A stretch of 64,000 bases of DNA from Pseudomonadota bacterium (lineage in GTDB: Bacteria; Pseudomonadota; Gammaproteobacteria; Steroidobacterales; Steroidobacteraceae): contig JAFEDS010000016.1 in the NCBI GenBank assembly GCA_018241505.1, forward strand, positions 496,001 to 560,000, read 5' to 3'. Each line of letters starts with the position of its first letter. The first letter of the stretch is position 1. Of the stretch, positions 1-64,000 are shown in pieces. A program made the translations under genes and the position numbers. The notes under the pieces are model-generated. The model was not told the origin of the DNA and did not search any database. It saw nothing but the letters and a program-made list of their open reading frames with translations.

Positions 1-291
1 CGAAGAGACGCTGTCAGGCATCATAAGAAGAATTCCCCTCAGCTAGCGCGGCGTAGAACTGTGAATGACGTCTGATGAACCGCTCAAGGTCGCCGAGTGT
101 CTCATTCCGCGTCCATCGAACAGCGCGTTCGCCCCCGGACACTCAATCTGAGAACCGGGCTGATTTCATGAGTATGTGCCAAAAAAACTCCGATTGGCGG
201 GGTTGAAAGCGGCTCGCGTGAGAATGACCATACGTACTGCCGTAACAGCCAGCACAAATGCAAGGCCCTCCAATGAGTTACCTGCTTTCAA
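1..291. other. Gene-free left edge of the window
   Basis: I see no convincing coding frame, RNA gene or repeat in this stretch. It includes a short A-rich tract near 181-187 but no stem-loop followed by T residues that would make a clear terminator. It ends at the promoter of the toxin-antitoxin pair. Confidence 0.4.
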
Positions 292-320
292 TTGACATGC
301 GTAACGTTACGCATTACATT
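292..320 (+). promoter_or_regulatory. Promoter and operator of the HigBA-type pair
   Basis: TTGACA at 292-297 and TACATT at 315-320 are separated by exactly 17 bp and form a good sigma70-type promoter. The spacer is filled by a perfect 18-bp palindrome, ATGCGTAACGTTACGCAT, at 297-314. Autoregulation by the antitoxin or the toxin-antitoxin complex is the rule in type II systems, and an operator in this place would block polymerase directly. The expected transcription start is within one or two bases of the toxin ATG at 326, and no Shine-Dalgarno sequence precedes that ATG, so the message may be leaderless. Confidence 0.75.
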
Positions 321-325
321 CATCC

Positions 326-604
326 ATGATCCGCTCGATACGCCACAAAGGTTTGCGGCGTTTTTTCGAGGACGACGATGCGCACGGACTCGATCCGGAG
401 CACGTCAAGAAGCTGCGGAACATCCTGGCGCGCCTCGACGCGGTGCGTGTGGCTTCCGATATGGACTTGCCGGGATTCAGGCTGCATCCATTGCACGGCG
501 ACCTGAAGGGATTTTGGGCGGTCACAGTGCGCGCCAACTGGCGGGTGGTTTTCAAGTTCGCGGACGGCGAGGCATCAGAAGTTGATTATCTGGACTACCA
601 CTGA
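326..604 (+). CDS. higB: HigB/RelE-family toxin
   Basis: This 92-residue basic protein has the compact RelE/ParE fold signature of HigB toxins: an N-terminal RHKGLRRFFEDDD segment, a central LHPLHGDLKGFWAVTV strand region and a C-terminal NWRVVFKFADGEASEVDYLDYH hairpin with the Arg expected near the mRNA-cleavage site. HigB proteins cleave ribosome-bound mRNA. The toxin gene comes first and the antitoxin second, which is the order typical of higBA and the reverse of relBE. The stop codon TGA at 602-604 is followed directly by the antitoxin reading frame. The start at 326 lies just after a strong promoter and lacks a ribosome-binding site. The length and order fit the family well; toxicity is inferred. 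Confidence 0.85.
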   Translation: MIRSIRHKGLRRFFEDDDAHGLDPEHVKKLRNILARLDAVRVASDMDLPGFRLHPLHGDLKGFWAVTVRANWRVVFKFADGEASEVDYLDYH

Positions 605-616
605 ATGGAGGCAGCC

Positions 617-922
617 ATGCCGATGAAGAATCCGCCGCATCCGGGTGGTGTCGTTCTCGATGAATGCATCGAGCCGTTGGGTTTAACGATTACCAGGGCT
701 GCACGAGCTCTCGGTGTCAGCCGGGTCGCGCTTTCCGAGCTCGTGAACGGCAGGAGGGGGATCTCCCCCGAGATGGCCGTTCGACTGTCGAAGGCCTTCG
801 GTGGCAGCGCCGAGAGCTGGCTCGTTCAGCAGGCGCAGTACGACCTGGCGCAAGTGAAGGTAGAGCGGATTAAGGTCAAGCGGCTGGAAGAAAGCAGCAT
901 GAAAGCGGCCGCCCGGCGGTAG
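617..922 (+). CDS. higA: HigA-family antitoxin (HTH/XRE)
   Basis: This protein of about 101 residues begins with the HigA hallmark [17 protein letters not shown], followed by a lambda-repressor-like helix-turn-helix ([20 protein letters not shown]) and the conserved [19 protein letters not shown] and [15 protein letters not shown] segments. It should neutralise the preceding toxin and repress the shared promoter. The frame is open from an ATG at 605 that touches the toxin stop codon. I prefer the ATG at 617 because GGAGG at 607-611 lies 5 nt upstream of it and because the family starts close to the PPHPGG motif. The basic C-terminal tail ([18 protein letters not shown]) is slightly longer than usual. 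Confidence 0.88.
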
Positions 923-974
923 CCTGCGCCGAACTGATCAAGCCGAGCTACAAATCTACCGATGGCCAAAGTCG

Positions 975-1499
975 TCAGCCCACTCGCCTGACTCGCAACA
1001 ATCGCACCGGCGAAGCCGGATACTCCGCAGAACGCGCATTCACCGCGAACAGCCCCTGGAGATGTTCGAAGCCCTGCACTACCGACCCAAATGCCGCGAA
1101 CCCGAGTCCATCAGGATTCCGCGCCCCACCCTCATCCAGCGACGGTTCGTCGCGCATGCATACAAAGATGCTGTGGTAGACAGCACCCGGCGCATATCGC
1201 GCCAGCGATACCGTACCGCGACGATGTAGCAACCCGGTGGCTCCCGTCGTCTCGTGCGAAATTACCGGCGGGATGGTGGTATCCGCCTCCATCAGCCCCA
1301 TCTGCAGTACCTCGATCTTCGCTGGCAACGTATCCGGCTGGTTATGGAGATTGACGATCCGGAAGATCGCAGTGTCATCCAGACGCCCCGCATCCACATC
1401 CGCCAGGAAGTATGCACCGCTGATCGGGGCCGCCGCTGCATTGACCTCGATGGTGAACGTGAATTCAGGCGTGAGCACTTCGACAAAAACGGACTTCAT
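975..1499 (-). CDS. Cyclophilin-type peptidyl-prolyl isomerase-like protein
   Basis: The 174-residue product has the back half of the cyclophilin fold: RRGTVSLARYAPGAVYHSIF (the equivalent of the G-x-[IV]-SMAR...A-SQFFI block) and GGARNPDGLGFAAFGSVVQG. An N-terminal IFRIVNLHNQ segment corresponds to the active-site FYRVV strand. Cyclophilins isomerise Xaa-Pro bonds. No signal peptide is visible, so it is probably cytoplasmic. The start codon overlaps the stop of the upstream permease gene (ATGA at 1496-1499), making it the last gene of the hyuA1-hyuB1-permease operon. The canonical QFFI block is altered to SIFVC, so isomerase activity is not certain. Its role in this operon is unknown. Confidence 0.7.
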   Translation of the reverse strand: MKSVFVEVLTPEFTFTIEVNAAAAPISGAYFLADVDAGRLDDTAIFRIVNLHNQPDTLPAKIEVLQMGLMEADTTIPPVISHETTGATGLLHRRGTVSLARYAPGAVYHSIFVCMRDEPSLDEGGARNPDGLGFAAFGSVVQGFEHLQGLFAVNARSAEYPASPVRLLRVRRVG

Positions 1500-2779
1500 G
1501 GACCTTGTGTACGCAACCTCTGGCGCCGCAGGCGTGTTGCATTCAGAAGCGCGTGACTGGCCGCCGCAATCAGAATGGAGTCGGCGGCGGGAATCCGCGT
1601 CAATGAATGACCGGAATGGGTCGATACGAGCCCCCAGACCGAGCCCAGGGCCCAGGCCGCGAGGGCCCCGCCGCGAAACAATGGCAGCCTGGCCAGCTCA
1701 TCGGCCGAATACAACGCGCGCCGGATCAGGAAGAAGTCAACCACGTACACTCCCGCCAGGGGCGCGCTCAATATCCCTAACACAATGAGCAGCGGAATAA
1801 AGTACTCGGCAATACCCGCCACGGCTGCGGCCAAAGCCACGGTAGCTCCCCACAGCCCGAGCGTCCGGGTGGACGCGCGAGGAAAGAGAGTAGCGAGAGT
1901 CAGCGTCGCCGAGTAGAGATTGCTCGTATTGCTGGTCCAGGTGGAAATCACGAGAATCACGATTGCGATCCCTGGAATCTGCAACAGCGTCATCACATCC
2001 ATGATGTCGTGCTTCCCATAGACTGCCGCTGGAATCGCGGCCAACAGCAGCGCCGCGGGATATCCGAGTGCAACACCTGACACCGATATCAGCGCATTCC
2101 GGTCATCACGGGCGTAGCGGGTCAGATCGGGCGCCAGCACGGCAGTTAACACAATCGCACCAATGACCGATGAAAAGGCGTCAATCGCTGAAAGTGAATG
2201 ATCGCCTGCCCGCGCAAATGCCGGGGCAAGGCCGTTCCGCGCAATCGCGAGCCAAACGACATACCCCATCAGCAAGGCCAACAGCGGGACGGTGATGCGT
2301 GCAAAATGCGCCATGACATGGAAGCCGAAGATTCCGGTCAGCGTCATCAAGGTCAGAACGGCAAGGGTATAGATCCACCTCGGGGAGTCGTGGCCCCACA
2401 ATCCGGATACTGCGTGCTGTACGGCGCCGCCGAGCATATCCGCTGTCGTGGCGAACCATCCGATCAACATGATCGCCAACATCAGATTGATGAGCAGCGC
2501 CCCACGGGTACCGAACGAAAACGCGAGAATCTGGTAGGTCGACAAACGGCAGCGCGCGCCGACCACGGACGTCAGCATTCCCAGTAGAGCAACCAGTCCG
2601 CACGCCGTAACGGCAATGCCAATCGCAACACCGAGACCCAGCGATCCCACAATTTGCGTACCGAGAGTAAACATGGGCAGGGTTGCCCCGATCCCCGCGA
2701 TGACAATCGCGATCTGCAAGCCGCGCACGGTTGCGCCGTCTGGAACGGGCGCGACGGCGAAATCTTGCGGAGCGCCCAT
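1496..2779 (-). CDS. NCS1/CodB-like nucleobase or hydantoin permease, second copy
   Basis: This 427-residue protein is almost entirely hydrophobic with about 12 membrane segments. It resembles the purine-cytosine permease (NCS1) family, which moves nucleobases, allantoin and hydantoins with Na+ or H+. The N-terminal block GATLPMFTLGTQIVGSLGLG and the later MLIGWFATTADMLGG align by eye with the neighbouring permease (PGYVLAAQVVNGMGL and SLIGWVGVILSVLGA), so the two are divergent tandem paralogues. The ATG directly follows the TGA stop of the upstream permease gene (2780-2782), and the stop overlaps the next gene. It should import the substrate of the adjacent ring-opening enzymes across the inner membrane. 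The substrate cannot be told from sequence. Confidence 0.82.
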   Translation of the reverse strand: MGAPQDFAVAPVPDGATVRGLQIAIVIAGIGATLPMFTLGTQIVGSLGLGVAIGIAVTACGLVALLGMLTSVVGARCRLSTYQILAFSFGTRGALLINLMLAIMLIGWFATTADMLGGAVQHAVSGLWGHDSPRWIYTLAVLTLMTLTGIFGFHVMAHFARITVPLLALLMGYVVWLAIARNGLAPAFARAGDHSLSAIDAFSSVIGAIVLTAVLAPDLTRYARDDRNALISVSGVALGYPAALLLAAIPAAVYGKHDIMDVMTLLQIPGIAIVILVISTWTSNTSNLYSATLTLATLFPRASTRTLGLWGATVALAAAVAGIAEYFIPLLIVLGILSAPLAGVYVVDFFLIRRALYSADELARLPLFRGGALAAWALGSVWGLVSTHSGHSLTRIPAADSILIAAASHALLNATRLRRQRLRTQGP

Positions 2780-4066
2780 TCAGGCCACCGCCGGCGCGCG
2801 CCGAGTCAGGGCTGTGCCCGCCAGCCAGATGGCCGCAGTGACGAGAACGGAATCAATCGAAGCGATGCCGGTGACATCAAAATACTCATGCGAAGTCAGA
2901 TAGCCCGTGAGGGAGCCCACTGCCCACGCGAGCAAGGCGACAGGCCGAAGAGACGGCGGTTGCGCAGTGACCTCCGTTCTCAACGATCGCAGCGTATGCA
3001 ATATATTCACCGCCGCCACTGGGGGAAAGGCCACTCCGAGCAACGCCAGAAAGGGCATGAAAATCTGCTCGGCATGCAGGATTGCGATTGCGGCACCGAC
3101 GGCCGCGGAGATCGCGGTAACCCACGGTAGCTGAAAACGCTTCACTTGATTGGTCAGACTCAAGCTACCGGAGTAGAGGCACGCCGAGGCGTCGATCCAC
3201 GCGCCGAGAACCAACAGAACCAACGCCGGCAGTCCGACTCCGACGCCGACCATGACCGCAATGAGGTCGTGCGCACCGCACTTGAATGTGGGGATTGCGG
3301 CAAGCGCCAGGATGAGAGGAAACGCCACACCGAGCGCGAGCCCCGCTGCGACTCCCGCCCCTGCGGGCCGCCGCACGAACCGCCCGTAGTCCGGTTGAAT
3401 GACAATTCCCACCACATACTCACCGACAACCGCCGACACGGCCGCCCCAAAACCCAGATTTCCCGGCACACTGACAGTGGCGGCGGGTGTATTGCATCCC
3501 TTGTATAACGTCCAGGCAATCAAGGCCAGCAACAAAGGCGCAATGAGCATGCCAATATGCTCGAGGCCCGTCACACCACGCAGCGTGATGGCTGTAACCG
3601 CGATGGCGGCAATGACTCCGATCCAGGCCGAGTCGAACGTCACTGCATAGATCGAATGGATGGCAGCGCCCGCGGTCGCGCCGAGAACGCTCAATATGAC
3701 GCCAACCCAGCCAATCAGGCTCAGCGCAATCACCGTTTTAACAATGCGACCGCCGATCAGTCCGAACGCTTCGTCCGCCAACATCGCAAGATTCATGCGG
3801 GTGCGGGCGCCGCTGTAGGCACTGAGCGCGCCCAGCAATCCGGACAATAGTCCGCCGGCTACGAAAGCGTAGAGCGCGCGATGCAAACCCATTCCGTTGA
3901 CGACCTGCGCTGCAAGGACGTATCCGGGTAGTCCGCACAGCGACCCTGCCACAATGAAAAACACTCGATGCGCGCCACCGAGTTGCGCGTCCGGAATGAG
4001 GCGCCGGGCGTACCCCTCGGCAATGAATCCCGTGGACTCGCTCACATCACCACTGTGCGAAGCCAT
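2780..4066 (-). CDS. NCS1/CodB-like nucleobase or hydantoin permease, first copy
   Basis: The product has 428 residues and about 12 predicted membrane segments with NCS1 features near the N terminus (LPGYVLAAQVVNGMGLHRA, then SAYSGARTRMNLAMLADEAFG). A longer frame is open upstream, but I place the start at the ATG at 4066 (MASHSGDV) because the extra 32 residues are not membrane-like and overlap the hyuB1 coding region in another frame. With this start the gene still overlaps hyuB1 by 20 nt, which suggests coupling. It lies between hyuB1 and the second permease gene. Two permeases in one operon may divide the uptake of enantiomers or of related rings; this is an inference. Confidence 0.82.
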   Translation of the reverse strand: MASHSGDVSESTGFIAEGYARRLIPDAQLGGAHRVFFIVAGSLCGLPGYVLAAQVVNGMGLHRALYAFVAGGLLSGLLGALSAYSGARTRMNLAMLADEAFGLIGGRIVKTVIALSLIGWVGVILSVLGATAGAAIHSIYAVTFDSAWIGVIAAIAVTAITLRGVTGLEHIGMLIAPLLLALIAWTLYKGCNTPAATVSVPGNLGFGAAVSAVVGEYVVGIVIQPDYGRFVRRPAGAGVAAGLALGVAFPLILALAAIPTFKCGAHDLIAVMVGVGVGLPALVLLVLGAWIDASACLYSGSLSLTNQVKRFQLPWVTAISAAVGAAIAILHAEQIFMPFLALLGVAFPPVAAVNILHTLRSLRTEVTAQPPSLRPVALLAWAVGSLTGYLTSHEYFDVTGIASIDSVLVTAAIWLAGTALTRRAPAVA

Positions 4067-5723
4067 AGTCGGACGCGGCTTGTTGCGCGGTAACGAAGCC
4101 GTTCTTGAGATCACGCAGAATGTCAGCGTGGGCCCTGGCGTTTGGCTTTCCGTAGCCACCACCTGTAGCAGTCGTCAAGCGGATGAGCTCACCCTTGGCC
4201 ACCCGAACCCGCGTGCACATGTCGTACTGTTCCACGGTTCCGTCATGGCGGTGCACACTGACACTGTTCAAGGAGCCGGGCTGTCCGCCTGACAGCGGCC
4301 AAGGAGGGCGTGCCGAGCGGGTCGTTGCGTAAGTGAGATAGACCTCTTCCGCGGTCACGCGATAGTCGAGCACCACACCTTTGCCGCCCCGGAACTGCCC
4401 CGCACCCCCCGAGTCGTTGTGAAATGCGTACTGCTCAACTTTGAGGCCGTACCGCGACTCGAACAACTCCACCGGAATGTTGAAGGTTTCACCATTGGCA
4501 CAGCAGAACTGACCGCTATCGCCATCCCGATCGGGAGTTGCGCCCCACCCGCCGACCAGGGGTTCGCCCATGACAAAGAGATCCTGGGTATCCGGATGCT
4601 GACCGACAATGAAGGTTGCATTCACTGACCGCTGATGCCCGGCAGGTAGGCGATCCGGCACAATGGCTGCCAACGCCTTCCACATGACATCCATTGCCGC
4701 CAGCAGCGACTCGTAGTACAGCGAAACGGGTGCCGGCGATTGCGCTGAAATAAAGGTGCCTGGTGGGCAGACTACCTGCAACGGCCGGAAGCAACCGCCG
4801 TTCGCCGGCAGCTCCGGGTTCGTGATCGACTTGAACACGCAGCGAACGCCGGTGACCAACCCTGTGAGAGTGCAATTTATAGGGCCGGCCGCCTGAGAGT
4901 CCGTCCCCGTGAAATCGACCACGATCGCAGTGGCTTTGACTGTAATCGTGACCTTGATCCGGAACGGACCATTTCCCAGGCCATCACTCTCAACAACATC
5001 GTCGGCCTCGTAGATGCCGGCTGGCAGCTTCGCTAGCTCCTCGAGCGTCATCCGCTCACCGTAGTCGAGCAAACTCGACATGGCGTCAACAACTGTCTCG
5101 ACACCGTACTTCTCGACCATGTCGGTCAGGCGACGGGCACCGACCTTCGCCGCCGCTACCCCGGCATACATGTCCCCGATCGTGCTCTCGGGGAGACGTA
5201 CGTTGGCCTGGATCATGGCCACGAGGGCCTTGTTGATCCGCCCGCCTTCGTAAAGCTTCACGAACGGAAACTGCAGGCCCTCCTGGTAGATTTCCGTCGA
5301 CTGGGTCGAGACCGACCCGGCCTGTGCTCCCCCCACCTCGGTCCAGTGCGCTTTGTTGACCGTCCAGGCAATCAGGCGCAAGCCGTGAAATACCGGCACC
5401 AGGATGATGACATCCGACAGATGCGTGCCGCCGCCCTCGTAGGGAATGTTGGCAATCAAAATGTCGCCCGGTTGCAGATCGGCGGGCTCAGGATGGTGGC
5501 GCAGTGCCGACTGGACCGCCGTATCGAGGGTTGCCAGGAAAGCGGTGACGCCATTGCCTTGGGCAATGAGATTGCCGGTGGCATCGGTCACGCCGACCGC
5601 GAAATCGGTAGTTTCGTACACAATCGGGCTCATGCTGGTCCGGATCATCGCGTCGAACATCTCCTGGCCGATCGCGACCAGGGCGTCCTTTACAATCTCG
5701 AGTGTGAACGGATCCTGGTTCAT
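4047..5723 (-). CDS. hyuB: Hydantoinase B/oxoprolinase-type subunit, copy 1
   Basis: This 558-residue protein has the HyuB family landmarks: a start of the type PFTLEIVKDALVAIGQEMF, then GVTDATGNLIAQGNG, LQPGDILIANIPYEGGGTHLSD, and the C-terminal GGWGATPDRDGD...YDMCTRVRVAKGELIRLTTATGGGYGKP. HyuB acts with the ATP-dependent HyuA to open hydantoin, N-methylhydantoin or 5-oxoproline rings. The ATG overlaps the stop of hyuA1 by 4 nt. An oddity is that the usual N-D-P-Y motif next to the THLxD metal site reads N92-I93-P94-Y95, whereas copy 2 keeps the Asp. H101 and D104 are present. Either the metal site is rebuilt for another substrate or this copy has lost part of its activity. Confidence 0.9.
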   Translation of the reverse strand: MNQDPFTLEIVKDALVAIGQEMFDAMIRTSMSPIVYETTDFAVGVTDATGNLIAQGNGVTAFLATLDTAVQSALRHHPEPADLQPGDILIANIPYEGGGTHLSDVIILVPVFHGLRLIAWTVNKAHWTEVGGAQAGSVSTQSTEIYQEGLQFPFVKLYEGGRINKALVAMIQANVRLPESTIGDMYAGVAAAKVGARRLTDMVEKYGVETVVDAMSSLLDYGERMTLEELAKLPAGIYEADDVVESDGLGNGPFRIKVTITVKATAIVVDFTGTDSQAAGPINCTLTGLVTGVRCVFKSITNPELPANGGCFRPLQVVCPPGTFISAQSPAPVSLYYESLLAAMDVMWKALAAIVPDRLPAGHQRSVNATFIVGQHPDTQDLFVMGEPLVGGWGATPDRDGDSGQFCCANGETFNIPVELFESRYGLKVEQYAFHNDSGGAGQFRGGKGVVLDYRVTAEEVYLTYATTRSARPPWPLSGGQPGSLNSVSVHRHDGTVEQYDMCTRVRVAKGELIRLTTATGGGYGKPNARAHADILRDLKNGFVTAQQAASDYGFAQW

Positions 5724-7768
5724 GACAGCCTCTCCAGCTCGACGTGGTAGTTTCCATACTCATCCACAGATACCTGATCGCCCGGGGGTACGACGAGCGT
5801 GACCGAAGGCTCCTGGATGACCGCCGGACCTCGAAGTCGCATGCCAGGTTCGAGCAACGTTCCGTTGTAAGTCTTTGCCTCGACTATTCCATCTACATCA
5901 AAGTCAACCCGGCGCGAACCCAACCCGGCATCCGCCAACGGGCGACCTGTGACCGCCGCCTTGGGGAGTGGGGGTTTGGGTACCCGGGTGCGAGCCACCA
6001 GGTGAAAATTCACGATCTGCACTGGGTTGGGCAGGCGATAGGTGAAGCGCTTCTCGTGCGTCGCATGGAACAGGTCCGTGACTGCCGCGACGTCAATCCG
6101 GCCATCGGTCAAGACAACAGGAATCTTCACCGTATGTTCTTGACCTTGATAACGCATGTCCAACAAGTGCTCAAACTCGACGCCGGGGGCGGCCGCACCC
6201 TTCTCCATGGTGAGAAACTGCGCCACCACCGCTGCCGCGCGGACATCATCGAGCGGCAGAAGGTGCGTATTCACATAGTCGCGCCGCAGGTCCGTCAGCA
6301 ACATACCCCAGGCTGAGAACACTGAAGAATGCACTGGCACAATCACTCGCGGCACTTTCAACTCCCGTGCGAGTGCGACCGCATGCATCGGGCCCCCTCC
6401 GCCAAATGCCATCAAAGTGAATTCGCGCGGGTCGTAACCCTTGTTGGTGGAAACGAGGCGCAGGGCGTTGGTCATGTTGGCATTGGCGATTCGAACCACG
6501 CCCCTGGCCGCCTCGAGGGCCGATACTCCCAATTGGCGGCCGAGGGCTTCGAAGCCGTGGGTGACGGCGTTCCAGTCCGGAGTAATCTCGCCACCCGCGA
6601 AGCTTTTCGGGTCGATCCGGCCCAGGAGCAGATTCGCGTCGGTTGTGGTGACCTGCTTTCCGCCGCGTCCGTAAGCCACCGGGCCAGGCGAGGCGCCGGC
6701 GCTCTGCGGGCCCACGTGCAGTTTGCCGCCACCATCGACCCAGGCAATGCTGCCGCCGCCGTTGCCGATCTCGACAATTTCCGACACCGCCGTCTGGATC
6801 GGGTAGCCCGGCGATTTGGCAGTCCGCTCGACGTGATAGTCGGTTGAGATCTTGATGGTGCCGTTTTCAACGAGAGCGCACTTGGCGGTGGTACCCCCGA
6901 TATCGAGCAGAATCAGGTTGGGCACGCCGATGAGCTTACCCATTTCGGCACCGGCGAAAATGCCGCTGGCCGGTCCCGATTCCACCATGGCGACCGGATT
7001 GGCCTTAGCGGTGGCGACCGTAGCAATGCCTCCATTGGACAACATCATGTAGGGCGGCTGTTTGAAGCCGGCGCCAGTCAATTCCTGCTCCAGGGAGTTG
7101 ATATAGCGCTGCGTTACAGGGTGGACGTACGCCGCAAGAACCGTAGTGCTGGCACGCTCGTATTCGCGCCATTCCCGGCTCAGTTCATGAGAGGCCAGGA
7201 CAGAGACTTCCGGCCAGGCGGCCCGGATCGCAGTGGCCACGGCAATCTCATTGGCCGGATTGCGGTAAGCATGGAGGAAGCAGACTGCTATGGCTTCCAC
7301 CCCTTCGCCTCGGAATCGCTCCAGCAGCGCCGGTAAGGCCGCCAGATCCGCGGGAGCCTCGATTTCGCCCTTGTAGTTGCACCGCTCGGCCATCTCCAGG
7401 CGCAAGTGCCGCTCCACGAATGGCTTGGGCTTCTCGAAGTTGAAGTTGAACAAATCGGGACGGTTGCCGCGGGCAATCTCCAGGACATCCCGGAAGCCGC
7501 GAGTGGAAATCAGCCCGACGCGGGCGCCCTTTCGTTCGGTGATCGAGTTGATGACCACCGTCGCGCCGTGAGCAAAGAACTCCAAGGCCGCGCCGGAGAC
7601 CGCGCCCTTGCTGAGCGCCGCCATCACTCCCTGCTCGAAGCGAGGCGGCGTCGTATCGACTTTGGCGGTGCGCACGTTCCCGCACTGCCCGGAGCCGTCG
7701 ATCGTGTAGAAGACGAGATCGGTATAGGTACCTCCCACGTCGGTTGCCGCACGAATTCGCATCGTCAT
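5720..7768 (-). CDS. hyuA: Hydantoinase A/oxoprolinase-type ATPase subunit, copy 1
   Basis: The 682-residue product starts with the ASKHA-type phosphate loop ATDVGGTYTDLVFY and repeats a nucleotide-binding glycine loop near residue 290 (LLDIGGTTAKCALVE). Between them are the family blocks ITERKGARVGLISTRGFRD, EIARGNRPDLFN, HELSREWREYERASTTVLAA and VESGPASGIFAGAEMG. HyuA phosphorylates the ring carbonyl with ATP so that HyuB can hydrolyse it. The gene starts 3 nt after the end of the TonB receptor gene and overlaps hyuB1 by 4 nt. The ATG at 7768 and another ATG two codons later are both possible starts. Substrates of the family include hydantoins, 5-oxoproline and ketone-type compounds; which one applies here is not visible. 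Confidence 0.92.
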   Translation of the reverse strand: MTMRIRAATDVGGTYTDLVFYTIDGSGQCGNVRTAKVDTTPPRFEQGVMAALSKGAVSGAALEFFAHGATVVINSITERKGARVGLISTRGFRDVLEIARGNRPDLFNFNFEKPKPFVERHLRLEMAERCNYKGEIEAPADLAALPALLERFRGEGVEAIAVCFLHAYRNPANEIAVATAIRAAWPEVSVLASHELSREWREYERASTTVLAAYVHPVTQRYINSLEQELTGAGFKQPPYMMLSNGGIATVATAKANPVAMVESGPASGIFAGAEMGKLIGVPNLILLDIGGTTAKCALVENGTIKISTDYHVERTAKSPGYPIQTAVSEIVEIGNGGGSIAWVDGGGKLHVGPQSAGASPGPVAYGRGGKQVTTTDANLLLGRIDPKSFAGGEITPDWNAVTHGFEALGRQLGVSALEAARGVVRIANANMTNALRLVSTNKGYDPREFTLMAFGGGGPMHAVALARELKVPRVIVPVHSSVFSAWGMLLTDLRRDYVNTHLLPLDDVRAAAVVAQFLTMEKGAAAPGVEFEHLLDMRYQGQEHTVKIPVVLTDGRIDVAAVTDLFHATHEKRFTYRLPNPVQIVNFHLVARTRVPKPPLPKAAVTGRPLADAGLGSRRVDFDVDGIVEAKTYNGTLLEPGMRLRGPAVIQEPSVTLVVPPGDQVSVDEYGNYHVELERLS

Positions 7769-7771
7769 CCG

Positions 7772-10009
7772 TCAGAAGTTATAGCGTGCTTCGACGGTCC
7801 ATTCGCGCCCCGGCGCGGGCTGAGCGAAACCGCCGAGCACGAACTCCGCGTTGTAGGACTTGTTGGTGGCGTTCGTAACAGTGCTCGTGAGCGACCACTT
7901 CCCTCCAATGTCCTCCAGGCCCGCGCGAAGATTCAGCAACTCGACGGCGCTTCGGGCACCGGTGTTCTCAGGGTCCCAATACTGCGCGCCTTTGACGATG
8001 AAATCCGCTCTGGTCAGAAGCTGTATGGAGCTGCTGATCGGGAAGCGATACTGCGCTCCCGCATTTTCAGAGGTCTGTGGCACATAGGGAGCCCAGTTGC
8101 CTACATCCGTGGGGTCCAGGTTATAGCGCTCGATCTTGCTCGCGCTGACGCCCAGGGACGCGTACAGATCCAGGCCATGGACGGGTGAATAGACCACCTC
8201 GAGCTCGCCGCCCTCGATGCGCACCTGGTCGATGCTCACGAGAATCTGTGCACCAATGCCGCCTAGAAACACGAAGTACTGTTGTCCCTTGACCTTCGTG
8301 TAGAAGCCGGCGCCATTCACCCGCAAGGTGTGATCGAGCCATTCGCTCTTGAAACCGATCTCGTAGGACGAGGTGAGCTCGGACGGCAAAACGTCGTTGA
8401 TTCCGTTCAAACCGTTCTGAGCCGCCACGATCGAAGTGCCATACGGGTTGTACAGACCGCTTCGGAAGCCTTCGCCCCAGGACGCATAGACCTGTGCAGC
8501 GGGCGTTATCTGGTACTTCAGAGACACTTTGGGTTGCCACCGGCTGAAGGTGGTGGAGCGCTCGCACGCGCCCCCAATACCTGGCAGGCAACCGGGAGGC
8601 AAACCGCCGGTGTTACGATTGTCCACTGTCTGCGAGGCCTCGTCCTTGTCGTAGCGCAGCGCGAGCGACGCTTCCAATTGCGAGGTGACGTCGTAGGAGA
8701 CGTTACCGAAGCCGGCGTACACCTTGTCCACATCCGTATCGGTGAACCAGGTCAGCGTCGGGTTGGTGGGGCTGTTGAACAAGGGATCGTATTCAACCCG
8801 GTCGATGCCCATGCCGAGGTCCGAGCCGGTAGTGGAAGATGTGAAGTTGCTCGTGCGCAGATAGTAGGCGCCGAACATCCATCGCAACGCCTGCTTCGTG
8901 TCCGAAGTCAGGCGCATTTCGGCGCTCGTATTCTTGATGTTGAAGAACTGGGTCTGCGTACCATCGGTCCCGAAGATGTCCCGGCTCGCAGTGTAGGGAA
9001 ACTGGTCTCCCGCCGTATATTCCTTGATGGTGTTGTAGGAGAAGATGCCCGTCAGGGTCGCGCCCGGAAGCTTGTAGTCGACCTTGCCGGTGACTTCCCG
9101 CAGGTCGCGCTGGTCGCGGCCGCGATTGTTGGCGCAGAAGCTGTGCGACACCAGGTTCGGATCCGGATTCGGGCCGCCAAACGGATTGTTCGGGTCGGCG
9201 AAGCAGGGACGCGCCGGGTCGAACAGCGTGCTTTGAAAAACGTAGTTCAGTGACGAGCCGTTGGTATGCGAATAGTTGAGGCGCAGATCGGCGGTCAGGG
9301 CCTCTGTTGGCATCCACTTCAACAGACCGCGCACCGTCACATCCTCGTACGGATCCGCTTTCTTGCCGAGGTAAGTGTTGTCAAAGTAGCCATCGCGGCT
9401 GGCAAAGGCACCGGCGAGACGGAACAACAGTTGATCCGGCAGGATCGGCCCGCTGACGACGCCCTGGGCTTCGGCATCGCCGCCCGAGCCGCCGGTTGCG
9501 GAAACATAGCCCTGATACTGGTTCGTAGGCTGCTTGGTCGTAATGACAATCGCACCGCCGGAAGCATTGCGGCCATAGAGCGCGCCCTGCGGTCCCTTCA
9601 GCACCTGGACTGAGTCCAGGTCAAACATGGTCTGGGTAAAGGCGCGATTGCTCGATTCCTGCACGCCGTCAACTACAAACGCAACGGGCGCCTGCCCATT
9701 GCGTACCTCGGATAGACCACGGATGGTGAGAAACGACTGCCCCACGCTCTCAGCCTCTACCAGCGATACATTCGGAGTCAGCGCGACAAAGTCGCCGTAG
9801 TCCTTGACTCCTGCGTCCTGCAGCGTTTTGGCGGAGAAGGCATCCACGGCCATGGGGACTTCCTGAAGCGACTCGGACCTCAACCGAGCCGTGACCACGA
9901 TCTCCTGCAGATCGGTGGTAGAAGTGTTTTCATCGGCAGCATTGGCCGTGCTCACGAGCGCAGCGAGCGCACTGGCGAAAGCCATTGTTGACCTGAAGTT
10001 CGCATTCAT
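7772..10009 (-). CDS. TonB-dependent outer-membrane receptor of the hydantoinase operon
   Basis: The 745-residue protein has a signal peptide (NFRSTMAFASALAALVSTANA), a TonB-box-like LQEIVVTARLRSESLQ, a plug domain to about residue 165 (FLTIRGLSEVRNGQAPVAFVVDGV, then VQVLKGPQGALYGRNASGGA) and a long beta-barrel ending in VEARYNF with the terminal Phe typical of BamA-dependent barrels. Such receptors use TonB energy to import ligands that are scarce or too large for porins. It is the first gene of the operon that continues with hyuA1, hyuB1, two permeases and the cyclophilin-like gene, so it probably imports the substrate of those enzymes. Its promoter region shares an element with that of hyuA2. 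Confidence 0.93.
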   Translation of the reverse strand: MNANFRSTMAFASALAALVSTANAADENTSTTDLQEIVVTARLRSESLQEVPMAVDAFSAKTLQDAGVKDYGDFVALTPNVSLVEAESVGQSFLTIRGLSEVRNGQAPVAFVVDGVQESSNRAFTQTMFDLDSVQVLKGPQGALYGRNASGGAIVITTKQPTNQYQGYVSATGGSGGDAEAQGVVSGPILPDQLLFRLAGAFASRDGYFDNTYLGKKADPYEDVTVRGLLKWMPTEALTADLRLNYSHTNGSSLNYVFQSTLFDPARPCFADPNNPFGGPNPDPNLVSHSFCANNRGRDQRDLREVTGKVDYKLPGATLTGIFSYNTIKEYTAGDQFPYTASRDIFGTDGTQTQFFNIKNTSAEMRLTSDTKQALRWMFGAYYLRTSNFTSSTTGSDLGMGIDRVEYDPLFNSPTNPTLTWFTDTDVDKVYAGFGNVSYDVTSQLEASLALRYDKDEASQTVDNRNTGGLPPGCLPGIGGACERSTTFSRWQPKVSLKYQITPAAQVYASWGEGFRSGLYNPYGTSIVAAQNGLNGINDVLPSELTSSYEIGFKSEWLDHTLRVNGAGFYTKVKGQQYFVFLGGIGAQILVSIDQVRIEGGELEVVYSPVHGLDLYASLGVSASKIERYNLDPTDVGNWAPYVPQTSENAGAQYRFPISSSIQLLTRADFIVKGAQYWDPENTGARSAVELLNLRAGLEDIGGKWSLTSTVTNATNKSYNAEFVLGGFAQPAPGREWTVEARYNF

Positions 10010-10070
10010 CGTGATGGGGCCCCGTGCGAAGTTATTGCTTTCAATTGAAGGTAGAAGTGGGACTGGCGTG

Positions 10071-10076
10071 GGTCAA
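10071..10076 (-). promoter_or_regulatory. Candidate -35 of the TonB receptor operon
   Basis: On the minus strand this reads TTGACC. It lies 41 bp downstream of the conserved element at 10118-10133 and 61 bp before the receptor ATG. A weak TACCTT follows after 17 bp. The hyuA2 promoter has the same hexamer in the same arrangement. A weak -10 would fit an activator-dependent promoter. Confidence 0.5.
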
Positions 10077-10117
10077 CGACGTCGAGGGGTAACGGTGGGA
10101 TTGGCGCAACACCGGGA

Positions 10118-10133
10118 CCACCCGAACGAGTAG
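10118..10133 (-). promoter_or_regulatory. Candidate LAL-regulator site upstream of the TonB receptor operon
   Basis: Read on the plus strand, CCACCCGAACGAGTAG matches 13 of 16 bases of the perfect palindrome CTACCCGATCGGGTAG at 13994-14009. On the minus strand both sites continue with TCC. Its centre is about 116 bp from the receptor start codon, compared with about 113 bp for the other site and hyuA2. I infer that the MalT-like regulator encoded at 14018-16762 binds both. Confidence 0.6.
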
Positions 10134-10145
10134 TTCGCACCAAAC

Positions 10146-11810
10146 TCAGCCACGCCGCGGATAGTGGTAATCACGTTCAGCCTGTTCTGGCGTGATATAT
10201 CCATCGCGCAGATCGCCAGCGATGGCCGCCGGATCGCGCTTGCCAGGATCGCCGTAGCCACCGCCGGTCGCGGTGATGATCCTGACCACGTCGTCACGGT
10301 TGAGGGGCAAGCCGCTTACGACCGCATGCACTTCTCTGCTTCCGTTCGCACGCAGGACTTCGATCCGATTGGCAGACCCCTCTCTGCCACCTCGCGCGGC
10401 CCAGGGCAGGTGTTTGTTGCGGGAATAGGCTGCCGTGAGAAAGCAACCGTCGCTGCGGACACGGTAGTCGAGCATTACACCCTTGCCACCCCGGAACTCA
10501 CCGGCGCCCGCCGGATCCTCACTCAAGGCGAGCCGGTCCACGTAAAGCCCGTAGCGCGCCTCCGCCACCTCCGCCGGACAGTTGTAGGTCTCGCCGTGAA
10601 CGGCCGAAAACATCGCATTGTTGCCGTCGGCACGAGCTGACCCGCCCCACCCTCCTACTTCAGGCTCGATAATGGTGAAGCGCTGCCCGGTATCGGGATG
10701 CACACCCCCGATGATGGTGCCGCAGATGCTTGCAAAGTGTCCGCTTGGCAAACGCTCGCCCAAGTGAGGCGCAAGGCATCGCCACAACATGTCATAAAGG
10801 CGCATGCCAACTTCGTAGTAAACCCCCATGGCCGCCGGCTCTTGCGGATCGAATACCGTGCCGGGTGTCGTGAGCATGCGCAGAGGCCGGAACGTGCCTC
10901 CGTTCGCCACCCCATAGGGATCGGCAATGTTCTTGATAATCAACTGCAAAGCACCGAAGCAATCGTCCCGGCTGCAGTTCACGGGCCCGGATTGTTGCGG
11001 CGGATTGTCTCGCAGGTCGACTATGAACTGCTGCTCGGTAATCTCGATGGCCGCTTTGTAAATCAGCCCGTCGTCCTGCTCTTCCTCAATACTGAAGCGG
11101 CCTTTGGGCAGTGACGCCAGCCCCTTCAACACCACCTGCTCGCCGTAGTCCAGAAAGCTGCGCAAAGCGGTAGTGAACGTATCTGCGCCGTACTTGCGCA
11201 CAATGTCCTCGATGCGGCGAGCGCCCACTCGCACAGCAGCGACGCCGGCCCACAAGTCACCACGCAGAAACTTGGGCAGGCGCGAATTCACGGTCATGAT
11301 GTCAATGACCGGGCGCACCGGCTCGCCGCGCGCAATCAACTTCACCCCGGGCAACCGCAATCCTTCCTGATAGATCTCCCGAGCCTCCATTGAGATCGAC
11401 CCGGGGGCCATGCCGCCGACGTCGTTCCAATGCGCAATGTTGGCCGTCCACGCCAGCAACTGGCTGTCGGCGAATACCGGCATCGTCAGGATGATGTCGT
11501 TCAGGTGAGTCACACCGCCGTAGTACGGGTCATTCGTGATGAATACATCGCCCGGCTCGATGTCGCCCGGATTGCCATGCAACTCCAGGATCCGCTTCAC
11601 GGCCTTGTCCAACACCCCGACGAACCCGGGAATACCCGCGCCACTGGATGCCAGGTTTCCTGCTGCGTCGGTGATCCCGGTGCCCGCATCGAGCACCTCG
11701 TAGATGATGGCGCTCATGGCAGTCTTGCGCAGGGCTGCGAACATTTCATCGGAGATGGCTTGCAACGAGCTCTGGATGATCTCCAGTGTGATCGGATCGT
11801 GCACGCTCAT
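10146..11810 (-). CDS. hyuB: Hydantoinase B/oxoprolinase-type subunit, copy 2
   Basis: This 554-residue HyuB protein carries the intact metal-site block IEPGDVFITNDPYYGG with THLND (N93-D94-P95-Y96, H102, D105), the N-terminal GITDAAGNLASSG and the C-terminal VVRIITATGGGYGDPGKRD. It should hydrolyse the ring activated by HyuA2. The ATG overlaps the hyuA2 stop by 4 nt, so the two are coupled. It differs widely from copy 1 along its length, which points to an old duplication or separate origins rather than a recent copy. It is the last gene of its operon; 136 bp of promoter region separates it from the TonB receptor gene. Confidence 0.92.
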   Translation of the reverse strand: MSVHDPITLEIIQSSLQAISDEMFAALRKTAMSAIIYEVLDAGTGITDAAGNLASSGAGIPGFVGVLDKAVKRILELHGNPGDIEPGDVFITNDPYYGGVTHLNDIILTMPVFADSQLLAWTANIAHWNDVGGMAPGSISMEAREIYQEGLRLPGVKLIARGEPVRPVIDIMTVNSRLPKFLRGDLWAGVAAVRVGARRIEDIVRKYGADTFTTALRSFLDYGEQVVLKGLASLPKGRFSIEEEQDDGLIYKAAIEITEQQFIVDLRDNPPQQSGPVNCSRDDCFGALQLIIKNIADPYGVANGGTFRPLRMLTTPGTVFDPQEPAAMGVYYEVGMRLYDMLWRCLAPHLGERLPSGHFASICGTIIGGVHPDTGQRFTIIEPEVGGWGGSARADGNNAMFSAVHGETYNCPAEVAEARYGLYVDRLALSEDPAGAGEFRGGKGVMLDYRVRSDGCFLTAAYSRNKHLPWAARGGREGSANRIEVLRANGSREVHAVVSGLPLNRDDVVRIITATGGGYGDPGKRDPAAIAGDLRDGYITPEQAERDYHYPRRG

Positions 11811-13888
11811 ACGCCCTCGAGATGAATATGGATGTTGCCGTAGTCGTCCATGCGGACCTTGTTATGCGGATGCACGAGCACGGTCGTCCCGCGAGTCTCG
11901 ATCACAGCGGGTCCAGCGAGCTCCATGCCGGGCTCCAGCAAGTCTCCGTCGTAAATATCCGCGCTGTGCACCCCCTCCAGTGCGTAGTCGACCTCGCGGC
12001 GGCCCTTGAGGGCTGCAGTCACTTTGCGTCCTGTCGCGGGCATCCTGGCCGGCTCGAGCTTGCCGATGTCGGCCCGTGCGATCAGGTGGAGGCCAACAAA
12101 CTCGACGGGAGCTTCGAGGCGGTAGGTATATTCCCGCTCGTAGGCGGCATGGAACGCCGCGCTCACCGCTTCCATACCCGCCGCATCGAGTATCCCGTCG
12201 GGCAACCCGATCTCGACGTGGTGTTCCTGGTTCTCGTAACGGAACTTGCCCAGCACTTCGAATCGCACCCGGTCGATGGCGATCCGTTCCGCACCGAACT
12301 GCTCCAACACTCCGGCGATCACACGGTTGCAGAGCTGGTTGATCACGTGGAGCTGCGCAGCCTTGAACGAAACCAAACGCGTCGCGAAGTAGTCGCGCCG
12401 CAGCTCACTCATGAGCATGCCCCAGGCGCTGAAAACATCCGCCCCACGCGGCACGATCACGTGCGACATGCTCAATTCGGTGGCCAGGGCCACCGCGTGC
12501 ATCGGACCACCGCCCCCAAAGGCCACCAGAGCAAAATCGCGCGGATCGTGGCCGCGATTCATGGATACCAGCTTCAGGGCATTGACCATGTTGCTGTTCG
12601 CAATACGAACAATGCCTCGAGCGGCCTCGGCTCGGGTCATGTTGAGGGGTTTCGCCACCGTATCCAACGCGCGTTCGACCTCACCCATATCGGCTTCGAG
12701 GGTCCCTCCACAAAAGAAATGCGGATTGATGCGGCCGAGGGCGATGTTGGCATCGGTTGTCGTCGCACTCGTGCCCCCGCGGCCGTACGCGGCCGGACCA
12801 GGCGACGCGCCGGCCGAGCGAGGACCCACGTGGAGCTTGTTGAAATCGTCAATCCAGGCAATGCTGCCGCCGCCATTGCCGATTTCCACCAGGTCAACGA
12901 CAGGTACCATGATGGGATACCCGGCCGAGAGCTGACTGCGCTCGATCCAGTAGTCCGTCATGATCCGGACCTGCCCGCGCTCAATGAGACTGCACTTGGC
13001 GGTGGTACCGCCGATATCGAGTGCCAGCACGTTCGGCACCCCAATGAGGCGCCCCAGCTCCGCGGCGCCCCAAAAGCCGCTCGCGGGGCCGGACTCAACC
13101 ATGGTGATGGGCACGGCACTGGAGCGGTCGATCGTGTCAACGCCGCAGTTGGATTGCATCACGTACAACTGGCCGGCGAAGCCGCGGGACTTCAGGCCCT
13201 TCTCGAGAGCCCGCAGGTAACGCTCGGCAATGGGTTGCACATAGGCCGAGAGCACCGCGGTGTTGGTGCGCTCGTATTCGCGCCACTCGCGCGTGATCTG
13301 ATGAGAGGCAACTACCGGAATCTCCGGCCAGAGCTTGCGCAGCTCGGCCACCGTACGCAACTCGTGATCGGGGTTCGCGTAGGAATGCAGCAGGCACACG
13401 GCAATCGCCTCAACCCCCTCACGGCGAAAGTCGTCGACAATAGCCGGCAAGCCACTGAGGTCGAGTGGCTCGCGCTCCTGAGCGAGGTAAGTCATCCGTC
13501 CTGGAACCTCGCGCCGCAAGTAGCGCGGCACAAACGGTACGGGCTTGCGATAGGCCAGGTTGAAGAAGTCGGGCCGATTGCCGCGGGCAATCTCAATCGA
13601 ATCCCGAAACCCGCGGGTAGTCACCAGAGCAACCTTCGCACCCTTGCGCTCGGTCAGCGCATTGATGACCACCGTCGTTCCATGGGCAACGAAATCCACC
13701 TGCTCCACTGCCACCGCGCCCTTGTTCATCACGTTGAGCACGCCGCGCTCGAAGTTGGGTGGCGTCGTGTCGGCCTTTGCGGTAACGACCTCCTGCGCGC
13801 CAGTGGCCTTGTCAGTCCGAAAATAGACGAGATCAGTGAACGTGCCTCCCACGTCCGTGGCCACTCGCACAATGGAATTCGAGGTCAT
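11807..13888 (-). CDS. hyuA: Hydantoinase A/oxoprolinase-type ATPase subunit, copy 2
   Basis: The 693-residue protein begins with VRVATDVGGTFTDLVYF and has a second glycine loop at about residue 289 (ALDIGGTTAKCSLIE), with the family blocks ALTERKGAKVALVTTRGFRD, EIARGNRPDFFN, HQITREWREYERTNTAVLSA and VESGPASGFWGAAELG in the same order as copy 1. It is the ATP-using subunit that pairs with HyuB2. It is the first gene of a two-gene operon, with a candidate regulator site about 113 bp upstream of the ATG. The gene lies directly downstream of the gene for the MalT-like regulator, 129 bp after its stop. Confidence 0.92.
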   Translation of the reverse strand: MTSNSIVRVATDVGGTFTDLVYFRTDKATGAQEVVTAKADTTPPNFERGVLNVMNKGAVAVEQVDFVAHGTTVVINALTERKGAKVALVTTRGFRDSIEIARGNRPDFFNLAYRKPVPFVPRYLRREVPGRMTYLAQEREPLDLSGLPAIVDDFRREGVEAIAVCLLHSYANPDHELRTVAELRKLWPEIPVVASHQITREWREYERTNTAVLSAYVQPIAERYLRALEKGLKSRGFAGQLYVMQSNCGVDTIDRSSAVPITMVESGPASGFWGAAELGRLIGVPNVLALDIGGTTAKCSLIERGQVRIMTDYWIERSQLSAGYPIMVPVVDLVEIGNGGGSIAWIDDFNKLHVGPRSAGASPGPAAYGRGGTSATTTDANIALGRINPHFFCGGTLEADMGEVERALDTVAKPLNMTRAEAARGIVRIANSNMVNALKLVSMNRGHDPRDFALVAFGGGGPMHAVALATELSMSHVIVPRGADVFSAWGMLMSELRRDYFATRLVSFKAAQLHVINQLCNRVIAGVLEQFGAERIAIDRVRFEVLGKFRYENQEHHVEIGLPDGILDAAGMEAVSAAFHAAYEREYTYRLEAPVEFVGLHLIARADIGKLEPARMPATGRKVTAALKGRREVDYALEGVHSADIYDGDLLEPGMELAGPAVIETRGTTVLVHPHNKVRMDDYGNIHIHLEGV

Positions 13889-13947
13889 GCAGCACTCTTG
13901 GCAACAACTAACGGTGCCGCACGACCTTAGGGGGTCGCAAACCAGGG

Positions 13948-13953
13948 GGTCAA
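13948..13953 (-). promoter_or_regulatory. Candidate -35 of the hyuA2-hyuB2 operon
   Basis: The minus strand reads TTGACC here, 40 bp downstream of the palindrome at 13994-14009 and 59 bp before the hyuA2 ATG. The -10 region (CTAAGG or TAAGGT after 17-18 bp) is poor. The layout is nearly the same as in the TonB receptor promoter. Confidence 0.5.
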
Positions 13954-13993
13954 TTACGGCGCCGGGTGACCCGGGTTGCCGGACGAAAGCGGA

Positions 13994-14009
13994 CTACCCG
14001 ATCGGGTAG
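13994..14009. promoter_or_regulatory. Perfect 16-bp palindrome upstream of hyuA2
   Basis: CTACCCGATCGGGTAG is fully self-complementary and lies in the 129-bp gap between the regulator gene and hyuA2. A 13/16 match stands at 10118-10133 in front of the TonB receptor operon at nearly the same distance from the start codon. It is a likely activator or repressor site rather than a terminator, because no T-run follows on either strand. Confidence 0.65.
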
Positions 14010-14017
14010 CGCGGCGG

Positions 14018-16762
14018 TCAGCGGCGCCGCTCCATGTCGTCGGACACGACGAGATTGCGGTGCAGCGCCGTGGAAATCGCGGCCGCCCGGGACTCCGCCC
14101 CGAGCTTCTTGAAAATCCGCTTCAAGTGAAATTTGACTGTGTTTTCCGACAGATCCAGCACTTGACCGATCGCCTTGTTCGAGCGGCCGTTACACAGCTC
14201 CCGCAGCACCGCCAATTCGCGGCCGCTGAAGCCATCCTGGTCCGTGAGGGCGGTTTGCTGCAAACGGGCGAGAACCTGCGCGATCACTTCACGCTGCGCA
14301 CCGGACAGCACGAGCTCGCGATTGCGTCGTTGGGCAATGTTCAATAGCCCCTCGAGCAAGCGCCCCTGCTCCAGGAGTATGCCGATGGCACCTTCGGCCA
14401 CGACGAACTCCAACAGGTCCTGCAGACGAACCAACGCTTCCTCGTCCGCACCGCGTTGTTTCAGGATCACCACGCTGAGGGCATCCAGACGGCGAGCGGG
14501 AAGAAGCAGCTTCGCGGCACGGAACTCCGCGCGCGCGGCATCGACGAGTTGCAATGCTTGCGCTGTCGAGCCTGTGGCCGCCCACAGGCGTCCTATGGCA
14601 AGCGTCGCCGCAAGACGGGCTCGCCAGCCGAAATCGGGCGGTCCACGAGTTTCTGCCGCGGCAAACACGCCTCCAACATTCGCCTCGCGCTTGGCATCGG
14701 CGTGCAGGTGCGCGAGCGTCAGGAATTCAACGCGCCAGGCGGCCGCCAGCTTGACGAGGCGATCCAGGCGTCTCTCCTGGGCGACCCGGTTTGCCTCGCT
14801 CAGGATCTCAATGGCGTCATTCAAGCCACCGCGCTCGAAGGCCTGCCGCGCCGTAACCTCATACGCCGTTGCGAATACATCGAGCCAACCATCGGTGGTC
14901 TCGACCCAGGACTCGATGAGCGGTTGTGACTGTTCGTGATCACCCTTCAAATACAAGCAGTAGCCGACGAAGAAACTGCACAGTGCCTTCAGTCCGCTGT
15001 CGGCACCGAAGTTGTCTTCCGCCATGGAGAGCGCTTCGCGATACAACAACTCGGCCTCGCGCAGGCGCCCGGCAAGCAATTGACCCAATGCCAGATGCAT
15101 GAAGGCGTAGTTGACACCGAGAATACTGCCGGACGCGCGCATTTCCTGGATTGCGCGGCGGCTCTCGACCTCCACTTTATCGACGCTACCCCACCCGAGT
15201 GCAACAACCGCCAACTCACAGCATAGCGTGCCCCGTCCAAGATGGTCGGCGGGGTCGAGGCTACGGATATGCACGTCTACCTGCTGTTGCCAATCCGGGC
15301 GGCTGATGTGATCCATGTATCCGGTCCACAGATCCTGCACGACCGTATAGTCACGGCGGATGCGGGGCGGTGCGCTCTCCAACATCGTTTCCGTCAGCGC
15401 CAACAGTTCGCGGGCGGCATCGAAGCGTGCCAGCTTGATGTGCAGGTAGGCTTGCGTCAGTTGCAAAGTGACTTCCGAACGGATCGTGAGCTCCGTAAAG
15501 CATTTCAGGAGACTGCGTACATAGCCGATTCCCTTCCAGAGAATCAGCTCCCACCCGCCCGCCTGCTGCGTCAGTGCCACGGCAAGTGCGATGTCATTTG
15601 CGGCGACCGCGTGCTGCACGGCCTCCGGCAAATCACCGACCGCGGCGAGCGCTTTCGCCGCGCGTCGTCTCAGCAGAGCCAGCTTCTGGGTCGAGCTGCG
15701 CTTCAGACGCTGTGAGAGGAAGTCCGCGAACAGATGGTGGTAGCGAAACCATTCCCGCGTGTCATCGAGCGACACGAGTAGTGCGTCGAAATGACGTAGT
15801 TGCTCCAGAAGCTCTTCACTGTCAGTGCGATCACGTACCGCATCCGCCAGCGCTGCATCGAAGCGCTCCAGGATCGAGGTCTCGAGTAGAAAATCCCGCA
15901 GGTTTTCGGGCAGGTCCGCCACGATCTGCTCAGCCAGATAGTCGGTCATCTCCGTGGTGCGCCCGGAGAAATCCTTCAGGGCATCGGGCTTGTGACGCCC
16001 ACGCTCGAGCCATAGCCGTGCCAACTGGAGTGCCACCGCCCAGCCCTCAGTCCGCGTATGCAACAGGGCCAGATCGGCCGCCGAGACAGTGGGCCCCACC
16101 ACTTGCGACGCCTGATCCAGCGACAGTGTCAGATCGCTCGCGTCGAGCTGCATGACCATACCCCGGGCCAAAAACGCCGAGACGTGGAAGGTCGGGCGGG
16201 TTCGCCCGCTCACAACCAGATGCAGCTCGCCATGGCTGTGCTCGAGAAGCATCTCAATGACCTCGTCCACGGCCTTCGACCGGGCCCGGTGGAAGTCGTC
16301 GAGAATGAGCACTGCCCGCCGGCCGGAGCGCCGGATGGCTTCCAACAGTGCCAGCGCAATCGGCCGGACATTCAAGTCAATCGACAATTGACGTGCAGCC
16401 ACTTCCAATGACCCGACGTCGACGCCGGCTCGGGCAATCGAGAGAATCATGCCGGCAACAAAGCGGCTGACCTCGGAATCCAGATCGTCCACGGTGAGCC
16501 AGCAGGCATGCAAATCGGGCCTGACCCCGAGCGTGCGCCACCATTCGCTCAGCAGCGTGGTTTTACCGAACCCGGGTGGCGACACAATAATGGACAGTGC
16601 GCGACTCAGGCTCTCATCCAGCCGCTTCAGCAGCGCTTCACGCGATGCGACGCTGATGCGCTGTTCCGGAGGAGCCAGCTTTCCGACCAGGAGCCAGTCG
16701 GCGCTGGCGTGGGAATCCACCGAGTCGGCAGCCCCTTCCAGCCATTCGTGCGTGTTTTGCAT
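14018..16762 (-). CDS. MalT-like LAL-type LuxR transcriptional regulator
   Basis: The 914-residue protein has the LAL layout. An N-terminal NTPase has a Walker A loop SPPGFGKTTLL at about residues 61-71 and a Walker B-like RRAVLILDDFHRA. A long helical TPR-like middle follows, and a C-terminal LuxR helix-turn-helix (GRELAVLRELCNGRSNKAIG, then SENTVKFHLKRIFKKLGAES). LAL proteins activate transcription after binding ATP and an inducer. I chose the ATG at 16762 (MQNTHEWLEG) over an upstream start at 16822 because the extra residues do not look like the family and the region is shared with the divergent oxidoreductase gene. It lies immediately upstream of the hydantoinase operons on the same strand and is their most likely regulator. 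Confidence 0.9.
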   Translation of the reverse strand: MQNTHEWLEGAADSVDSHASADWLLVGKLAPPEQRISVASREALLKRLDESLSRALSIIVSPPGFGKTTLLSEWWRTLGVRPDLHACWLTVDDLDSEVSRFVAGMILSIARAGVDVGSLEVAARQLSIDLNVRPIALALLEAIRRSGRRAVLILDDFHRARSKAVDEVIEMLLEHSHGELHLVVSGRTRPTFHVSAFLARGMVMQLDASDLTLSLDQASQVVGPTVSAADLALLHTRTEGWAVALQLARLWLERGRHKPDALKDFSGRTTEMTDYLAEQIVADLPENLRDFLLETSILERFDAALADAVRDRTDSEELLEQLRHFDALLVSLDDTREWFRYHHLFADFLSQRLKRSSTQKLALLRRRAAKALAAVGDLPEAVQHAVAANDIALAVALTQQAGGWELILWKGIGYVRSLLKCFTELTIRSEVTLQLTQAYLHIKLARFDAARELLALTETMLESAPPRIRRDYTVVQDLWTGYMDHISRPDWQQQVDVHIRSLDPADHLGRGTLCCELAVVALGWGSVDKVEVESRRAIQEMRASGSILGVNYAFMHLALGQLLAGRLREAELLYREALSMAEDNFGADSGLKALCSFFVGYCLYLKGDHEQSQPLIESWVETTDGWLDVFATAYEVTARQAFERGGLNDAIEILSEANRVAQERRLDRLVKLAAAWRVEFLTLAHLHADAKREANVGGVFAAAETRGPPDFGWRARLAATLAIGRLWAATGSTAQALQLVDAARAEFRAAKLLLPARRLDALSVVILKQRGADEEALVRLQDLLEFVVAEGAIGILLEQGRLLEGLLNIAQRRNRELVLSGAQREVIAQVLARLQQTALTDQDGFSGRELAVLRELCNGRSNKAIGQVLDLSENTVKFHLKRIFKKLGAESRAAAISTALHRNLVVSDDMERRR

Positions 16763-16851
16763 GAATGACTTGTATCCCAACCGGGTCAATTGCGCCACAC
16801 GAAAGCGTAGATTGGCGCCCACGCTTTCGAGACTTTACGAGGTACACGATC

Positions 16852-17811
16852 ATGCAGAAGGTTGTTATCAGGGACGTGGGAGGACCTGGGCAATTGAAAT
16901 TGGAGGACGCAGCCGAGCCGCGTGCGGGAGCGGATGAGGTCCTGGTCAAGGTGAGCGCGGCAGGTATCAATTACGTCGACGTCTACCAGCGCAAAGGCAT
17001 CTACAAGCTACCCCTGCCCTACACGCCGGGATTCGAGGGCATGGGAACAATCACTGCAGTGGGATCGAACGTCAAGCAACTGAGGGTGGGGCAACAGGTC
17101 GCGTGGATCGACACCTTGGGCTCGTATTCACAGATGTTGGCCATTCCCGCAAGTCACGCGATCGCGTTGCCCGACTCATTCAAAGCGGGTGACGCACTGT
17201 TGTTTCAGGGCGTAACCGCACAGTACCTGATGGCCGAGTACCGCGCCCTGACGGCCGGAGATTGGGTCCTGGTGCATTCCGCCGCCGGCGGTGTTGGGCA
17301 ATTGCTGGTGCAATGGGCAAAGCATCTCGGCGCGACCGTCGTAGGAACTACATCTAGCTCACAGAAGGCCGAACGCGTCCGCGCGCTGGGCGCTGATTAC
17401 GTGATCGACTATTCGAAATCCGACTTTCTCACCGAAGTGCTCGCGCTGACCAACAAGCGCGGCGTGGACATTGTGTTCGACGGCGTGGGTCATGACACGT
17501 TTGAACGCAGTGTTCAAAGTCTCGCACGGGGCGGGACGGCGGTTTGCTATGGAGCCGCGTCCGGCCCTTCGCCCAAGATCGACCCGCATTCCCTGGTGCC
17601 CAAAGCGCTTCGGGTCGCGGGTGGCTCCATTTTCGGATACATCGCGGATGTGAAGCAGTTGCAGGCTCGCAGCCGAGCCGTGATTGAGGGGATTCAGCAA
17701 GGATGGCTCAAACAAGGCGCGCCGGCAGCCTATGCGCTCGGCGACGCTCACCGGGCTCATTCGGATATTGAAGGACGCGGCACGCAGGGGAAATTGATGC
17801 TGGTGCCGTAA
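16852..17811 (+). CDS. NADPH:quinone oxidoreductase (zeta-crystallin type)
   Basis: This 319-residue medium-chain dehydrogenase/reductase lacks the zinc ligands and matches the quinone reductase branch: VKVSAAGINYVDVYQRKG near the N terminus, FQGVTAQYLMAEY, and the cofactor-binding AAGGVGQLLVQWAKHLGA. It probably reduces quinones or enones with NADPH in the cytoplasm. The ATG at 16852 is preceded by GAGG at 16839-16842, 9 nt upstream. A longer frame from 16765 would overlap the promoter region of the divergent LAL regulator. No direct link to hydantoin metabolism is visible. Confidence 0.9.
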   Translation: MQKVVIRDVGGPGQLKLEDAAEPRAGADEVLVKVSAAGINYVDVYQRKGIYKLPLPYTPGFEGMGTITAVGSNVKQLRVGQQVAWIDTLGSYSQMLAIPASHAIALPDSFKAGDALLFQGVTAQYLMAEYRALTAGDWVLVHSAAGGVGQLLVQWAKHLGATVVGTTSSSQKAERVRALGADYVIDYSKSDFLTEVLALTNKRGVDIVFDGVGHDTFERSVQSLARGGTAVCYGAASGPSPKIDPHSLVPKALRVAGGSIFGYIADVKQLQARSRAVIEGIQQGWLKQGAPAAYALGDAHRAHSDIEGRGTQGKLMLVP

Positions 17812-17832
17812 CAGGCAGATCGGGCAATGGGA

Positions 17833-18864
17833 CTAGGACCGGTCGCCCTCGGCGACATTCACTCGGGCACGGCCGGTGCGTTTTGCCTCGTACAGTGCCC
17901 CATCGGCCCGCTCCATCAAGGTCTCCAATGACTCGCCGGCTCCGGCCACCGCGACTCCAATGGACAGTGTGACCTGACCGATGGTCCCTTCACCCGCGGC
18001 TCGTTTGATGCGACCGTGAGAAACCAACGCACAGATCTGCCTGGCGAGGCTCACGGCGCCCGCAACGGACGTATCGGGAAGGAGGACCGCAAATTCCTCA
18101 CCGCCCACACGCGCGGCCACATCGCGGCCCTTGATGTTGGATTTCAAGACGTGCGCGACCGCGCGGAGCACTTTGTCGCCCAGGACGTGCCCGTGGGTAT
18201 CATTGACTGCTTTGAAGTGATCGATGTCGATCATCAACAGCGCGATGTGTTCGAGGTTGCCGCGTTGCATCTGCAGATCGGCGGCCGATTGTTCGAATCC
18301 ACGTCGATTGCGCAGGTCCGTCAGCGGATCGCGCAGCGCTTCGCTCTGCGCGCGTTGCAAACTTTGAGTCAGAGAGTTGACTTCCTCCGTACTGGCCTGC
18401 AGTCGGGCCGACAGCTCGGCGGCTACCGAGCGCATTCTGCCGGTATCGCTGAGAAGGTCGACGACGGTTTGCTGGACGGCTGCCGGGTCGGCCGGTGAGC
18501 TCAAGCGCTCCTGGTGATTGGCGAGGGCTTCATCGATGCGAGAGCTCTGATCCTCGGCTTTCCTGGTTTCGTCAGCGGTGTCCTTCAGGATCCGGTGCAG
18601 ATCGGCACGAACGTTTTCGTATTGCCGATGCTCGCGGGCGGCGATGTGCTCACCATGAAGTTGCCAGACATCCTCATCCGTCAAGGCCGAACCCGCCGCA
18701 AGCCGCGCTTCGAGCACTCGGCTCAGACCGGGATTGAGGCCGGCACAGTGCTCGTACCACAGGGCGTAGTGGGTAGGATTCGCTGCGGCGGGTTGCTTCC
18801 CCATGGCCGCGACCGCGAGACGCAGAATCTCAGCGGATTGCTGTCGATCTTCCCGATAGCGCAT
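17833..18864 (-). CDS. Diguanylate cyclase (GGEEF)
   Basis: The 343-residue protein has an N-terminal helical, coiled-coil-prone region (about residues 1-180, with alanine- and glutamine-rich heptads) and a C-terminal GGDEF domain with LMIDIDHFKAVNDTHGH and the active-site RVGGEEFAVLLPD. It should make c-di-GMP from GTP. The inhibitory I-site is not canonical: the stretch before GGEEF reads KGRDVAARV, with Lys where Arg is expected. No membrane segment is seen. The chosen start is the ATG at 18864 (MRYREDRQQ); a longer frame from 18927 is possible. It is divergent from the hybrid kinase/phosphodiesterase gene, a natural make-and-break pair. Confidence 0.88.
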   Translation of the reverse strand: MRYREDRQQSAEILRLAVAAMGKQPAAANPTHYALWYEHCAGLNPGLSRVLEARLAAGSALTDEDVWQLHGEHIAAREHRQYENVRADLHRILKDTADETRKAEDQSSRIDEALANHQERLSSPADPAAVQQTVVDLLSDTGRMRSVAAELSARLQASTEEVNSLTQSLQRAQSEALRDPLTDLRNRRGFEQSAADLQMQRGNLEHIALLMIDIDHFKAVNDTHGHVLGDKVLRAVAHVLKSNIKGRDVAARVGGEEFAVLLPDTSVAGAVSLARQICALVSHGRIKRAAGEGTIGQVTLSIGVAVAGAGESLETLMERADGALYEAKRTGRARVNVAEGDRS

Positions 18865-18986
18865 CAAATCGCCCCATAAGACTAAAGTCTCGGAACGGTG
18901 AGCATACGGCACCGACGGAGTGCCCACGGACCTAATTTGCGCAGAAGATCACGGATCTCATTGATCTAAAAGGCTCAAATGGGCAC

Positions 18987-21900
18987 ATGCACGCAGATTT
19001 CGACTTCCAGCTCCTGTTCGAGGAGTCACCGGACGTACTGCTCGTGCTGCTGCCCGATGCGCCCCGCTTCACCATGGTGGCCGCCACCAAAGCCCGCTGG
19101 CGGGCCACTCACACGACCCCGGAAACGCTCGGCAAGGGTCTGTTCGAGGTCTTTCCAGACAATCCGGACGACTCGGACGCGACCGGCACGCGCAATCTGC
19201 GGGCATCGCTCGAACGCGTGTTGCAAACGAAGCAGCCGGACACCATGCCGGTGCAAAAATATGACATCCGAGCTCCCGATGGCGGGTTTGAGGTCAGATA
19301 CTGGAGTCCGAAGAACCTACCCATCCTCTCACCGTCCGGTGAGGTCATCTACATCCTGCACCGGGTGGAAGACGTTACCGAGTTGGTGCGTGCGAGCGAG
19401 CTGGGAGACGAGCTGCGTGACAAGCAACGCACGATGGAACGCGAGGTCATCCAACGCAGCCGCGAGCTGGCGGGCGCGCTGCTGGAGGTAAGGGCAGCCA
19501 ACGCGAAACTGGCCGAGCTCGACAGCGCCAAGACGGCCTTCTTCAACAACATCAGCCATGAGTTCCGCACACCGCTCACTCTCATGTTGGGTCCTCTCGA
19601 GGACGAGCTTGCCGAATCGGCACGAGCACCGCAGCCCGCGCGAGTCGAGCGGCTGACGCTGGCGCATCGCAACAGCTTGCGGCTGCTGAAGCTCGTCAAC
19701 GGTCTGTTGGAATTCGCACGGCTGGAGGCCGGTCGGCTGCAGAGCACCTTTCAACCCACGGACCTGAGCCGGTTGACGGCTGAAATCGCCAGTAACTTCG
19801 ATTCGGCCCTGCAGCGCGCCGGGTTGAGTTTGACCACCGACTGCCCACCCCTTCCTGAATCCATGTATGTGGACCGGGATATGTGGGAGAAAATCGTTCT
19901 GAACCTGCTTTCGAATGCTTTCAAACATACCTTTGAAGGCGGTATCACGGTGCGGACGCGCTGGCTCGGTACGGCGGCCGAAGTGACCGTGGAAGACACG
20001 GGTATTGGCATCAGCGCGGCTGAGATTCCGCGCTTGTTCGAGCGATTCCATCGCGTCAAGGGCGCGGCCTCCCGCACCCTCGAAGGAACCGGAATCGGAC
20101 TGTCACTGGTCAGAGAGCTCGTGGAGTTGCACGGCGGTGGGATTCGAGTTGACAGTGAACCCGGCCGGGGCAGCCGCTTTACTGTCACTCTCGCGGCCGG
20201 CACCGCCCATTTGCCACGTGAGCAAGTCGCTGAAGTCGATTGTGTATTGAAAACGAGCCGCGAGTCCCGGGCGTATGTGGAGGAAGTGCTCTCGTGGTTG
20301 CCGGCCGAGTCGCATGTGGCGGCGCAGCCCGTCGACAATGAGTCAGGAGTGCGCCGGCCACGCATCCTGTTGGCAGACGACAACGTTGACCTGAATCGCT
20401 ACCTCGCGCGGCTTCTGGAACCGCACTACGAGGTGCTGTCGGTATTTGACGGTCAGTCAGCGTTGGAAGAGGCTCGAGCGAAGCTACCTGATCTCATTCT
20501 GTCGGATGTGATGATGCCCCGGCTCGATGGTTTCGGGCTTCTGCGGCAGTTGCGGGCTGATGAGCGTACGCGCCAACTTCCCATCATCTTGCTGTCAGCA
20601 CGAGCCGGCGACGAGGCTTCAGCAGCCGGCCTGGACGTAGGCGCCGACGACTACCTGGTGAAACCCTTCTCTGCCCGGGAATTGCTGGCGCGGGTGCGGG
20701 CTCATCTCGAGCTCAAACGGCGTCGCGGCGAGTTGGAGCGCGACCTCGCGCAACGCGTTGAATCCCGTACCGCCGAAGTCTCCCGGCTCACCCGCGTCCT
20801 GCAAATGCTTTCAGGCATCAACGCCGCGCTTCTGCGAATCCAGGATCGCGAAGAGGTCCTCACTGAAGCCTGCCGGCTGGCTCACGTGGTGGGCGGTTAT
20901 GAGCTGGCGATGGTCGCACTCAAGAATCTGCCCACCCGCACTGCCCGGCCGATTGCATGGGCCGGGTGCCCCGCCCTGATCCGGTTCGATGCCCAATTCA
21001 AGCTGACCGAGAGTGAGAGCGGCGACTCGAGTGTCATCGGCCGGGTCATCCGGACCGGCGAGTCGGTACTGTGTGAAAGCATCGAGCACTCCGATCTGAC
21101 CATCGAGCATCGCGATCACTTGATGGATGCCGGCATCCACAGTCTCGCGTGCATCCCTCTCAAAGTGGACGACACGCCGGTCGGTGCGTTCCTGTTTGGT
21201 GCACGCGAAACGGAACCCCTCGGTCCCGACCAGATGCTGCTGCTCGAGGAACTGGGCGCCAACCTGTCCTTCGCGCTGCAGTATCTGAACAAGCACCAGG
21301 AAGTGGAGTTTCTCTCCTATTTCGAGCCGCTCACGGGCTTACCCCGGCGGAAGTTGTTCTACGAGCGGCTCGATCGCCTTCTGATTGACAGCCATGGCGG
21401 CAGCGCGCGGCTGCTGGTGCTCGTGTTTGACATCACGCACCTGGCGGTCGTCAACGATTCATTCGGGCGCCACACGGGCGATCGGTTGTTGCAGATGGTT
21501 GGCGACCGGTTGAAGGAGCAATTCGACGGCAGCGAACTGTTGGCGCACCTGGGCGGTGGGTCATTTGTGTGTGTGCGCTCTCTCGAAGCCCAGGGGCAGG
21601 CGGAATTGTCCGCGGCGCAGGCAACCATCAGGGAGCTGTTTGCTCGGCCATTTCACGTCGACGGCCGCGAGATCGCCGCCGAGGTCAGGTGCGGGCTCGC
21701 CGTCTTCCCTGAGGATGGCCGGGAGCCGAACGAGCTGGTACAGAACGCGGAATCTGCCTTGAAGGAAGCCAAGGTCTGCAGAGAGCCGCTTCTGCGGCAC
21801 CGCCTGCAAATGAATTCCGACCTGGCGCGCCGCGTAGACATGGAGCACCGCCTGCGAGTGGCGTTGGACAACGGGGAATTCCGGCTCTACTACCAGCCGA

Positions 21901-22652
21901 AAGTCACCTCGGGCACGGGTCAGATTGTCGGCGTGGAAGCGCTGCTGCGCTGGCAGGACTCCGAACAGCGGTTGATTTCGCCCGCTGAATTCCTGCCGCT
22001 GCTCGAGTCCGCCGGCCTGATGCCGGCCACCAGTGCCTGGGTCCTGAATCGAGCCGTCTGCGATTGTCGGGAATGGCGCAGCAAAGGCCTACCGCCCTTG
22101 CGGGTTGCCGTGAATATTTCGCCGTCGGAGCTACGCCGACGGCAAGTCGCACGCGACATCCTCGACGCAGTGGGCGATCTGGCGGGATCGGGGAGTTGGG
22201 GCATTGATGTCGAGATCACAGAAGGAGCGCTGTCAGGTGACGCCTCATCCTGTGTACAGTCACTGCGAGTGCTGCGCGCAGCCGGATTGCGTGTGGCCAT
22301 TGACGACTTCGGCACAGGATTCTCGTCCCTGGCGCGCCTGTCAGAGCTGCCCATCGACACCCTGAAGATCGATCAGAGCTTTACGCGGCGCCTGCCGTCC
22401 GATCTCAAGAACTGCACGCTCGTCAAAAGCATCATTGGACTGGCGCAAGCCTTCGGCATGAGGACCGTCGCCGAAGGCGTCGAGAGCGCCGAGCAGCTCG
22501 AGTACCTCGCCCGTGCCGGCTGTGACGAGTCGCAGGGATATCTACACAGCCGGCCGTTGCCGAAGGCAGCATTTGAAGGGTGGTTGTTGAATCAGGCGCA
22601 AGCAGTTACGAGGCAGAGTGTTTCAAAAACCGCCGGCCGAGGGCCTGATTGA
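18987..22652 (+). CDS. Hybrid histidine kinase with REC, GAF, degenerate GGDEF and EAL domains
   Basis: The 1221-residue cytoplasmic protein contains, in order, a PAS-like sensor (about 5-130), a coiled coil, a histidine kinase (H191 in NNISHEFRTPLTL, N box LLSNAFKH, G boxes VEDTGIGIS and EGTGIGLSLV), a receiver (D507 in LSDVMMPRLDG), a GAF-like domain (about 615-760), a GGDEF domain whose signature reads GGGSF at 856-860, and an EAL domain. The EAL domain keeps E984-A985-L986 (VEALLRW), VNISPSELR, VEITEGAL, IDDFGTGFSSL, TLKIDQSF and TVAEGVES. It is therefore probably a c-di-GMP phosphodiesterase with a dead or GTP-sensing cyclase domain, controlled by phosphorelay. The 3' end overlaps the convergent small-protein gene by 30 nt. 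Confidence 0.92.
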   Translation: MHADFDFQLLFEESPDVLLVLLPDAPRFTMVAATKARWRATHTTPETLGKGLFEVFPDNPDDSDATGTRNLRASLERVLQTKQPDTMPVQKYDIRAPDGGFEVRYWSPKNLPILSPSGEVIYILHRVEDVTELVRASELGDELRDKQRTMEREVIQRSRELAGALLEVRAANAKLAELDSAKTAFFNNISHEFRTPLTLMLGPLEDELAESARAPQPARVERLTLAHRNSLRLLKLVNGLLEFARLEAGRLQSTFQPTDLSRLTAEIASNFDSALQRAGLSLTTDCPPLPESMYVDRDMWEKIVLNLLSNAFKHTFEGGITVRTRWLGTAAEVTVEDTGIGISAAEIPRLFERFHRVKGAASRTLEGTGIGLSLVRELVELHGGGIRVDSEPGRGSRFTVTLAAGTAHLPREQVAEVDCVLKTSRESRAYVEEVLSWLPAESHVAAQPVDNESGVRRPRILLADDNVDLNRYLARLLEPHYEVLSVFDGQSALEEARAKLPDLILSDVMMPRLDGFGLLRQLRADERTRQLPIILLSARAGDEASAAGLDVGADDYLVKPFSARELLARVRAHLELKRRRGELERDLAQRVESRTAEVSRLTRVLQMLSGINAALLRIQDREEVLTEACRLAHVVGGYELAMVALKNLPTRTARPIAWAGCPALIRFDAQFKLTESESGDSSVIGRVIRTGESVLCESIEHSDLTIEHRDHLMDAGIHSLACIPLKVDDTPVGAFLFGARETEPLGPDQMLLLEELGANLSFALQYLNKHQEVEFLSYFEPLTGLPRRKLFYERLDRLLIDSHGGSARLLVLVFDITHLAVVNDSFGRHTGDRLLQMVGDRLKEQFDGSELLAHLGGGSFVCVRSLEAQGQAELSAAQATIRELFARPFHVDGREIAAEVRCGLAVFPEDGREPNELVQNAESALKEAKVCREPLLRHRLQMNSDLARRVDMEHRLRVALDNGEFRLYYQPKVTSGTGQIVGVEALLRWQDSEQRLISPAEFLPLLESAGLMPATSAWVLNRAVCDCREWRSKGLPPLRVAVNISPSELRRRQVARDILDAVGDLAGSGSWGIDVEITEGALSGDASSCVQSLRVLRAAGLRVAIDDFGTGFSSLARLSELPIDTLKIDQSFTRRLPSDLKNCTLVKSIIGLAQAFGMRTVAEGVESAEQLEYLARAGCDESQGYLHSRPLPKAAFEGWLLNQAQAVTRQSVSKTAGRGPD

Positions 22653-22970
22653 ATCCGCAGCGTGCGCTGAACCTATCTTCGCCGTCCAGTGAGCAATCGG
22701 TGCATGTGGCTTCGGCACACCAGTGGCGGCGTACAGGCTCCGATTTGAGTCAGCGGTGATCTGTCCTGTACCGATTGCGGCGCTCCAGTGTGGTGATGCC
22801 GGCGTACCTGCCGGTGTCGCCGAGGTCGCACCAGCGCTCACGGCATGACCGGTCCCAATAGAAGCAGACCAATCTCGCGTGTCATTTCCAGGCTCGCTGG
22901 CGAAAGCTCCGGCGGCGCCCAAAGTCAGGGCTATTGAGACTACTGCAATCGAGGCAATTGGGGTTCGCAT
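22623..22970 (-). CDS. Small exported protein with three W-S/T-A-x-I-G repeats
   Basis: I do not recognise this 115-residue protein. It has a clear signal peptide (MRTPIASIAVVSIALTLGAA, cleavage after GAFA or close by). The mature part holds three copies of a W-[ST]-A-x-I-G-[ST]-[GA]-[HQ] motif: DWSASIGTGHA at 33-43, HWSAAIGTGQI at 61-71 and HWTAKIGSAHA at 94-104, spaced 28 and 33 residues apart. It has no Cys and is rich in Ala, Ser, Thr and Gly. AGGAG lies 8 nt before the chosen ATG at 22970. The promoter carries the same operator as the neighbouring MarR gene, so the protein is probably induced by a MarR ligand and acts in the periplasm or outside the cell. Confidence 0.75.
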   Translation of the reverse strand: MRTPIASIAVVSIALTLGAAGAFASEPGNDTRDWSASIGTGHAVSAGATSATPAGTPASPHWSAAIGTGQITADSNRSLYAATGVPKPHAPIAHWTAKIGSAHAADSIRPSAGGF

Positions 22971-22994
22971 GAGGGTTCTCCTGGGTTTATCTTG

Positions 22995-23025
22995 TGTGTA
23001 TATGCACATCTACAGGCGTTATCAA
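22995..23025 (-). promoter_or_regulatory. Promoter and MarR operator of the small exported protein gene
   Basis: On the minus strand TTGATA (23020-23025) and TATACA (22997-23002) are 17 bp apart. The -10 lies inside TGTGTATATGCACA (22995-23008), which differs from a perfect palindrome by one base pair and matches 13 of 14 bases of the operator before the MarR gene at 23498-23511. Confidence 0.7.
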
Positions 23026-23053
23026 TCGACGTATCCAACAACTCAAATCGAGA

Positions 23054-23482
23054 TCAGGTGGCAGCAGCGAGCGCGAGCAGCTCGCGGCGCATGCGCGCGG
23101 CTTCGGCGCTACCGATAGTGGCTTCAAATTCCTGCTGGGCTTTGGACCACAGCACGAGTGCCTTCTTAAACCGCCGCACACCGGCGGCGGAGAGCGAGAG
23201 TACCAGCCGACGCACATCATCCTCGCTGGGCCGGCTGATCAACAGCTCATCCCGCTGCAGCGGCTTGATTGCCCGTAACAGCGTGGTGCGATCCATCACC
23301 AGCGCCTTCGCCAGCTCATTCATGGTCATCTGCCCCGCTTCATCCAAGGCGACGAGGATGGAAAACTGGGCGCTCGTGAGGTCCGCGCCCGCCAGATGCC
23401 GCTCATACGCCTTGGTCAAGTGCCGCGCCGCCTGCCGGGCGGCGAAGCAGTTGCACAGTTCCAGATGGGTGAGCTTCTTCAT
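23054..23482 (-). CDS. MarR-family transcriptional regulator
   Basis: This protein of 142 residues shows the MarR winged helix: LTSAQFSILVALDEAGQMTM, then NELAKALVMDRTTLLRAIKP and the wing DELLISRPSEDDVRRLVLSL. MarR proteins are dimeric repressors released by phenolic or other small ligands. The chosen ATG at 23482 (MKKLTHLE) is the family-like start; the longer frame from 23518 would begin inside the operator. The promoter has a perfect TGTGCATATGCACA palindrome between -35 and -10, and a near copy lies before the small exported protein gene, so the regulon includes at least these two genes. Confidence 0.9.
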   Translation of the reverse strand: MKKLTHLELCNCFAARQAARHLTKAYERHLAGADLTSAQFSILVALDEAGQMTMNELAKALVMDRTTLLRAIKPLQRDELLISRPSEDDVRRLVLSLSAAGVRRFKKALVLWSKAQQEFEATIGSAEAARMRRELLALAAAT

Positions 23483-23489
23483 GCGGGAT

Positions 23490-23518
23490 AGTATATGTGT
23501 GCATATGCACAGAGTCAA
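23490..23518 (-). promoter_or_regulatory. Promoter and operator of the MarR gene
   Basis: The minus strand has TTGACT (23513-23518), a 17-bp spacer and TATACT (23490-23495). The perfect palindrome TGTGCATATGCACA (23498-23511) fills the spacer. The predicted start of transcription falls at or next to the A of the ATG at 23482, and there is no Shine-Dalgarno sequence, so a leaderless message is likely. Confidence 0.75.
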
Positions 23519-23710
23519 GTGCCTTCGGTCGATGTTCCCCAGTGTCCGTTGGATACGCTCGAAGCAATGAAATAACTAGTGACGGCGTGTCGAGACACAA
23601 ATAGACACGAAGCAACTTCGTGGATTCGTCTTTTGGTATGAGCTCGATTGCCCGATATTTGGAGGTCGCGATCAGCCGCGCGACGCGCTCTCTGGGACCA
23701 GTGACCAAGG

Positions 23711-24868
23711 TCACGACAGGTGGCGTACGAAGCGGCTCAGTCCTTCCTCGAGCTTCGCCGGATCGCTGGCAATGCACCAACGCAGGAACTCGGGCGCTTC
23801 GTCGCCGAAGGCGGAACCCGGCGCCAGCCCGACGCGCGCCTCGCGTACGAGTTGCTTGCAGAAATCCAGGCTGTTGGACAGGCCTTCGATCCGGAAAAAG
23901 GCGTACATTCCGCCGCGCGCTGGCGAGCCCAACTCGATGCGATCAACTGCACCCAGGCAATCGTACAGCCGCTGTTGATTGGACCGGACTTCATCGACCA
24001 TGGCGGCGACGTCGGCCTCGCAGTCCTTCAGGGCCACGCACGCCGCCGCCTGGATGAAGCCGGGCACGCACGAGGTGTTGTATTCAATGAGCTTGGAACA
24101 GCCGGGGATGAGCGCCTCGGGCATGACGGCCCAACCGACGCGCCAGCCGGTCATGCGCCAGGCCTTGGAAAAAGAGTTTGCACCAATGAACCGATCCGTG
24201 GGCTCAACCAGATCCAGGAACGAGGGAGCGCAGGAGCCCTGGAAGTACAGTCGCTCGTACACATCATCGGCAATGAGCCAGACACCCAGCTCCCGGCAGC
24301 GCGCCAGGATCACTTCCTGTTCCGCCCGGCTCAGCGTCCAACCGGTGGGGTTGTTCGGGCTGTTGATGAGCACCGCGGTAACGCCCGGCCGGATGGCGTC
24401 CACGAGTTGACTCAGGTCGAGTGCCCAGCCTGTCGTGCCGAAATGCAGGGGCACGGTCGTTACCCGGGCACCGAGAATCTTGGGTATCTCCACCAGGTTG
24501 GGCCAAACCGGGGTAACAACGACCACGCGGTCGCCGGACTCAACCAACGCCTGCATGGCGATCATGAGAGCGGAGACGCCGGAGCTGGTAATGGCTACCC
24601 GTTCAGGTCCTATCGGGCGGTGAATACGGGACAGATAGGCTGCCAACTCCGCACGTAGTGCAGGAAGCCCGAGTGTCGGAGTGTAAAAAGTAGCGCCACC
24701 CATGAGGGCGGCAGCACCGGCGGCACGGATGGCTTCGGGAGTCGGGCGATGCGATTCGCCGAACCAGAACGGCAGGACGTCCTTGACGCTCATCGCCATA
24801 TTGGCGACTTCCCGGATTTGTTGATTGCGCAGGGCTTCAATCCGGGGCCGACATTCCAGGTTTGGCAT
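23711..24868 (-). CDS. PLP-dependent aminotransferase, class I/II
   Basis: The 385-residue protein has fold-type I aminotransferase landmarks: LINSPNNPTGWTLSR, the cofactor-binding IADDVYERLYF, and the PLP lysine in ANSFSKAWRMTGWRVGW. It should transfer amino groups between an amino acid and a 2-oxo acid in the cytoplasm. The start chosen is the ATG at 24868 (MPNLECRPRI), which gives the usual family length; the frame stays open much further upstream but that part has no family features. It is divergent from the AceE-like gene with about 170 bp between, so the pair might convert an amino acid to a 2-oxo acid and then to an acyl-CoA. The substrate is unknown. Confidence 0.88.
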   Translation of the reverse strand: MPNLECRPRIEALRNQQIREVANMAMSVKDVLPFWFGESHRPTPEAIRAAGAAALMGGATFYTPTLGLPALRAELAAYLSRIHRPIGPERVAITSSGVSALMIAMQALVESGDRVVVVTPVWPNLVEIPKILGARVTTVPLHFGTTGWALDLSQLVDAIRPGVTAVLINSPNNPTGWTLSRAEQEVILARCRELGVWLIADDVYERLYFQGSCAPSFLDLVEPTDRFIGANSFSKAWRMTGWRVGWAVMPEALIPGCSKLIEYNTSCVPGFIQAAACVALKDCEADVAAMVDEVRSNQQRLYDCLGAVDRIELGSPARGGMYAFFRIEGLSNSLDFCKQLVREARVGLAPGSAFGDEAPEFLRWCIASDPAKLEEGLSRFVRHLS

Positions 24869-25036
24869 GGGTGAACCGCTGATGATCCGGAAATGAGGAT
24901 TCTGGCACAGCGCCACAGGGACCGACACGATCAGCCGGGCGCCCACCCGCTTGCAGCACATTGTGCGGCCTGACACATTGGGCGCTCGGGAACACGGCAA
25001 ACTCTGCCTTTGCCCCTCACCTACAGTGTCTTCACC

Positions 25037-27718
25037 ATGAGCCAGCCACCCGTTGCGATGCGAAGCGAGCCCGACGTCGATCCGGACGAGACACGCGAAT
25101 GGCTGGACGCGTTCGATTCTGTTCTCTACCGGCACGATCCGCAGCGTGCCCTCTTTCTCCTCGACCGGCTGAAGGAGCATGCGCGGCAGCGGGGACTGAT
25201 CGCCGCCGGCACCAGTTATTCCGCCTACCGGAACACTATTCCGCTGGAGCGCGAAGCCCCCTACCCCGGCGATCTGCGGATCGAAACCCGGCTGACCGCG
25301 ATCATGCGCTGGAACGCACTTGCCATGGTCGTGCGGGCGAACCGCGCCTATGGAGAGTTGGGGGGACACATTGCCAGCTACGCCTCCGCCGCGGAGATAT
25401 TCGAGGTGGGGTTCAATCATTTCTTTGCCGGCGCAGGCGAAGATCACGGTGGCGACCTTGTCTACTATCAACCGCATTCCGCGCCCGGCATTTATGCACG
25501 GGCCTTTCTCGAAGGGCGCCTGACAGAGCGCGAGCTGGATCACTTCCGGCAGGAAGTATCGGGAACCGGCCTGTGCTCCTATCCACATCCCTGGCTGATG
25601 CCGCGGTTCTGGCAATTCCCTACCGGATCGATGGGAATCGGTCCTCTGAACGCAATCTACCAGGCGCGCTTCCTGAGGTACCTGGCCCACCGGGGGCTAG
25701 GGGAAACGAGCCAGCGCCGCGTCTGGGGCGTATTCGGTGACGGCGAGATGGACGAGCCGGAGTCGCTCGCGGCGCTGAGCCTCGCGGCGCGCGAAGCGCT
25801 CGACAATCTCACCTTCATCATCAACTGCAATCTGCAGAGGCTGGACGGCCCGGTCCGTGGCAACGGACAGATCATCCAGGAGCTCGAGTCACTGTTTGCG
25901 GGCGCCGGTTGGAACGTCATCAAGGTGCTCTGGAGCTCCGACTGGGATCCGCTGTTTGCGCGAGATACTCACAACGCCCTGCTCCACCAACTCTCAATGA
26001 CGGTAGACGGCGCATACCAGAATCTCGGCGCCCGCGACGGCGCCTACAACATCGAGCACTTCTTCAAACACGATCCCCGCATCCAATCTCTCATCGCGCA
26101 CATGTCGGATGATGAGATTGCGGCGTTACGTCGCGGCGGACACGACCTGCGTAAGCTGTGTGCGGCGTTTGCGGCGGCAAAAGACCATCACGGACAGCCA
26201 ACCGTGATCCTGGCCAAGACAAAGAAGGGTTTTGGCATGGGCGGCGCAGGCGAGTCGCGCATGACCGCCCACCAGGCGAAGAAGCTCGATATCGAAGCGC
26301 TGAAGGAATTCCGCGATCGTTTTCACCTGCCCCTTTCCGATGAGGACGTAGCGGCATTGCGCTTCTACAAGCCCGCGGACGACAGTCCTGAGCTGCGCTA
26401 CCTGAAGGAAAGACGTGCTGCACTCGGCGGCCCCATTCCCGTGCGCCGTTGCAACGCACCGGCACTGCCCATACCCCCGCTGGACTCATATGCGCGCTTC
26501 GCGCTCGCTGCCGAGGGAAAGCAGATGTCTTCCACCATGGCGGCAGTCCGGATGCTCAGCACCCTGTTGCGTGACAAACAGCTCGGGCCCCGGATCGTCC
26601 CGATCGTCGCCGATGAAGCGCGCACGTTCGGCATGGACAACCTGTTCCGCCAGGTCGGTATCTATTCGCACGTCGGCCAGCTCTATCAACCCGAAGATGC
26701 CGGCTCGATGTTGTATTACCGTGAGGCCAGCGATGGGCAGCTTCTGGAGGAAGGCATCACGGAAGCCGGCGCCATGTCATCGTGGATCGCCGCCGCCACA
26801 TCCTACAGCACGCATGGCATTGCCATGCTGCCCATCTATATCTACTACTCGATGTTCGGGTTTCAGCGGGTGGGCGATGTGATCTGGGCCGCCGCGGATC
26901 AGCGTGCGCGCGGCTTTCTCTTTGGCGCCACTGCGGGCCGCACTACGCTCGGTGGTGAAGGACTCCAACATCAGGACGGCACGAGCCAGCTCATTGCCTC
27001 GACTGTGCCGAATTGCCGCGCCTATGATCCCACCTTCGCGTACGAAGTAGCAGTTATTGTGGATCATGGCATGAGGCGGATGCTCGAACAGCAGGTCGAT
27101 GAGTTCTACTACATCACGATGATGAACGAGAACTATCCACATCCGTCCATGCCGCCGGGCATCGAGGCATCGATCATCAAGGGAATGTACCTGTGCAGAC
27201 CCCATGGTAGTGAGGTAACCGCGGGCGGCGCGGTTCAACTGTTGGGCTCTGGAGCCATCCTGCGTGAAGTGCTTGCCGCGGCCGAGCTGCTCGAGAATGA
27301 ATGGCAGACACCCTGCGATGTCTTCAGTGTCACGAGCTTCTGCGAGCTTGCGCGCGAAGCCGAGGAAGTTCGGCGTTGGAACCGGCTGCATCCGCTGCAA
27401 CCCTCTCGACAGAGTCACATCGCAACACAGCTTCGCCCCGGAGCGCTGTGCGTTGCTGCGACGGACTATGTGCGCGCGTATCCTCAACTCATTGCGCAAT
27501 ACATCGAGGGCGAGTACATCGCACTCGGGACTGACGGCTTCGGCCGCAGCGATACGCGGCAGGCTCTGCGGCGGTTCTTTGAGGTGGACCGCCATTCCGT
27601 CGTGATAGCCGCACTCGATGGCCTCGCACGCGCAGGGCGAGTCCCAGCCACCACGGTCGCGAGGGCTATCGAACAATACGGCCTGCACACTGACGGCGGA
27701 CCTCCATGGCAACAGTGA
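25037..27718 (+). CDS. Homodimeric 2-oxo acid dehydrogenase E1 (AceE/MdeB-like)
   Basis: The 893-residue protein matches the single-chain E1 of pyruvate dehydrogenase in length and motifs: the ThDP site GDGEMDEPESLAALSL near residue 234 and NCNLQRLDGPVRGNG near 263, followed by KTKKGFGMGGAGESRMTAHQ and GGEGLQHQDGTSQ. It would decarboxylate a 2-oxo acid and pass the acyl group to a lipoyl E2. No E2 or E3 gene is adjacent, unlike a standard aceEF operon. With an Lrp-type gene downstream and an aminotransferase gene upstream, it looks like an amino-acid catabolic paralogue such as MdeB (2-oxobutyrate) rather than the housekeeping enzyme. The ATG at 25037 is preferred over a TTG at 25010; no strong ribosome-binding site is seen. 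Confidence 0.88.
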   Translation: MSQPPVAMRSEPDVDPDETREWLDAFDSVLYRHDPQRALFLLDRLKEHARQRGLIAAGTSYSAYRNTIPLEREAPYPGDLRIETRLTAIMRWNALAMVVRANRAYGELGGHIASYASAAEIFEVGFNHFFAGAGEDHGGDLVYYQPHSAPGIYARAFLEGRLTERELDHFRQEVSGTGLCSYPHPWLMPRFWQFPTGSMGIGPLNAIYQARFLRYLAHRGLGETSQRRVWGVFGDGEMDEPESLAALSLAAREALDNLTFIINCNLQRLDGPVRGNGQIIQELESLFAGAGWNVIKVLWSSDWDPLFARDTHNALLHQLSMTVDGAYQNLGARDGAYNIEHFFKHDPRIQSLIAHMSDDEIAALRRGGHDLRKLCAAFAAAKDHHGQPTVILAKTKKGFGMGGAGESRMTAHQAKKLDIEALKEFRDRFHLPLSDEDVAALRFYKPADDSPELRYLKERRAALGGPIPVRRCNAPALPIPPLDSYARFALAAEGKQMSSTMAAVRMLSTLLRDKQLGPRIVPIVADEARTFGMDNLFRQVGIYSHVGQLYQPEDAGSMLYYREASDGQLLEEGITEAGAMSSWIAAATSYSTHGIAMLPIYIYYSMFGFQRVGDVIWAAADQRARGFLFGATAGRTTLGGEGLQHQDGTSQLIASTVPNCRAYDPTFAYEVAVIVDHGMRRMLEQQVDEFYYITMMNENYPHPSMPPGIEASIIKGMYLCRPHGSEVTAGGAVQLLGSGAILREVLAAAELLENEWQTPCDVFSVTSFCELAREAEEVRRWNRLHPLQPSRQSHIATQLRPGALCVAATDYVRAYPQLIAQYIEGEYIALGTDGFGRSDTRQALRRFFEVDRHSVVIAALDGLARAGRVPATTVARAIEQYGLHTDGGPPWQQ

Positions 27719-27764
27719 GCGCGGCACAGGCTGCTGCGCGAGGCCGCGAACTCAGCACCCTCTA

Positions 27765-28304
27765 TCAGGCACGCGGCGCTATTCTCGATGCATGCGATCC
27801 CAACGTCTGAGGAAGCGGCAACGCCGTCTCGTACTTGATCTTTTTGAGCGCGACACTCGAGCGGATGTTGGCGACTCCGGCAATTCTCGCCAGGTCGTTC
27901 ACAATGAAGCGCTGCAACTCTTCAACGTCGGCCACCACAACTCGCAACATGTAGTCCTGATCGCCCGTCATCAGGTAGCACTCCAGGACTTCCGGCCGTC
28001 CACGGATGGCGGTTTCAAAGCGCTCCAGCGAGCACTCCACCTGCCTGTCCAGGGTGATGTGAATGAACGCGCTCACGGCCAGGCCGAGCGCACGGGGCGC
28101 CGCAATCGCCACGTATCGATCGATCACTCCGCTTCGTTCGAGCGCACGCACGCGCGCGAGACACGGCGACGGTGTCAAGTGCACCCGCTCGGCCAACTCG
28201 ACGTTGGTCAGGCGCGCCTCACGTTGCAGCGCTTCGATGATCCGCAGATCGATGGAATCGAGTTGCAGCCCCGCGTCGGCCGCCCCTCTCCTGGGTAATG
28301 ACAT
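27765..28304 (-). CDS. Lrp/AsnC-family transcriptional regulator
   Basis: The 179-residue protein has an N-terminal helix-turn-helix (LDSIDLRIIEALQREARLTN, then AERVHLTPSPCLARVRALE) and a C-terminal RAM ligand domain (VSAFIHITLDRQ ... CYLMTGDQDYMLRVVVADV). Such proteins sense amino acids and often control divergent genes. The ATG at 28304 is supported by AGGAG at 28312-28316 on the minus strand, 7 nt away. The ribosome-binding site lies right beside the start codon of the divergent carbamoylase (28318), so the two genes share an extremely tight head-to-head region and must be regulated together. Confidence 0.9.
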   Translation of the reverse strand: MSLPRRGAADAGLQLDSIDLRIIEALQREARLTNVELAERVHLTPSPCLARVRALERSGVIDRYVAIAAPRALGLAVSAFIHITLDRQVECSLERFETAIRGRPEVLECYLMTGDQDYMLRVVVADVEELQRFIVNDLARIAGVANIRSSVALKKIKYETALPLPQTLGSHASRIAPRA

Positions 28305-28317
28305 GGCGCATCTCCTG

Positions 28318-29550
28318 ATGGAATCAACAGTGCAAATCAATTCGAAGCGGCTGTGGGACAGCCTCATGGACATGGCGAAAATCGGCGCGACGTCCAAAGG
28401 CGGCGTCTGCCGGCTCGCACTGACCGATCTCGACCGCCAGGGGCGCGATCTGTTCGTCAAGTGGTGCCGCGAAGCGGGCTGCTCGGTGCGAGTGGATCGC
28501 ATGGGTAACATTTTCGCACGTCGCGCGGGATCGGAGCCTGCGCGGCCGCCGATCGCCACCGGCAGCCACCTGGACTCGCAGCCCACCGGCGGGCGCTTCG
28601 ATGGCGTCTATGGGGTGTTGGCCGGCCTGGAGGTCATCCGCGCATTGAATGATGCGGACCACCCAACACAGGCGCCCATTGAAGTGGTTGTCTGGACCAA
28701 TGAAGAAGGCTCGCGGTTTGCTCCGGCAATGGTGGCATCCGGCGTTTTTGCCGGTGTGTTCGACCTGGAATACGGTCTCTCGCGTGCCGACCTCAATGGA
28801 ACGACCATGGCGCAGGAATTGGCTCGCATCGGATACGCCGGCGACGACCCGGTCGGAAAACGCAGCCTGGGCGCATTTTTTGAATTGCACATTGAGCAGG
28901 GACCGATTCTCGAAGCGGAGCGACAGACCATCGGCGTGGTCACCGGTGCGCAGGGTCAACGTTGGTACGAGATTCGACTCACCGGTCAGGAGGCCCACGC
29001 CGGACCGACACCGATGAGCCGGCGACGCGACGCGCTCGTAGGTGCCAGCCGCATCGTAAATGAGGTCAATCGCATCGGACTCGCTCACCCGCCCTATGCC
29101 TGCGCGACGGTGGGCCTGCTGAATGTCAGCCCCAACTCGCGCAACACGATCCCGGGGGAAGTGTTCTTCACAGTCGACTTCCGCCACCCCGAAGATGGCG
29201 TGCTCGCACAAATGGATCGGGAATTGAGGGCTTTCGCGCCGGCTACCGCCAATGAGTTGGGACTTGCCCTGGACTTGCAGCAGATCTGGCACTCGCCGGC
29301 TGTTGCATTCGACGCCGCGTGCGTCAGCTCCGTGCGACGCGCGGCAGAGCAACTCGGACTGTCGCACATGAACATTATTTCCGGGGCAGGCCACGATGCC
29401 TGCTACATCAGCCGCGTGGCACCTACCGGCATGATTTTCATTCCCTGCGAGAACGGAATCAGCCATAACGAAATCGAGAGCGCGAGCCGCGAGGACGTCG
29501 CCGCGGGCGCGCGAGTACTGTTGGCGGCGATTCTCGACCGGGCGGACTGA
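28318..29550 (+). CDS. hyuC: N-carbamoyl-L-amino acid hydrolase / allantoate amidohydrolase family (M20)
   Basis: The 410-residue protein has the hydantoinase/carbamoylase M20 signatures: ATGSHLDSQPTGGRFDGVYG, TNEEGSRFAPAMVASGVFAG, FELHIEQGPILEAE, EAHAGPTPMSRRRDAL and SGAGHDACYISRVAPTGMIF with the late CENGISHNEIES. It hydrolyses N-carbamoyl amino acids (or related ureido acids) to the free amino acid, CO2 and ammonia, which is the step after hydantoin ring opening, so it likely completes the pathway of the hyuAB genes about 14 kb upstream. The ATG at 28318 fits family length; an ATG at 28303 is possible. Neither has a clear ribosome-binding site. Confidence 0.88.
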   Translation: MESTVQINSKRLWDSLMDMAKIGATSKGGVCRLALTDLDRQGRDLFVKWCREAGCSVRVDRMGNIFARRAGSEPARPPIATGSHLDSQPTGGRFDGVYGVLAGLEVIRALNDADHPTQAPIEVVVWTNEEGSRFAPAMVASGVFAGVFDLEYGLSRADLNGTTMAQELARIGYAGDDPVGKRSLGAFFELHIEQGPILEAERQTIGVVTGAQGQRWYEIRLTGQEAHAGPTPMSRRRDALVGASRIVNEVNRIGLAHPPYACATVGLLNVSPNSRNTIPGEVFFTVDFRHPEDGVLAQMDRELRAFAPATANELGLALDLQQIWHSPAVAFDAACVSSVRRAAEQLGLSHMNIISGAGHDACYISRVAPTGMIFIPCENGISHNEIESASREDVAAGARVLLAAILDRAD

Positions 29551-29615
29551 GACCGGCGAGCTCACAAGTGGCACAGCCCCTTGGGCGCGCGATCGTTGGG
29601 CGCAACGGAGCCCAT

Positions 29616-30737
29616 TCACTCGCCAAACTCGGCGCGAATCGCCGCGCCATGCTCATCCACTTCCGGCACGGGACGTGCCTGAGGCGCGGCTGAATCGAAA
29701 ATGGCTGCGGGGGCCACGACCCTCACTTCACCGCCCGGTGTCTCAACGCTCACGAAGCGCAGGTGCGGATGCTCCGCAGCCGCGGCAAGATCATTCAAGC
29801 GGCCATAGGCAATTCCCGCACGTTCCAACCGCTCGCACGCCCCGGATTCACTCAGGCCGGCAAAGACCCTTGCCGTCAATTCATCCAAAGCAGCACGATT
29901 CGCGACGCGGGCGGTGTTATCTCCGAAGCGGAGGTCCGCGGCAACTTCCGCGCTGCCGAGAAATTCCTCGCAGAATTTGCACCACTCGCGCTCGTTCTGT
30001 ACCGACAGAATGATTCGTTTGCCGTCCCGACACCGATACGCGCCATAGGGAGCGATGGTCGGGTGTGAGACGCCAGCACGCTGAACGGCTACGTCCCCGT
30101 ACAAATACTGCAACAGCGGAACATTCATCCAGTCCGCGACGCTATCGAACAGGGACACCTGGATCGACTTGCCGCGTCCCGTGCGCTCCCGTGCGAACAG
30201 CGCCTGAAGAATCGCTGAGTGGGCAGTCATGCCGGCGGCAATATCGCAAACTGAAACGCCAATGCGCGCCGGGCCGTCGGCAGTTCCGGTGATTGCACAC
30301 AGGCCAGTCTCACCTTGGACGATGAGATCGTACGCCTTCAATCCGGCGCGGGGACCCGTGTTTCCAAACCCGCTGATGTCGCAAGTGATGAGCCGGGAAT
30401 ACCGCTGCCGCAGTGACGCGGAATCCAGGCCCAGTTTCGCCAGCCTCCCCGGACGCAGGTTCTGCAAGAACACGTCCGCACGCGCGATCATCGATCCCAA
30501 CACCTTGCGGTCGGCAGCGGCCGCCAGATCGAGACACACCGATTCCTTGCCGCGATTCAACCATACGAAATAGGCGCTCTGTCCCAGTACGAGCCGATCA
30601 TAGCTGCGCGCGAAGTCGCCTCCCGCACGTTCTACCTTGATTACGCGTGCACCTGCATCGGCAAGCCGGCTCGATGCATAAGGCGCCGCGACGGCCTGCT
30701 CCAGCGCGACGACAGTGATGTTTTCAAGGTCTCTCAT
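29616..30737 (-). CDS. Class III CoA-transferase (CaiB/BaiF type)
   Basis: The 373-residue protein shows the family blocks VVALEQAVAAPYASSRLADA, GARVIKVERAGGDFAR, FVWLNRGKESVCLDL, DVFLQNLRPGRLAKLGL, ITCDISGFGNTGP and KSIQVSLFDSVADW, where the Asp of LFDS is the likely catalytic residue. It transfers CoA between carboxylic acids in the cytoplasm. The ATG at 30737 overlaps the stop codon of the methylaspartate ammonia-lyase gene by 4 nt. Because that enzyme produces mesaconate, the simplest reading is a mesaconate CoA-transferase that makes mesaconyl-CoA, as known from the methylaspartate cycle; this is inferred from context only. Confidence 0.85.
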   Translation of the reverse strand: MRDLENITVVALEQAVAAPYASSRLADAGARVIKVERAGGDFARSYDRLVLGQSAYFVWLNRGKESVCLDLAAAADRKVLGSMIARADVFLQNLRPGRLAKLGLDSASLRQRYSRLITCDISGFGNTGPRAGLKAYDLIVQGETGLCAITGTADGPARIGVSVCDIAAGMTAHSAILQALFARERTGRGKSIQVSLFDSVADWMNVPLLQYLYGDVAVQRAGVSHPTIAPYGAYRCRDGKRIILSVQNEREWCKFCEEFLGSAEVAADLRFGDNTARVANRAALDELTARVFAGLSESGACERLERAGIAYGRLNDLAAAAEHPHLRFVSVETPGGEVRVVAPAAIFDSAAPQARPVPEVDEHGAAIRAEFGE

Positions 30738-31993
30738 GCGCTCGCGGCTCGCGACCGCCCGGCCTGCCACTCCAACTGCCGAAGCAGGCGGCTCTGTTCA
30801 TTGCTAACGATCGAGAATCCCTCATCAACCCCCATTCCAGGTTTAGCGAGCATCATGTCGGCCTGCGTTGCAACTGCAACATGCACGGAGGCGCGAGCGG
30901 AGAGATCCGTCTCTGCGCAACTGCCGCCGACATACGCGCCCATTCCATGTCCTCGGCACGCAAGCACCGCCTCAATGCTATCCCCGAGCTCACCGACGTC
31001 CGGCATCTTGATTTGCGCAATGTGGCCTGCACGTGCAGCGGCGAACTCGCGTACATCCGCGAGTGTATTGCAACGCTCGTCGACCACAATGAGCGCATCG
31101 CTGCCACTGTGCTCGAGCGCCTCCACGAGTCTGGCATAGCCCTCGATCTGCGCAGCCCGCGAACCGAAGTCCGCGGGGCATTCGATGTGCAGCCTGAAGG
31201 GCGCAACGGCCTCGCCCAGCTCTGCGATGAACGCGGCAATCCGCGCCACATTGCAATCGAATGCAAATCCCATCCAGCCATAGACATCGAAGTGTAGCGT
31301 GGGGCGGTAGTCCCGCGCGCCAAAAGTGCGGACTCGCTCGGCCACCCACAGGACAAATTGCCGGAACGTCTCCCCGCCGGTGCCAAACTTCTCCGGGGCG
31401 TTGATCAATCCGTGCGGCAGGACATCCACCTGCTTCAGAATCATCTTGTCGACGTTGATTTCGCGCGCGTCCCCGCTCTGAGAGAAGATGGGGACGCGGC
31501 GGGCGACCAGGGGCAATCCATATTCGCTACAGATCAGCTCGGCCATCGTGCATCGGCGCGCGTGGCTCACAGCACGCAGCAATGCTTGACTCACGCCATA
31601 GCGAACAGCCAAGGGCACGTATGGTTGAGCGTCCGTCGGGGCAAAGACTGACGCACACGCTTCGCGGAAACCTTCCAAGCAAAGACCGCTCAAGCGCGGC
31701 CAGAGCAAGTCGCGAACAATCTGCTCGGCGGACGGTGGATCGAACAAGGGATCGCGTCCGCTCGCGCCTGAGTATTGCACGCTCATCATGTCGCCCCACA
31801 CGACCTCTCCATCGTTGAGGACGAGCCCAATGCCGAGTGATCGAGCTGGTGCCCTAATGGCCCGAAAGCCGGGAGTGACAGGCCGGCCAAGGTAGGCAAA
31901 GCCATTGAGAAGCGCTCCCGCACGTATCGCGGCCTGATCGTCGTAGAAAAATGCGCCGTGGCCCGGAGCGAAGATCACACCATCAACCTGCAC
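30734..31993 (-). CDS. mal: Methylaspartate ammonia-lyase
   Basis: The 419-residue protein belongs to the enolase superfamily and matches 3-methylaspartase: APGHGAFFYDDQAAIRAGA at the N terminus, VDVLPHGLINAPEKFG (catalytic His), the metal ligands in LHFDVYG, HIECPAD and IVVDERCNT, and the catalytic Lys in IAQIKMPDVGELGDS, then GGSCAETDLSA. It removes ammonia from threo-3-methylaspartate to give mesaconate. I start it at the GTG at 31993 because AGGAG lies 9 nt upstream and the family begins just before this point; the longer frame from 32056 would run deep into the amidase gene. It overlaps the amidase end by 11 nt and the CoA-transferase start by 4 nt. No glutamate mutase gene is present in the window. 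Confidence 0.92.
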   Translation of the reverse strand: MQVDGVIFAPGHGAFFYDDQAAIRAGALLNGFAYLGRPVTPGFRAIRAPARSLGIGLVLNDGEVVWGDMMSVQYSGASGRDPLFDPPSAEQIVRDLLWPRLSGLCLEGFREACASVFAPTDAQPYVPLAVRYGVSQALLRAVSHARRCTMAELICSEYGLPLVARRVPIFSQSGDAREINVDKMILKQVDVLPHGLINAPEKFGTGGETFRQFVLWVAERVRTFGARDYRPTLHFDVYGWMGFAFDCNVARIAAFIAELGEAVAPFRLHIECPADFGSRAAQIEGYARLVEALEHSGSDALIVVDERCNTLADVREFAAARAGHIAQIKMPDVGELGDSIEAVLACRGHGMGAYVGGSCAETDLSARASVHVAVATQADMMLAKPGMGVDEGFSIVSNEQSRLLRQLEWQAGRSRAASA

Positions 31994-33326
31994 TGCTCGG
32001 AACTCCTGGTAGGGGCGGACGACGGGCGTGCCAATCGGTCGAGGCCTGAAAGCCACGCGCGATTGCGAGCAACGTTATCTCGGAAAATGGGCGGCCGATG
32101 AGTTGCAACCCTACGGGAAGCCCCCGACGATCGCGGCCACAAGGAATCGACAGAGCCGGCATACCCAGATAGTTCACCCAACGGGTCCAGCGCGTCATAC
32201 GTCCAACGATTTCGGACGAACCGCCGAGTGCCGCCTCATCAGTCTCATCAATTGTTGGTACAGGCATACCGATAACCGGCAACACCAGCGCGTGAGCGTC
32301 GATTAGCGTCTCGGCAACAAACTGGCTCTGCAGCGATGATCGTTGAGCCGCCGCTGAGAGATAGGCCGTTGCCGTCACCCGTTGGCCCGGCTCGATCCGT
32401 TCGCGAATGTGCGGAGTATAGAGCTCGGGGCTCTGCGCGAGACGCACTGCGTGCACATGGGCCGCCTCCGATTGTTGGATCACATTGGCCAGCTCATGGA
32501 GCCGGGGAATATCAGGCAGCACAGCAGGCACGACCTCTGATCCGCAGGCAGCAAAGTGCCGAACGGCCTCCTCCAGCGCGCCGATGACCTCGCTGTCGCA
32601 ATCGCGAAGCAAGGACTCCCGCGGAAATGCCAGGCGCCCTGACTCAATTGACACCGCAGCGTCGGGCTCGATGTCCGGTTGGCGCTGACTCGCAGGGTCG
32701 CGCGGATCGGGCCCCGCAATCATGCGGAACAGGGTTTCGCACTCGGCTGCGCTACGCGCAAATGGCCCAACACAGTCGAGCGACGGAGCCAGCGGCATGA
32801 CGCCGGCAACACTGACACGCCCCTGCGTCGGTTTCAGGCCGACGACACCACAACAAGCTGCCGGGATACGAATCGAACCCCCGGTATCCGATCCCAGACT
32901 TCCGGCCACGATACCCGCCGCCACGGCTGCCGCTGGACCGCTGGACGATCCGCCACTGATTCGCGTACGGTCCCAGGGATTGCGGCAATGACCGAACACT
33001 GCGTTGTGCCCGGTGGGCCCGAGGGCGAACTCCGCCATGTTGAGTGTGCCGATGGCCACCGCGCCGGCGTGCTCCAGGCGCTCAATGACCGTCGCCGATC
33101 TGTCGGCGACCGGCTCGATGAAGCACGATCCGCAAGTGCTGGACCGGCCGCGCCGATCAAACATGTCTTTGTGCGCCAGCGCCATATGACCCGCGCCCCC
33201 GGCTGCGTCCAAAATACGCGCAGCGTCCAGGGCGCGCTCCCGCTCAATCGATATAAATGCGTTGATGGCGCGCTGCCATTGGGCCGCCGCGTCAAGGGCG
33301 TGAGCCACAGCCTCGAGCGTCGTCAT
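31983..33326 (-). CDS. Amidase signature (AS) family hydrolase
   Basis: The 447-residue protein has the Ser-cisSer-Lys amidase centre: the Lys in MALAHKDMFD, the block ISGGSSSGPAAAVAAG, and GSDTGGSIRIPAACCGVVGLKPTQGR. AS enzymes cleave amides, carbamates or C-terminal amides. The ATG at 33326 overlaps the stop of the transporter gene by 4 nt; the longer frame upstream lies inside that gene. Family members range from GatA to nylon- and ureido-amide hydrolases; the protein is not GatA by context, because no gatB or gatC is near. In this operon it may cut an amide bond to release an acidic residue for the next enzyme. Confidence 0.88.
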   Translation of the reverse strand: MTTLEAVAHALDAAAQWQRAINAFISIERERALDAARILDAAGGAGHMALAHKDMFDRRGRSSTCGSCFIEPVADRSATVIERLEHAGAVAIGTLNMAEFALGPTGHNAVFGHCRNPWDRTRISGGSSSGPAAAVAAGIVAGSLGSDTGGSIRIPAACCGVVGLKPTQGRVSVAGVMPLAPSLDCVGPFARSAAECETLFRMIAGPDPRDPASQRQPDIEPDAAVSIESGRLAFPRESLLRDCDSEVIGALEEAVRHFAACGSEVVPAVLPDIPRLHELANVIQQSEAAHVHAVRLAQSPELYTPHIRERIEPGQRVTATAYLSAAAQRSSLQSQFVAETLIDAHALVLPVIGMPVPTIDETDEAALGGSSEIVGRMTRWTRWVNYLGMPALSIPCGRDRRGLPVGLQLIGRPFSEITLLAIARGFQASTDWHARRPPLPGVPSSAG

Positions 33327-34591
33327 GGCATCCGCGCTCCGAGAGTTTGTTTGCGACCCGCGATGATGATGGCTACAGCAGCAGCCGCAGCGAGCACGGC
33401 GACCCCCGCGAAATACCAGGGCGTGGGTACTCGGCCCCAAAGCTGAGCCAACACTCCCGCGCCCGCAAAGCCCGCCGCGAGAGTCACGAACCAGAGGCTC
33501 ACAAACATGGTCATTGATCTGACCGATGCGAATCTCAGCAGGAACGCCTGCCCGATGGCATCGAAATACAGCTCACCCACCGTGAGAAAGAACAGCGCAA
33601 TGAACAACCACGCCGATGGAACTGGCGTTGTGTACATCTGTGCGGCAATGGCGACGATGACAAAGGACACTGTCAGCAGGATCGCTCCGGTCCTCAACTT
33701 ACGCAGCTCGCCTGCGGCGCCGCTCGCCCCACCACGCCGCGCCCACCACCAGTTGATGAGCGGCGTGCAACACACAATGATGATCGGGTTCACCGACTGA
33801 AACCAGGCCGCCGGAATATACAGCCCGGCGCCGCCGACGGTAATTCGCCGATCGACGGCTGACTCGGCCCATAAGGCAATGGTCCCACCCTGCTGGCCAT
33901 GCGCTGTCCAAAACAGCACGGCTCCCAACAGCACGAGTGCCAGTTGAGCGATGAGCGCGGCGCGATTCTGCGGTGCCGAGCCCCGGTCGATGCCCGCCGC
34001 GCCGCGGAAATCGGCTTCAACCAGGTAGCGGCGGCAAGCCAGGAAAATTACCGAGGAAATGACCATGCCGATGCCGCAGAGCGCGAGCGCCGCGCTCCAA
34101 CTCCACGCCGTTCCCACAATCCCCGTGACAATCGGCGCAAAAATCGCCGCCCCGTTGCAACCGGCCTTGTAGAGGGTGAAGGCTCGATCGCGCGCAGGTT
34201 CATTGGTGTCATAAAGACGATTCATCTGCGCAACGAGCGAGGGTTTGAACAAGCCATTCGACACGGTGAGCAGCGCCAGCGCCGGGAAAAGCAACTGAGG
34301 CACCACCAGCAGCAGATGGCCCGCGGCCATGCCAAGGGCGCCACAGATCACGGCGCGCTGAACACCCAACCAACGATCGGCAACGACTCCGCCCACCAAT
34401 GACATGGCCATCGCGGCCGACGTCGACAGCGAATACACCTGGATCGCCGAAACCGGGCTGAATGCAAGATCCTGGGTGAGGTAGAACACGAGCACGGATC
34501 GCATACCGAACAGCGCGAATACTTCCCACATGCCCGTCAGGATGACCACCAGCAGCCCCGCGGGGTGACCGCCAATTCGGGGCTGATTCAC
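33323..34591 (-). CDS. POT/PTR2-like peptide transporter (MFS), altered ExxER motif
   Basis: The 422-residue membrane protein has about 12 hydrophobic segments and POT-type features: FGMRSVLVFYLTQDLAFS in helix 1, VGGVVADRWLGVQRAVICG and GNGLFKPS-like SNGLFKPSLVAQMNRLYD. POTs bring di- and tripeptides in with protons. The family motif ExxERFxYYG reads GMWEVFALFG here, so the first Glu and the Arg are replaced. The GTG start at 34591 is chosen because GAGGA lies close upstream and the aminopeptidase stop is 1 nt away; the longer frame lies in the aminopeptidase gene. It follows the aminopeptidase gene and precedes the amidase gene. Confidence 0.83.
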   Translation of the reverse strand: MNQPRIGGHPAGLLVVILTGMWEVFALFGMRSVLVFYLTQDLAFSPVSAIQVYSLSTSAAMAMSLVGGVVADRWLGVQRAVICGALGMAAGHLLLVVPQLLFPALALLTVSNGLFKPSLVAQMNRLYDTNEPARDRAFTLYKAGCNGAAIFAPIVTGIVGTAWSWSAALALCGIGMVISSVIFLACRRYLVEADFRGAAGIDRGSAPQNRAALIAQLALVLLGAVLFWTAHGQQGGTIALWAESAVDRRITVGGAGLYIPAAWFQSVNPIIIVCCTPLINWWWARRGGASGAAGELRKLRTGAILLTVSFVIVAIAAQMYTTPVPSAWLFIALFFLTVGELYFDAIGQAFLLRFASVRSMTMFVSLWFVTLAAGFAGAGVLAQLWGRVPTPWYFAGVAVLAAAAAVAIIIAGRKQTLGARMP

Positions 34592-34592
34592 G

Positions 34593-36068
34593 CTAATCCT
34601 CGTAGTTGTCCGCGACCCAGCGATTGAGCAACCGAACGCCAAAGCCGCGTGCGCCATCCGGAACGGTCGGAAATGTTGACGGACTCGGCCACACGGTCGG
34701 CGTGATATCCAGGTGAGCCCACGGCACCCCGTTCACAAAGCGCTGGACAAAGAGCGCCGCAACAATCGCGCCCCCCGCGGGCTCACCCAAATTCTTCAGG
34801 TCCGCGACTGTGCTGTCGAGTTGATTCTCGAGGCGTCGCGACAACGGCAATTGCCACAGCAGCTCATCCTCCGCCTTGCCGGCTTCCACTAGGCTCGCCG
34901 CAATGGCGGCGGTATTTGAGAAAAGCGCTGCATACTCGACCCCGAGCGCCACCTGGGAAGCACCGGTCAGTGTCGCGAGGTCCACCATGACGCGCGGCTC
35001 GAATCGATTCTGGCAATACCACAACGCATCGGAGAGCACCACGCGTCCCTCGGCATCGGTGCTGATGATCTCGATCGTCTGCCCCGACATGCTGGTGATC
35101 ACATCGGCTGGCCGCTGAGCCTGGCCATCCGGCATGTTCTCTACGAGCCCGAGAATTCCCACCGCGTTTACGCGGGCACGGCGCCCGGCAAGCGCATGCA
35201 TGACTCCCGCGACGGCGGCCGCGCCCGCCATGTCCCATTTCATGCTGTCCATGTTCTTGCCGGCCTTCAGGGTCAGTCCGCCGGAGTCGAAGCACACGCC
35301 TTTGCCCACGAATGCGAGCGGGGCCTGCCCTTCGGGGCCGCCGTCCCAGCGCACGACCAAGAGTTGGCTTTCACGCCGGCTGCCCTGCCCTACGCTCAGC
35401 AGCGCGTTCATGCCGAGCTCCGTCAACTGCTTTTCACCGAGGACCTCGACAACCAAGCCCAGGCGTTCCAACGCCTGCACGCGCCGCGCGAATTCAGCGG
35501 GGTACAAAATGTTGGGGGGCTCTGAAATGAGGTCGCGACTGAATGCAATCGCATCCGCGAGCGATGCCCACGCCGTGTGAGCAGCGCGGGCACGTCCGGG
35601 GTCCCGGGTGTTCACTTTCACCACCTGAATAGAGGGCTGCTTTTCAGGCTTGCCCGTGGTCCGATACCGGTCGAATCGGTACGCCGCGAGTTGCGCGCCG
35701 AATGCCGCGCGCGCGGCATTCTCCGGACTCGCATCCCCAACAAAGAGCTCGAGCTTCCGCACGCCGGAAGTTAGCAACGCCTTCACTGCGTAGCCGGCGA
35801 AGCTTTCCAATGCGAGCCCCTCGTCTTCCCCCCGAGGGCCAACGCCGACCAGCACGATACGCGCTGCTTTGATGCCCGCCGGTGCCAGGATTTCGAGGAC
35901 CTCTCCCTGTGCGCCCTTGAAACGAGCTGTCTCCAGCGCGCGCTGGACGGCGCCGCGAGCCGGGCCTTCCAGAGTGGAGACATCCACTTGCCCTTCGTGA
36001 AAGAACAGCGCTCCGGCGGCATCGTGAGCCGCGGACTCCAGTGAATCGGATCCGAATTCAATCTGCAT
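34593..36068 (-). CDS. M17 leucyl aminopeptidase-like enzyme
   Basis: The 491-residue protein has the M17 C-terminal catalytic domain: VGKGVCFDSGGLTLKAGKNM (metal-binding Lys and Asp), the MKWDMAGAAAVAGVMHAL block, IEIISTDAEGRVVLSDALWY (family signature NTDAEGRL) and VDLATLTGASQVALG. M17 enzymes remove N-terminal residues in the cytoplasm with two metal ions. The start is the ATG at 36068 (MQIEFGSDS); a longer frame runs through the operator. It is the first gene of the operon with the POT transporter, amidase, methylaspartate ammonia-lyase and CoA-transferase genes, and its promoter carries an extended copy of the GntR-type site. This location suggests a special catabolic rather than a housekeeping role. 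Confidence 0.9.
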   Translation of the reverse strand: MQIEFGSDSLESAAHDAAGALFFHEGQVDVSTLEGPARGAVQRALETARFKGAQGEVLEILAPAGIKAARIVLVGVGPRGEDEGLALESFAGYAVKALLTSGVRKLELFVGDASPENAARAAFGAQLAAYRFDRYRTTGKPEKQPSIQVVKVNTRDPGRARAAHTAWASLADAIAFSRDLISEPPNILYPAEFARRVQALERLGLVVEVLGEKQLTELGMNALLSVGQGSRRESQLLVVRWDGGPEGQAPLAFVGKGVCFDSGGLTLKAGKNMDSMKWDMAGAAAVAGVMHALAGRRARVNAVGILGLVENMPDGQAQRPADVITSMSGQTIEIISTDAEGRVVLSDALWYCQNRFEPRVMVDLATLTGASQVALGVEYAALFSNTAAIAASLVEAGKAEDELLWQLPLSRRLENQLDSTVADLKNLGEPAGGAIVAALFVQRFVNGVPWAHLDITPTVWPSPSTFPTVPDGARGFGVRLLNRWVADNYED

Positions 36069-36080
36069 GGCGCCGCTCCA

Positions 36081-36102
36081 TATAATCGTTAATCGTTTTA
36101 AC
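36081..36102. promoter_or_regulatory. Putative GntR operator, extended copy before the aminopeptidase operon
   Basis: ATAATCGTTAAT at 36082-36093 differs in one base from the consensus ATTATCGTTAAT, and ATCGTT is then repeated (ATCGTTAATCGTTTTA). It lies 13 nt upstream of the aminopeptidase ATG on the other strand. The same extended form stands before the TonB receptor gene at 43663-43680. Confidence 0.65.
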
Positions 36103-36116
36103 AAGCATCTCAGGAA

Positions 36117-36130
36117 TTTATACGCCATTC
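36117..36130 (-). promoter_or_regulatory. Candidate -10 region of the aminopeptidase operon, shared with the TonB receptor promoter
   Basis: The plus strand reads TTATACGCCATTC at 36118-36130, and TTATAAGCCATTC stands at 43678-43690, 12 of 13 bases identical. On the minus strand each gives GAATGGC followed by a base and TATAAA, a good -10. No clear -35 is visible here. Confidence 0.5.
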
Positions 36131-36162
36131 AAGACGTTTTTCATGCAGAAAGCGTGGTATAT

Positions 36163-36174
36163 ATTAACGATAAT
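36163..36174. promoter_or_regulatory. Putative GntR operator before the alpha/beta hydrolase gene
   Basis: ATTAACGATAAT is the exact reverse complement of ATTATCGTTAAT. It lies 18 nt upstream of the hydrolase ATG, just after a possible -10 (TATATT at 36160-36165) and over the expected transcription start, which would suit repression. Confidence 0.65.
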
Positions 36175-36192
36175 CTGTACCCAGGAGACCCC

Positions 36193-37515
36193 ATGAGACT
36201 GTGCACCTTGCTGATGGGCAGCCTGTTCTGGCTGGCGGCGAACGCGGCGTTCGCCAACGAATCGCCCCGTTGTTTTGTAGGCGCCTACAAGGATACCGAC
36301 GGACGAGTCCTGTCCCTGCAAGCTACGGCGGACGACTCGTTGCGCTTCTTTTTGCTGGATGGAAGAACCGGGCTGTTGCGCAGGCAACCCGATGGGGTGA
36401 CCTACACCGCGGGTCCCGGCCTGAGTGACTCGCAGCCGGTCGTGGCACGCGCCCGGCTGGAAGCTTGCGGAGCCGCTTCAATTGACTTCGAGCTGCAGAA
36501 CGGACCCGGCGGACACTGGCACAAGGTACCGCTCGAGGTCGAAGACACGACCTTTTCATCCGGCGATGTGCGGCTGAAAGGCCGATGGGTCCGGCCGGCC
36601 GGGCAACAGGCAGCGCCGACGCTGGTTTTTGTGCACGGTTCCGGGGCAACGGCCTCGATCGATTCCGTGGTATGGCAGTGGCTGCTACCGGCCGAAGGCG
36701 TCGGCGCCTTCGTGTTCGACAAACGCGGTACCGGCGCCTCGACGGGTGAGTTCACGCAGAATTTCGAGATCCTGGCGCAGGATGTCGATGCGGCTGTTCG
36801 TACGGTGCGACGCCTCGGCGAGCGGCGGATCAGCCGCCTCGGCGTCGCCGGTTTCAGCCAGGGCGGCTGGATCGCACCGCTGGCCGCAACCCAGGTGCCG
36901 GTGGATTTCGTGGTCGTGGGTTTCGGTGTCGCCGGCTCACCTGTGGATCAGGACGTCTGGCAGGTCGCATACCAACTCAAACAAGACGGCTTCGGCGCCG
37001 CCGAATTGGCCCAGGCCGCCCAGGTCACCAGCGCAACCGGGCGGTTCATGTTGAGCAACTATCGCCACGGACTCGATGCGGTCAATGCGCTCAAAAGGAA
37101 GTTCGCCGGCGAGCCCTGGCTCGATAAAATCGACGGCCAATACTCGGGCGTTGTGCTCCAGGGCGATATCGAACGGGCCAAGCGCGAAAGCCCGGGTGTA
37201 ATCTGGAACTATGACGCGATGCGCGTGCTGCGCTCGGTAAAGGTGCCGCAGTTGTGGATCATGGGCGCGGCCGACTCGGTTGCACCCAGCGCACCGAGCA
37301 TTGAGCGGCTCAAAACGCTGCAGCGCGAGCATCGGCCGATTGATATCGCGATATTCCCCGATACCGATCACGGCATCTACGAATTCAACACGGGACCGGA
37401 TGGCAAGCGACACAACACCCGGGCGGCGGACGGTTATCTGCGCCTGCAAATCGATTGGATCAAAGGCCACCTGCACGAGCCGTACGGACGCGCGGAGTTG
37501 ATTCGACATCCATGA
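36193..37515 (+). CDS. Exported alpha/beta hydrolase
   Basis: The 440-residue protein has a signal peptide (CTLLMGSLFWLAANAAFA), a beta-rich N-terminal domain to about residue 130 and an alpha/beta hydrolase domain with the oxyanion region VHGSGATASID, the nucleophile elbow GFSQGGW (Ser), an Asp in WIMGAADSVAPS and a His in FPDTDHGIYEF. It probably cleaves an ester, amide or peptide bond in the periplasm; serine-aminopeptidase and dienelactone-hydrolase relatives share this layout. AGGAG at 36183-36187 precedes the ATG at 36193. The stop overlaps the start of the threonine aldolase gene (ATGA), and the promoter shares the GntR-type site. Confidence 0.85.
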   Translation: MRLCTLLMGSLFWLAANAAFANESPRCFVGAYKDTDGRVLSLQATADDSLRFFLLDGRTGLLRRQPDGVTYTAGPGLSDSQPVVARARLEACGAASIDFELQNGPGGHWHKVPLEVEDTTFSSGDVRLKGRWVRPAGQQAAPTLVFVHGSGATASIDSVVWQWLLPAEGVGAFVFDKRGTGASTGEFTQNFEILAQDVDAAVRTVRRLGERRISRLGVAGFSQGGWIAPLAATQVPVDFVVVGFGVAGSPVDQDVWQVAYQLKQDGFGAAELAQAAQVTSATGRFMLSNYRHGLDAVNALKRKFAGEPWLDKIDGQYSGVVLQGDIERAKRESPGVIWNYDAMRVLRSVKVPQLWIMGAADSVAPSAPSIERLKTLQREHRPIDIAIFPDTDHGIYEFNTGPDGKRHNTRAADGYLRLQIDWIKGHLHEPYGRAELIRHP

Positions 37516-38564
37516 GTACACGGTTGCGAAACGACTTCGCCTCGGACAACACGGCAGGAATAGCACCGGAGGCCATGCGCGCGCTCATTGAAGCCAACAC
37601 CGGCTTCGAGGCGGCTTATGGCGCGGATCGGACTACGGCGCGCGCGGCAGACCTGGTCCGCACCTGGCTGGATGCCGATGCACCCGTTCACTTCGTAAGC
37701 TGCGGTACGGCGGCCAATGCCGTGTCAATCGGCGCGATGTGCCGTTCTTTCGAGACTGTGCTCGCGCACCGATATGCTCATACGATTCATTCGGAAGCGG
37801 GAGCACCCAATGCGTTCGGGCACGGACTATCGATCCGTGCACTGGATGGGAACGATGGCAAGATCTCCACGGCCGCACTCGAAGCCGCCCTGCGCGTGCC
37901 GGAAGATCCGAGTCGGCAACCACCCGCCGTGCTTTCCATTGCCAATGCGACCGAGCTGGGGACGTTGTATCGGGAGGACGAGCTGCGCTCATTGGTTGAA
38001 GTAAGCAAGGCGCGCGGGCTTGCGGTTCATGTGGACGGCGCGCGGCTCGTCAACGCCGTTGCCGCGGGATTCGATCCCCGCTCGCTTCGGCAACGGGGCG
38101 TCGATGTGCTGGTGATTGGTGGCACGAAGGCAGGCATGCCTGCGAGCGAGGCCATCGTCATCTTCGAGCCGCGCATCGCCCATCGCTTCGACGTCAGGCT
38201 GAAACAGGCCGGGCAAGTGATCTCGAAGAGTCGATTTCTGAGCGCGCCGTGGCTCGGCCTGTTGAGCTCCGGGCGTTGGATCGAGCTTGCCGCGCACGCG
38301 AACGCCATGACCCGCCGTCTTGCGACGCTCATGCCATTCGAGATCGTCTATCCGGTAGAAACGAATGCGATCTTTGTGCGCATGGATACCGCCACACATC
38401 GGCACCTGACTCAGCTCGGTTGGGTGACACATCGACTGGCGGAAGCATCCGTGCGCTTCATGTGCTCGTGGGCAACGACTGAGGACAGTGTCGATGAGCT
38501 CGGCGCGGTATTGGCCCGCCTGGCTGCCGAAATCGACAAACCATCGAGGCCTGTGCCAGAATGA
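37512..38564 (+). CDS. Low-specificity threonine aldolase family enzyme
   Basis: The 350-residue PLP enzyme has the beta-eliminating lyase/threonine aldolase pattern: RNDFASDNTAGIAPEAMRAL at the start, FVSCGTAANAVSI, HIHSEAGAPN-like TIHSEAGAPNAFGHG, the cofactor Asp and His in LAVHVDGARLVNA, and the Schiff-base Lys in VIGGTKAGMP. It splits beta-hydroxy amino acids into glycine and an aldehyde. It is coupled to the hydrolase gene by a 4-nt overlap. The TSDN motif typical of the family is ASDN here. A beta-hydroxy residue released from a peptide is a plausible substrate. Confidence 0.88.
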   Translation: MSTRLRNDFASDNTAGIAPEAMRALIEANTGFEAAYGADRTTARAADLVRTWLDADAPVHFVSCGTAANAVSIGAMCRSFETVLAHRYAHTIHSEAGAPNAFGHGLSIRALDGNDGKISTAALEAALRVPEDPSRQPPAVLSIANATELGTLYREDELRSLVEVSKARGLAVHVDGARLVNAVAAGFDPRSLRQRGVDVLVIGGTKAGMPASEAIVIFEPRIAHRFDVRLKQAGQVISKSRFLSAPWLGLLSSGRWIELAAHANAMTRRLATLMPFEIVYPVETNAIFVRMDTATHRHLTQLGWVTHRLAEASVRFMCSWATTEDSVDELGAVLARLAAEIDKPSRPVPE

Positions 38565-38572
38565 CCCAGTCG

Positions 38573-38584
38573 ATTATCGATTAT
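38573..38584. promoter_or_regulatory. Putative operator before the GntR gene
   Basis: ATTATCGATTAT matches the 12-bp consensus ATTATCGTTAAT at 10 positions and is close to a perfect palindrome. It lies 14 nt before the GntR start codon in a gap of only 34 bp, as expected for autoregulation. Confidence 0.55.
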
Positions 38585-38598
38585 TTCCTGGGGCGAAC

Positions 38599-39330
38599 AT
38601 GAAGGTCGCCGACACTTCGCGACTGAGCGCATCGGAATTCGTTGCAGACACCTTGCGCAGAGAAATTCTGCGCGGCGAGATCCTGCCCGGACAGCCACTT
38701 CTGCAGGACCATATCGCGGCCCGCTTTGATGTGAGTCAGAGCTCCGTGCGCGAAGCCTTGCGCCGGCTCGAAGCCCAGGCGCTCGTCACTTCAATCCGCA
38801 ATCGCGGTACGTTTGTCTCGACACTGACCGTCGACCAGGTTGAGGAAATGTACGATATCCGCCTGGCCGTTGAGCTGATCGGTCTGCGGCACAATCTTCC
38901 CGCTCTCAGCGCCGAGCAGCTCGCGGAAGCCGAAGCGCTGCTCGTGTCCATGGAGGAAGATCCGGAAACGGCGTTCTTCCTGGGCGAGTCGCACAAGAAG
39001 TTTCACGCTATTTTCTATGCGAGCGCCGAGCGCAAGCTGTCGCGTGACATCCTGCAGAACATTTACGGCAACCTCACGCGGCTGTGGGTGGACTTCATCC
39101 GGAAAAAACCCGCGCTGGCACGCCGCTACGAGGAAGATTCCCGCCACGAGCACCGCGAGCTTCTGCAAGCTGCCAAAACGCGCAATCTTGCGAAGGCGGA
39201 AGCGGTGCTTGCACGTCACATCAACAGCGCACGCGAGCTGTTGACAACCCATCTGAGACGAGTCGAAGCGGACGCCGGCAAAGAATCAGCGACCCCGCGG
39301 CGGACACGCCAGGCAGGCTCGGCTTCCTGA
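38599..39330 (+). CDS. GntR-family regulator with FCD domain
   Basis: The 243-residue protein has an N-terminal winged helix (ADTLRREILRGEILPGQPLL, then ARFDVSQSSVREALRRLEAQ and RNRGTFVSTLT) and a C-terminal FCD effector domain with candidate metal ligands: Asp in MYDIRLAVEL and His in SHKKFHAIF, RHEHRELLQ and VLARHINSA. FCD proteins bind carboxylic or amino acids and are mostly repressors. The ATG at 38599 gives the family length. Its own promoter and four others between 36081 and 43767 carry a common 12-bp element, so it is the natural candidate for controlling this region. Confidence 0.9.
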   Translation: MKVADTSRLSASEFVADTLRREILRGEILPGQPLLQDHIAARFDVSQSSVREALRRLEAQALVTSIRNRGTFVSTLTVDQVEEMYDIRLAVELIGLRHNLPALSAEQLAEAEALLVSMEEDPETAFFLGESHKKFHAIFYASAERKLSRDILQNIYGNLTRLWVDFIRKKPALARRYEEDSRHEHRELLQAAKTRNLAKAEAVLARHINSARELLTTHLRRVEADAGKESATPRRTRQAGSAS

Positions 39331-39379
39331 CGGTGATTCGGACGCAGTCGGTGGTTCGAACGCATCCAGCGATCCGCGC

Positions 39380-40729
39380 TCACAACACCGGGTCGGGCAA
39401 CTCCACCGCGTCCAGGCTGTAGTGCACGTTTGGAAAACGGGTCCTCAAGGCGCGTACTTCCGCCGCGAGGCCTGCCGCGGCAGTCCCGTCCGCGTCCAGC
39501 GAGGCCTGCCGGATCAAGTTGGCGATTTGGCGCATCTCGGGTTCTCCCATACCCAATCGCGAAATCTCATGTGTCCCCAGGCGCGCGCCACTGCGCCGCC
39601 CAGCGGCAACATCGCCACTCAACGCGCAATCCGGAATGAGAATGTTCGCATTCTGACATCGCCACTCGAAGTTGGCGGCGTGGGCTCCGAGCTTTAAAAA
39701 CACCTGATGAGTCGCGGTTCGCTCACCCCGCCGGCCCAGGACCGTAAAGCCCGCGTCATCTAAGTATGCCGCCAGCGCCTGAGCATTCCCGACCATCCGC
39801 TGCGCAAGCTCGGCGCCACAGCTCTCCAGCTCGGCCAGGGTCATCGCCAGAGCGGCGAGCTTGTTTTGATCGCGTGTCTGCACAAATCCCGGAAACATCA
39901 GACGCGTGATTCGCGCCGCAATCTTCGAATCATTGCTTAGGATGAGCCCACCCACCGGGCCGCCCATGATCTTGTGGGTACTGACGGTAACAACATGCGC
40001 CCCCTCTTCCAGGGGGCGCTGAAAGTCGCCCGCGGAAATCAACAATCCGACGTGCGCTGCGTCATACACGAGAATCGCACCGACCCGATCGGCGACGGCG
40101 CGCAACTCACGCAATGGATACGGAAACAACACCTTGCCGCCGCCGATGACAATCATCTTCGGTTGTACACGCTGGGCGATGCGGTCGACTGCAGCGGGGT
40201 CGATTTCGAATGTGTCCCCCGATGGGGGAATGCTCACCACTCGATTCGTTACGAGGCCGGCCGGCCCGCTCGGCTGGTAGGCATAGTTTCCCCCGGCATC
40301 GAGATCCTGCGCCAGCAGCGTATCCCCCTGCTCGAGTAACGCAAAAAACACCGCGGCATTCGCCATCGAGGTGCTGGTTGGCCGCCACTCGCAGAACCGG
40401 GCGCCGAACTGCCGGCGCGCGAGCGCGATAATCATGGCCTCGATTTCGTCAATGAGCTCATTCTGGCGGTAGTGGGGAAACTCCTTGTCGCCCGGCAAGC
40501 CTTCGGTCACACGGGTTGCCATGTCACTGGCGAGCAGCCGCAGACTGCGCTCGGACATGAGCCCCTCCGCCGGGTTCATGTTCAAACATTCCCGGCCGCG
40601 CCACTGCTCGTGCCGGCTCACCAGGCTCATGACCCGCGAGGCCAGTGCAGGCGGCGACCACCCCTGCATGCTCGACTCGACCTCGCGCAGGTACTGCGCC
40701 GACTTGTCAGTGAATGCGTCCTCCTCCAT
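39380..40729 (-). CDS. SHMT-like PLP enzyme (fold type I)
   Basis: The protein of about 449 residues resembles serine hydroxymethyltransferase: LNMNPAEGLMSERSLRLLAS, FPHYRQNELIDEIE, PTSTSMANAAVFFALLEQGD, the cofactor Asp in ILVYDAAHVGLLIS and the PLP Lys in VSTHKIMGGPVGGLIL. It differs much from GlyA, so it may act on an alpha-substituted serine or as an aldolase instead of serving one-carbon metabolism. GAGGG in the sequence that also holds the receptor stop codon precedes two ATGs (40735 and 40729); the second has the better spacing. It is the second gene of the TonB receptor operon and so probably belongs to the same catabolic set. Confidence 0.75.
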   Translation of the reverse strand: MEEDAFTDKSAQYLREVESSMQGWSPPALASRVMSLVSRHEQWRGRECLNMNPAEGLMSERSLRLLASDMATRVTEGLPGDKEFPHYRQNELIDEIEAMIIALARRQFGARFCEWRPTSTSMANAAVFFALLEQGDTLLAQDLDAGGNYAYQPSGPAGLVTNRVVSIPPSGDTFEIDPAAVDRIAQRVQPKMIVIGGGKVLFPYPLRELRAVADRVGAILVYDAAHVGLLISAGDFQRPLEEGAHVVTVSTHKIMGGPVGGLILSNDSKIAARITRLMFPGFVQTRDQNKLAALAMTLAELESCGAELAQRMVGNAQALAAYLDDAGFTVLGRRGERTATHQVFLKLGAHAANFEWRCQNANILIPDCALSGDVAAGRRSGARLGTHEISRLGMGEPEMRQIANLIRQASLDADGTAAAGLAAEVRALRTRFPNVHYSLDAVELPDPVL

Positions 40730-40741
40730 GCCCATCTTCCC

Positions 40742-43639
40742 TCAGAACTGGTACGTCGCACCGGCAAAGAACTGCCGTCCAATGTCATAGGTACCCGGAA
40801 ACGTGTTCGCGAAGCCAAAAATAAAGGCGGACGCAATGTTCCGCGACACCTGTGGGGGCGATTTGTCGAACAGGTTGTTGATGCCGATGCGCGCGCCGAA
40901 ATGAGAATCGATCTGCCACGAGCCGCTAAAGTCGAAGTACGAGCGTGCACCGATCTGGTGGTCCGGCGGATCCGTCACCTTGCCCGAGATGCGATCCTCG
41001 TCCAGGACCACGCTGCCAACGTAGCGCCAGCGCAGGGACAGTGGCAGCGACGAGATGGGAGACCACGTCAGGCGTGTTGATGCCCGCCAGTGCGGAACGG
41101 GCTGGCCACAGGTCAGACCGTAAGTGCCCGCACAATAATATTCAGGCAGCGTCTCATTGGCCTGCGTCGTGTACGTGCCCACATAGGCAGCCTTCGAGCT
41201 GAGCGAGATCGGACCTGCGACATAGTCGAGTGCATAGTCGATACCCGAAACCCGGATGAACCCTATGTTCTCATTCAACAGCGAAATGTACCCCACCGAG
41301 CCGTTATGCCCCCCGGTGTACACATCGCCGGCCGCGCTGCGACGGATGCTGCGGCAGAATATATTGTTGGGGTCCTGAGTTGGATTCTCACCGGCACCGG
41401 TTCCGTAGCAGCCGTCGAGTATCGGTTGTGCATCTGTTCCCAGAGTCGAGATGGCACCCTTCACTTTGATGTCGTAATAGTCGAGTGAGAGCGAGAGGCC
41501 TGGGGTAAACCTCGGTGTCAGCGCAATCCCTACTGTCTTTGAGTCAGACACTTCCAGTCCAAGCAACGGATTGCCGCCGGTGAACACTCGGCAAGTACCG
41601 CTCGGGCATTGAAGGTTCGCATTGCCGTATGCCGCAGCGGGAACACCGGTGCTTTGGCACAGCGAGGCAGAAGCCGTTGGACCGCTCGTTCCGTTGGAAA
41701 AGCAGGGATCCACTCCATTCGCTGACTGCGGCTGGGCCGCGGTAAACAACTCCCCGATGTTCGGGGCACGCACGGCACGCTCAAAGGCACCTCGAAAGCG
41801 AATATCGCGCACCGGGCGCCAACTACCGCCGTACTTGTACGTGTTGGCACGGCCCGCAAGGTTGTAGTGCGAACTGCGATAGCCGCCTTCCAGCTCGAGC
41901 GACTCGATCCAGGGTTTGCTCTCGACGAGCGGAATGCGCGCCTCCATGAATACTTCGGACACGTGGTAGGCGCCGCTGAGAGCCGGAATCGATCCGTACA
42001 CCACGTTGTCGCCGACGCTGAGCGCGTCATCCGGCGTGTACTTCGATGTTTCGCGACGATATTCGCCGCCGAGCGCCACGCCGACGGCGCTGTCGGCCAA
42101 GGGACTCTTGACCCCGATCCCACCCAGATCGCCGAACACCGAACCTGTAGTCACAACCTGCGTCGTGGTGGAACCGGCGCGCTGCGTCAACTGAAAGAAG
42201 CGCACCTGTTCCGGCGTAATGGCGCCGCTCGCCGCGGTAAAGATGTCGATCGGCACGCAGCCGTTGGATGGGTCGATACACGTGCCGTCCGGATTGACGA
42301 GCAAGCCCTGCCGGAAGCGGCCCGGCGAAATGTCGCCCACCAACTCCTGCTGCCATCGCGTCTCACCGTACTGAGTTGACACGTCGTAGCTGAAGTGAGA
42401 CCCGAGCGCGCCAGTCAGACCGGAGATAAACTGCAAGGTGTCGTAGACGTTGTGCTCGCCGATGTTGCCGTTGGCGAGGATTGACTTACGCAGGGTGAAG
42501 TCCGTTGTGTCATTCGCGGTGAAGGTGCCGTTGCCGAAGAGAACCGACCGTTCCTGGTTCGACAACAACGGGTTACCGTAGTTGACTGAGACGGTATCCA
42601 GAAATCCCGCACCGTCGGACACCTGCCGGTCGACCTTGTTCTCGGAGTAGGTGCCGCGGAAATACACGCTGGCCCACGGCGCGGCATCGTAGTGACCCAT
42701 GAGTCCCAGTGAAATGCGCTGTTGTGGGACGACGAGGTACTGGGTCCGCGAAGAGTCATAAACGCTGCCGTCGTAAGGTACGAGCTCGCGGTTTCCATTG
42801 AACATCGTGCCGGAGTCGGTCACGCGGCCGGCCGGGATCGTCCCGCTGCCGAAGGGCACCAGGGAGGTACCGTTTGATATCAATTGGGGTGACGCCCAAT
42901 CGCGATCGCGGCGATACACGGGATCGCGCTGGGTGAACCCGGCAAAGGCCGTGAGATTACCCTGCCCGTTCGCGAAGTCCGCGCCCGCGAGCAGGCTGGA
43001 ATCGAAACTGCGGCCGTCGCCGGGGCTGTACGCACCGTACTGCGCATCCGCCTGAAATCCCTTGAAGTTCTTCTTCAGGAGAATGTTCACAACACCCGCG
43101 ACAGCGTCAGCGCCGTACACCGCAGACGCGCCGCCGGTTACCACGTCGACGCGATCGATCATTCCGGTCGGAATGATGTCGAGGTCGACGTTGCCCTTGC
43201 TGTCGGATGAAACACTTCGCTTGCCATCAATCAGCACGAGGGTGCGCTGCGGCCCGAGATTGCGCAGGTTGGCGGAGGTGTCGCCGTTGCCGTTGTTATT
43301 TGTCGTCGCCCCACGTCCTGGAAAGGCCTCGGGAAGATCGCGCAGGACGGCCTCCACGTTGATGGCTCCGGTGGTGCGGATCTCTTCAATGCCGGTAGAG
43401 GTGATGGGGCTGATGCTTTCGAGCTTGGTGGACGTGGAACGGATGTGCGATCCGGTCACAACGACCTGTTCGATCTCAGTAGCCGATTTCGCGGCACTGT
43501 CCGTGCCTTCAGCGCTGGCGGCGACTTGTGCCGAAGCGGGCCCGGTCAACAGCAGGCCGAGGCACGCAACGGCGGACAGGATTGGGGCGGCTGAACGGAA
43601 TTGGGCACTGTGCAGACTCGTCGCGTATGCGGCTCGCAT
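40742..43639 (-). CDS. Large TonB-dependent outer-membrane receptor
   Basis: The 965-residue protein has an N-terminal export signal (SAAPILSAVACLGLLLTGPA then SAQ), a TonB-box-like IEQVVVTGSHIR, a plug with NLRNLGPQRTLVLIDGKR and VDVVTGGASAVYGADAVAG and a long barrel ending in AGATYQF. The pattern GSRIR...RNLG...RTLVLxxGRR is typical of receptors for bulky organic substrates such as oligosaccharides and peptides in Xanthomonas-, Sphingomonas- and Steroidobacter-like bacteria. AGGGGG lies upstream of the ATG at 43639. It shares its operon with the SHMT-like gene and its promoter with the divergent amidohydrolase gene. Confidence 0.93.
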   Translation of the reverse strand: MRAAYATSLHSAQFRSAAPILSAVACLGLLLTGPASAQVAASAEGTDSAAKSATEIEQVVVTGSHIRSTSTKLESISPITSTGIEEIRTTGAINVEAVLRDLPEAFPGRGATTNNNGNGDTSANLRNLGPQRTLVLIDGKRSVSSDSKGNVDLDIIPTGMIDRVDVVTGGASAVYGADAVAGVVNILLKKNFKGFQADAQYGAYSPGDGRSFDSSLLAGADFANGQGNLTAFAGFTQRDPVYRRDRDWASPQLISNGTSLVPFGSGTIPAGRVTDSGTMFNGNRELVPYDGSVYDSSRTQYLVVPQQRISLGLMGHYDAAPWASVYFRGTYSENKVDRQVSDGAGFLDTVSVNYGNPLLSNQERSVLFGNGTFTANDTTDFTLRKSILANGNIGEHNVYDTLQFISGLTGALGSHFSYDVSTQYGETRWQQELVGDISPGRFRQGLLVNPDGTCIDPSNGCVPIDIFTAASGAITPEQVRFFQLTQRAGSTTTQVVTTGSVFGDLGGIGVKSPLADSAVGVALGGEYRRETSKYTPDDALSVGDNVVYGSIPALSGAYHVSEVFMEARIPLVESKPWIESLELEGGYRSSHYNLAGRANTYKYGGSWRPVRDIRFRGAFERAVRAPNIGELFTAAQPQSANGVDPCFSNGTSGPTASASLCQSTGVPAAAYGNANLQCPSGTCRVFTGGNPLLGLEVSDSKTVGIALTPRFTPGLSLSLDYYDIKVKGAISTLGTDAQPILDGCYGTGAGENPTQDPNNIFCRSIRRSAAGDVYTGGHNGSVGYISLLNENIGFIRVSGIDYALDYVAGPISLSSKAAYVGTYTTQANETLPEYYCAGTYGLTCGQPVPHWRASTRLTWSPISSLPLSLRWRYVGSVVLDEDRISGKVTDPPDHQIGARSYFDFSGSWQIDSHFGARIGINNLFDKSPPQVSRNIASAFIFGFANTFPGTYDIGRQFFAGATYQF

Positions 43640-43662
43640 GGTCGCATCCCCCTGGACAACTA

Positions 43663-43683
43663 ATTATCGTTAATCGTTTATAA
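43663..43683. promoter_or_regulatory. Putative GntR operator, extended copy, overlapping the TonB receptor -10
   Basis: ATTATCGTTAAT at 43663-43674 is an exact consensus copy and runs on into a second TCGTTTA. On the minus strand TATAAA (43677-43682) with TTGCCT 17 bp further up makes a plausible promoter, so a bound repressor would cover the -10. Confidence 0.65.
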
Positions 43684-43755
43684 GCCATTCCAGAGCTGTA
43701 GGCAAGTGTTCAAGCTTCGTATATGGGGTATTCTGGCCGTGGGCGTTCTTTTCGG

Positions 43756-43767
43756 ATAAACGATAAT
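43756..43767. promoter_or_regulatory. Putative GntR operator overlapping the amidohydrolase start codon
   Basis: ATAAACGATAAT is one base from the reverse complement of ATTATCGTTAAT. Its last two bases are the first two of the ATG at 43766, so the regulator would sit over the start of the gene. Confidence 0.6.
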
Positions 43768-45235
43768 GAAGCGATGGTTTCCCGTTACGTGCTTCGGGGT
43801 ACTGCAGACGATCGTCGGCGCAGCCGTGGCGTCGCCCTCTGCCCCTCTCGTCATTCGTGATGTCTCTGTAATTGATGTAAAGACGGGCACCGTCGCTACC
43901 CACCGAACGGTGCGAATTGCTGACTCACACATCGTGGCGATCATCCCTACAGCGGCGGAAGCTTACGAGCCGAAGTCCGCACAGGTCATCGATGGTCGCG
44001 GCCGATTTCTTGCCCCCGGTTTCACCGACATGCATGCGCACCTCAACAGCCGGATCGAGGCACGCGAGAAATCGCCGCTGCTGACGCTGTCGGATGAAGA
44101 CATCCTCTCCATTCATCATCTCGCGGCATTCCTATACAACGGCGTGACCACACTTCAAGTCATGCATGGAGACGAAGGGATGCTGGCCCTGCGCGACGCG
44201 ATCTCGCAAGGTGCGCAGGTCGGGCCCCAACTGGTCGTCGGCTCTCCCCGGCTCGACGGAAATCCACCGAGCGGACCGTATCCGCGCATCGTAGGGTCAG
44301 CCGCCGAGGGGTTGGCGGTTGTCGATGAGATGCACGCGGCGGGTTACGATTTCATCAAGGTCTACGATCGGCTCGGCGCCCCGGCCTACGATGCAATCGT
44401 CACTCGTGCACATTCATATGGAATGAGAGTGGATGGCCATCTCCCGCGAACGCTGCCACTCGAACACGCGCTGCATGGCATGCAGGACCATGTTACGCAT
44501 GCCGAAGAGTTTGTGGCCTACTCACACGACTTCAGCGATGCCGACATCGCACGCATCACCAAAGAGGTAAAGGAGTCAGGTATCGGCGTCACGCCGACCC
44601 TGACCGTGTTCAAGAACGTCCTGCGGTCTGTGAAGGATCTGAGAGAGGTGCTCGCAGCGCCGGAGATCCGATACGCCGACCCCCTCGTCTTTCATGCCTG
44701 GCTCCCAGAGCGCAATCCGTATCGCTCGGAGCGCTTCCAGGCACCTTCGGTCCGTGCCGCCCTGACCCGGCAGTTCGAATTCATGAAGAAGCTGGTGCTT
44801 GCATTCCAGCGCGCCGGGGTGCCGCTGGTCATTGGCACCGACTGCAACATCTCCGGGACCGTCGCCGGCTTCTCGGTCCCCGAGGAAATGCAGGAAATTG
44901 CCGGGCTCGGTATTTCGGCGGCGGATGTGCTTCGCATGGCCACTCTGAACGCCGCAGTGGCCTTACGCATGCAAACAGACCTCGGCACGGTTGAACCGGG
45001 CAAACGAGCTGACCTGGTGCTGCTGGAGCGAAATCCGCTCATGCATATCGCCAATGTGCGTGGCATTGCCGGTGTTGTCGTCCGCGGGCGTTGGTATTCA
45101 CACACTGACCTGCAGCGCGCGCTCGATGGGGCGACACAGGCCTTCAGCCGTCTCGATGAGCGGCTAAGAACCCGCCAGACTCGCACCGACACACAGCGCC
45201 GCAATCAGAATGGGCGGGGTCCTGAGTCTCTGTAG
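43766..45235 (+). CDS. Exported metal-dependent amidohydrolase
   Basis: The 489-residue protein has a signal peptide (RWFPVTCFGVLQTIVGAAVA) and an amidohydrolase TIM barrel: the metal pair FTDMHAHLNS, a carboxylated-Lys candidate in YDFIKVYDRLG, His in MRVDGHLP and HVTHAEEF, Asp in VIGTDCNISGT, and the C-terminal TDLGTVEPGKRADLVLLERNP. Relatives are annotated as imidazolonepropionase-like or Xaa-Pro/cyclic-imide hydrolases; the protein probably cleaves a peptide or cyclic amide in the periplasm. The last 72 nt run antisense to the end of the chromate-transporter gene, so the C-terminal tail (rich in Arg and Gln) is likely dispensable. It is divergent from the TonB receptor gene. Confidence 0.85.
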   Translation: MKRWFPVTCFGVLQTIVGAAVASPSAPLVIRDVSVIDVKTGTVATHRTVRIADSHIVAIIPTAAEAYEPKSAQVIDGRGRFLAPGFTDMHAHLNSRIEAREKSPLLTLSDEDILSIHHLAAFLYNGVTTLQVMHGDEGMLALRDAISQGAQVGPQLVVGSPRLDGNPPSGPYPRIVGSAAEGLAVVDEMHAAGYDFIKVYDRLGAPAYDAIVTRAHSYGMRVDGHLPRTLPLEHALHGMQDHVTHAEEFVAYSHDFSDADIARITKEVKESGIGVTPTLTVFKNVLRSVKDLREVLAAPEIRYADPLVFHAWLPERNPYRSERFQAPSVRAALTRQFEFMKKLVLAFQRAGVPLVIGTDCNISGTVAGFSVPEEMQEIAGLGISAADVLRMATLNAAVALRMQTDLGTVEPGKRADLVLLERNPLMHIANVRGIAGVVVRGRWYSHTDLQRALDGATQAFSRLDERLRTRQTRTDTQRRNQNGRGPESL

Positions 45236-46390
45236 CAGAACGAACGCGACCACAACGATCGCAATATCAACAGCCGACCGCACCGCGCTGACCCAGACAG
45301 GATTGTAGAGTGCAGCCGCCAGCAGGCCCACGACCGCCGCATTGACTCCGGCCAGAACGGCGTTGGCGGTGTTTTTGTCGGATATTCGACCCAGCAGCGA
45401 TAGACCTGAGGTGGCGAGCAACAGACCCGGCAGGAATATGGCGACCAACGCGATGGCCGCCCAGAGCAAGGACTCGTGTGACGGCGCGCTCGCCGCACCG
45501 AGATAGGCCGCAAGGGTAAAGAGCGGGCCCGGCATCGCCTGCGCAAAGCCGTAGCCGGCAAGAAAGCGCTCGTCAGACAGCCAGCCCGCGGGCACGAGAG
45601 CTTGCTGCAGGAGTGGCAGAACCACGTGGCCGCCCCCGAAAACAAACGCACCCGAGCGATAAAAGATGTTGGCCAGTGCCACTGGCCCCTGTGTTTGAAA
45701 AAGAGGACTGCTCGACAGACCGGCGAGCAGCGCAATAAAAACCCCCAAGGCCGTCCACGCCACGCGGGCATGTAGTCCAGCCGGCAGCTTCGGGGCTGTA
45801 CGAGAAGTGGACCGACACAGGAAAACGCCGGCGATGGCCCCGCCGATCAGTGTCAGGAACTGTGCGAGGCCGCTGTGGAAACACAAAAGTGGCACGCAGG
45901 CCGCAACCGCGATCATACGGCGCGGCAAATCGGGCGCGAGCGAGCGCGACATGCTCCAGACGGCTTGTGCGACAACGACCACGGCGGTCAGCATCAGGCC
46001 ATGGAGGACAGCCTGCATGAGGGGACCCGGCTTCGCCGGCGCGAAAAGCGCAAACGCATACATCAGCAGAGCGGACGGCAGCGTAAATCCAACCCAGGCC
46101 GCGAGGGCCCCCAACCAGCCGGCGCGGTGCAGCCCAATCAAAAAGCCAACCTGACTGCTGGTCGGACCCGGTAGAAGTTGGCATAGCGAAATGAGTCCGC
46201 CGTACTGTTCAACGCTCAGCCAGCGCCGCTGCCGCACATAGGTGCGTTCGAAATAGCCGAGATGGGCAATGGGCCCCCCAAAGGAGGTAAGGCCCAGTTT
46301 GAGCGCCACCCAAAGGACCTCGCCCGCGGAACCGCCCATTGGGTCACTCCACTGCTTTGGCCCCCATTGGTTGGGCCAGTCGTTGACCAT
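45164..46390 (-). CDS. chrA: ChrA-type chromate/anion transporter, two-domain form
   Basis: The 408-residue membrane protein consists of two homologous CHR domains. The first has GLTSFGGPIAHLGYFERTYV and LCQLLPGPTSSQVGFLIG; the second has FVFGGGHVVLPLLQQALV and AQAMPGPLFTLAAYLG. ChrA exports chromate and perhaps related anions using the membrane potential. The ATG at 46390 (MVNDWPNQW) is chosen; the open frame extends further but overlaps the divergent TonB receptor gene, and a later ATG at MGGSAGE is also possible. The 3' end overlaps the amidohydrolase gene on the other strand by 72 nt. No chrB regulator is adjacent. Confidence 0.9.
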   Translation of the reverse strand: MVNDWPNQWGPKQWSDPMGGSAGEVLWVALKLGLTSFGGPIAHLGYFERTYVRQRRWLSVEQYGGLISLCQLLPGPTSSQVGFLIGLHRAGWLGALAAWVGFTLPSALLMYAFALFAPAKPGPLMQAVLHGLMLTAVVVVAQAVWSMSRSLAPDLPRRMIAVAACVPLLCFHSGLAQFLTLIGGAIAGVFLCRSTSRTAPKLPAGLHARVAWTALGVFIALLAGLSSSPLFQTQGPVALANIFYRSGAFVFGGGHVVLPLLQQALVPAGWLSDERFLAGYGFAQAMPGPLFTLAAYLGAASAPSHESLLWAAIALVAIFLPGLLLATSGLSLLGRISDKNTANAVLAGVNAAVVGLLAAALYNPVWVSAVRSAVDIAIVVVAFVLLQRLRTPPILIAALCVGASLAGS

Positions 46391-46527
46391 AGCGCGTGCC
46401 GAGTCTCGTCCGCCAGCATCCAGTTGCCGATCTTCGTTGCGGCCGCAACCGGCGGGCCGGCGACACGGTGCGTCAGGCGCATGGGCCCGGTTACAGTGCG
46501 GCCCGGCATCTTCGTGGCGACAGATAC

Positions 46528-48480
46528 ATGGGTCAATCAACGGATGGAAGACCAACGCCTCTGACCGCTCTGCGCGTGACCGCTGTGATCGTGTGCATTG
46601 CTCTGCCTGCGTGGGCTTCTGCACAGCGAGCTGCCGACAATGCCATCACTGAAGCGCAGGATGCATTTGGTACGCAAGTCGATCAACAGTCGATCGGACT
46701 CTACTCACCCGGCGACGCCCGTGGATTCAATCCCCAGCTTGCGGGCAATCTGCGGCTCGATGGCCTGTATATCGCGCAGGTCGATCCCTTCATCAATTCG
46801 TGTCTGATCCGCGAGACGACCATGCATGTCGGCTTCGGTGCCGACCCTTTCATCTTCCCGGCGCCCACGGGAGTGGTGGATATGACCTTGCGGACCCCCG
46901 GGCAGAAGAAAATTGTGAGTGCGTTGGCTACCTCCGGGGACATTGAGGGGGAAACCGCCACGCTCGAAGCGCAATTGCCAGCGGCTCACGGCACTCTCGC
47001 GGTCGATCTGTGTGCGGCATACTTTCACAACAACGACTACGACTATTCAACTCGAGCGCATGGTTTGGCCCGATCCGCGGTGGGACGCTGGAAACCATCC
47101 GACTCTGTCGAAGTGACTCCGTTCATGGCGGTGGCCGACGGGGGTGAGCAGAATCTATATCCGCTCGTCTATACAGACAGCAATTCGAGGCCCCCGGAGT
47201 TCGGCTTCCACGATCTGTCCACCTCCGACAGAACCAATTACGGCTGGCGCCACATCAACACGGGGCTGGTTGCGCGCGCCGTGCATGCAGATCAGTGGGC
47301 ACTGACCGGTGGCATTTTCCGCTCCGATGAACGTGATCCGTCCAACTCGAGCCCCTTGTATTTCCTGGGACCGAACGCGAAAGTGGCGGTTGTGCTGGAC
47401 CAGGCTCCTGGCCTGCACTCCCAAGCGTGGTCCGGCGAGATCCGGGCAGTACGGCAGTTTCACGGCAGCGTTTTTTCGCACCGGGTTGCCCTTTCCATTC
47501 GCGCACGTTCGACCCACGTGCAATTCGGCGGTGATCGAGTCCTGGATCTCGGGCCCGCATCGCTGTTCGCGGCTGTGCCCATACCCAATCCCGTCAATGC
47601 GTTCGATCCGGTGAGCCATGACCGAGTCCGCCAGGAAGACTGGGGAGTGGCTTACGAGATCAAGCGTCCCGGTCGCGCTGCACTCACTCTCGGCCTGTTG
47701 CGGGACAACTATCACCGCACCGTTGAGCAGGTGAACCTCGCTAGCCCGGCAACGTTGAAGTCGCGCTGGCTCGTCACAGCTCGTACTACGATCGATCTGT
47801 CTTCCAGCATGCTGCTCTACGCCAGTGAGGTGCAAGGAGTTGAAGACTCGCCTTTGGCGCCTGCCTCCGCCGTCAACAAGGGTGAGTTGCTCGCCGCCTC
47901 CGGTACTCGACAGACGGACCTCGGCGTGCGTCTGATGCCGGCCAAGAGTTGGCAATGGCTGGTGGGCGCCTTCGAAATTCGCAAGCCCTACTACAATCTG
48001 AATGAGTCCGGCCTGTACGGGGCGATCGGCGAATTGACGCATCGGGGCATCGAGTCATCCGCTTCGTATGCGAACCAGGGCATTACAGTAGTCGCCGGTG
48101 CTGTGTTGCTTCAGCCGCGCGACGCACGCACGACCGAACGAGGCACGGTATCTGAAGTCCCATTAGGCCCGGTGCCCACTACCCTGAATGTGAACGTGGA
48201 CGCCGCGCCGGAAAGGTGGCACGGTTGGGGCGCCTCAGTTCAATGGAAATGGCTGTCCGCTCGCAATGTCACCAGCGGCGGTACGAGCCGCTTGCCTCCG
48301 TTAAATACCCTTAATGTCGGCGCGCGTTACTACAGTGGGAATACCTCATTTCCCTGGTCGATTCGCCTGGACATTTACAACGTGGGCGACAGCCGGGGGT
48401 TACACGTCTCCAATGTCGCGCAATTGCAGCCTGAACAACCGAGGCGTGCTGTTGTTACTTTTGCGGTGGACTACTGGTGA
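46528..48480 (+). CDS. TonB-dependent receptor, short-plug type
   Basis: The 650-residue protein has a signal peptide (LTALRVTAVIVCIALPAWA then SAQ), a plug with the block DAFGTQVDQQSIGLYSPGDARGF and LRLDGLYIAQVDPF, and a barrel ending in VTFAVDYW. The terminal aromatic residue fits an outer-membrane barrel. No clear TonB box precedes the plug, and at 650 residues the protein is at the short end of the family. The plug type resembles receptors placed in siderophore and other uptake operons. It stands alone here, divergent from chrA with 137 bp between the starts. Its ligand is unknown. The ATG at 46528 is chosen because it directly precedes the signal peptide. Confidence 0.82.
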   Translation: MGQSTDGRPTPLTALRVTAVIVCIALPAWASAQRAADNAITEAQDAFGTQVDQQSIGLYSPGDARGFNPQLAGNLRLDGLYIAQVDPFINSCLIRETTMHVGFGADPFIFPAPTGVVDMTLRTPGQKKIVSALATSGDIEGETATLEAQLPAAHGTLAVDLCAAYFHNNDYDYSTRAHGLARSAVGRWKPSDSVEVTPFMAVADGGEQNLYPLVYTDSNSRPPEFGFHDLSTSDRTNYGWRHINTGLVARAVHADQWALTGGIFRSDERDPSNSSPLYFLGPNAKVAVVLDQAPGLHSQAWSGEIRAVRQFHGSVFSHRVALSIRARSTHVQFGGDRVLDLGPASLFAAVPIPNPVNAFDPVSHDRVRQEDWGVAYEIKRPGRAALTLGLLRDNYHRTVEQVNLASPATLKSRWLVTARTTIDLSSSMLLYASEVQGVEDSPLAPASAVNKGELLAASGTRQTDLGVRLMPAKSWQWLVGAFEIRKPYYNLNESGLYGAIGELTHRGIESSASYANQGITVVAGAVLLQPRDARTTERGTVSEVPLGPVPTTLNVNVDAAPERWHGWGASVQWKWLSARNVTSGGTSRLPPLNTLNVGARYYSGNTSFPWSIRLDIYNVGDSRGLHVSNVAQLQPEQPRRAVVTFAVDYW

Positions 48481-48515
48481 GATGCGCGGCTAATGCGCCG
48501 CAGCATACTAAATCT

Positions 48516-48543
48516 ATGTTAGGACAGACCCGCTACCTAACAT
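48516..48543. repeat. Inverted repeat between the TonB receptor and chemoreceptor genes
   Basis: ATGTTAGG (48516-48523) and CCTAACAT (48536-48543) are perfect 8-bp arms around a 12-bp spacer. No T-run follows, so it is not a typical rho-independent terminator. It lies 193 bp before the chemoreceptor start and could be an operator of that operon. Apart from this I see nothing in 48481-48735. Confidence 0.5.
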
Positions 48544-48735
48544 CCCTGCGCTGCAGCAACGGCAAGACTCTCGAATACTTCTCACGTCACGCGTGTCAAT
48601 CCGGCATTTAGTCGGCAGTCCTGAACTTCACTTTCTTGTGGGATAGCGCCCCGTCGAAACAGCGCAAGTGCGAGCTCGAATCGCGCAGCCGCTGACCGAC
48701 GTTTCGCTCGTTAACCTACTGCCGATGAGAATGCA

Positions 48736-50787
48736 ATGAACCTTAGCGTAAAACGCCTATTCCTTATCAACGCGTGTGCGTGTGCAGTTTTGCTCGCGCT
48801 CCTGGCAACTTCCGCTCTGTGGCTGCGCAGTGCGTCCCTCGAAGCCGATGCGGTTCGAAGCTCGCGCTATCAGTCATATCTGCTGGCCGATGAGCTTCGG
48901 CGCAGCTCCGACGACCTGACACGCCTGGCAAGGACGTACGTAGTGACGGGCGACGAGAAATTCGAGAAGCAGTACTTCGACATTATTGATATCCGTAACG
49001 GCAAGAAGCCGCGCCCCCAGAACTACGAGCGCATCTATTGGGACTTTGTCGCCGCCGGACAGGAAAAGCCGCGGCCGGACGGTGAAACGATCGCACTGGC
49101 GGAACTGATGAAGCGCGCCGGGTTCACTGCCGAGGAGTTCGGCAAGATCCAGGAGGCCCAGAACAACTCCGACGGTCTCGTGAAGCGCGAGACGATTGCC
49201 ATGAACGCGGTCAAGGGCCTGTTCCAGGACGACAAGGGCGCCTTCACACGCAAGGGTCCGCCGGACCTGAAGATGGCGCGCGACCTGGTTCACGACGCCA
49301 CTTACCATAAGTTCAAAGGTGAGATCATGAAGCCGCTGGACGAGTTCCTCGTGTTACTCGACCAGCGCACCAGCCAGGCTGTCGTTGTCGCCAGCACGAA
49401 GCGCGAGAGGGCCATGAACCTGACCCTCGGTCTGCTCGTCGTGACCTTGATCGGATTGTGCGGACCGCTCTACATCGCTTATCGCAGCATCATCGCCCAG
49501 CTCGGTGCCGAGCCCCGTCATGCGGCCGGAATCATCCAGCGCATTGCCGATGGCGACCTGGATGTCGAAATCTCAACTGACAAGAACGATCACAACAGCA
49601 TGTTGTTCGCCGTGAAGAACATGATCGGCAAGCTCCAGCAGGTGATCTCCGGGCAGCGCCGGCTGGTCGAAGCGGCCAATCGGGGTGACTTCACCGCGCG
49701 CGTGGATGTGGCCGGGCTGGCGGGCTTCCAGAAGGACATGGCCGAGGGTCTGAATCAGCTCGCCGCGACCACAGGCGCGAGCATTCAGGACGTCGCCCGC
49801 GTCATGCGTGCGCTCTCGGAAGGCGATCTGACCAACACTATCGACAAGGACTACCAGGGCGCCTTCGGAGAAATGAAGGACTCCGCCAACAACACGGTGC
49901 TGAAGCTCTCGATGATCATCAGCGACGTCAACGCTGCCGCCAGCGCATTGACGTCCGCATCAGTTCAAGTGAGCAGCACAGCTCAGACGCTCTCCCAGGC
50001 CTCCAGTGAGCAGGCCGCCGGAGTGGAAGAGACGAGTGCTTCGCTCGAGGAGATGACCGCTTCGATCGCCCAGAACACCGAGAACGCGAAGGTCACTGAT
50101 GGAATGGCCACCAAGGCTGCGAGTGAGGCTACGGAAGGCGGCGATGCTGTCGAGGCGACTGTTACCGCCATGACCCAGATCGCACAGAAGATCAGCATCA
50201 TCGACGACATCGCGTACCAAACCAACCTGCTCGCCCTGAACGCCGCCATCGAAGCGGCGCGCGCGGGCGAGCATGGAAAGGGCTTCGCGGTCGTAGCCGC
50301 GGAGGTCCGCAAGCTTGCCGAGCGCAGCCAGGTTGCGGCACAGGAAATTGGCACGGTCGCGGCCGGTAGCGTCGAGCTGGCTGAAAAGGCCGGCACGCTG
50401 CTGGACGAGATGGTGCCGAGTATCAAAAAGACCTCGGAACTGGTACAGGAAATCTCGGCAGCATCGCAGGAGCAGTCCACGGGTGTTGCACAGATCAACG
50501 CGGCCGTTGGTCAGCTCAGTCAGACGACACAGCAGAACGCGGCTGCCTCGGAGCAGCTCGCGGCTACCGCTCAGGAGATGAGCAGCCAGGCCTCGCAACT
50601 TCAGCAGACCATGGCCTTCTTCAAGGTTACCGGTAGCCCGAACGCCGGCGCGGTGCCTGAGAACGGCGCCCGCCGCAGGTCGGCAAGCCACAACGCGCCG
50701 CGCAAATTCGGCGCCGGCCAGGTTGTGGGCAACCTCGCCACCGCTGCCAGTGACCCGGATGAAGCCAACTTCGTCAAATTCCAATAA
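48736..50787 (+). CDS. Methyl-accepting chemotaxis protein
   Basis: The 683-residue chemoreceptor has a first membrane segment at about 8-29, a periplasmic domain of some 195 residues ([20 protein letters not shown], then [20 protein letters not shown]), a second membrane segment at about 227-250, HAMP-type linkers ([10 protein letters not shown] and two further [18 protein letters not shown] repeats) and the cytoplasmic hairpin with [20 protein letters not shown] near 488-507. It lacks a C-terminal NWETF-type CheR tether and ends FVKFQ. It signals through CheW, encoded 17 nt downstream. The operon continues with a porin and phosphate-uptake genes, which hints at sensing phosphate or a phosphorylated compound. 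The ATG at 48736 has only a weak ribosome-binding site. Confidence 0.93.
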
Positions 50788-50804
50788 CGCGGAGAGTCAG
50801 TGCG

Positions 50805-51332
50805 ATGGAATTGATGAATTCAGGGTACCCCACTCCCCCGGCGGCCACCGCGGCCGCAGGGGCGGAGCTGGGGCAGTATCTAACGTTCGTGTTGGGTGGC
50901 GACGCATACGCCATCGGCATCCTCTCCATCAAGGAGATCATTGAATACGAGGGAGTGCGCGCCGTGCCGATGATGCCGGCCTATATCCGAGGCGTAATCA
51001 ATTTGCGTGGCGCCGCTGTGCCGGTCCTGGATCTGCACGTGCGCTTCGGGATGAAAGCGGCTGAAGTCAGCAAACGCACCTGCATTGTCATCATCGAGGT
51101 CGAAGTGAACGCAGAGCGTACGGTCATCGGCCTGTTGGTCGATGCGGTCAGCGCCGTAGTGGACATCCCGGCGTCCGGGATCGAGCCCCCGCCCACCCTC
51201 GGTGCCAAGATCCGCACCGATTTCATGCGAGGCATGGGAAAGATCAATGATCGATTCGTCATTTTGCTGGACGTCAATCATGTGCTGGCGGCTGATGAGG
51301 TCAGCACGTTGGTGGAGGCTTCTAATTCATGA
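50805..51332 (+). CDS. cheW: CheW chemotaxis coupling protein
   Basis: The 175-residue protein has the CheW fold with LGQYLTFVLGGDAYAIGILS, IIEYEGVRAVPMMPAYIRGV, INLRGAAVPVLDLHVRFGM, and KINDRFVILLDVNHVLAADE. It couples chemoreceptors to the CheA kinase. It is transcribed with the chemoreceptor gene (17-nt gap with GGAG before the ATG), and its stop overlaps the porin start by 4 nt. No cheA, cheR or cheB is present in the window, so it must use a kinase encoded elsewhere. An N-terminal Ala/Pro-rich extension of about 20 residues precedes the fold. Confidence 0.93.
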   Translation: MELMNSGYPTPPAATAAAGAELGQYLTFVLGGDAYAIGILSIKEIIEYEGVRAVPMMPAYIRGVINLRGAAVPVLDLHVRFGMKAAEVSKRTCIVIIEVEVNAERTVIGLLVDAVSAVVDIPASGIEPPPTLGAKIRTDFMRGMGKINDRFVILLDVNHVLAADEVSTLVEASNS

Positions 51333-52393
51333 GTGTTAATTCTTCCCGAATCCGACTGCCGCTGGCCGTCGCCACAGCGCTGGCCGCACCCCTGAGTGCC
51401 GCAATGGCGGATGTGACGTTACCGCCGGTTACCATCGGCGCCGGCCTTCGCACGTCCTTTGCGCAGACCCGTTACGATGACGGTGTACACAGCAACAGCA
51501 GTGATTTCTCACTGGACAGCGCGCGTATCTATCTGAACGGTACTGTTACCGATGACATCAAATTCATGTTCAACACGGAATACAACGGGTCGAGCAAGGA
51601 TGTGGACATCATCGACGCGGCAGCCATGTTCTCGTTCGGTGACAAGGTGAATATCTGGGCTGGACGATTTCTGCCGCCGAGCGATCGGGCGAACCTCTAC
51701 GGTCCGTACTATGCGAGCAACTGGGGCACATTCCGAGATGGTGTACAGGACGGTTATCCGTTCGAGGCGGCTGGGCGCGACAATGGCGTGTTGTATTGGG
51801 GTCAGTTCGGCATCCTGAAGGTGTCGGCCGGCGCGTTTGGCCAGCCGGGTCTACCGAAGGGTTCGTCAGATGTATTGTGGGCGGGCCGTGCGCAGCTCGA
51901 CTTCTGGGACCCGGAGACGGGTTACTATCTGAATGGCACCTACTATGGTGACAAGGATGTGCTCGCAGTAGGTGTGGCCGCGCAGAATTCAGCAGGCAAG
52001 AACGCCGCTTCGGCGGACTTCCTGCTCGAGAAGAAACTGGGCAATGCCGGAGTCGTCACCGTCGAGTCCGAGTACGCCAGGTACGACCGTCTGGGAGGTT
52101 ATCCCGCGCCAGGTGCTGCCGCGTCCACGGAGAGCCACGGCTGGTACCTGCTGGGTGCCTATCTGTTGCCGCAGCCCGTCGGGATGGGGAAAGTGCAGTT
52201 CCTGGGCAAATACGGTGAGACCCGCTTCTCGATTGTCAGTGGCGAAATCAAGGAGCCGACGACGGAGTTGGACCTCAATTATCTCATCAAGGGATTCAAC
52301 GCCCGTGTGACTCTTTTCTTCATCAACCAGGAATACGACCATTTCGCGCCTGACATGCGCCAGGTGGGCATGGGACTGCAGGTGCAGATGTAG
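51329..52393 (+). CDS. Phosphate-selective-type (OprO/OprP-like) outer-membrane porin
   Basis: The 354-residue protein has a signal peptide (LPLAVATALAAPLSAAMA) and a beta-barrel with alternating aromatic strands: FSLDSARIYLNGTVTDDIKF, FNTEYNGSSKDVDIIDAAAM, NIWAGRFLPPSDRANLYGPY and YLNGTYYGDKDVLAVGVAAQ, ending at GMGLQVQM. The strand pattern with the GRFxPPxxR block is that of OprO/OprP-type and related porins. The ATG overlaps the CheW stop by 4 nt, so a porin is translationally coupled to a chemotaxis protein. The phosphate transporter and DUF47 genes that follow support a role in phosphate uptake; anion selectivity itself is not visible. Confidence 0.83.
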   Translation: MSVNSSRIRLPLAVATALAAPLSAAMADVTLPPVTIGAGLRTSFAQTRYDDGVHSNSSDFSLDSARIYLNGTVTDDIKFMFNTEYNGSSKDVDIIDAAAMFSFGDKVNIWAGRFLPPSDRANLYGPYYASNWGTFRDGVQDGYPFEAAGRDNGVLYWGQFGILKVSAGAFGQPGLPKGSSDVLWAGRAQLDFWDPETGYYLNGTYYGDKDVLAVGVAAQNSAGKNAASADFLLEKKLGNAGVVTVESEYARYDRLGGYPAPGAAASTESHGWYLLGAYLLPQPVGMGKVQFLGKYGETRFSIVSGEIKEPTTELDLNYLIKGFNARVTLFFINQEYDHFAPDMRQVGMGLQVQM

Positions 52394-52406
52394 TCCTTGC
52401 GTTATA

Positions 52407-52426
52407 CTCCACCATGGACGGTGGAG
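52407..52426 (+). promoter_or_regulatory. Hairpin that could mask the DUF47 ribosome-binding site
   Basis: CTCCACC (52407-52413) and GGTGGAG (52420-52426) form a perfect 7-bp stem with a 6-nt loop. The second arm contains most of the GGAGG (52423-52427) that serves the GTG start at 52436. A TATACT at 52403-52408 directly before the stem may also be an internal -10. Confidence 0.5.
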
Positions 52427-52435
52427 GGTCGCAGG

Positions 52436-53080
52436 GTGCAATTTCTATCCAGGCTGATGCCACGTGAACCCAAGTTTTTCGAGCTTTTCAATCAGCATGC
52501 GCAGTTGGTAGTCGCCGGGAGTGCCGTACTCGCCGAGCTGCTGCGAGGCTTCAATCGCGAGGAGCACAAGCGCGAGGAGCGTATCAACCAGATCCTCGAG
52601 ATTGAGAACCGGGCGGACAGCATCACGCATGAGACGGTTGCGCTGCTGCACCGGACCTTCGTCACTCCCCTTGACCGGGAAGACATCCACCGCCTGATCT
52701 CGCGGATGGACGATGTGCTGGATCTGATCCAGGACACGGCGGAGTCGTTCCAGTTGTACGACATTCACAACCTCACTCCGGAGGCCTGTGAGCTCGCGGA
52801 CCTGGTTCACACCTGCTGCTCGAGGATGCAGAAAGCGGTGGCTTTGCTTTCTGATATGTCGCAATCCAGTCAGACGCTCAAACTGTGCAATGAGATCGAC
52901 CACCTGGAATCCGAAGCCGACCGCCTGATGCGTACGGCGCTTTCAAAGCTGTTCCGTGAAGAAAGCGATGTGCGACAGCTCATGAAGCTGGAGACGGTCT
53001 ATCAGTTGCTCGAGTCCGCGACCGATCGGTGTGAGGACGTCGCCAATATCATCGAAGGCGTCGTCCTGGAAAATGCCTGA
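52436..53080 (+). CDS. DUF47/PhoU-like phosphate transport regulator
   Basis: The 214-residue all-helical protein is of the DUF47 (TIGR00153) type that accompanies PiT transporters: LMPREPKFFELFNQHAQLVV, then IEENRADSITHE-like EIENRADSITHETVALLHRT, FVTPLDREDIHRLISRMDDV and CNEIDHLESEADRLMRTALS, with acidic metal-binding motifs typical of PhoU proteins. It likely modulates PiT activity. I take the GTG at 52436 as the start because GGAGG lies 7 nt upstream and the family begins near here; an upstream TTG frame from 52397 has no such support. It is 27 nt ahead of the pit gene. Confidence 0.88.
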   Translation: MQFLSRLMPREPKFFELFNQHAQLVVAGSAVLAELLRGFNREEHKREERINQILEIENRADSITHETVALLHRTFVTPLDREDIHRLISRMDDVLDLIQDTAESFQLYDIHNLTPEACELADLVHTCCSRMQKAVALLSDMSQSSQTLKLCNEIDHLESEADRLMRTALSKLFREESDVRQLMKLETVYQLLESATDRCEDVANIIEGVVLENA

Positions 53081-53107
53081 CCTCACGTCCCGGCGGAACA
53101 ACTGAGC

Positions 53108-54118
53108 ATGGACATCTCGATCAGCTTCCCCGCGCTCGTGATACTCATTGGGCTCGCTCTCACATTCGACTTTCTGAATGGCTTTCACGACGCGGCCAAT
53201 TCAATTGCCACCGTTGTTTCAACGGGTGTGCTGCGGCCGTACCAGGCAGTCGCCTGGGCAGCACTCTTCAACTTCGTGGCCTTCGCCATCTTCAAGCTTC
53301 ATGTCGCCGCGACCGTCGGCAAGGGGATTCTGGCCCCCGAGTATGTGGATGCGGCTGTCATATCCAGCGCGCTGGCCGGCGCGATTCTTTGGGACCTGAT
53401 CACCTGGTATTACGGGCTGCCGACCAGCTCCTCCCATGCGCTCATTGGCGGCATGGTGGGCGCGGGAGTCGCCAAGGCGGGCATGGCCCCCCTGGTGTTG
53501 GCGGGAATCTCCAAGACACTGATATTCATCGTACTCTCGCCGCTGCTCGGCCTGCTGCTGGGAGGACTGATCCTGGTCGCGGTGTCATGGTTGTTCTTCC
53601 GGCGCTCGCCCTACATAGTTGATTTGTGGTTCCGCCGGCTGCAGCTCGTGTCTTCGGCGCTCTACAGCATCGGCCATGGAAGTAACGATGCGCAGAAGAC
53701 CATGGGCCTCATCTGGCTGATACTGATTTCCGCCCGGGTCACATCGCCCGATCAATTGCCGTTATGGGTTGTTATAAGTTGTTACAGCGCGATGGCGCTC
53801 GGCACATTGCTGGGCGGCTGGCGGATCGTGAAGACCATGGGGCAGCGGATTACCAAGCTCAAACCCGTCGGTGGATTTGCCGCCGAAACCGGGGGCGCCC
53901 TGACGTTATTTCTGGCTTCGACCCTGGGGGTGCCCGTATCGACCACCCACACCATCACAGGCGCAATCATCGGAGTGGGAGCAACGCAGCGAGTCTCAGC
54001 AGTCCGCTGGGGAGTCGCGCAAGGCATTGTCGTCGCGTGGGTCATTACCATCCCGGCCGCAGCGCTGATCGCCGCTGCGACCTGGTGGGTGGTCAACCTT
54101 CTATGGATTCACGGATGA
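53108..54118 (+). CDS. pit: PiT-family inorganic phosphate transporter
   Basis: The 336-residue membrane protein has the duplicated PiT signature: FDFLNGFHDAANSIATVVST near the N terminus and YSIGHGSNDAQKTMGLIWL in the second half, with about ten hydrophobic segments. It takes up phosphate with H+ or as a metal-phosphate complex. It is the last gene of the chemoreceptor-cheW-porin-DUF47-pit operon. Its length matches the short bacterial PiT group rather than the roughly 500-residue PitA. It is convergent with the BNR-protein gene, with only 7 bp between stop codons. Confidence 0.93.
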   Translation: MDISISFPALVILIGLALTFDFLNGFHDAANSIATVVSTGVLRPYQAVAWAALFNFVAFAIFKLHVAATVGKGILAPEYVDAAVISSALAGAILWDLITWYYGLPTSSSHALIGGMVGAGVAKAGMAPLVLAGISKTLIFIVLSPLLGLLLGGLILVAVSWLFFRRSPYIVDLWFRRLQLVSSALYSIGHGSNDAQKTMGLIWLILISARVTSPDQLPLWVVISCYSAMALGTLLGGWRIVKTMGQRITKLKPVGGFAAETGGALTLFLASTLGVPVSTTHTITGAIIGVGATQRVSAVRWGVAQGIVVAWVITIPAAALIAAATWWVVNLLWIHG

Positions 54119-54125
54119 AGCACGG

Positions 54126-57100
54126 CTAGTGACAGCTTGTCACTGATTTCGCGTTCTGACTCGTTGCGTGATAGTGCGCACAGAAGGCGGCGATCTTCTT
54201 TGTCTCGAGTGCGGACCAGTCGGCGAGCTGAGCCGCGAGTTTGTTGTGGAAACCGGCGTAAGTCTCGATCTCCTGGGCGTTGGGCGCGGTATCCGCATCG
54301 TCCAGCAGGCCCGCGAAGGAATAGATCTGCTCATTCAGCATGCCCGGATAGTTGAGATTGGCCTCGGAACCCTTGATGTTCACTTGCATCAGAATCCCTT
54401 CAATCGCGGAGGCCTGCCGCACCAGGGACTTGCCCTCGGATGTCAGTGCCGCGGAGCGCCCGCTGCTCGCGGTTTCCTTCTGAATCGTCTCAACGTCTCC
54501 TTTGAACTGGCGGATGTCATTCACGGCCCGATGCAACGCATCCTGGTCGTGATAGACCTGCATGGATAAGGCGAACTTCTTCTCCAGTCCCGCCAGGGAT
54601 TGCTTGACGCGCGGATCGGCGCGGATCGTGAGAGGCGCCGTGTGAGTCTCGCCGTTGTATTTGAGCTGGAGAGTATAGTCGCCGGGTAACACTATCGGGC
54701 CGCGAGGCGGCAGACCGGCATAGAATGCACCCGGAATCTGAACCGGATCGTCGTATCGCAGGTTCCAGACAAAGCGATTCATACCGGGAGTTACCGGCAG
54801 GGTTGTTGCGGGATGCACCTCGTCGGGCCATTCAGGAGGCTGCTCGGCCTGCTCCGGCTCGACACTCGTCAGATGGCGCACGGTCTTGCCACTGGAATCG
54901 ACGATGTCGAGTGTGAGCGGGCCGGCGGGCACGGATGCCAAATAGTAGTCAATGAGCGCCCCGGGAGGTGGGTTCTGACCGGCGGGCGGGCGAGCATCGA
55001 CCTGATCCGGATAGTACAGGCGATACCCCACTTCGGGTTTGTACAAGTAGACATTCGATGCCGCCGCCGCGGCCTGGGCCTGCCGCAGCGGTGTTACATC
55101 ATCCAGAATCCAGAACGAGCGTCCATGCGTGGCGATCACCAGATCGTCGTTCTTCACGACGAGATCGTGAACCGGACTGCGCGGCAGATTCAGTTGCAGA
55201 CTCTGCCAATGGGCTCCCGAGTCGAATGACACGAAAACACCGGTTTCCGTCGCGGCGTAGAGAAGACCGCGCACGACGGAATCCTCGCGTAGGGCGTGAA
55301 CGAACGCTCCCGCAGGCAAACCGGCATCGATACGCTTCCAGGTCTTTCCGCCATCCTCAGTGGCGAAGGCACACGGCATGATGTCATCCAGCTTGTGACG
55401 ATCCACCGCCACGTAAGCAGTGTTCGCGTCGTATCGTGAGGGCTCGATCATGCTGATCGTGCTCCAGGCGGGCATTTCCCGCGGTGTCACATTCACCCAA
55501 CTTCCGCCGCCATCGTGCGTAAGCTGGATCTGCCCGTCATCGGTGCCGACCCAGATCATTCCCTTGGCGCGAGGCGACTCGGCGATGGCAAAAATCGTGT
55601 CGTAGTATTCGACACTGGTAATGTCCTTCGTGATCGGCCCGCCGGAAGGCCCCTGCTTCGACTTGTCATTGCGTGTCAAATCGGGGCTGATGGCATTCCA
55701 ACTCATGCCATCGTCGGTCGTTTTGTAGAGACGCTCCATGCCGTAGTACAGCGTGTCCGGATCGAATGGCGACAGGGCCAGCGGCGATGTCCAGTTGAAG
55801 CGATGCTCGAGCTCCCCGGCCGCGTGCCCCGACACATCGACCGGCCACGCCGAGATGACTTGCAACTGCATTGTCTGCTTGTTGAAGCGGCTGATGAAAT
55901 TCTCGTTCGTGCCGTAGACGATATCGGCATTGCGCGGATCGGCGAGCACAAAACCGGCTTCGCCACCCCCCACGTCATACCAGTCGCGCGCCAGGATCGC
56001 GCCCTGGTCATCCATGCTGGCGATAGCAACACTCGAATTGTCCTGCTGGGCACCGTACACGGAGTAAGGAAAGCGGTTGTCGACCGAGACATGATAGAAC
56101 TGGGCGGTCGGTTGGTTGTACACCGTGCTCCAGGACTTGCCCTTGTCAAAGGAGATCGAAGCGCCGCCATCGCTGGCTTCGATGATCCGCTCGGTGTTGG
56201 TGGGATCGATCCAGATCCCGTGATGATCGCCGTGGCGTGCCGGCAGTAGCTCGAAGCTCTTGCCTCCATCCGTGGAGCGGAACAGACCGGTATTCTCCGC
56301 ATACACGGTGTCGACGTCCTTGGGATCGGCCAGAATGGTCGAGAAGTACCAGGCGCGTTGGCTCAGGCGCCCGTCATCGTTGATGCGCTGCCAATGCCCG
56401 CCGCCGTCATCCGAACGGAAGAGACCACCTTCCGCCGCCTCGATCATCGCGTAGACGCGCTTGGAGTCGGCCCCCGAGACGCTCACGTGGATGCGTCCCA
56501 GAATACCTGCTGGCAGCCCATTGCCGCTGAGCTGCTTCCAGGTTAGGCCGCCATCCGCGGACCGATACAGCCCGCTGCCGGCACCACCGCTCGAAAAGTT
56601 CCACGGCTGCCGGCGTGCCTGCCATAACGCCGCGTAGACGATCTTTGAATTGTGCGGATCGAAACTGACGTCGATCGCCCCGGTCTGCGGGTCACGATAA
56701 AGCACCTTCGTCCAGGATTTGCCGCCGTCGGTCGTGCGGAACAGTCCCCTGTCGGCGTTCGGGCCGAAGGCATGGCCGAGCGCCGCGACCAGGACGATGT
56801 CCGGATTGTCCGGGTCGACTATGAGAGCGCCGATCTGGCGGGTGTCCTCGAGACCTACATGGTTCCAGGTCTTACCCCCATCAGTCGACTTGTAAACACC
56901 GTCGCCGTAAGTAATGTCACCGCGAGGCGCGGCCTCGCCGGTACCAACATAAATGATGTCGTGATTGGAAGGCGCGACTGCGATTGCGCCCACTGAAGAT
57001 ATAGGCGTGTCGTCAGTCAGAGGTTTCCAGGTCCCGCCCCCATCCGTGGTCTGCCACACTCCGCCCGCCACCGCTCCGAAATAAAAGGTGCTGGCGCTGC

Positions 57101-57326
57101 CGGGAACACCGGTCACAGCGAGCGCACGGCCGCCCCGATAGGGCCCGATGCTCCGCCAGCGCAACGCGCCAAAATATCCGGGGTTCACGGCTGGGGTCGG
57201 TGCCGCGGCAGGCGCCGCAGCGACGTTCGCCGTCGGCACGAAGCCTGTCGCGAGAAGCGCCAGAACAACACAACACCGTGAGTAGACGGACCGTCGATTT
57301 CCGACTCGCAACCTGGGATCGCTCAT
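54126..57326 (-). CDS. Exported BNR/Asp-box beta-propeller protein (VPS10/sialidase-like)
   Basis: The 1066-residue protein has a signal peptide (YSRCCVVLALLATGFVPTA...VAAA) and many Asp-box repeats of the form S-x-D-G-G-x-T-W: TTDGGGTW, STDGGKTW, TTDGGKSW, SADGGLTW, SDDGGGHW, ATEDGGKTW and SFDSGAHW. This predicts one or two seven- to ten-bladed propellers over about residues 50-740, followed by a C-terminal region with a beta-sandwich-like part (VEPEQAEQPPEWPDEVHP) and a helical tail. Proteins of this group are often labelled glycosyl hydrolase, but the catalytic residues of sialidases are not evident, so a binding or scaffold role is possible. It is a single gene with its own promoter region. 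Confidence 0.83.
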   Translation of the reverse strand: MSDPRLRVGNRRSVYSRCCVVLALLATGFVPTANVAAAPAAAPTPAVNPGYFGALRWRSIGPYRGGRALAVTGVPGSASTFYFGAVAGGVWQTTDGGGTWKPLTDDTPISSVGAIAVAPSNHDIIYVGTGEAAPRGDITYGDGVYKSTDGGKTWNHVGLEDTRQIGALIVDPDNPDIVLVAALGHAFGPNADRGLFRTTDGGKSWTKVLYRDPQTGAIDVSFDPHNSKIVYAALWQARRQPWNFSSGGAGSGLYRSADGGLTWKQLSGNGLPAGILGRIHVSVSGADSKRVYAMIEAAEGGLFRSDDGGGHWQRINDDGRLSQRAWYFSTILADPKDVDTVYAENTGLFRSTDGGKSFELLPARHGDHHGIWIDPTNTERIIEASDGGASISFDKGKSWSTVYNQPTAQFYHVSVDNRFPYSVYGAQQDNSSVAIASMDDQGAILARDWYDVGGGEAGFVLADPRNADIVYGTNENFISRFNKQTMQLQVISAWPVDVSGHAAGELEHRFNWTSPLALSPFDPDTLYYGMERLYKTTDDGMSWNAISPDLTRNDKSKQGPSGGPITKDITSVEYYDTIFAIAESPRAKGMIWVGTDDGQIQLTHDGGGSWVNVTPREMPAWSTISMIEPSRYDANTAYVAVDRHKLDDIMPCAFATEDGGKTWKRIDAGLPAGAFVHALREDSVVRGLLYAATETGVFVSFDSGAHWQSLQLNLPRSPVHDLVVKNDDLVIATHGRSFWILDDVTPLRQAQAAAAASNVYLYKPEVGYRLYYPDQVDARPPAGQNPPPGALIDYYLASVPAGPLTLDIVDSSGKTVRHLTSVEPEQAEQPPEWPDEVHPATTLPVTPGMNRFVWNLRYDDPVQIPGAFYAGLPPRGPIVLPGDYTLQLKYNGETHTAPLTIRADPRVKQSLAGLEKKFALSMQVYHDQDALHRAVNDIRQFKGDVETIQKETASSGRSAALTSEGKSLVRQASAIEGILMQVNIKGSEANLNYPGMLNEQIYSFAGLLDDADTAPNAQEIETYAGFHNKLAAQLADWSALETKKIAAFCAHYHATSQNAKSVTSCH

Positions 57327-57406
57327 GGCGCGCGGGCCTCACTGAATGCGTATCCTATTGATCTTAAATCGTTTCCCCGGTGAAAAGCTACTGACCGGAC
57401 AACTCG

Positions 57407-58789
57407 TCACGCACCCGGGGGCGGTACCGGCTTCTTTTGCAGAAAACCACCGGCCGGCAGCGCCGCGATGTGGAAGTAGTTACTTTGCGCGAGCGCCTCA
57501 TAGAGAGGCGGCGTGAAAAGTGCCGAGATGCGTGAGGATACAAGTGCCGTTGCCATCATAGGGATCACCATGCTGCCGCCGTTCGTCATCTCCAGAACGA
57601 TGACAAAGGACGTGATAGGCGATTGTGTCACCGCCGCAAGGTAGCCCGTCATACATACAGCGATCACCGCTCCCATGGGGGCCCAGGGAAACACCGCGTG
57701 CACCCATTGCGCAAGACCTGCGCCAATGGATAGCGAAGGCGAGAAGAGACCGCCCGGAATTCCAACCATATAGGTCGCCACCATGGCGCCCCACTTGGCG
57801 ATTGAATACGTTGGCGAGATGGAATGCGCGTCGGTGAGCAGTTCGCGCGCCTGGTCATATCCGCTGCCCCAGGTCGCGCCATGCGTGAGAAAGCCAATTG
57901 CCGCAATTACCAATCCGACGGCGAGGGCGTACACCAACGGGTGACGTCCGCGCAGCGCGATCAGCCAATCCGGCATCCACTTCTTCCATCGCAAGAGAGC
58001 GAGATTGAAGGCTGTACCCAAAAGGCCGGCGAGCGCACCCGACAGAACCACGGGCAAAATAAATGCCACGCCGAGGTTCGGTGGCACACTGATCTCGCCG
58101 AAGTAGAGATAGTTACCGGCAAGCGCAAGGGAGGTCAGGCCAGCAAACACCACTGCGGTGATCATGGTTCCGTTCGTGCGGCTTTCGAAATTTCTGGCCA
58201 GCTCTTCGATCGCAAAGATGATTCCGGCGAGCGGTGTATTGAAGGCTGCCGACAGTCCTGCCGCCGCGCCAGCCAGCAATAGGCGCCGCTCGAGTTGTGG
58301 GTGGCGGTGCGGATAGAAGCGGCGGAACTCCGCCATAATGGCAGCGCCAATGTGCACCGTCGGTCCCTCTCGCCCAATCGTCAGGCCGCCCAGCAAACCG
58401 ATCAGCGAAATTCCGATCTTGCCCGCCACGACGCGCAGTCCGAACAGGCGTCGCATCAGTGTATCTTCCTCTTCCGCCCGCCGCGCATGCAGCGCCGCGA
58501 TCACTTGCGGGATGCCGCTGCCTTCGCTGCCGGTGAACCAGCGTCGCGTTAGAAACAGAGCAAGAACGGTGAGGCTCGGCGTAATGACAAACGCGAGCCA
58601 GGCGCGGCCGGCGATCAAACCGATGAACGCATCGGAAGCCCGCTTGCTCCAGTCCGCGTACAACACCGAAACCAAGCCAACGAGCAGCGCCGCCGCCCAC
58701 GGCAAGCCTACTTGCAGCAACAACCGCCTCGATTTGGCTCCGAGATCCCAACGCTTCGTACGCTTGAGATGATCGCTGGGCTCGTTCAC
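57407..58789 (-). CDS. clcA: ClC-family chloride/proton antiporter
   Basis: The 460-residue membrane protein has the ClC selectivity motifs GSGIPQV, GREGPTVHIGA (with the gating Glu) and GGLFSPSLSIGAGLA, plus IIFAIEELARNFESR, where the double Glu includes the proton-transfer Glu of antiporters. It probably exchanges two Cl- for one H+, as in acid resistance. There is no C-terminal CBS domain. The start is the ATG at 58789 (MNEPSDHL). The gene lies 80 bp downstream of the start of the BNR protein gene on the same strand and may be a separate unit. Confidence 0.93.
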   Translation of the reverse strand: MNEPSDHLKRTKRWDLGAKSRRLLLQVGLPWAAALLVGLVSVLYADWSKRASDAFIGLIAGRAWLAFVITPSLTVLALFLTRRWFTGSEGSGIPQVIAALHARRAEEEDTLMRRLFGLRVVAGKIGISLIGLLGGLTIGREGPTVHIGAAIMAEFRRFYPHRHPQLERRLLLAGAAAGLSAAFNTPLAGIIFAIEELARNFESRTNGTMITAVVFAGLTSLALAGNYLYFGEISVPPNLGVAFILPVVLSGALAGLLGTAFNLALLRWKKWMPDWLIALRGRHPLVYALAVGLVIAAIGFLTHGATWGSGYDQARELLTDAHSISPTYSIAKWGAMVATYMVGIPGGLFSPSLSIGAGLAQWVHAVFPWAPMGAVIAVCMTGYLAAVTQSPITSFVIVLEMTNGGSMVIPMMATALVSSRISALFTPPLYEALAQSNYFHIAALPAGGFLQKKPVPPPGA

Positions 58790-58952
58790 TGGTTTGCAAG
58801 CGGACCGACAAGTAATTGATTAATATGGCACAATGGACGGGATTCGAACACCCCCCGCCAGTGGGGTGCTGTCTCCCGCAATGCTCGACGCGAACATCCG
58901 CAGCGCCAGCGGTAGAATACCCCTCGAGACTAACTACCTGAGGATCTCAATC

Positions 58953-59417
58953 GTGGCCCGTCTGTTCTCCAATATTGCATGTTGTCTTGCCGCGCTCGGT
59001 TGCATGCCGGCCGCCCAAGCTGCCCCCGCCGCTAACATCGAACAGGAAGTCGCTCGCCTCGAAAAGGATTGCAACGACGCCTACGCCGCGAACAACCTGC
59101 CCAAGTACTTCAGCTACTACGCCGACGATGCGGTTCTGATCTTCGCGAATACGCGCACCACGGTGCCCGCATACCGGAAGATGTGGACCGAGGAAATCAA
59201 GACCAAGCCACTCGAGTCGGTCAAGCTGTCCGACATGGTCATCCGCGTCACGCCATCAACGGATACAGCGATTGCCAGCTACCAGATTGAAATTCGCACG
59301 CATCAGCCGAGCGGCACGACTACCGACGAGCGGTACTTCGAGACGGATGTTTGGGTCCGCAAAGGGGATGCGTGGAAGCTCAGCCACGTCCACTTTTCAC
59401 CGCTACGGCCGACGTAG
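58953..59417 (+). CDS. Small exported SnoaL/DUF4440-like protein
   Basis: The 154-residue product has a signal peptide (RLFSNIACCLAALGCMPAAQA) and a cystatin-like alpha+beta domain of the SnoaL/DUF4440 (NTF2) type: IEQEVARLEKDCNDAYAANN, YFSYYADDAVLIFANTRTTV, then YRKMWTEEIKTKP and YFETDVWVRKGDAWKLSHVH. Members include ketosteroid isomerase-like and other small-molecule pockets; no catalytic set is recognisable. I prefer the GTG at 58953 because GAGGA lies 8 nt upstream and it starts the signal peptide directly; the longer frame from 58833 adds 40 unlikely residues. It stands alone between clcA and the monooxygenase gene. Confidence 0.78.
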   Translation: MARLFSNIACCLAALGCMPAAQAAPAANIEQEVARLEKDCNDAYAANNLPKYFSYYADDAVLIFANTRTTVPAYRKMWTEEIKTKPLESVKLSDMVIRVTPSTDTAIASYQIEIRTHQPSGTTTDERYFETDVWVRKGDAWKLSHVHFSPLRPT

Positions 59418-59461
59418 TACCCGACACTGATCATGTCCATTACACGAGCCGCGTACAGCAC

Positions 59462-60682
59462 TTACGTCCGAACTGTCCGCGGGCACGGCCACCGATAGTC
59501 TGGGAGACGCAGAGTATCGATGATCCCTCTGCCGAGTGCGTACCTTGCCAGTCCCGGAATAGCGGCCACTTTGATGACTTGGTTGCGAAAGAATAGTCCG
59601 AAGCGGGTCTTGGGGGCAAAGGCATTGGCGAAACCTTCGGCAGCCCGCTGTTTCGCCAGTACATATGAGCGCAGGAGCGCGTCGTATTTAGCAAATGCCT
59701 CTTCGTGCCGGCCACCGGCGCGAGTCAGCTCGCCCGCCAGCACGTAAGCCGACGTCATTGCCAACGCCGAGCCCTGGCCGGCTAACAATGATACACAGAA
59801 CGCCGCATCCCCAACGAGTGCAACGCGACCACGCGACCAGCTCGGCATCCGGATCTGACTGACAAGGTCAAAATAAAGCTCCTGCGCGCTGTCCAACTCA
59901 TCGAGAATGCGCCGGCATTCCCATTTATCCTCGCGGCCGAACCTCTCTCGCAAGATCTGCTTTTGTGCCCGCGTGTCGAGCGGCTGCGGCGCCGCTTCGA
60001 TCGGAGTGGTAAACACGAACAAGAACAGCGTCCGATCATCGTGGAGCGCGAATCGCGCCAGCATCCGCCCAGGTTCGCCGTAAATTACATAGACCTCTTC
60101 ATTCCGCGGACGATAGCCGCGAACCTCGAATGCGGCGACCGTATAGCCGAGCTGCTTTTCGAAGTGGTCCTGCGGACCAAAGGCAAGTTCACGCACTTTT
60201 GAGTGTAAACCATCAGCGCCGATCACCAGATCGAATTGGCGTTCGTCTCCGCGCGCGAAGCACACGCGCACGCTATCAGCGCAGTCCTCCAAACCAACTA
60301 TCTCGTCTCCGAACACCGTCTCGACGCTCTGTTGGATCGTTTCGTACAGCAGCCGAGAAAGATCACTGCGACCCAGCGTTACAAAATGCCCGCCGGTCAG
60401 CTCGCCAAAGATTTTGGTCCCGAAGCCGGCTAAGCGCTTGCCCCGGTAGTCAACGATGCGCAGTTCGCGCATGTGATAGCCGACCCGCTGGATGCGTTCT
60501 TCGAGACCCATGCGCGTGGCGATTTCATAGCCGAGGCCCCAAAAGTCGATCACATAGCCCGCAGTACGTAAGGCCGGTGCCTCTTCGATCAAGGTCGGAG
60601 CGAAGTCAGCCGCCTCGAGCCAAAACGCCAGCGTCGGCCCGGCGATCCCCGCACCTGAGATCAGAACAGTCTTGCGATTCAT
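59462..60682 (-). CDS. FAD-dependent aromatic-type monooxygenase
   Basis: The 406-residue protein is a group A flavin monooxygenase: the FAD loop VLISGAGIAGPTLAFWLEA at the N terminus, the DG motif LVIGADGLHSKVRELAFG in the middle and the GD motif RVALVGDAAFCVSLLAGQGS near residue 285. It hydroxylates an organic substrate with NAD(P)H and O2 in the cytoplasm. Relatives include TetX-like and phenol-type hydroxylases; the substrate cannot be told. The ATG at 60682 gives the family start (MNRKTVLIS); the upstream open frame has no family features. It follows the Rieske oxygenase gene on the same strand after 162 bp. Confidence 0.88.
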   Translation of the reverse strand: MNRKTVLISGAGIAGPTLAFWLEAADFAPTLIEEAPALRTAGYVIDFWGLGYEIATRMGLEERIQRVGYHMRELRIVDYRGKRLAGFGTKIFGELTGGHFVTLGRSDLSRLLYETIQQSVETVFGDEIVGLEDCADSVRVCFARGDERQFDLVIGADGLHSKVRELAFGPQDHFEKQLGYTVAAFEVRGYRPRNEEVYVIYGEPGRMLARFALHDDRTLFLFVFTTPIEAAPQPLDTRAQKQILRERFGREDKWECRRILDELDSAQELYFDLVSQIRMPSWSRGRVALVGDAAFCVSLLAGQGSALAMTSAYVLAGELTRAGGRHEEAFAKYDALLRSYVLAKQRAAEGFANAFAPKTRFGLFFRNQVIKVAAIPGLARYALGRGIIDTLRLPDYRWPCPRTVRT

Positions 60683-60844
60683 GGTCGACCCATCGGGAGG
60701 ACTCGTCAACGTCCGGAGGCACTGGGCGCCCATGACTCGACTGCAGCAACTCCGATCAACTGTCAGCAACCCTTGTTCCTGCGCCACCGCAGCACTGCCG
60801 TTGCCCGGCCGGACAACCGGTGTGAAGCCATCGAAGCCACAGAA

Positions 60845-62047
60845 CTACAGTGCGTTAGCAGCGTCGCGGGCCGTGGCGCGGTACCAGTCGTTGAACCGAA
60901 TAACCAACTCCTCCGCCCCTGGCGCGTACGGGCCGGGACGGTAGCCGCGTCCGTTGACGCCCCGCTGGTTGTTCTCCGCGAGCGCGCGATCCTGGAGATT
61001 GGTTTTAGTCCACACCGTTGTCAGCTTCTCGAGGTCATAGTCTATGCCTTCGCGCGCCTGGCTCGACACGAGCCATTTTGAAATCACGCGCGTTTCTTCA
61101 GGACCAACAGGAAGGGCACTGAACATGAACACATAGTCGCTGAAAGCGTGACAGAACGTGTTGGGATCGGTTGCCCAGCGGAAGCCGCCGAGTGGGTGGC
61201 CGCCAGTGTCCATGAGGGGTGTGCTCACCACCGGACGGCCATCCATTGACACGGTTTCGATGCCCGGGTTGAGTGGATAGCGGCCGACGTGCCACCACGA
61301 GCCGGCTTGCGTATCGGCAGATAAGCCGCGACTGCGCAGCAGATTTTCAAACACCGCGGGGTCCGAACCAACCGGTGTCAAACCACCTTCGAACACCATC
61401 GGGAAGGATATTTTGAGATCGGGGTGGCCAGTCAGGCAGTGGTAGCACTCCCGTGCATTCTCCATGACGAGCTTCCAGTTGGCCTTCTCGGTCAACACAC
61501 TTTCGAACGCCAGCTTCGTGTCCGCCAGGCGATAGGTATCCAGATGCGGTTGAGCGGCGGCCCGGAAGGGTTCGAAATCCGGCGCGGCATCAGACAGCGC
61601 CACATAGATGCAACCGGAAAGAATCTCCGTGCGCAAGGCGATCAAACCATGGCTGCTCGCCTCGAACGTTGCGGGCATGCGTGTCGCCGCCATCAAACGC
61701 CCATCGAGATCGTAAGTCCAGCGGTGATAGGGACAGACGATTCGGGGAGAACTGCCCGAGCCTTCAGGACAAATCTGCGCGCCGCGATGCCGGCACGTGT
61801 TGTGAAACGCTCGAATCCGACCATCCCGGCCGCGAACGGCCAATATCGGATGCGGCCCGATGGTCACTGATATGTAAGATCCCGGGCCGGCCAGCTCCGC
61901 GGTGAATCCGAGCATGAACCAACTGCGAGTCAGAATCGTCGCGACATCAAACTCGTAGACCTCGGGATCGTTATAGAAAGCCTGCGGCAGGGAACGACCA
62001 GGCTGGCAGCCTGCCAACAGGTTCAAGATACGCTGGCGGTTGATCAT
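60845..62047 (-). CDS. Rieske non-heme iron oxygenase, alpha subunit type
   Basis: The 400-residue protein has a Rieske [2Fe-2S] site with C85 and H87 (NTCRHRGAQICP) and C105 and H108 (RIVCPYHRWTYD), and a mononuclear iron site with H203 and H208 in ENARECYHCLTGHPD. This arrangement is found in glycine betaine, stachydrine, carnitine and choline monooxygenases, which demethylate or hydroxylate quaternary amines. A reductase partner is not seen in the window. The neighbouring AraC regulator and the dimethylglycine dehydrogenase-like gene support a methylated-amine role. The ATG at 62047 (MINRQRIL) is chosen. Confidence 0.88.
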   Translation of the reverse strand: MINRQRILNLLAGCQPGRSLPQAFYNDPEVYEFDVATILTRSWFMLGFTAELAGPGSYISVTIGPHPILAVRGRDGRIRAFHNTCRHRGAQICPEGSGSSPRIVCPYHRWTYDLDGRLMAATRMPATFEASSHGLIALRTEILSGCIYVALSDAAPDFEPFRAAAQPHLDTYRLADTKLAFESVLTEKANWKLVMENARECYHCLTGHPDLKISFPMVFEGGLTPVGSDPAVFENLLRSRGLSADTQAGSWWHVGRYPLNPGIETVSMDGRPVVSTPLMDTGGHPLGGFRWATDPNTFCHAFSDYVFMFSALPVGPEETRVISKWLVSSQAREGIDYDLEKLTTVWTKTNLQDRALAENNQRGVNGRGYRPGPYAPGAEELVIRFNDWYRATARDAANAL

Positions 62048-62131
62048 GGGCCTAGAGTACGCCGCTCTTGGGCAGGCTGCCATCCAGGCAATCGATGACG
62101 TCGGACTTCCTAGATCACGTGCCCGAAACCC

Positions 62132-63184
62132 TCAGGTGTCCCGCCGTGGGGTGCGCAGCTCTTTGGGCCGCATTCCGAAATGCCGGCGGAAGGCCGTTGC
62201 GAACGAGGTCTGGTGGCTGTAGCCAACGGCTTGCGCCACCTGCGCCACGGTCATCCGCTGCTCGCGCAACAACATCAGCGCATGTTGCATCCGGCAGCGA
62301 ACTGAAAAATCGAACAGGGTGACGCCATAGACGGCCTTGAAACTGCGCTTCAGGTACGTATCGTTCATGCCCGCCGCCCGTGCCACCTGCCGGATCGTGG
62401 GGGCAGGCGCAAACTGCTTCATCAACACGGCACGGGCTTTCTGCAAGCAGCGCAAATCCCGCTCACTGAACTCATGGGTCGGCGTCTCCGTCAGGGAGCC
62501 GAATGCGGCGACGGCCATGCACAACAGCTCCTGCGTCAACGCCTGCGTGTAGATGAGACCGAGCGTACCGGTATGCGGATTTTCGACGAGTCGCTTGGCG
62601 CAATCGAACATCGGAACGGTGAGTGGCAACTGGCGGTACTTGAATTCACCGGGAACGCCGGACACCAGCGACGTCAGATTCCGGGGCGTTGTCAGACTGG
62701 AGTCGATGAAATTATCCGTCAGATACCCGGTCCGCACGGTGATGGCAACACAGCGCTCGCGTGCGCCCGGAGCGGTCCACTCATCGAGGTCAACACCAGG
62801 CGGTTGGTTGTAAACCAGCAGGCTGGGCCGATTGAGCCGCAACGGTTCAGTGCGGCTGACGCCCAATGTCAAATCGCCCGACAGCTTGAAATAGAACTGG
62901 ATCATGCCGTCGCCCGGAATCAGCTCGGCACGCGGATCGCGATATGCGAAGTTTTCCACAATCACGTAGACGTCATTGCCAATCTGGGTCAACTCCCAGT
63001 AACCCTCGCCCTCCTCTTCGTCCAACATGATGCGCGCGCCGAGCAGATGCTGGTGCGGGTGCCGCCACAGCTTTTGGATGCCGGGCGCCTGCTCGAGATT
63101 GGCGAACGCCTCCGCCAGCGTATGACCCCTCCCCGCCAGCGCCGCGCGGAACAGCCCGCCTTTGGCTTCTTTTTTATCGTTCAT
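62132..63184 (-). CDS. AraC-family transcriptional regulator
   Basis: The 350-residue protein has a C-terminal AraC/XylS DNA-binding domain at about 245-345: two helix-turn-helices around PTIRQVARAAGMNDTYLKRS and TVAQVAQAVGYSHQTSFATA, ending FRRHFGMRPKELR. The N-terminal 230 residues form an effector domain with a cupin-like strand region (GDGMIQFYFKLSGDLTLGVS). It lies between the Rieske oxygenase gene (same strand, 84 bp away) and the divergent dimethylglycine dehydrogenase-like gene (111 bp away) and probably activates one or both. It is not a GbdR orthologue by layout, as no glutamine-amidotransferase-like domain is seen. Confidence 0.9.
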   Translation of the reverse strand: MNDKKEAKGGLFRAALAGRGHTLAEAFANLEQAPGIQKLWRHPHQHLLGARIMLDEEEGEGYWELTQIGNDVYVIVENFAYRDPRAELIPGDGMIQFYFKLSGDLTLGVSRTEPLRLNRPSLLVYNQPPGVDLDEWTAPGARERCVAITVRTGYLTDNFIDSSLTTPRNLTSLVSGVPGEFKYRQLPLTVPMFDCAKRLVENPHTGTLGLIYTQALTQELLCMAVAAFGSLTETPTHEFSERDLRCLQKARAVLMKQFAPAPTIRQVARAAGMNDTYLKRSFKAVYGVTLFDFSVRCRMQHALMLLREQRMTVAQVAQAVGYSHQTSFATAFRRHFGMRPKELRTPRRDT

Positions 63185-63295
63185 GAGGTTTGACCCAAAT
63201 TCCTAACAAAGACATCCGCGCCGCAAAGAACGCCCCTGCTCGGGGGGCACCGCCCTCCATATGATGTACCAGCAAGCAGCACGGGGAACCAGTGG

Positions 63296-64000
63296 ATGAA
63301 AGAGCAGGCACAGGTCGTTGTTATCGGCGGAGGCGTAGTCGGGTGCAGCGTGTTGTACCACCTCACCAAGCTCGGCTGGCGCGACGTTGTGCTCTGCGAA
63401 CGCAAGGAGCTCACCGCCGGATCGAGCTGGCATGCCGCCGGCGGCTTCCACGCACTCAACAGCGACCCCGGCGTCGCACGCCTGCAGGCCTATACGATCT
63501 CACTATATAAGGAGATTGAGCGGGAGTCAGGCCAAAATATCGGCCTGCATGTGACCGGTGGCCTGAATGTGGCCGCCACCCGTGATCGCTGGGATTTTCT
63601 GCGCTCCGATTGGGCGCGGCACAAGGTGCTCGGATTGCACACCGAGCTGATCGGTCCGGAACAGATTCGCGAGTTGTGCCCGCTGATGGATACCTCGGGT
63701 GTGCTGGGCGCCATCTATGACCCGATGGAAGGCCACCTCGATCCATCGGGCACCACGCATGCCTATGCCATGTGTGCGCGCAAGGCTGGAGCCGAAATCT
63801 ATCGCCACACGCGCGTCCTGGAGGTCCGGCCGACGTCCCAAGGAACCTGGTTGGTCGTGACCGATGGCGGCACGATCGAAGCCGAGCACGTGGTCAACGC
63901 CGGCGGCCTCTGGGCACGCCAGGTCGGCCAGATGGTGGGTCTCGATCTGCCTATTGTCGCCATGGAGCACCACTACCTGTTGACCGAGGATCTCGAGCCT
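63296..64000 (+). CDS. Dimethylglycine/sarcosine dehydrogenase-like flavoprotein (5' part)
   Basis: A frame open to the window edge encodes at least 235 residues beginning MKEQAQVVVIGGGVVGCSVL, a dinucleotide-binding GxGxxG loop for FAD. It is followed by LTKLGWRDVVLCERKELTAG and SSWHAAGGFHALNSDPGVA, where the His of SSWHAAG is the usual site of covalent FAD in dimethylglycine and sarcosine dehydrogenases, then EGHLDPSGTTHAYAMCARKA and VVNAGGLWARQVGQMVGLDL. The enzyme should demethylate an N-methylated glycine, likely with a C-terminal folate (GcvT) domain outside the window. GGGGA lies 8 nt before the ATG. It is divergent from the AraC gene. Confidence 0.87.
   Translation, partial: MKEQAQVVVIGGGVVGCSVLYHLTKLGWRDVVLCERKELTAGSSWHAAGGFHALNSDPGVARLQAYTISLYKEIERESGQNIGLHVTGGLNVAATRDRWDFLRSDWARHKVLGLHTELIGPEQIRELCPLMDTSGVLGAIYDPMEGHLDPSGTTHAYAMCARKAGAEIYRHTRVLEVRPTSQGTWLVVTDGGTIEAEHVVNAGGLWARQVGQMVGLDLPIVAMEHHYLLTEDLEP

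Follow-up and report, generated by a model that had tools for sequence, protein, structure and literature searches.

Which protein reads the 12-bp element that recurs at gene starts around a gntR gene in a member of the Steroidobacteraceae, and what do the genes so marked have in common? The element lies in a window of 64,000 nucleotides (the whole stretch of DNA analysed, to which all coordinates refer), in which an earlier note had described five promoter copies. Their letters, strands and mismatch counts are all as described, and each copy coincides with or shortly precedes the start of one of five units: the aminopeptidase operon, the alpha/beta-hydrolase gene, gntR, the TonB-receptor gene and the amidohydrolase gene. 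Equally present are the extended site reported for both divergent regions (ATCGTTAATCGTTT, at 36085-36098 and 43666-43679) and the TTATA[CA]GCCATTC common to them (TTATACGCCATTC at 36118-36130, TTATAAGCCATTC at 43678-43690), which probably represents a promoter core (TATAAA). For three sites (36086-36098, 38570-38582 and 43667-43679) a 7-bp tandem is the better description. The predicted operators and shared elements are:

36082..36100, plus strand: predicted operator A, tandem form ATAATCGTTAATCGTTTTA, 14-32 nt upstream of the minus-strand start codon (36068) of the M17 aminopeptidase gene
36163..36174, minus strand: predicted operator A', a single-form copy that reads ATTATCGTTAAT in this direction; it overlaps a promoter-like -10, and 18 nt separate it from the alpha/beta-hydrolase ATG (36193)
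38569..38585, plus strand: predicted operator B, tandem form GTCGATTATCGATTATT, lying after the stop codon of the aldolase gene and before the start codon (38599) of gntR
43663..43681, plus strand: predicted operator C, tandem form ATTATCGTTAATCGTTTAT, which overlaps a TATAAA and lies 24-42 nt upstream of the minus-strand TonB-receptor start codon (43639)
43756..43767, minus strand: predicted operator C', a single-form copy that reads ATTATCGTTTAT in this direction; it overlaps the start codon (43766) of the amidohydrolase gene
36118..36130, minus strand: shared element GAATGGC[GT]TATAA, copy 1, aminopeptidase upstream region
43678..43690, minus strand: shared element GAATGGC[GT]TATAA, copy 2, TonB-receptor upstream region

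The genes of the cluster are:

29616..30770, minus strand: family III CoA-transferase
30734..32056, minus strand: methylaspartate ammonia-lyase
ORF 31983..33440, minus strand: amidase-signature hydrolase
ORF 33323..34657, minus strand: POT-family oligopeptide:H+ symporter
34593..36068, minus strand: M17 leucyl aminopeptidase, with which the minus operon begins
36193..37515, plus strand: alpha/beta hydrolase (S33/S15-like), N terminus signal-peptide-like by eye
ORF 37455..38564, plus strand: L-threonine-aldolase-like PLP enzyme, likely start about 37512
38599..39330, plus strand: gntR, FCD-type GntR regulator, recognition helix VSQSSVREAL
39380..40735, minus strand: SHMT-like PLP enzyme
40742..43639, minus strand: TonB-dependent receptor
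43766..45235, plus strand: amidohydrolase (Amidohydro_1 family, Xaa-Pro dipeptidase-like)

The best reading of this gene set, judged from the predicted protein families, is peptide catabolism, in which the aminopeptidase, POT permease, amidase, lyase, CoA-transferase, aldolase-like and SHMT-like enzymes, TonB receptor and amidohydrolase would all take part. The methylaspartate ammonia-lyase matches its equivalog model TIGR01502 with 557.5 bits (cut-off 286.15), has 1kcz as its closest solved relative (E 1e-104) and keeps the QSGD, LPH, QIK and DE motifs, which we take to be those of the active site. The CoA-transferase does not reach the score of a mesaconate CoA-transferase (NF041294, 195.8 bits vs a cut-off of 700); it appears to be simply a related family III member, probably acting on the acid made by the lyase. 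Biotin genes were absent among the scanned cluster proteins. The methylaspartate enzyme led us to weigh named peptides, microcystin among them, as possible substrates; no supporting paper was recognised by title or abstract start, and we make no such claim.

How far do the repeats exceed chance? With up to two mismatches allowed, the window holds ten strand-matches at seven distinct places (three near-palindromic places are counted on both strands), compared with a mean of 1.24 and a maximum of 4 in 100 shuffles. The two places beyond the five sites, 34586-34597 (spanning the M17 stop, inside the POT ORF) and 63173-63184 (at the start of ORF 62132-63184), are taken as chance matches. Across the 7.88 Mb of the genome there are two exact copies of ATTATCGTTAAT, each inside the cluster's 7.7 kb, against a Markov expectation of 0.02-0.10, and the fuller 7-bp tandem TCGWTWATCGWTT, a pattern written after the sites had been seen, occurs exactly three times, again always within these 7.7 kb (expected 0.74-0.91). 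Allowing one mismatch gives nine distinct places for the 12-mer, four of them in the cluster; the other five comprise the promoter of an RND operon, three places under a predicted ORF (one near a doubtful start, one in a doubtful antisense frame, and L009) and one under no long ORF (L003). The tandem with one mismatch is found at 23 places outside the cluster, and all six that we inspected lie under predicted ORFs, one of which (L029) is marginal. Many random coding copies, which the earlier note had named as speaking against a regulon, were not what this genome-wide word search returned. A global regulon was considered and rejected, since the absence of the exact words elsewhere in the genome makes a global regulator unlikely.

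The confinement of the exact words to the cluster, together with their position at five gene starts, supports the regulon that had been proposed, and we consider it quite probable, on sequence grounds, that the sites are operators of the cluster's own FCD GntR, a repressor that would act locally, on its own gene as well, and govern a peptide-catabolism regulon. A repeat noticed by eye would in this way become a well-supported local regulon, and a single switch would join an unusual catabolic route of peptide uptake, peptidases, methylaspartate ammonia-lyase and aldolase-like enzymes; with the route under one switch, the substrate question can be tested by growth and induction. It is highly improbable that the repeats are promoter-region DNA copied by duplication and devoid of a regulatory role: such copying could account for the TTATA[CA]GCCATTC and the extended site common to both divergent regions, but the flanking genes belong to unrelated families, the distance between the shared elements differs in the two regions, and gntR has a variant with the same tandem plan.

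Under the repressor reading, a GntR dimer would bind half-sites centred on TTATCG, located at the promoters of four operons and gntR or a short way downstream of them, and would block transcription until an inducer releases it. By analogy with FCD proteins a small carboxylate may play this part, probably one formed as the imported peptide is broken down. The three 7-bp tandems (aminopeptidase operon, TonB-receptor operon and gntR) are the candidate strong operators, and the two single copies would serve the remaining plus-strand genes as weaker ones. Some FCD regulators activate, and a promoter scan of both divergent regions gave just one sigma-70-like match, in the first, which would suit an activator or dual regulator; we nevertheless regard this as unlikely, because the sites overlap or follow -10-like sequences, with one site running into a start codon, an arrangement that fits occlusion better.

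The protein itself carries the GntR winged-helix domain (PF00392, 65.5 bits, cut-off 27) and the ligand-binding FCD domain (PF07729, 53.2 bits, cut-off 24.3). Its recognition helix has Gln where Arg is commonest, and this column is Arg in all five relatives among the solved-structure alignments listed. According to PMC4494728, the equivalent Arg45 of FadR makes contact with G, A is the base that Gln tends to read, and typical FCD operators have TKGT/ACMA boxes, a rule that is not universal (BioR and NanR are named as exceptions) and that comes from a correlation study which excluded from its analysis the regulators not fitting the TKGT consensus. Checked letter by letter against this consensus, the five sites lack paired TKGT/ACMA boxes; they are TTAT..ATAA-like, in contrast to the usual TTGT..ACAA, a difference that would follow from a contact to A by the Gln that stands in the place of FadR Arg45. 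The palindromes of the window sites are imperfect, and the 7-bp tandem is not the usual geometry for a dimer, which speaks against GntR operators. A literature search on the site words gave, among the matches listed, no title naming a GntR regulator.

Relatives of the cluster proved scarce. At 1e-30 nothing in the remaining 216 of the 217 family genomes matched the GntR; 396 order genomes gave, besides itself, three matches at 31-34% identity, and the genome_contigs collection gave two loci at 31-33%, both titled spirochaete MAGs. The SHMT-like protein likewise had no match at 1e-80 in the other 216 family genomes and, in 369 class genomes, two matches at 37-38% plus its own paralog. Read by eye, the neighbourhoods of the GntR and SHMT-like matches do not contain the cluster gene set, so that in the genomes searched no orthologous cluster provides a footprint for the window's own sites. 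One matching locus (L016) has several peptidase-like genes around its GntR.

In the same genome, the last gene of the RND efflux operon encodes a paralog that is likewise a Gln-type FCD GntR (helix VSQAPIREAL, domains checked), and the operon's promoter carries the genome's only exact ATTATCGATAAT, a perfect palindrome. The same word is found exactly in all five relatives whose RND promoter lies on the fetched stretch, and a sixth has TTTATCGATAAT about 0.5 kb upstream of the RND-linked gntR. Counting our own genome, ATTATCGATAAT occurs in 9 of 12 ortholog-bearing genomes, once in each, and in none of 33 tested genomes without the ortholog (Fisher p 2.5e-7), although the ortholog-bearing genomes are related and these are not independent events. 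All nine copies precede the RND gene, and two of the three ortholog genomes lacking the exact word (G120 and G141) are only 74% and 83% complete. The link between sites and GntR, which the earlier note had drawn from position, thus receives independent support from a second Gln-type regulator tied to a near-identical palindrome. It also bears on whether a different regulator, encoded elsewhere, reads the sites, with gntR as just one target. The imperfect palindromy, and the lack of a GntR ortholog in the family and order genomes searched with which co-inheritance of the sites could be followed, would allow this; we judge it decidedly unlikely, given that the exact words are confined to the cluster and that relatives pair the near-identical palindrome with another Gln-type FCD GntR.

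Does the pairing of helix and operator extend beyond these two proteins? Three TATCGN5CGATA sites lie in the 19-kb region of a third Gln-type paralog, and 124 kb of control loci hold none as good at the same spacing; this spacing was chosen after the sites were seen, and at other spacings the control loci do have perfect matches (three TATCGATA and one with six bases between). A Nonomuraea Gln-type FCD gene has TTATCGATATCGATAA directly upstream. Against the pairing, two further groups of Gln-type genes, G065/G182 and one on a Rhodococcus plasmid, lack the TTAT..ATAA palindrome in the stretches seen. We also compared the helix with the stretch directly before gntR at 74 loci, of which 16 without a clear helix were dropped and 58 scored (27 Arg, 18 His, 7 Gln and 6 others). 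A full TTAT..ATAA lies upstream of 9 of the 18 His genes and of none of the 27 Arg or the 7 Gln genes, and a full GT..AC-type site upstream of 6 of 27 Arg genes and 1 of 18 His genes. His and Gln together differ from Arg with p = 4.8e-7, a value to be read with the loci not being independent, as the His helices look like one group (BioR); the seven Gln-types alone show no lean in this stretch (mean difference 0.0). One dropped locus (L128) is Arg-type by eye and carries ATTGTCGACAAT. Four plasmid loci that adjoin bioB or bioY all encode FCD domains and the His helix [AST]SHVPVREA, and three of the four have TTATCTATAA within the 3.6 kb seen. The 13 plasmid loci include exceptions: a His-type beside bioB (L125) has no TTAT..ATAA box in its stretch, another His-type (L131) additionally holds TGGTCTGACCA, and two Arg-types (L134 and L130) have palindromes of other kinds.

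From these observations we put forward, tentatively and as somewhat less than an even bet, that the residue at the FadR Arg45 position acts as a natural switch of operator specificity in FCD GntR repressors (Arg with TTGT..ACAA, Gln and His with TTAT..ATAA), and that in the window a Gln-type regulates an island dedicated to a peptide with 3-methylaspartate and beta-hydroxy amino acids. Such a pairing of helix and operator points to a simple rule that can be tested on the many FCD regulators with operators not yet known; if it is true, the operators of uncharacterised members could be predicted from the protein alone.

FadR of E. coli, which governs a fatty-acid regulon, belongs to the same subfamily as the cluster GntR, with a GntR winged helix and an all-helical ligand domain. 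Its Arg45 contacts G (PMC4494728), whereas the cluster GntR has Gln. BioR, the biotin regulator of alphaproteobacteria, is likewise an FCD GntR, and its box TTATMKATAA (PMC4494728) is fitted literally by TTATCGATAA, the palindrome tied to the RND Gln-type; the window sites differ from TTATCGATAA by one or two bases. Palindromes precede bioR itself and tandem boxes precede bio operons (PMC4554459). The four bioB/bioY-linked loci, however, have a His helix, and BioR controls biotin genes, of which the scanned cluster proteins include none. AlkR of Pseudomonas aeruginosa, a VanR-group FCD GntR of the same fold family, binds palindromic ATTGTCAGACAAT over -10 regions, its ligand releases repression, and its Arg45 (in AlkR's own numbering) matters for binding (PMC12042122); it combines GT/AC boxes with Arg45, whereas the cluster combines Gln, AT/AT boxes and peptide-catabolism genes. 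A parallel within the same bacterial family is the RND-operon GntR, whose VSQAPIREAL helix is Gln-type like that of the cluster GntR, but which is tied to an efflux operon and a single perfect palindrome rather than to tandem, imperfect ones.

A sequence check of the window (G000:C7:496001-560000 in the 7.88-Mb source genome; 61% G+C) returned all five sites and both copies of the shared element TTATA[CA]GCCATTC as the earlier note had described them. Allowing at most two mismatches gives 10 matches of the 12-mer, counting both strands, at 7 places in the window (mean 1.24 and maximum 4 in 100 shuffles). Genome-wide, exact ATTATCGTTAAT occurs twice, both times within this cluster, against an expectation of 0.02-0.10, while tolerating one mismatch yields 9 distinct places, four of them in the cluster. 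The unit of the motif is an imperfect palindrome of the ATTATC/GATAAT kind; three of the five sites (36086-36098, 38570-38582 and 43667-43679) are built as tandem repeats spaced at 7 bp, TCGWTWA followed by TCGWTT, and the remaining two are single copies. The exact tandem pattern, which was defined post hoc from sites already in view, is found three times in the genome, each time at one of these window tandems (expected, 0.74-0.91). The source genome has a contamination value of 5.67 and is larger than the same-genus genomes listed (2.2-6.9 Mb).

The putative operators lie at gene starts, as follows:

Operator A: 14-32 nt upstream of the aminopeptidase ATG
Operator A': over a promoter-like -10, with the hydrolase ATG 18 nt further on
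Operator B: between the aldolase stop and the ATG of gntR
Operator C: 24-42 nt upstream of the TonB-receptor ATG, over a TATAAA
Operator C': over the ATG of the amidohydrolase

These positions would be compatible with polymerase occlusion, and a divergon with paired sites, each close to its own operon, is a plan known for the family (PMC4494728). Together with the confinement of the exact words to the cluster, they support the reading of the five sites as a regulon, whose genes are:

Minus strand, operon: M17 aminopeptidase, POT peptide symporter, amidase, methylaspartate ammonia-lyase (TIGR01502, 557.5 bits, cut-off 286.15), family III CoA-transferase
Plus strand: alpha/beta hydrolase, threonine-aldolase-like enzyme, GntR
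Minus strand, second group: TonB receptor, SHMT-like enzyme
Plus strand: amidohydrolase

The closest solved proteins are 1kcz for the ammonia-lyase (E 1e-104), the L-threonine aldolase 5vye for the aldolase-like enzyme (5.7e-76) and the SHMT 4uqv for the SHMT-like enzyme (8.8e-60). The gene set reads as a pathway for uptake and breakdown of a peptide, presumably one with 3-methylaspartate and beta-hydroxy amino acids. An SHMT-like paralog with 37% identity is encoded elsewhere in the genome (L024, G000:C11:68000-87900, at 11034-12359), by eye with a dioxygenase-like gene and the gene of a LysR-like regulator as neighbours. Elsewhere in the window, two hydantoinase A/B gene pairs (4047-7768, confirmed; 10146-13888, similar by eye) flank a TonB-receptor-like ORF, and a tRNA-Arg (ccg), possibly miscalled, is predicted at 28476-28565 inside overlapping ORFs, one for an M20-family peptidase-like protein and the other for an Lrp/AsnC regulator.

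The FCD GntR is the sole regulator found within the cluster (PF00392 and PF07729 both above cut-off), and its recognition helix reads VSQSSVREAL. The column of its Gln, placed at FadR Arg45 by distance to the conserved REAL motif, holds Arg in all five solved relatives with alignments shown. FadR Arg45 contacts G, and Gln generally prefers A (PMC4494728). AlkR, an FCD regulator in which Arg45 is important, binds ATTGTCAGACAAT (PMC12042122); its operator has G where the window operator, ATTATCG..., has A. Residue and sites together thus suggest that the cluster GntR would make a Gln-A contact.

The source genome gave 23 FCD hits, and three of its FCD proteins carry Gln at the Arg45 position among the helices that could be read (L037/L038 and L043, without a confident reading, stand outside this count). 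FCD hits of identical score near contig ends (G000:C14:220602-220973 and G000:C17:5995-6366) suggest that the assembly contains one contig end twice. One Gln-type regulator (VSQAPIREAL) closes an RND efflux operon:

L055 (G000:C8:386000-405900), 9316-15850: AcrB family, HlyD-type and outer membrane efflux proteins, FCD GntR last

The sole exact ATTATCGATAAT of the genome lies inside GGATTATCGATAATCC, 34 nt upstream of the operon's first gene. At a threshold of 1e-25, 12 of the 217 family genomes, the source genome among them, encode an ortholog of this regulator. In stretches taken from all 11 others, the exact palindrome was present in 5/5 relatives whose RND promoter was covered; in five of the 11 a contig end precedes the promoter, and G136 has TTTATCGATAAT ~0.5 kb upstream of gntR. 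Searching 45 genomes (the 12 with an ortholog and, of the 205 without, 33 selected as at least 90% complete) placed the exact 12-bp palindrome in 9/12, once each, versus 0/33 (Fisher p 2.5e-7, the genomes being related and the counts not independent). It is kept in 8 of the 11 other ortholog-bearing genomes, all nine copies lie upstream of the RND gene, and the exact form is absent from G136, G120 (74% complete) and G141 (83%). The attribution to GntR, which had previously relied on position alone, is thereby raised to a residue-operator match with a footprinted relative.

The third Gln-type protein, likewise an FCD GntR (VSQMPVREAL; L056, G000:C7:168000-187000), has three TATCGN5CGATA sites in its 19-kb region (9076, 11329 and 13725). 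One is in the gap between GntR and a DAO-family FAD-oxidase, one downstream of a TonB-receptor gene, and one upstream of that same gene. At the N5 spacing, picked post hoc from sites already in view, 124 kb from 40 control loci had none equally good and one a base short; at other spacings these control loci have four perfect matches. L056 is likely a second local regulon.

Beyond the family, 13 of 537 plasmid records with RND-regulator homologs were examined. Four plasmid loci adjoin bioB or bioY, all with FCD domains and His at the Arg45 position; three of the four contain TTATCTATAA, one bioB-adjacent His locus is without the box, and another His locus additionally carries TGGTCTGACCA. A Nonomuraea Gln-type FCD gene has TTATCGATATCGATAA immediately upstream, and two plasmid Arg-types have ATTGTCGACAAT and TTTGTATACAAA, one each. 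Directly upstream of gntR (58 of 74 loci scored), Arg-types lean to GT..AC and His-types to AT..AT, with no lean among the seven Gln loci scored. A TTAT..ATAA palindrome was absent from the stretches seen for the Gln-types of G065, G182 and a Rhodococcus plasmid.

No relative of the window cluster was found in the genome sets searched. Taken together, these data support the view that the cluster is an uncommon peptide-catabolism island, putatively under an FCD GntR that has a BioR-like operator of the AT-box kind and carries Gln in place of His.
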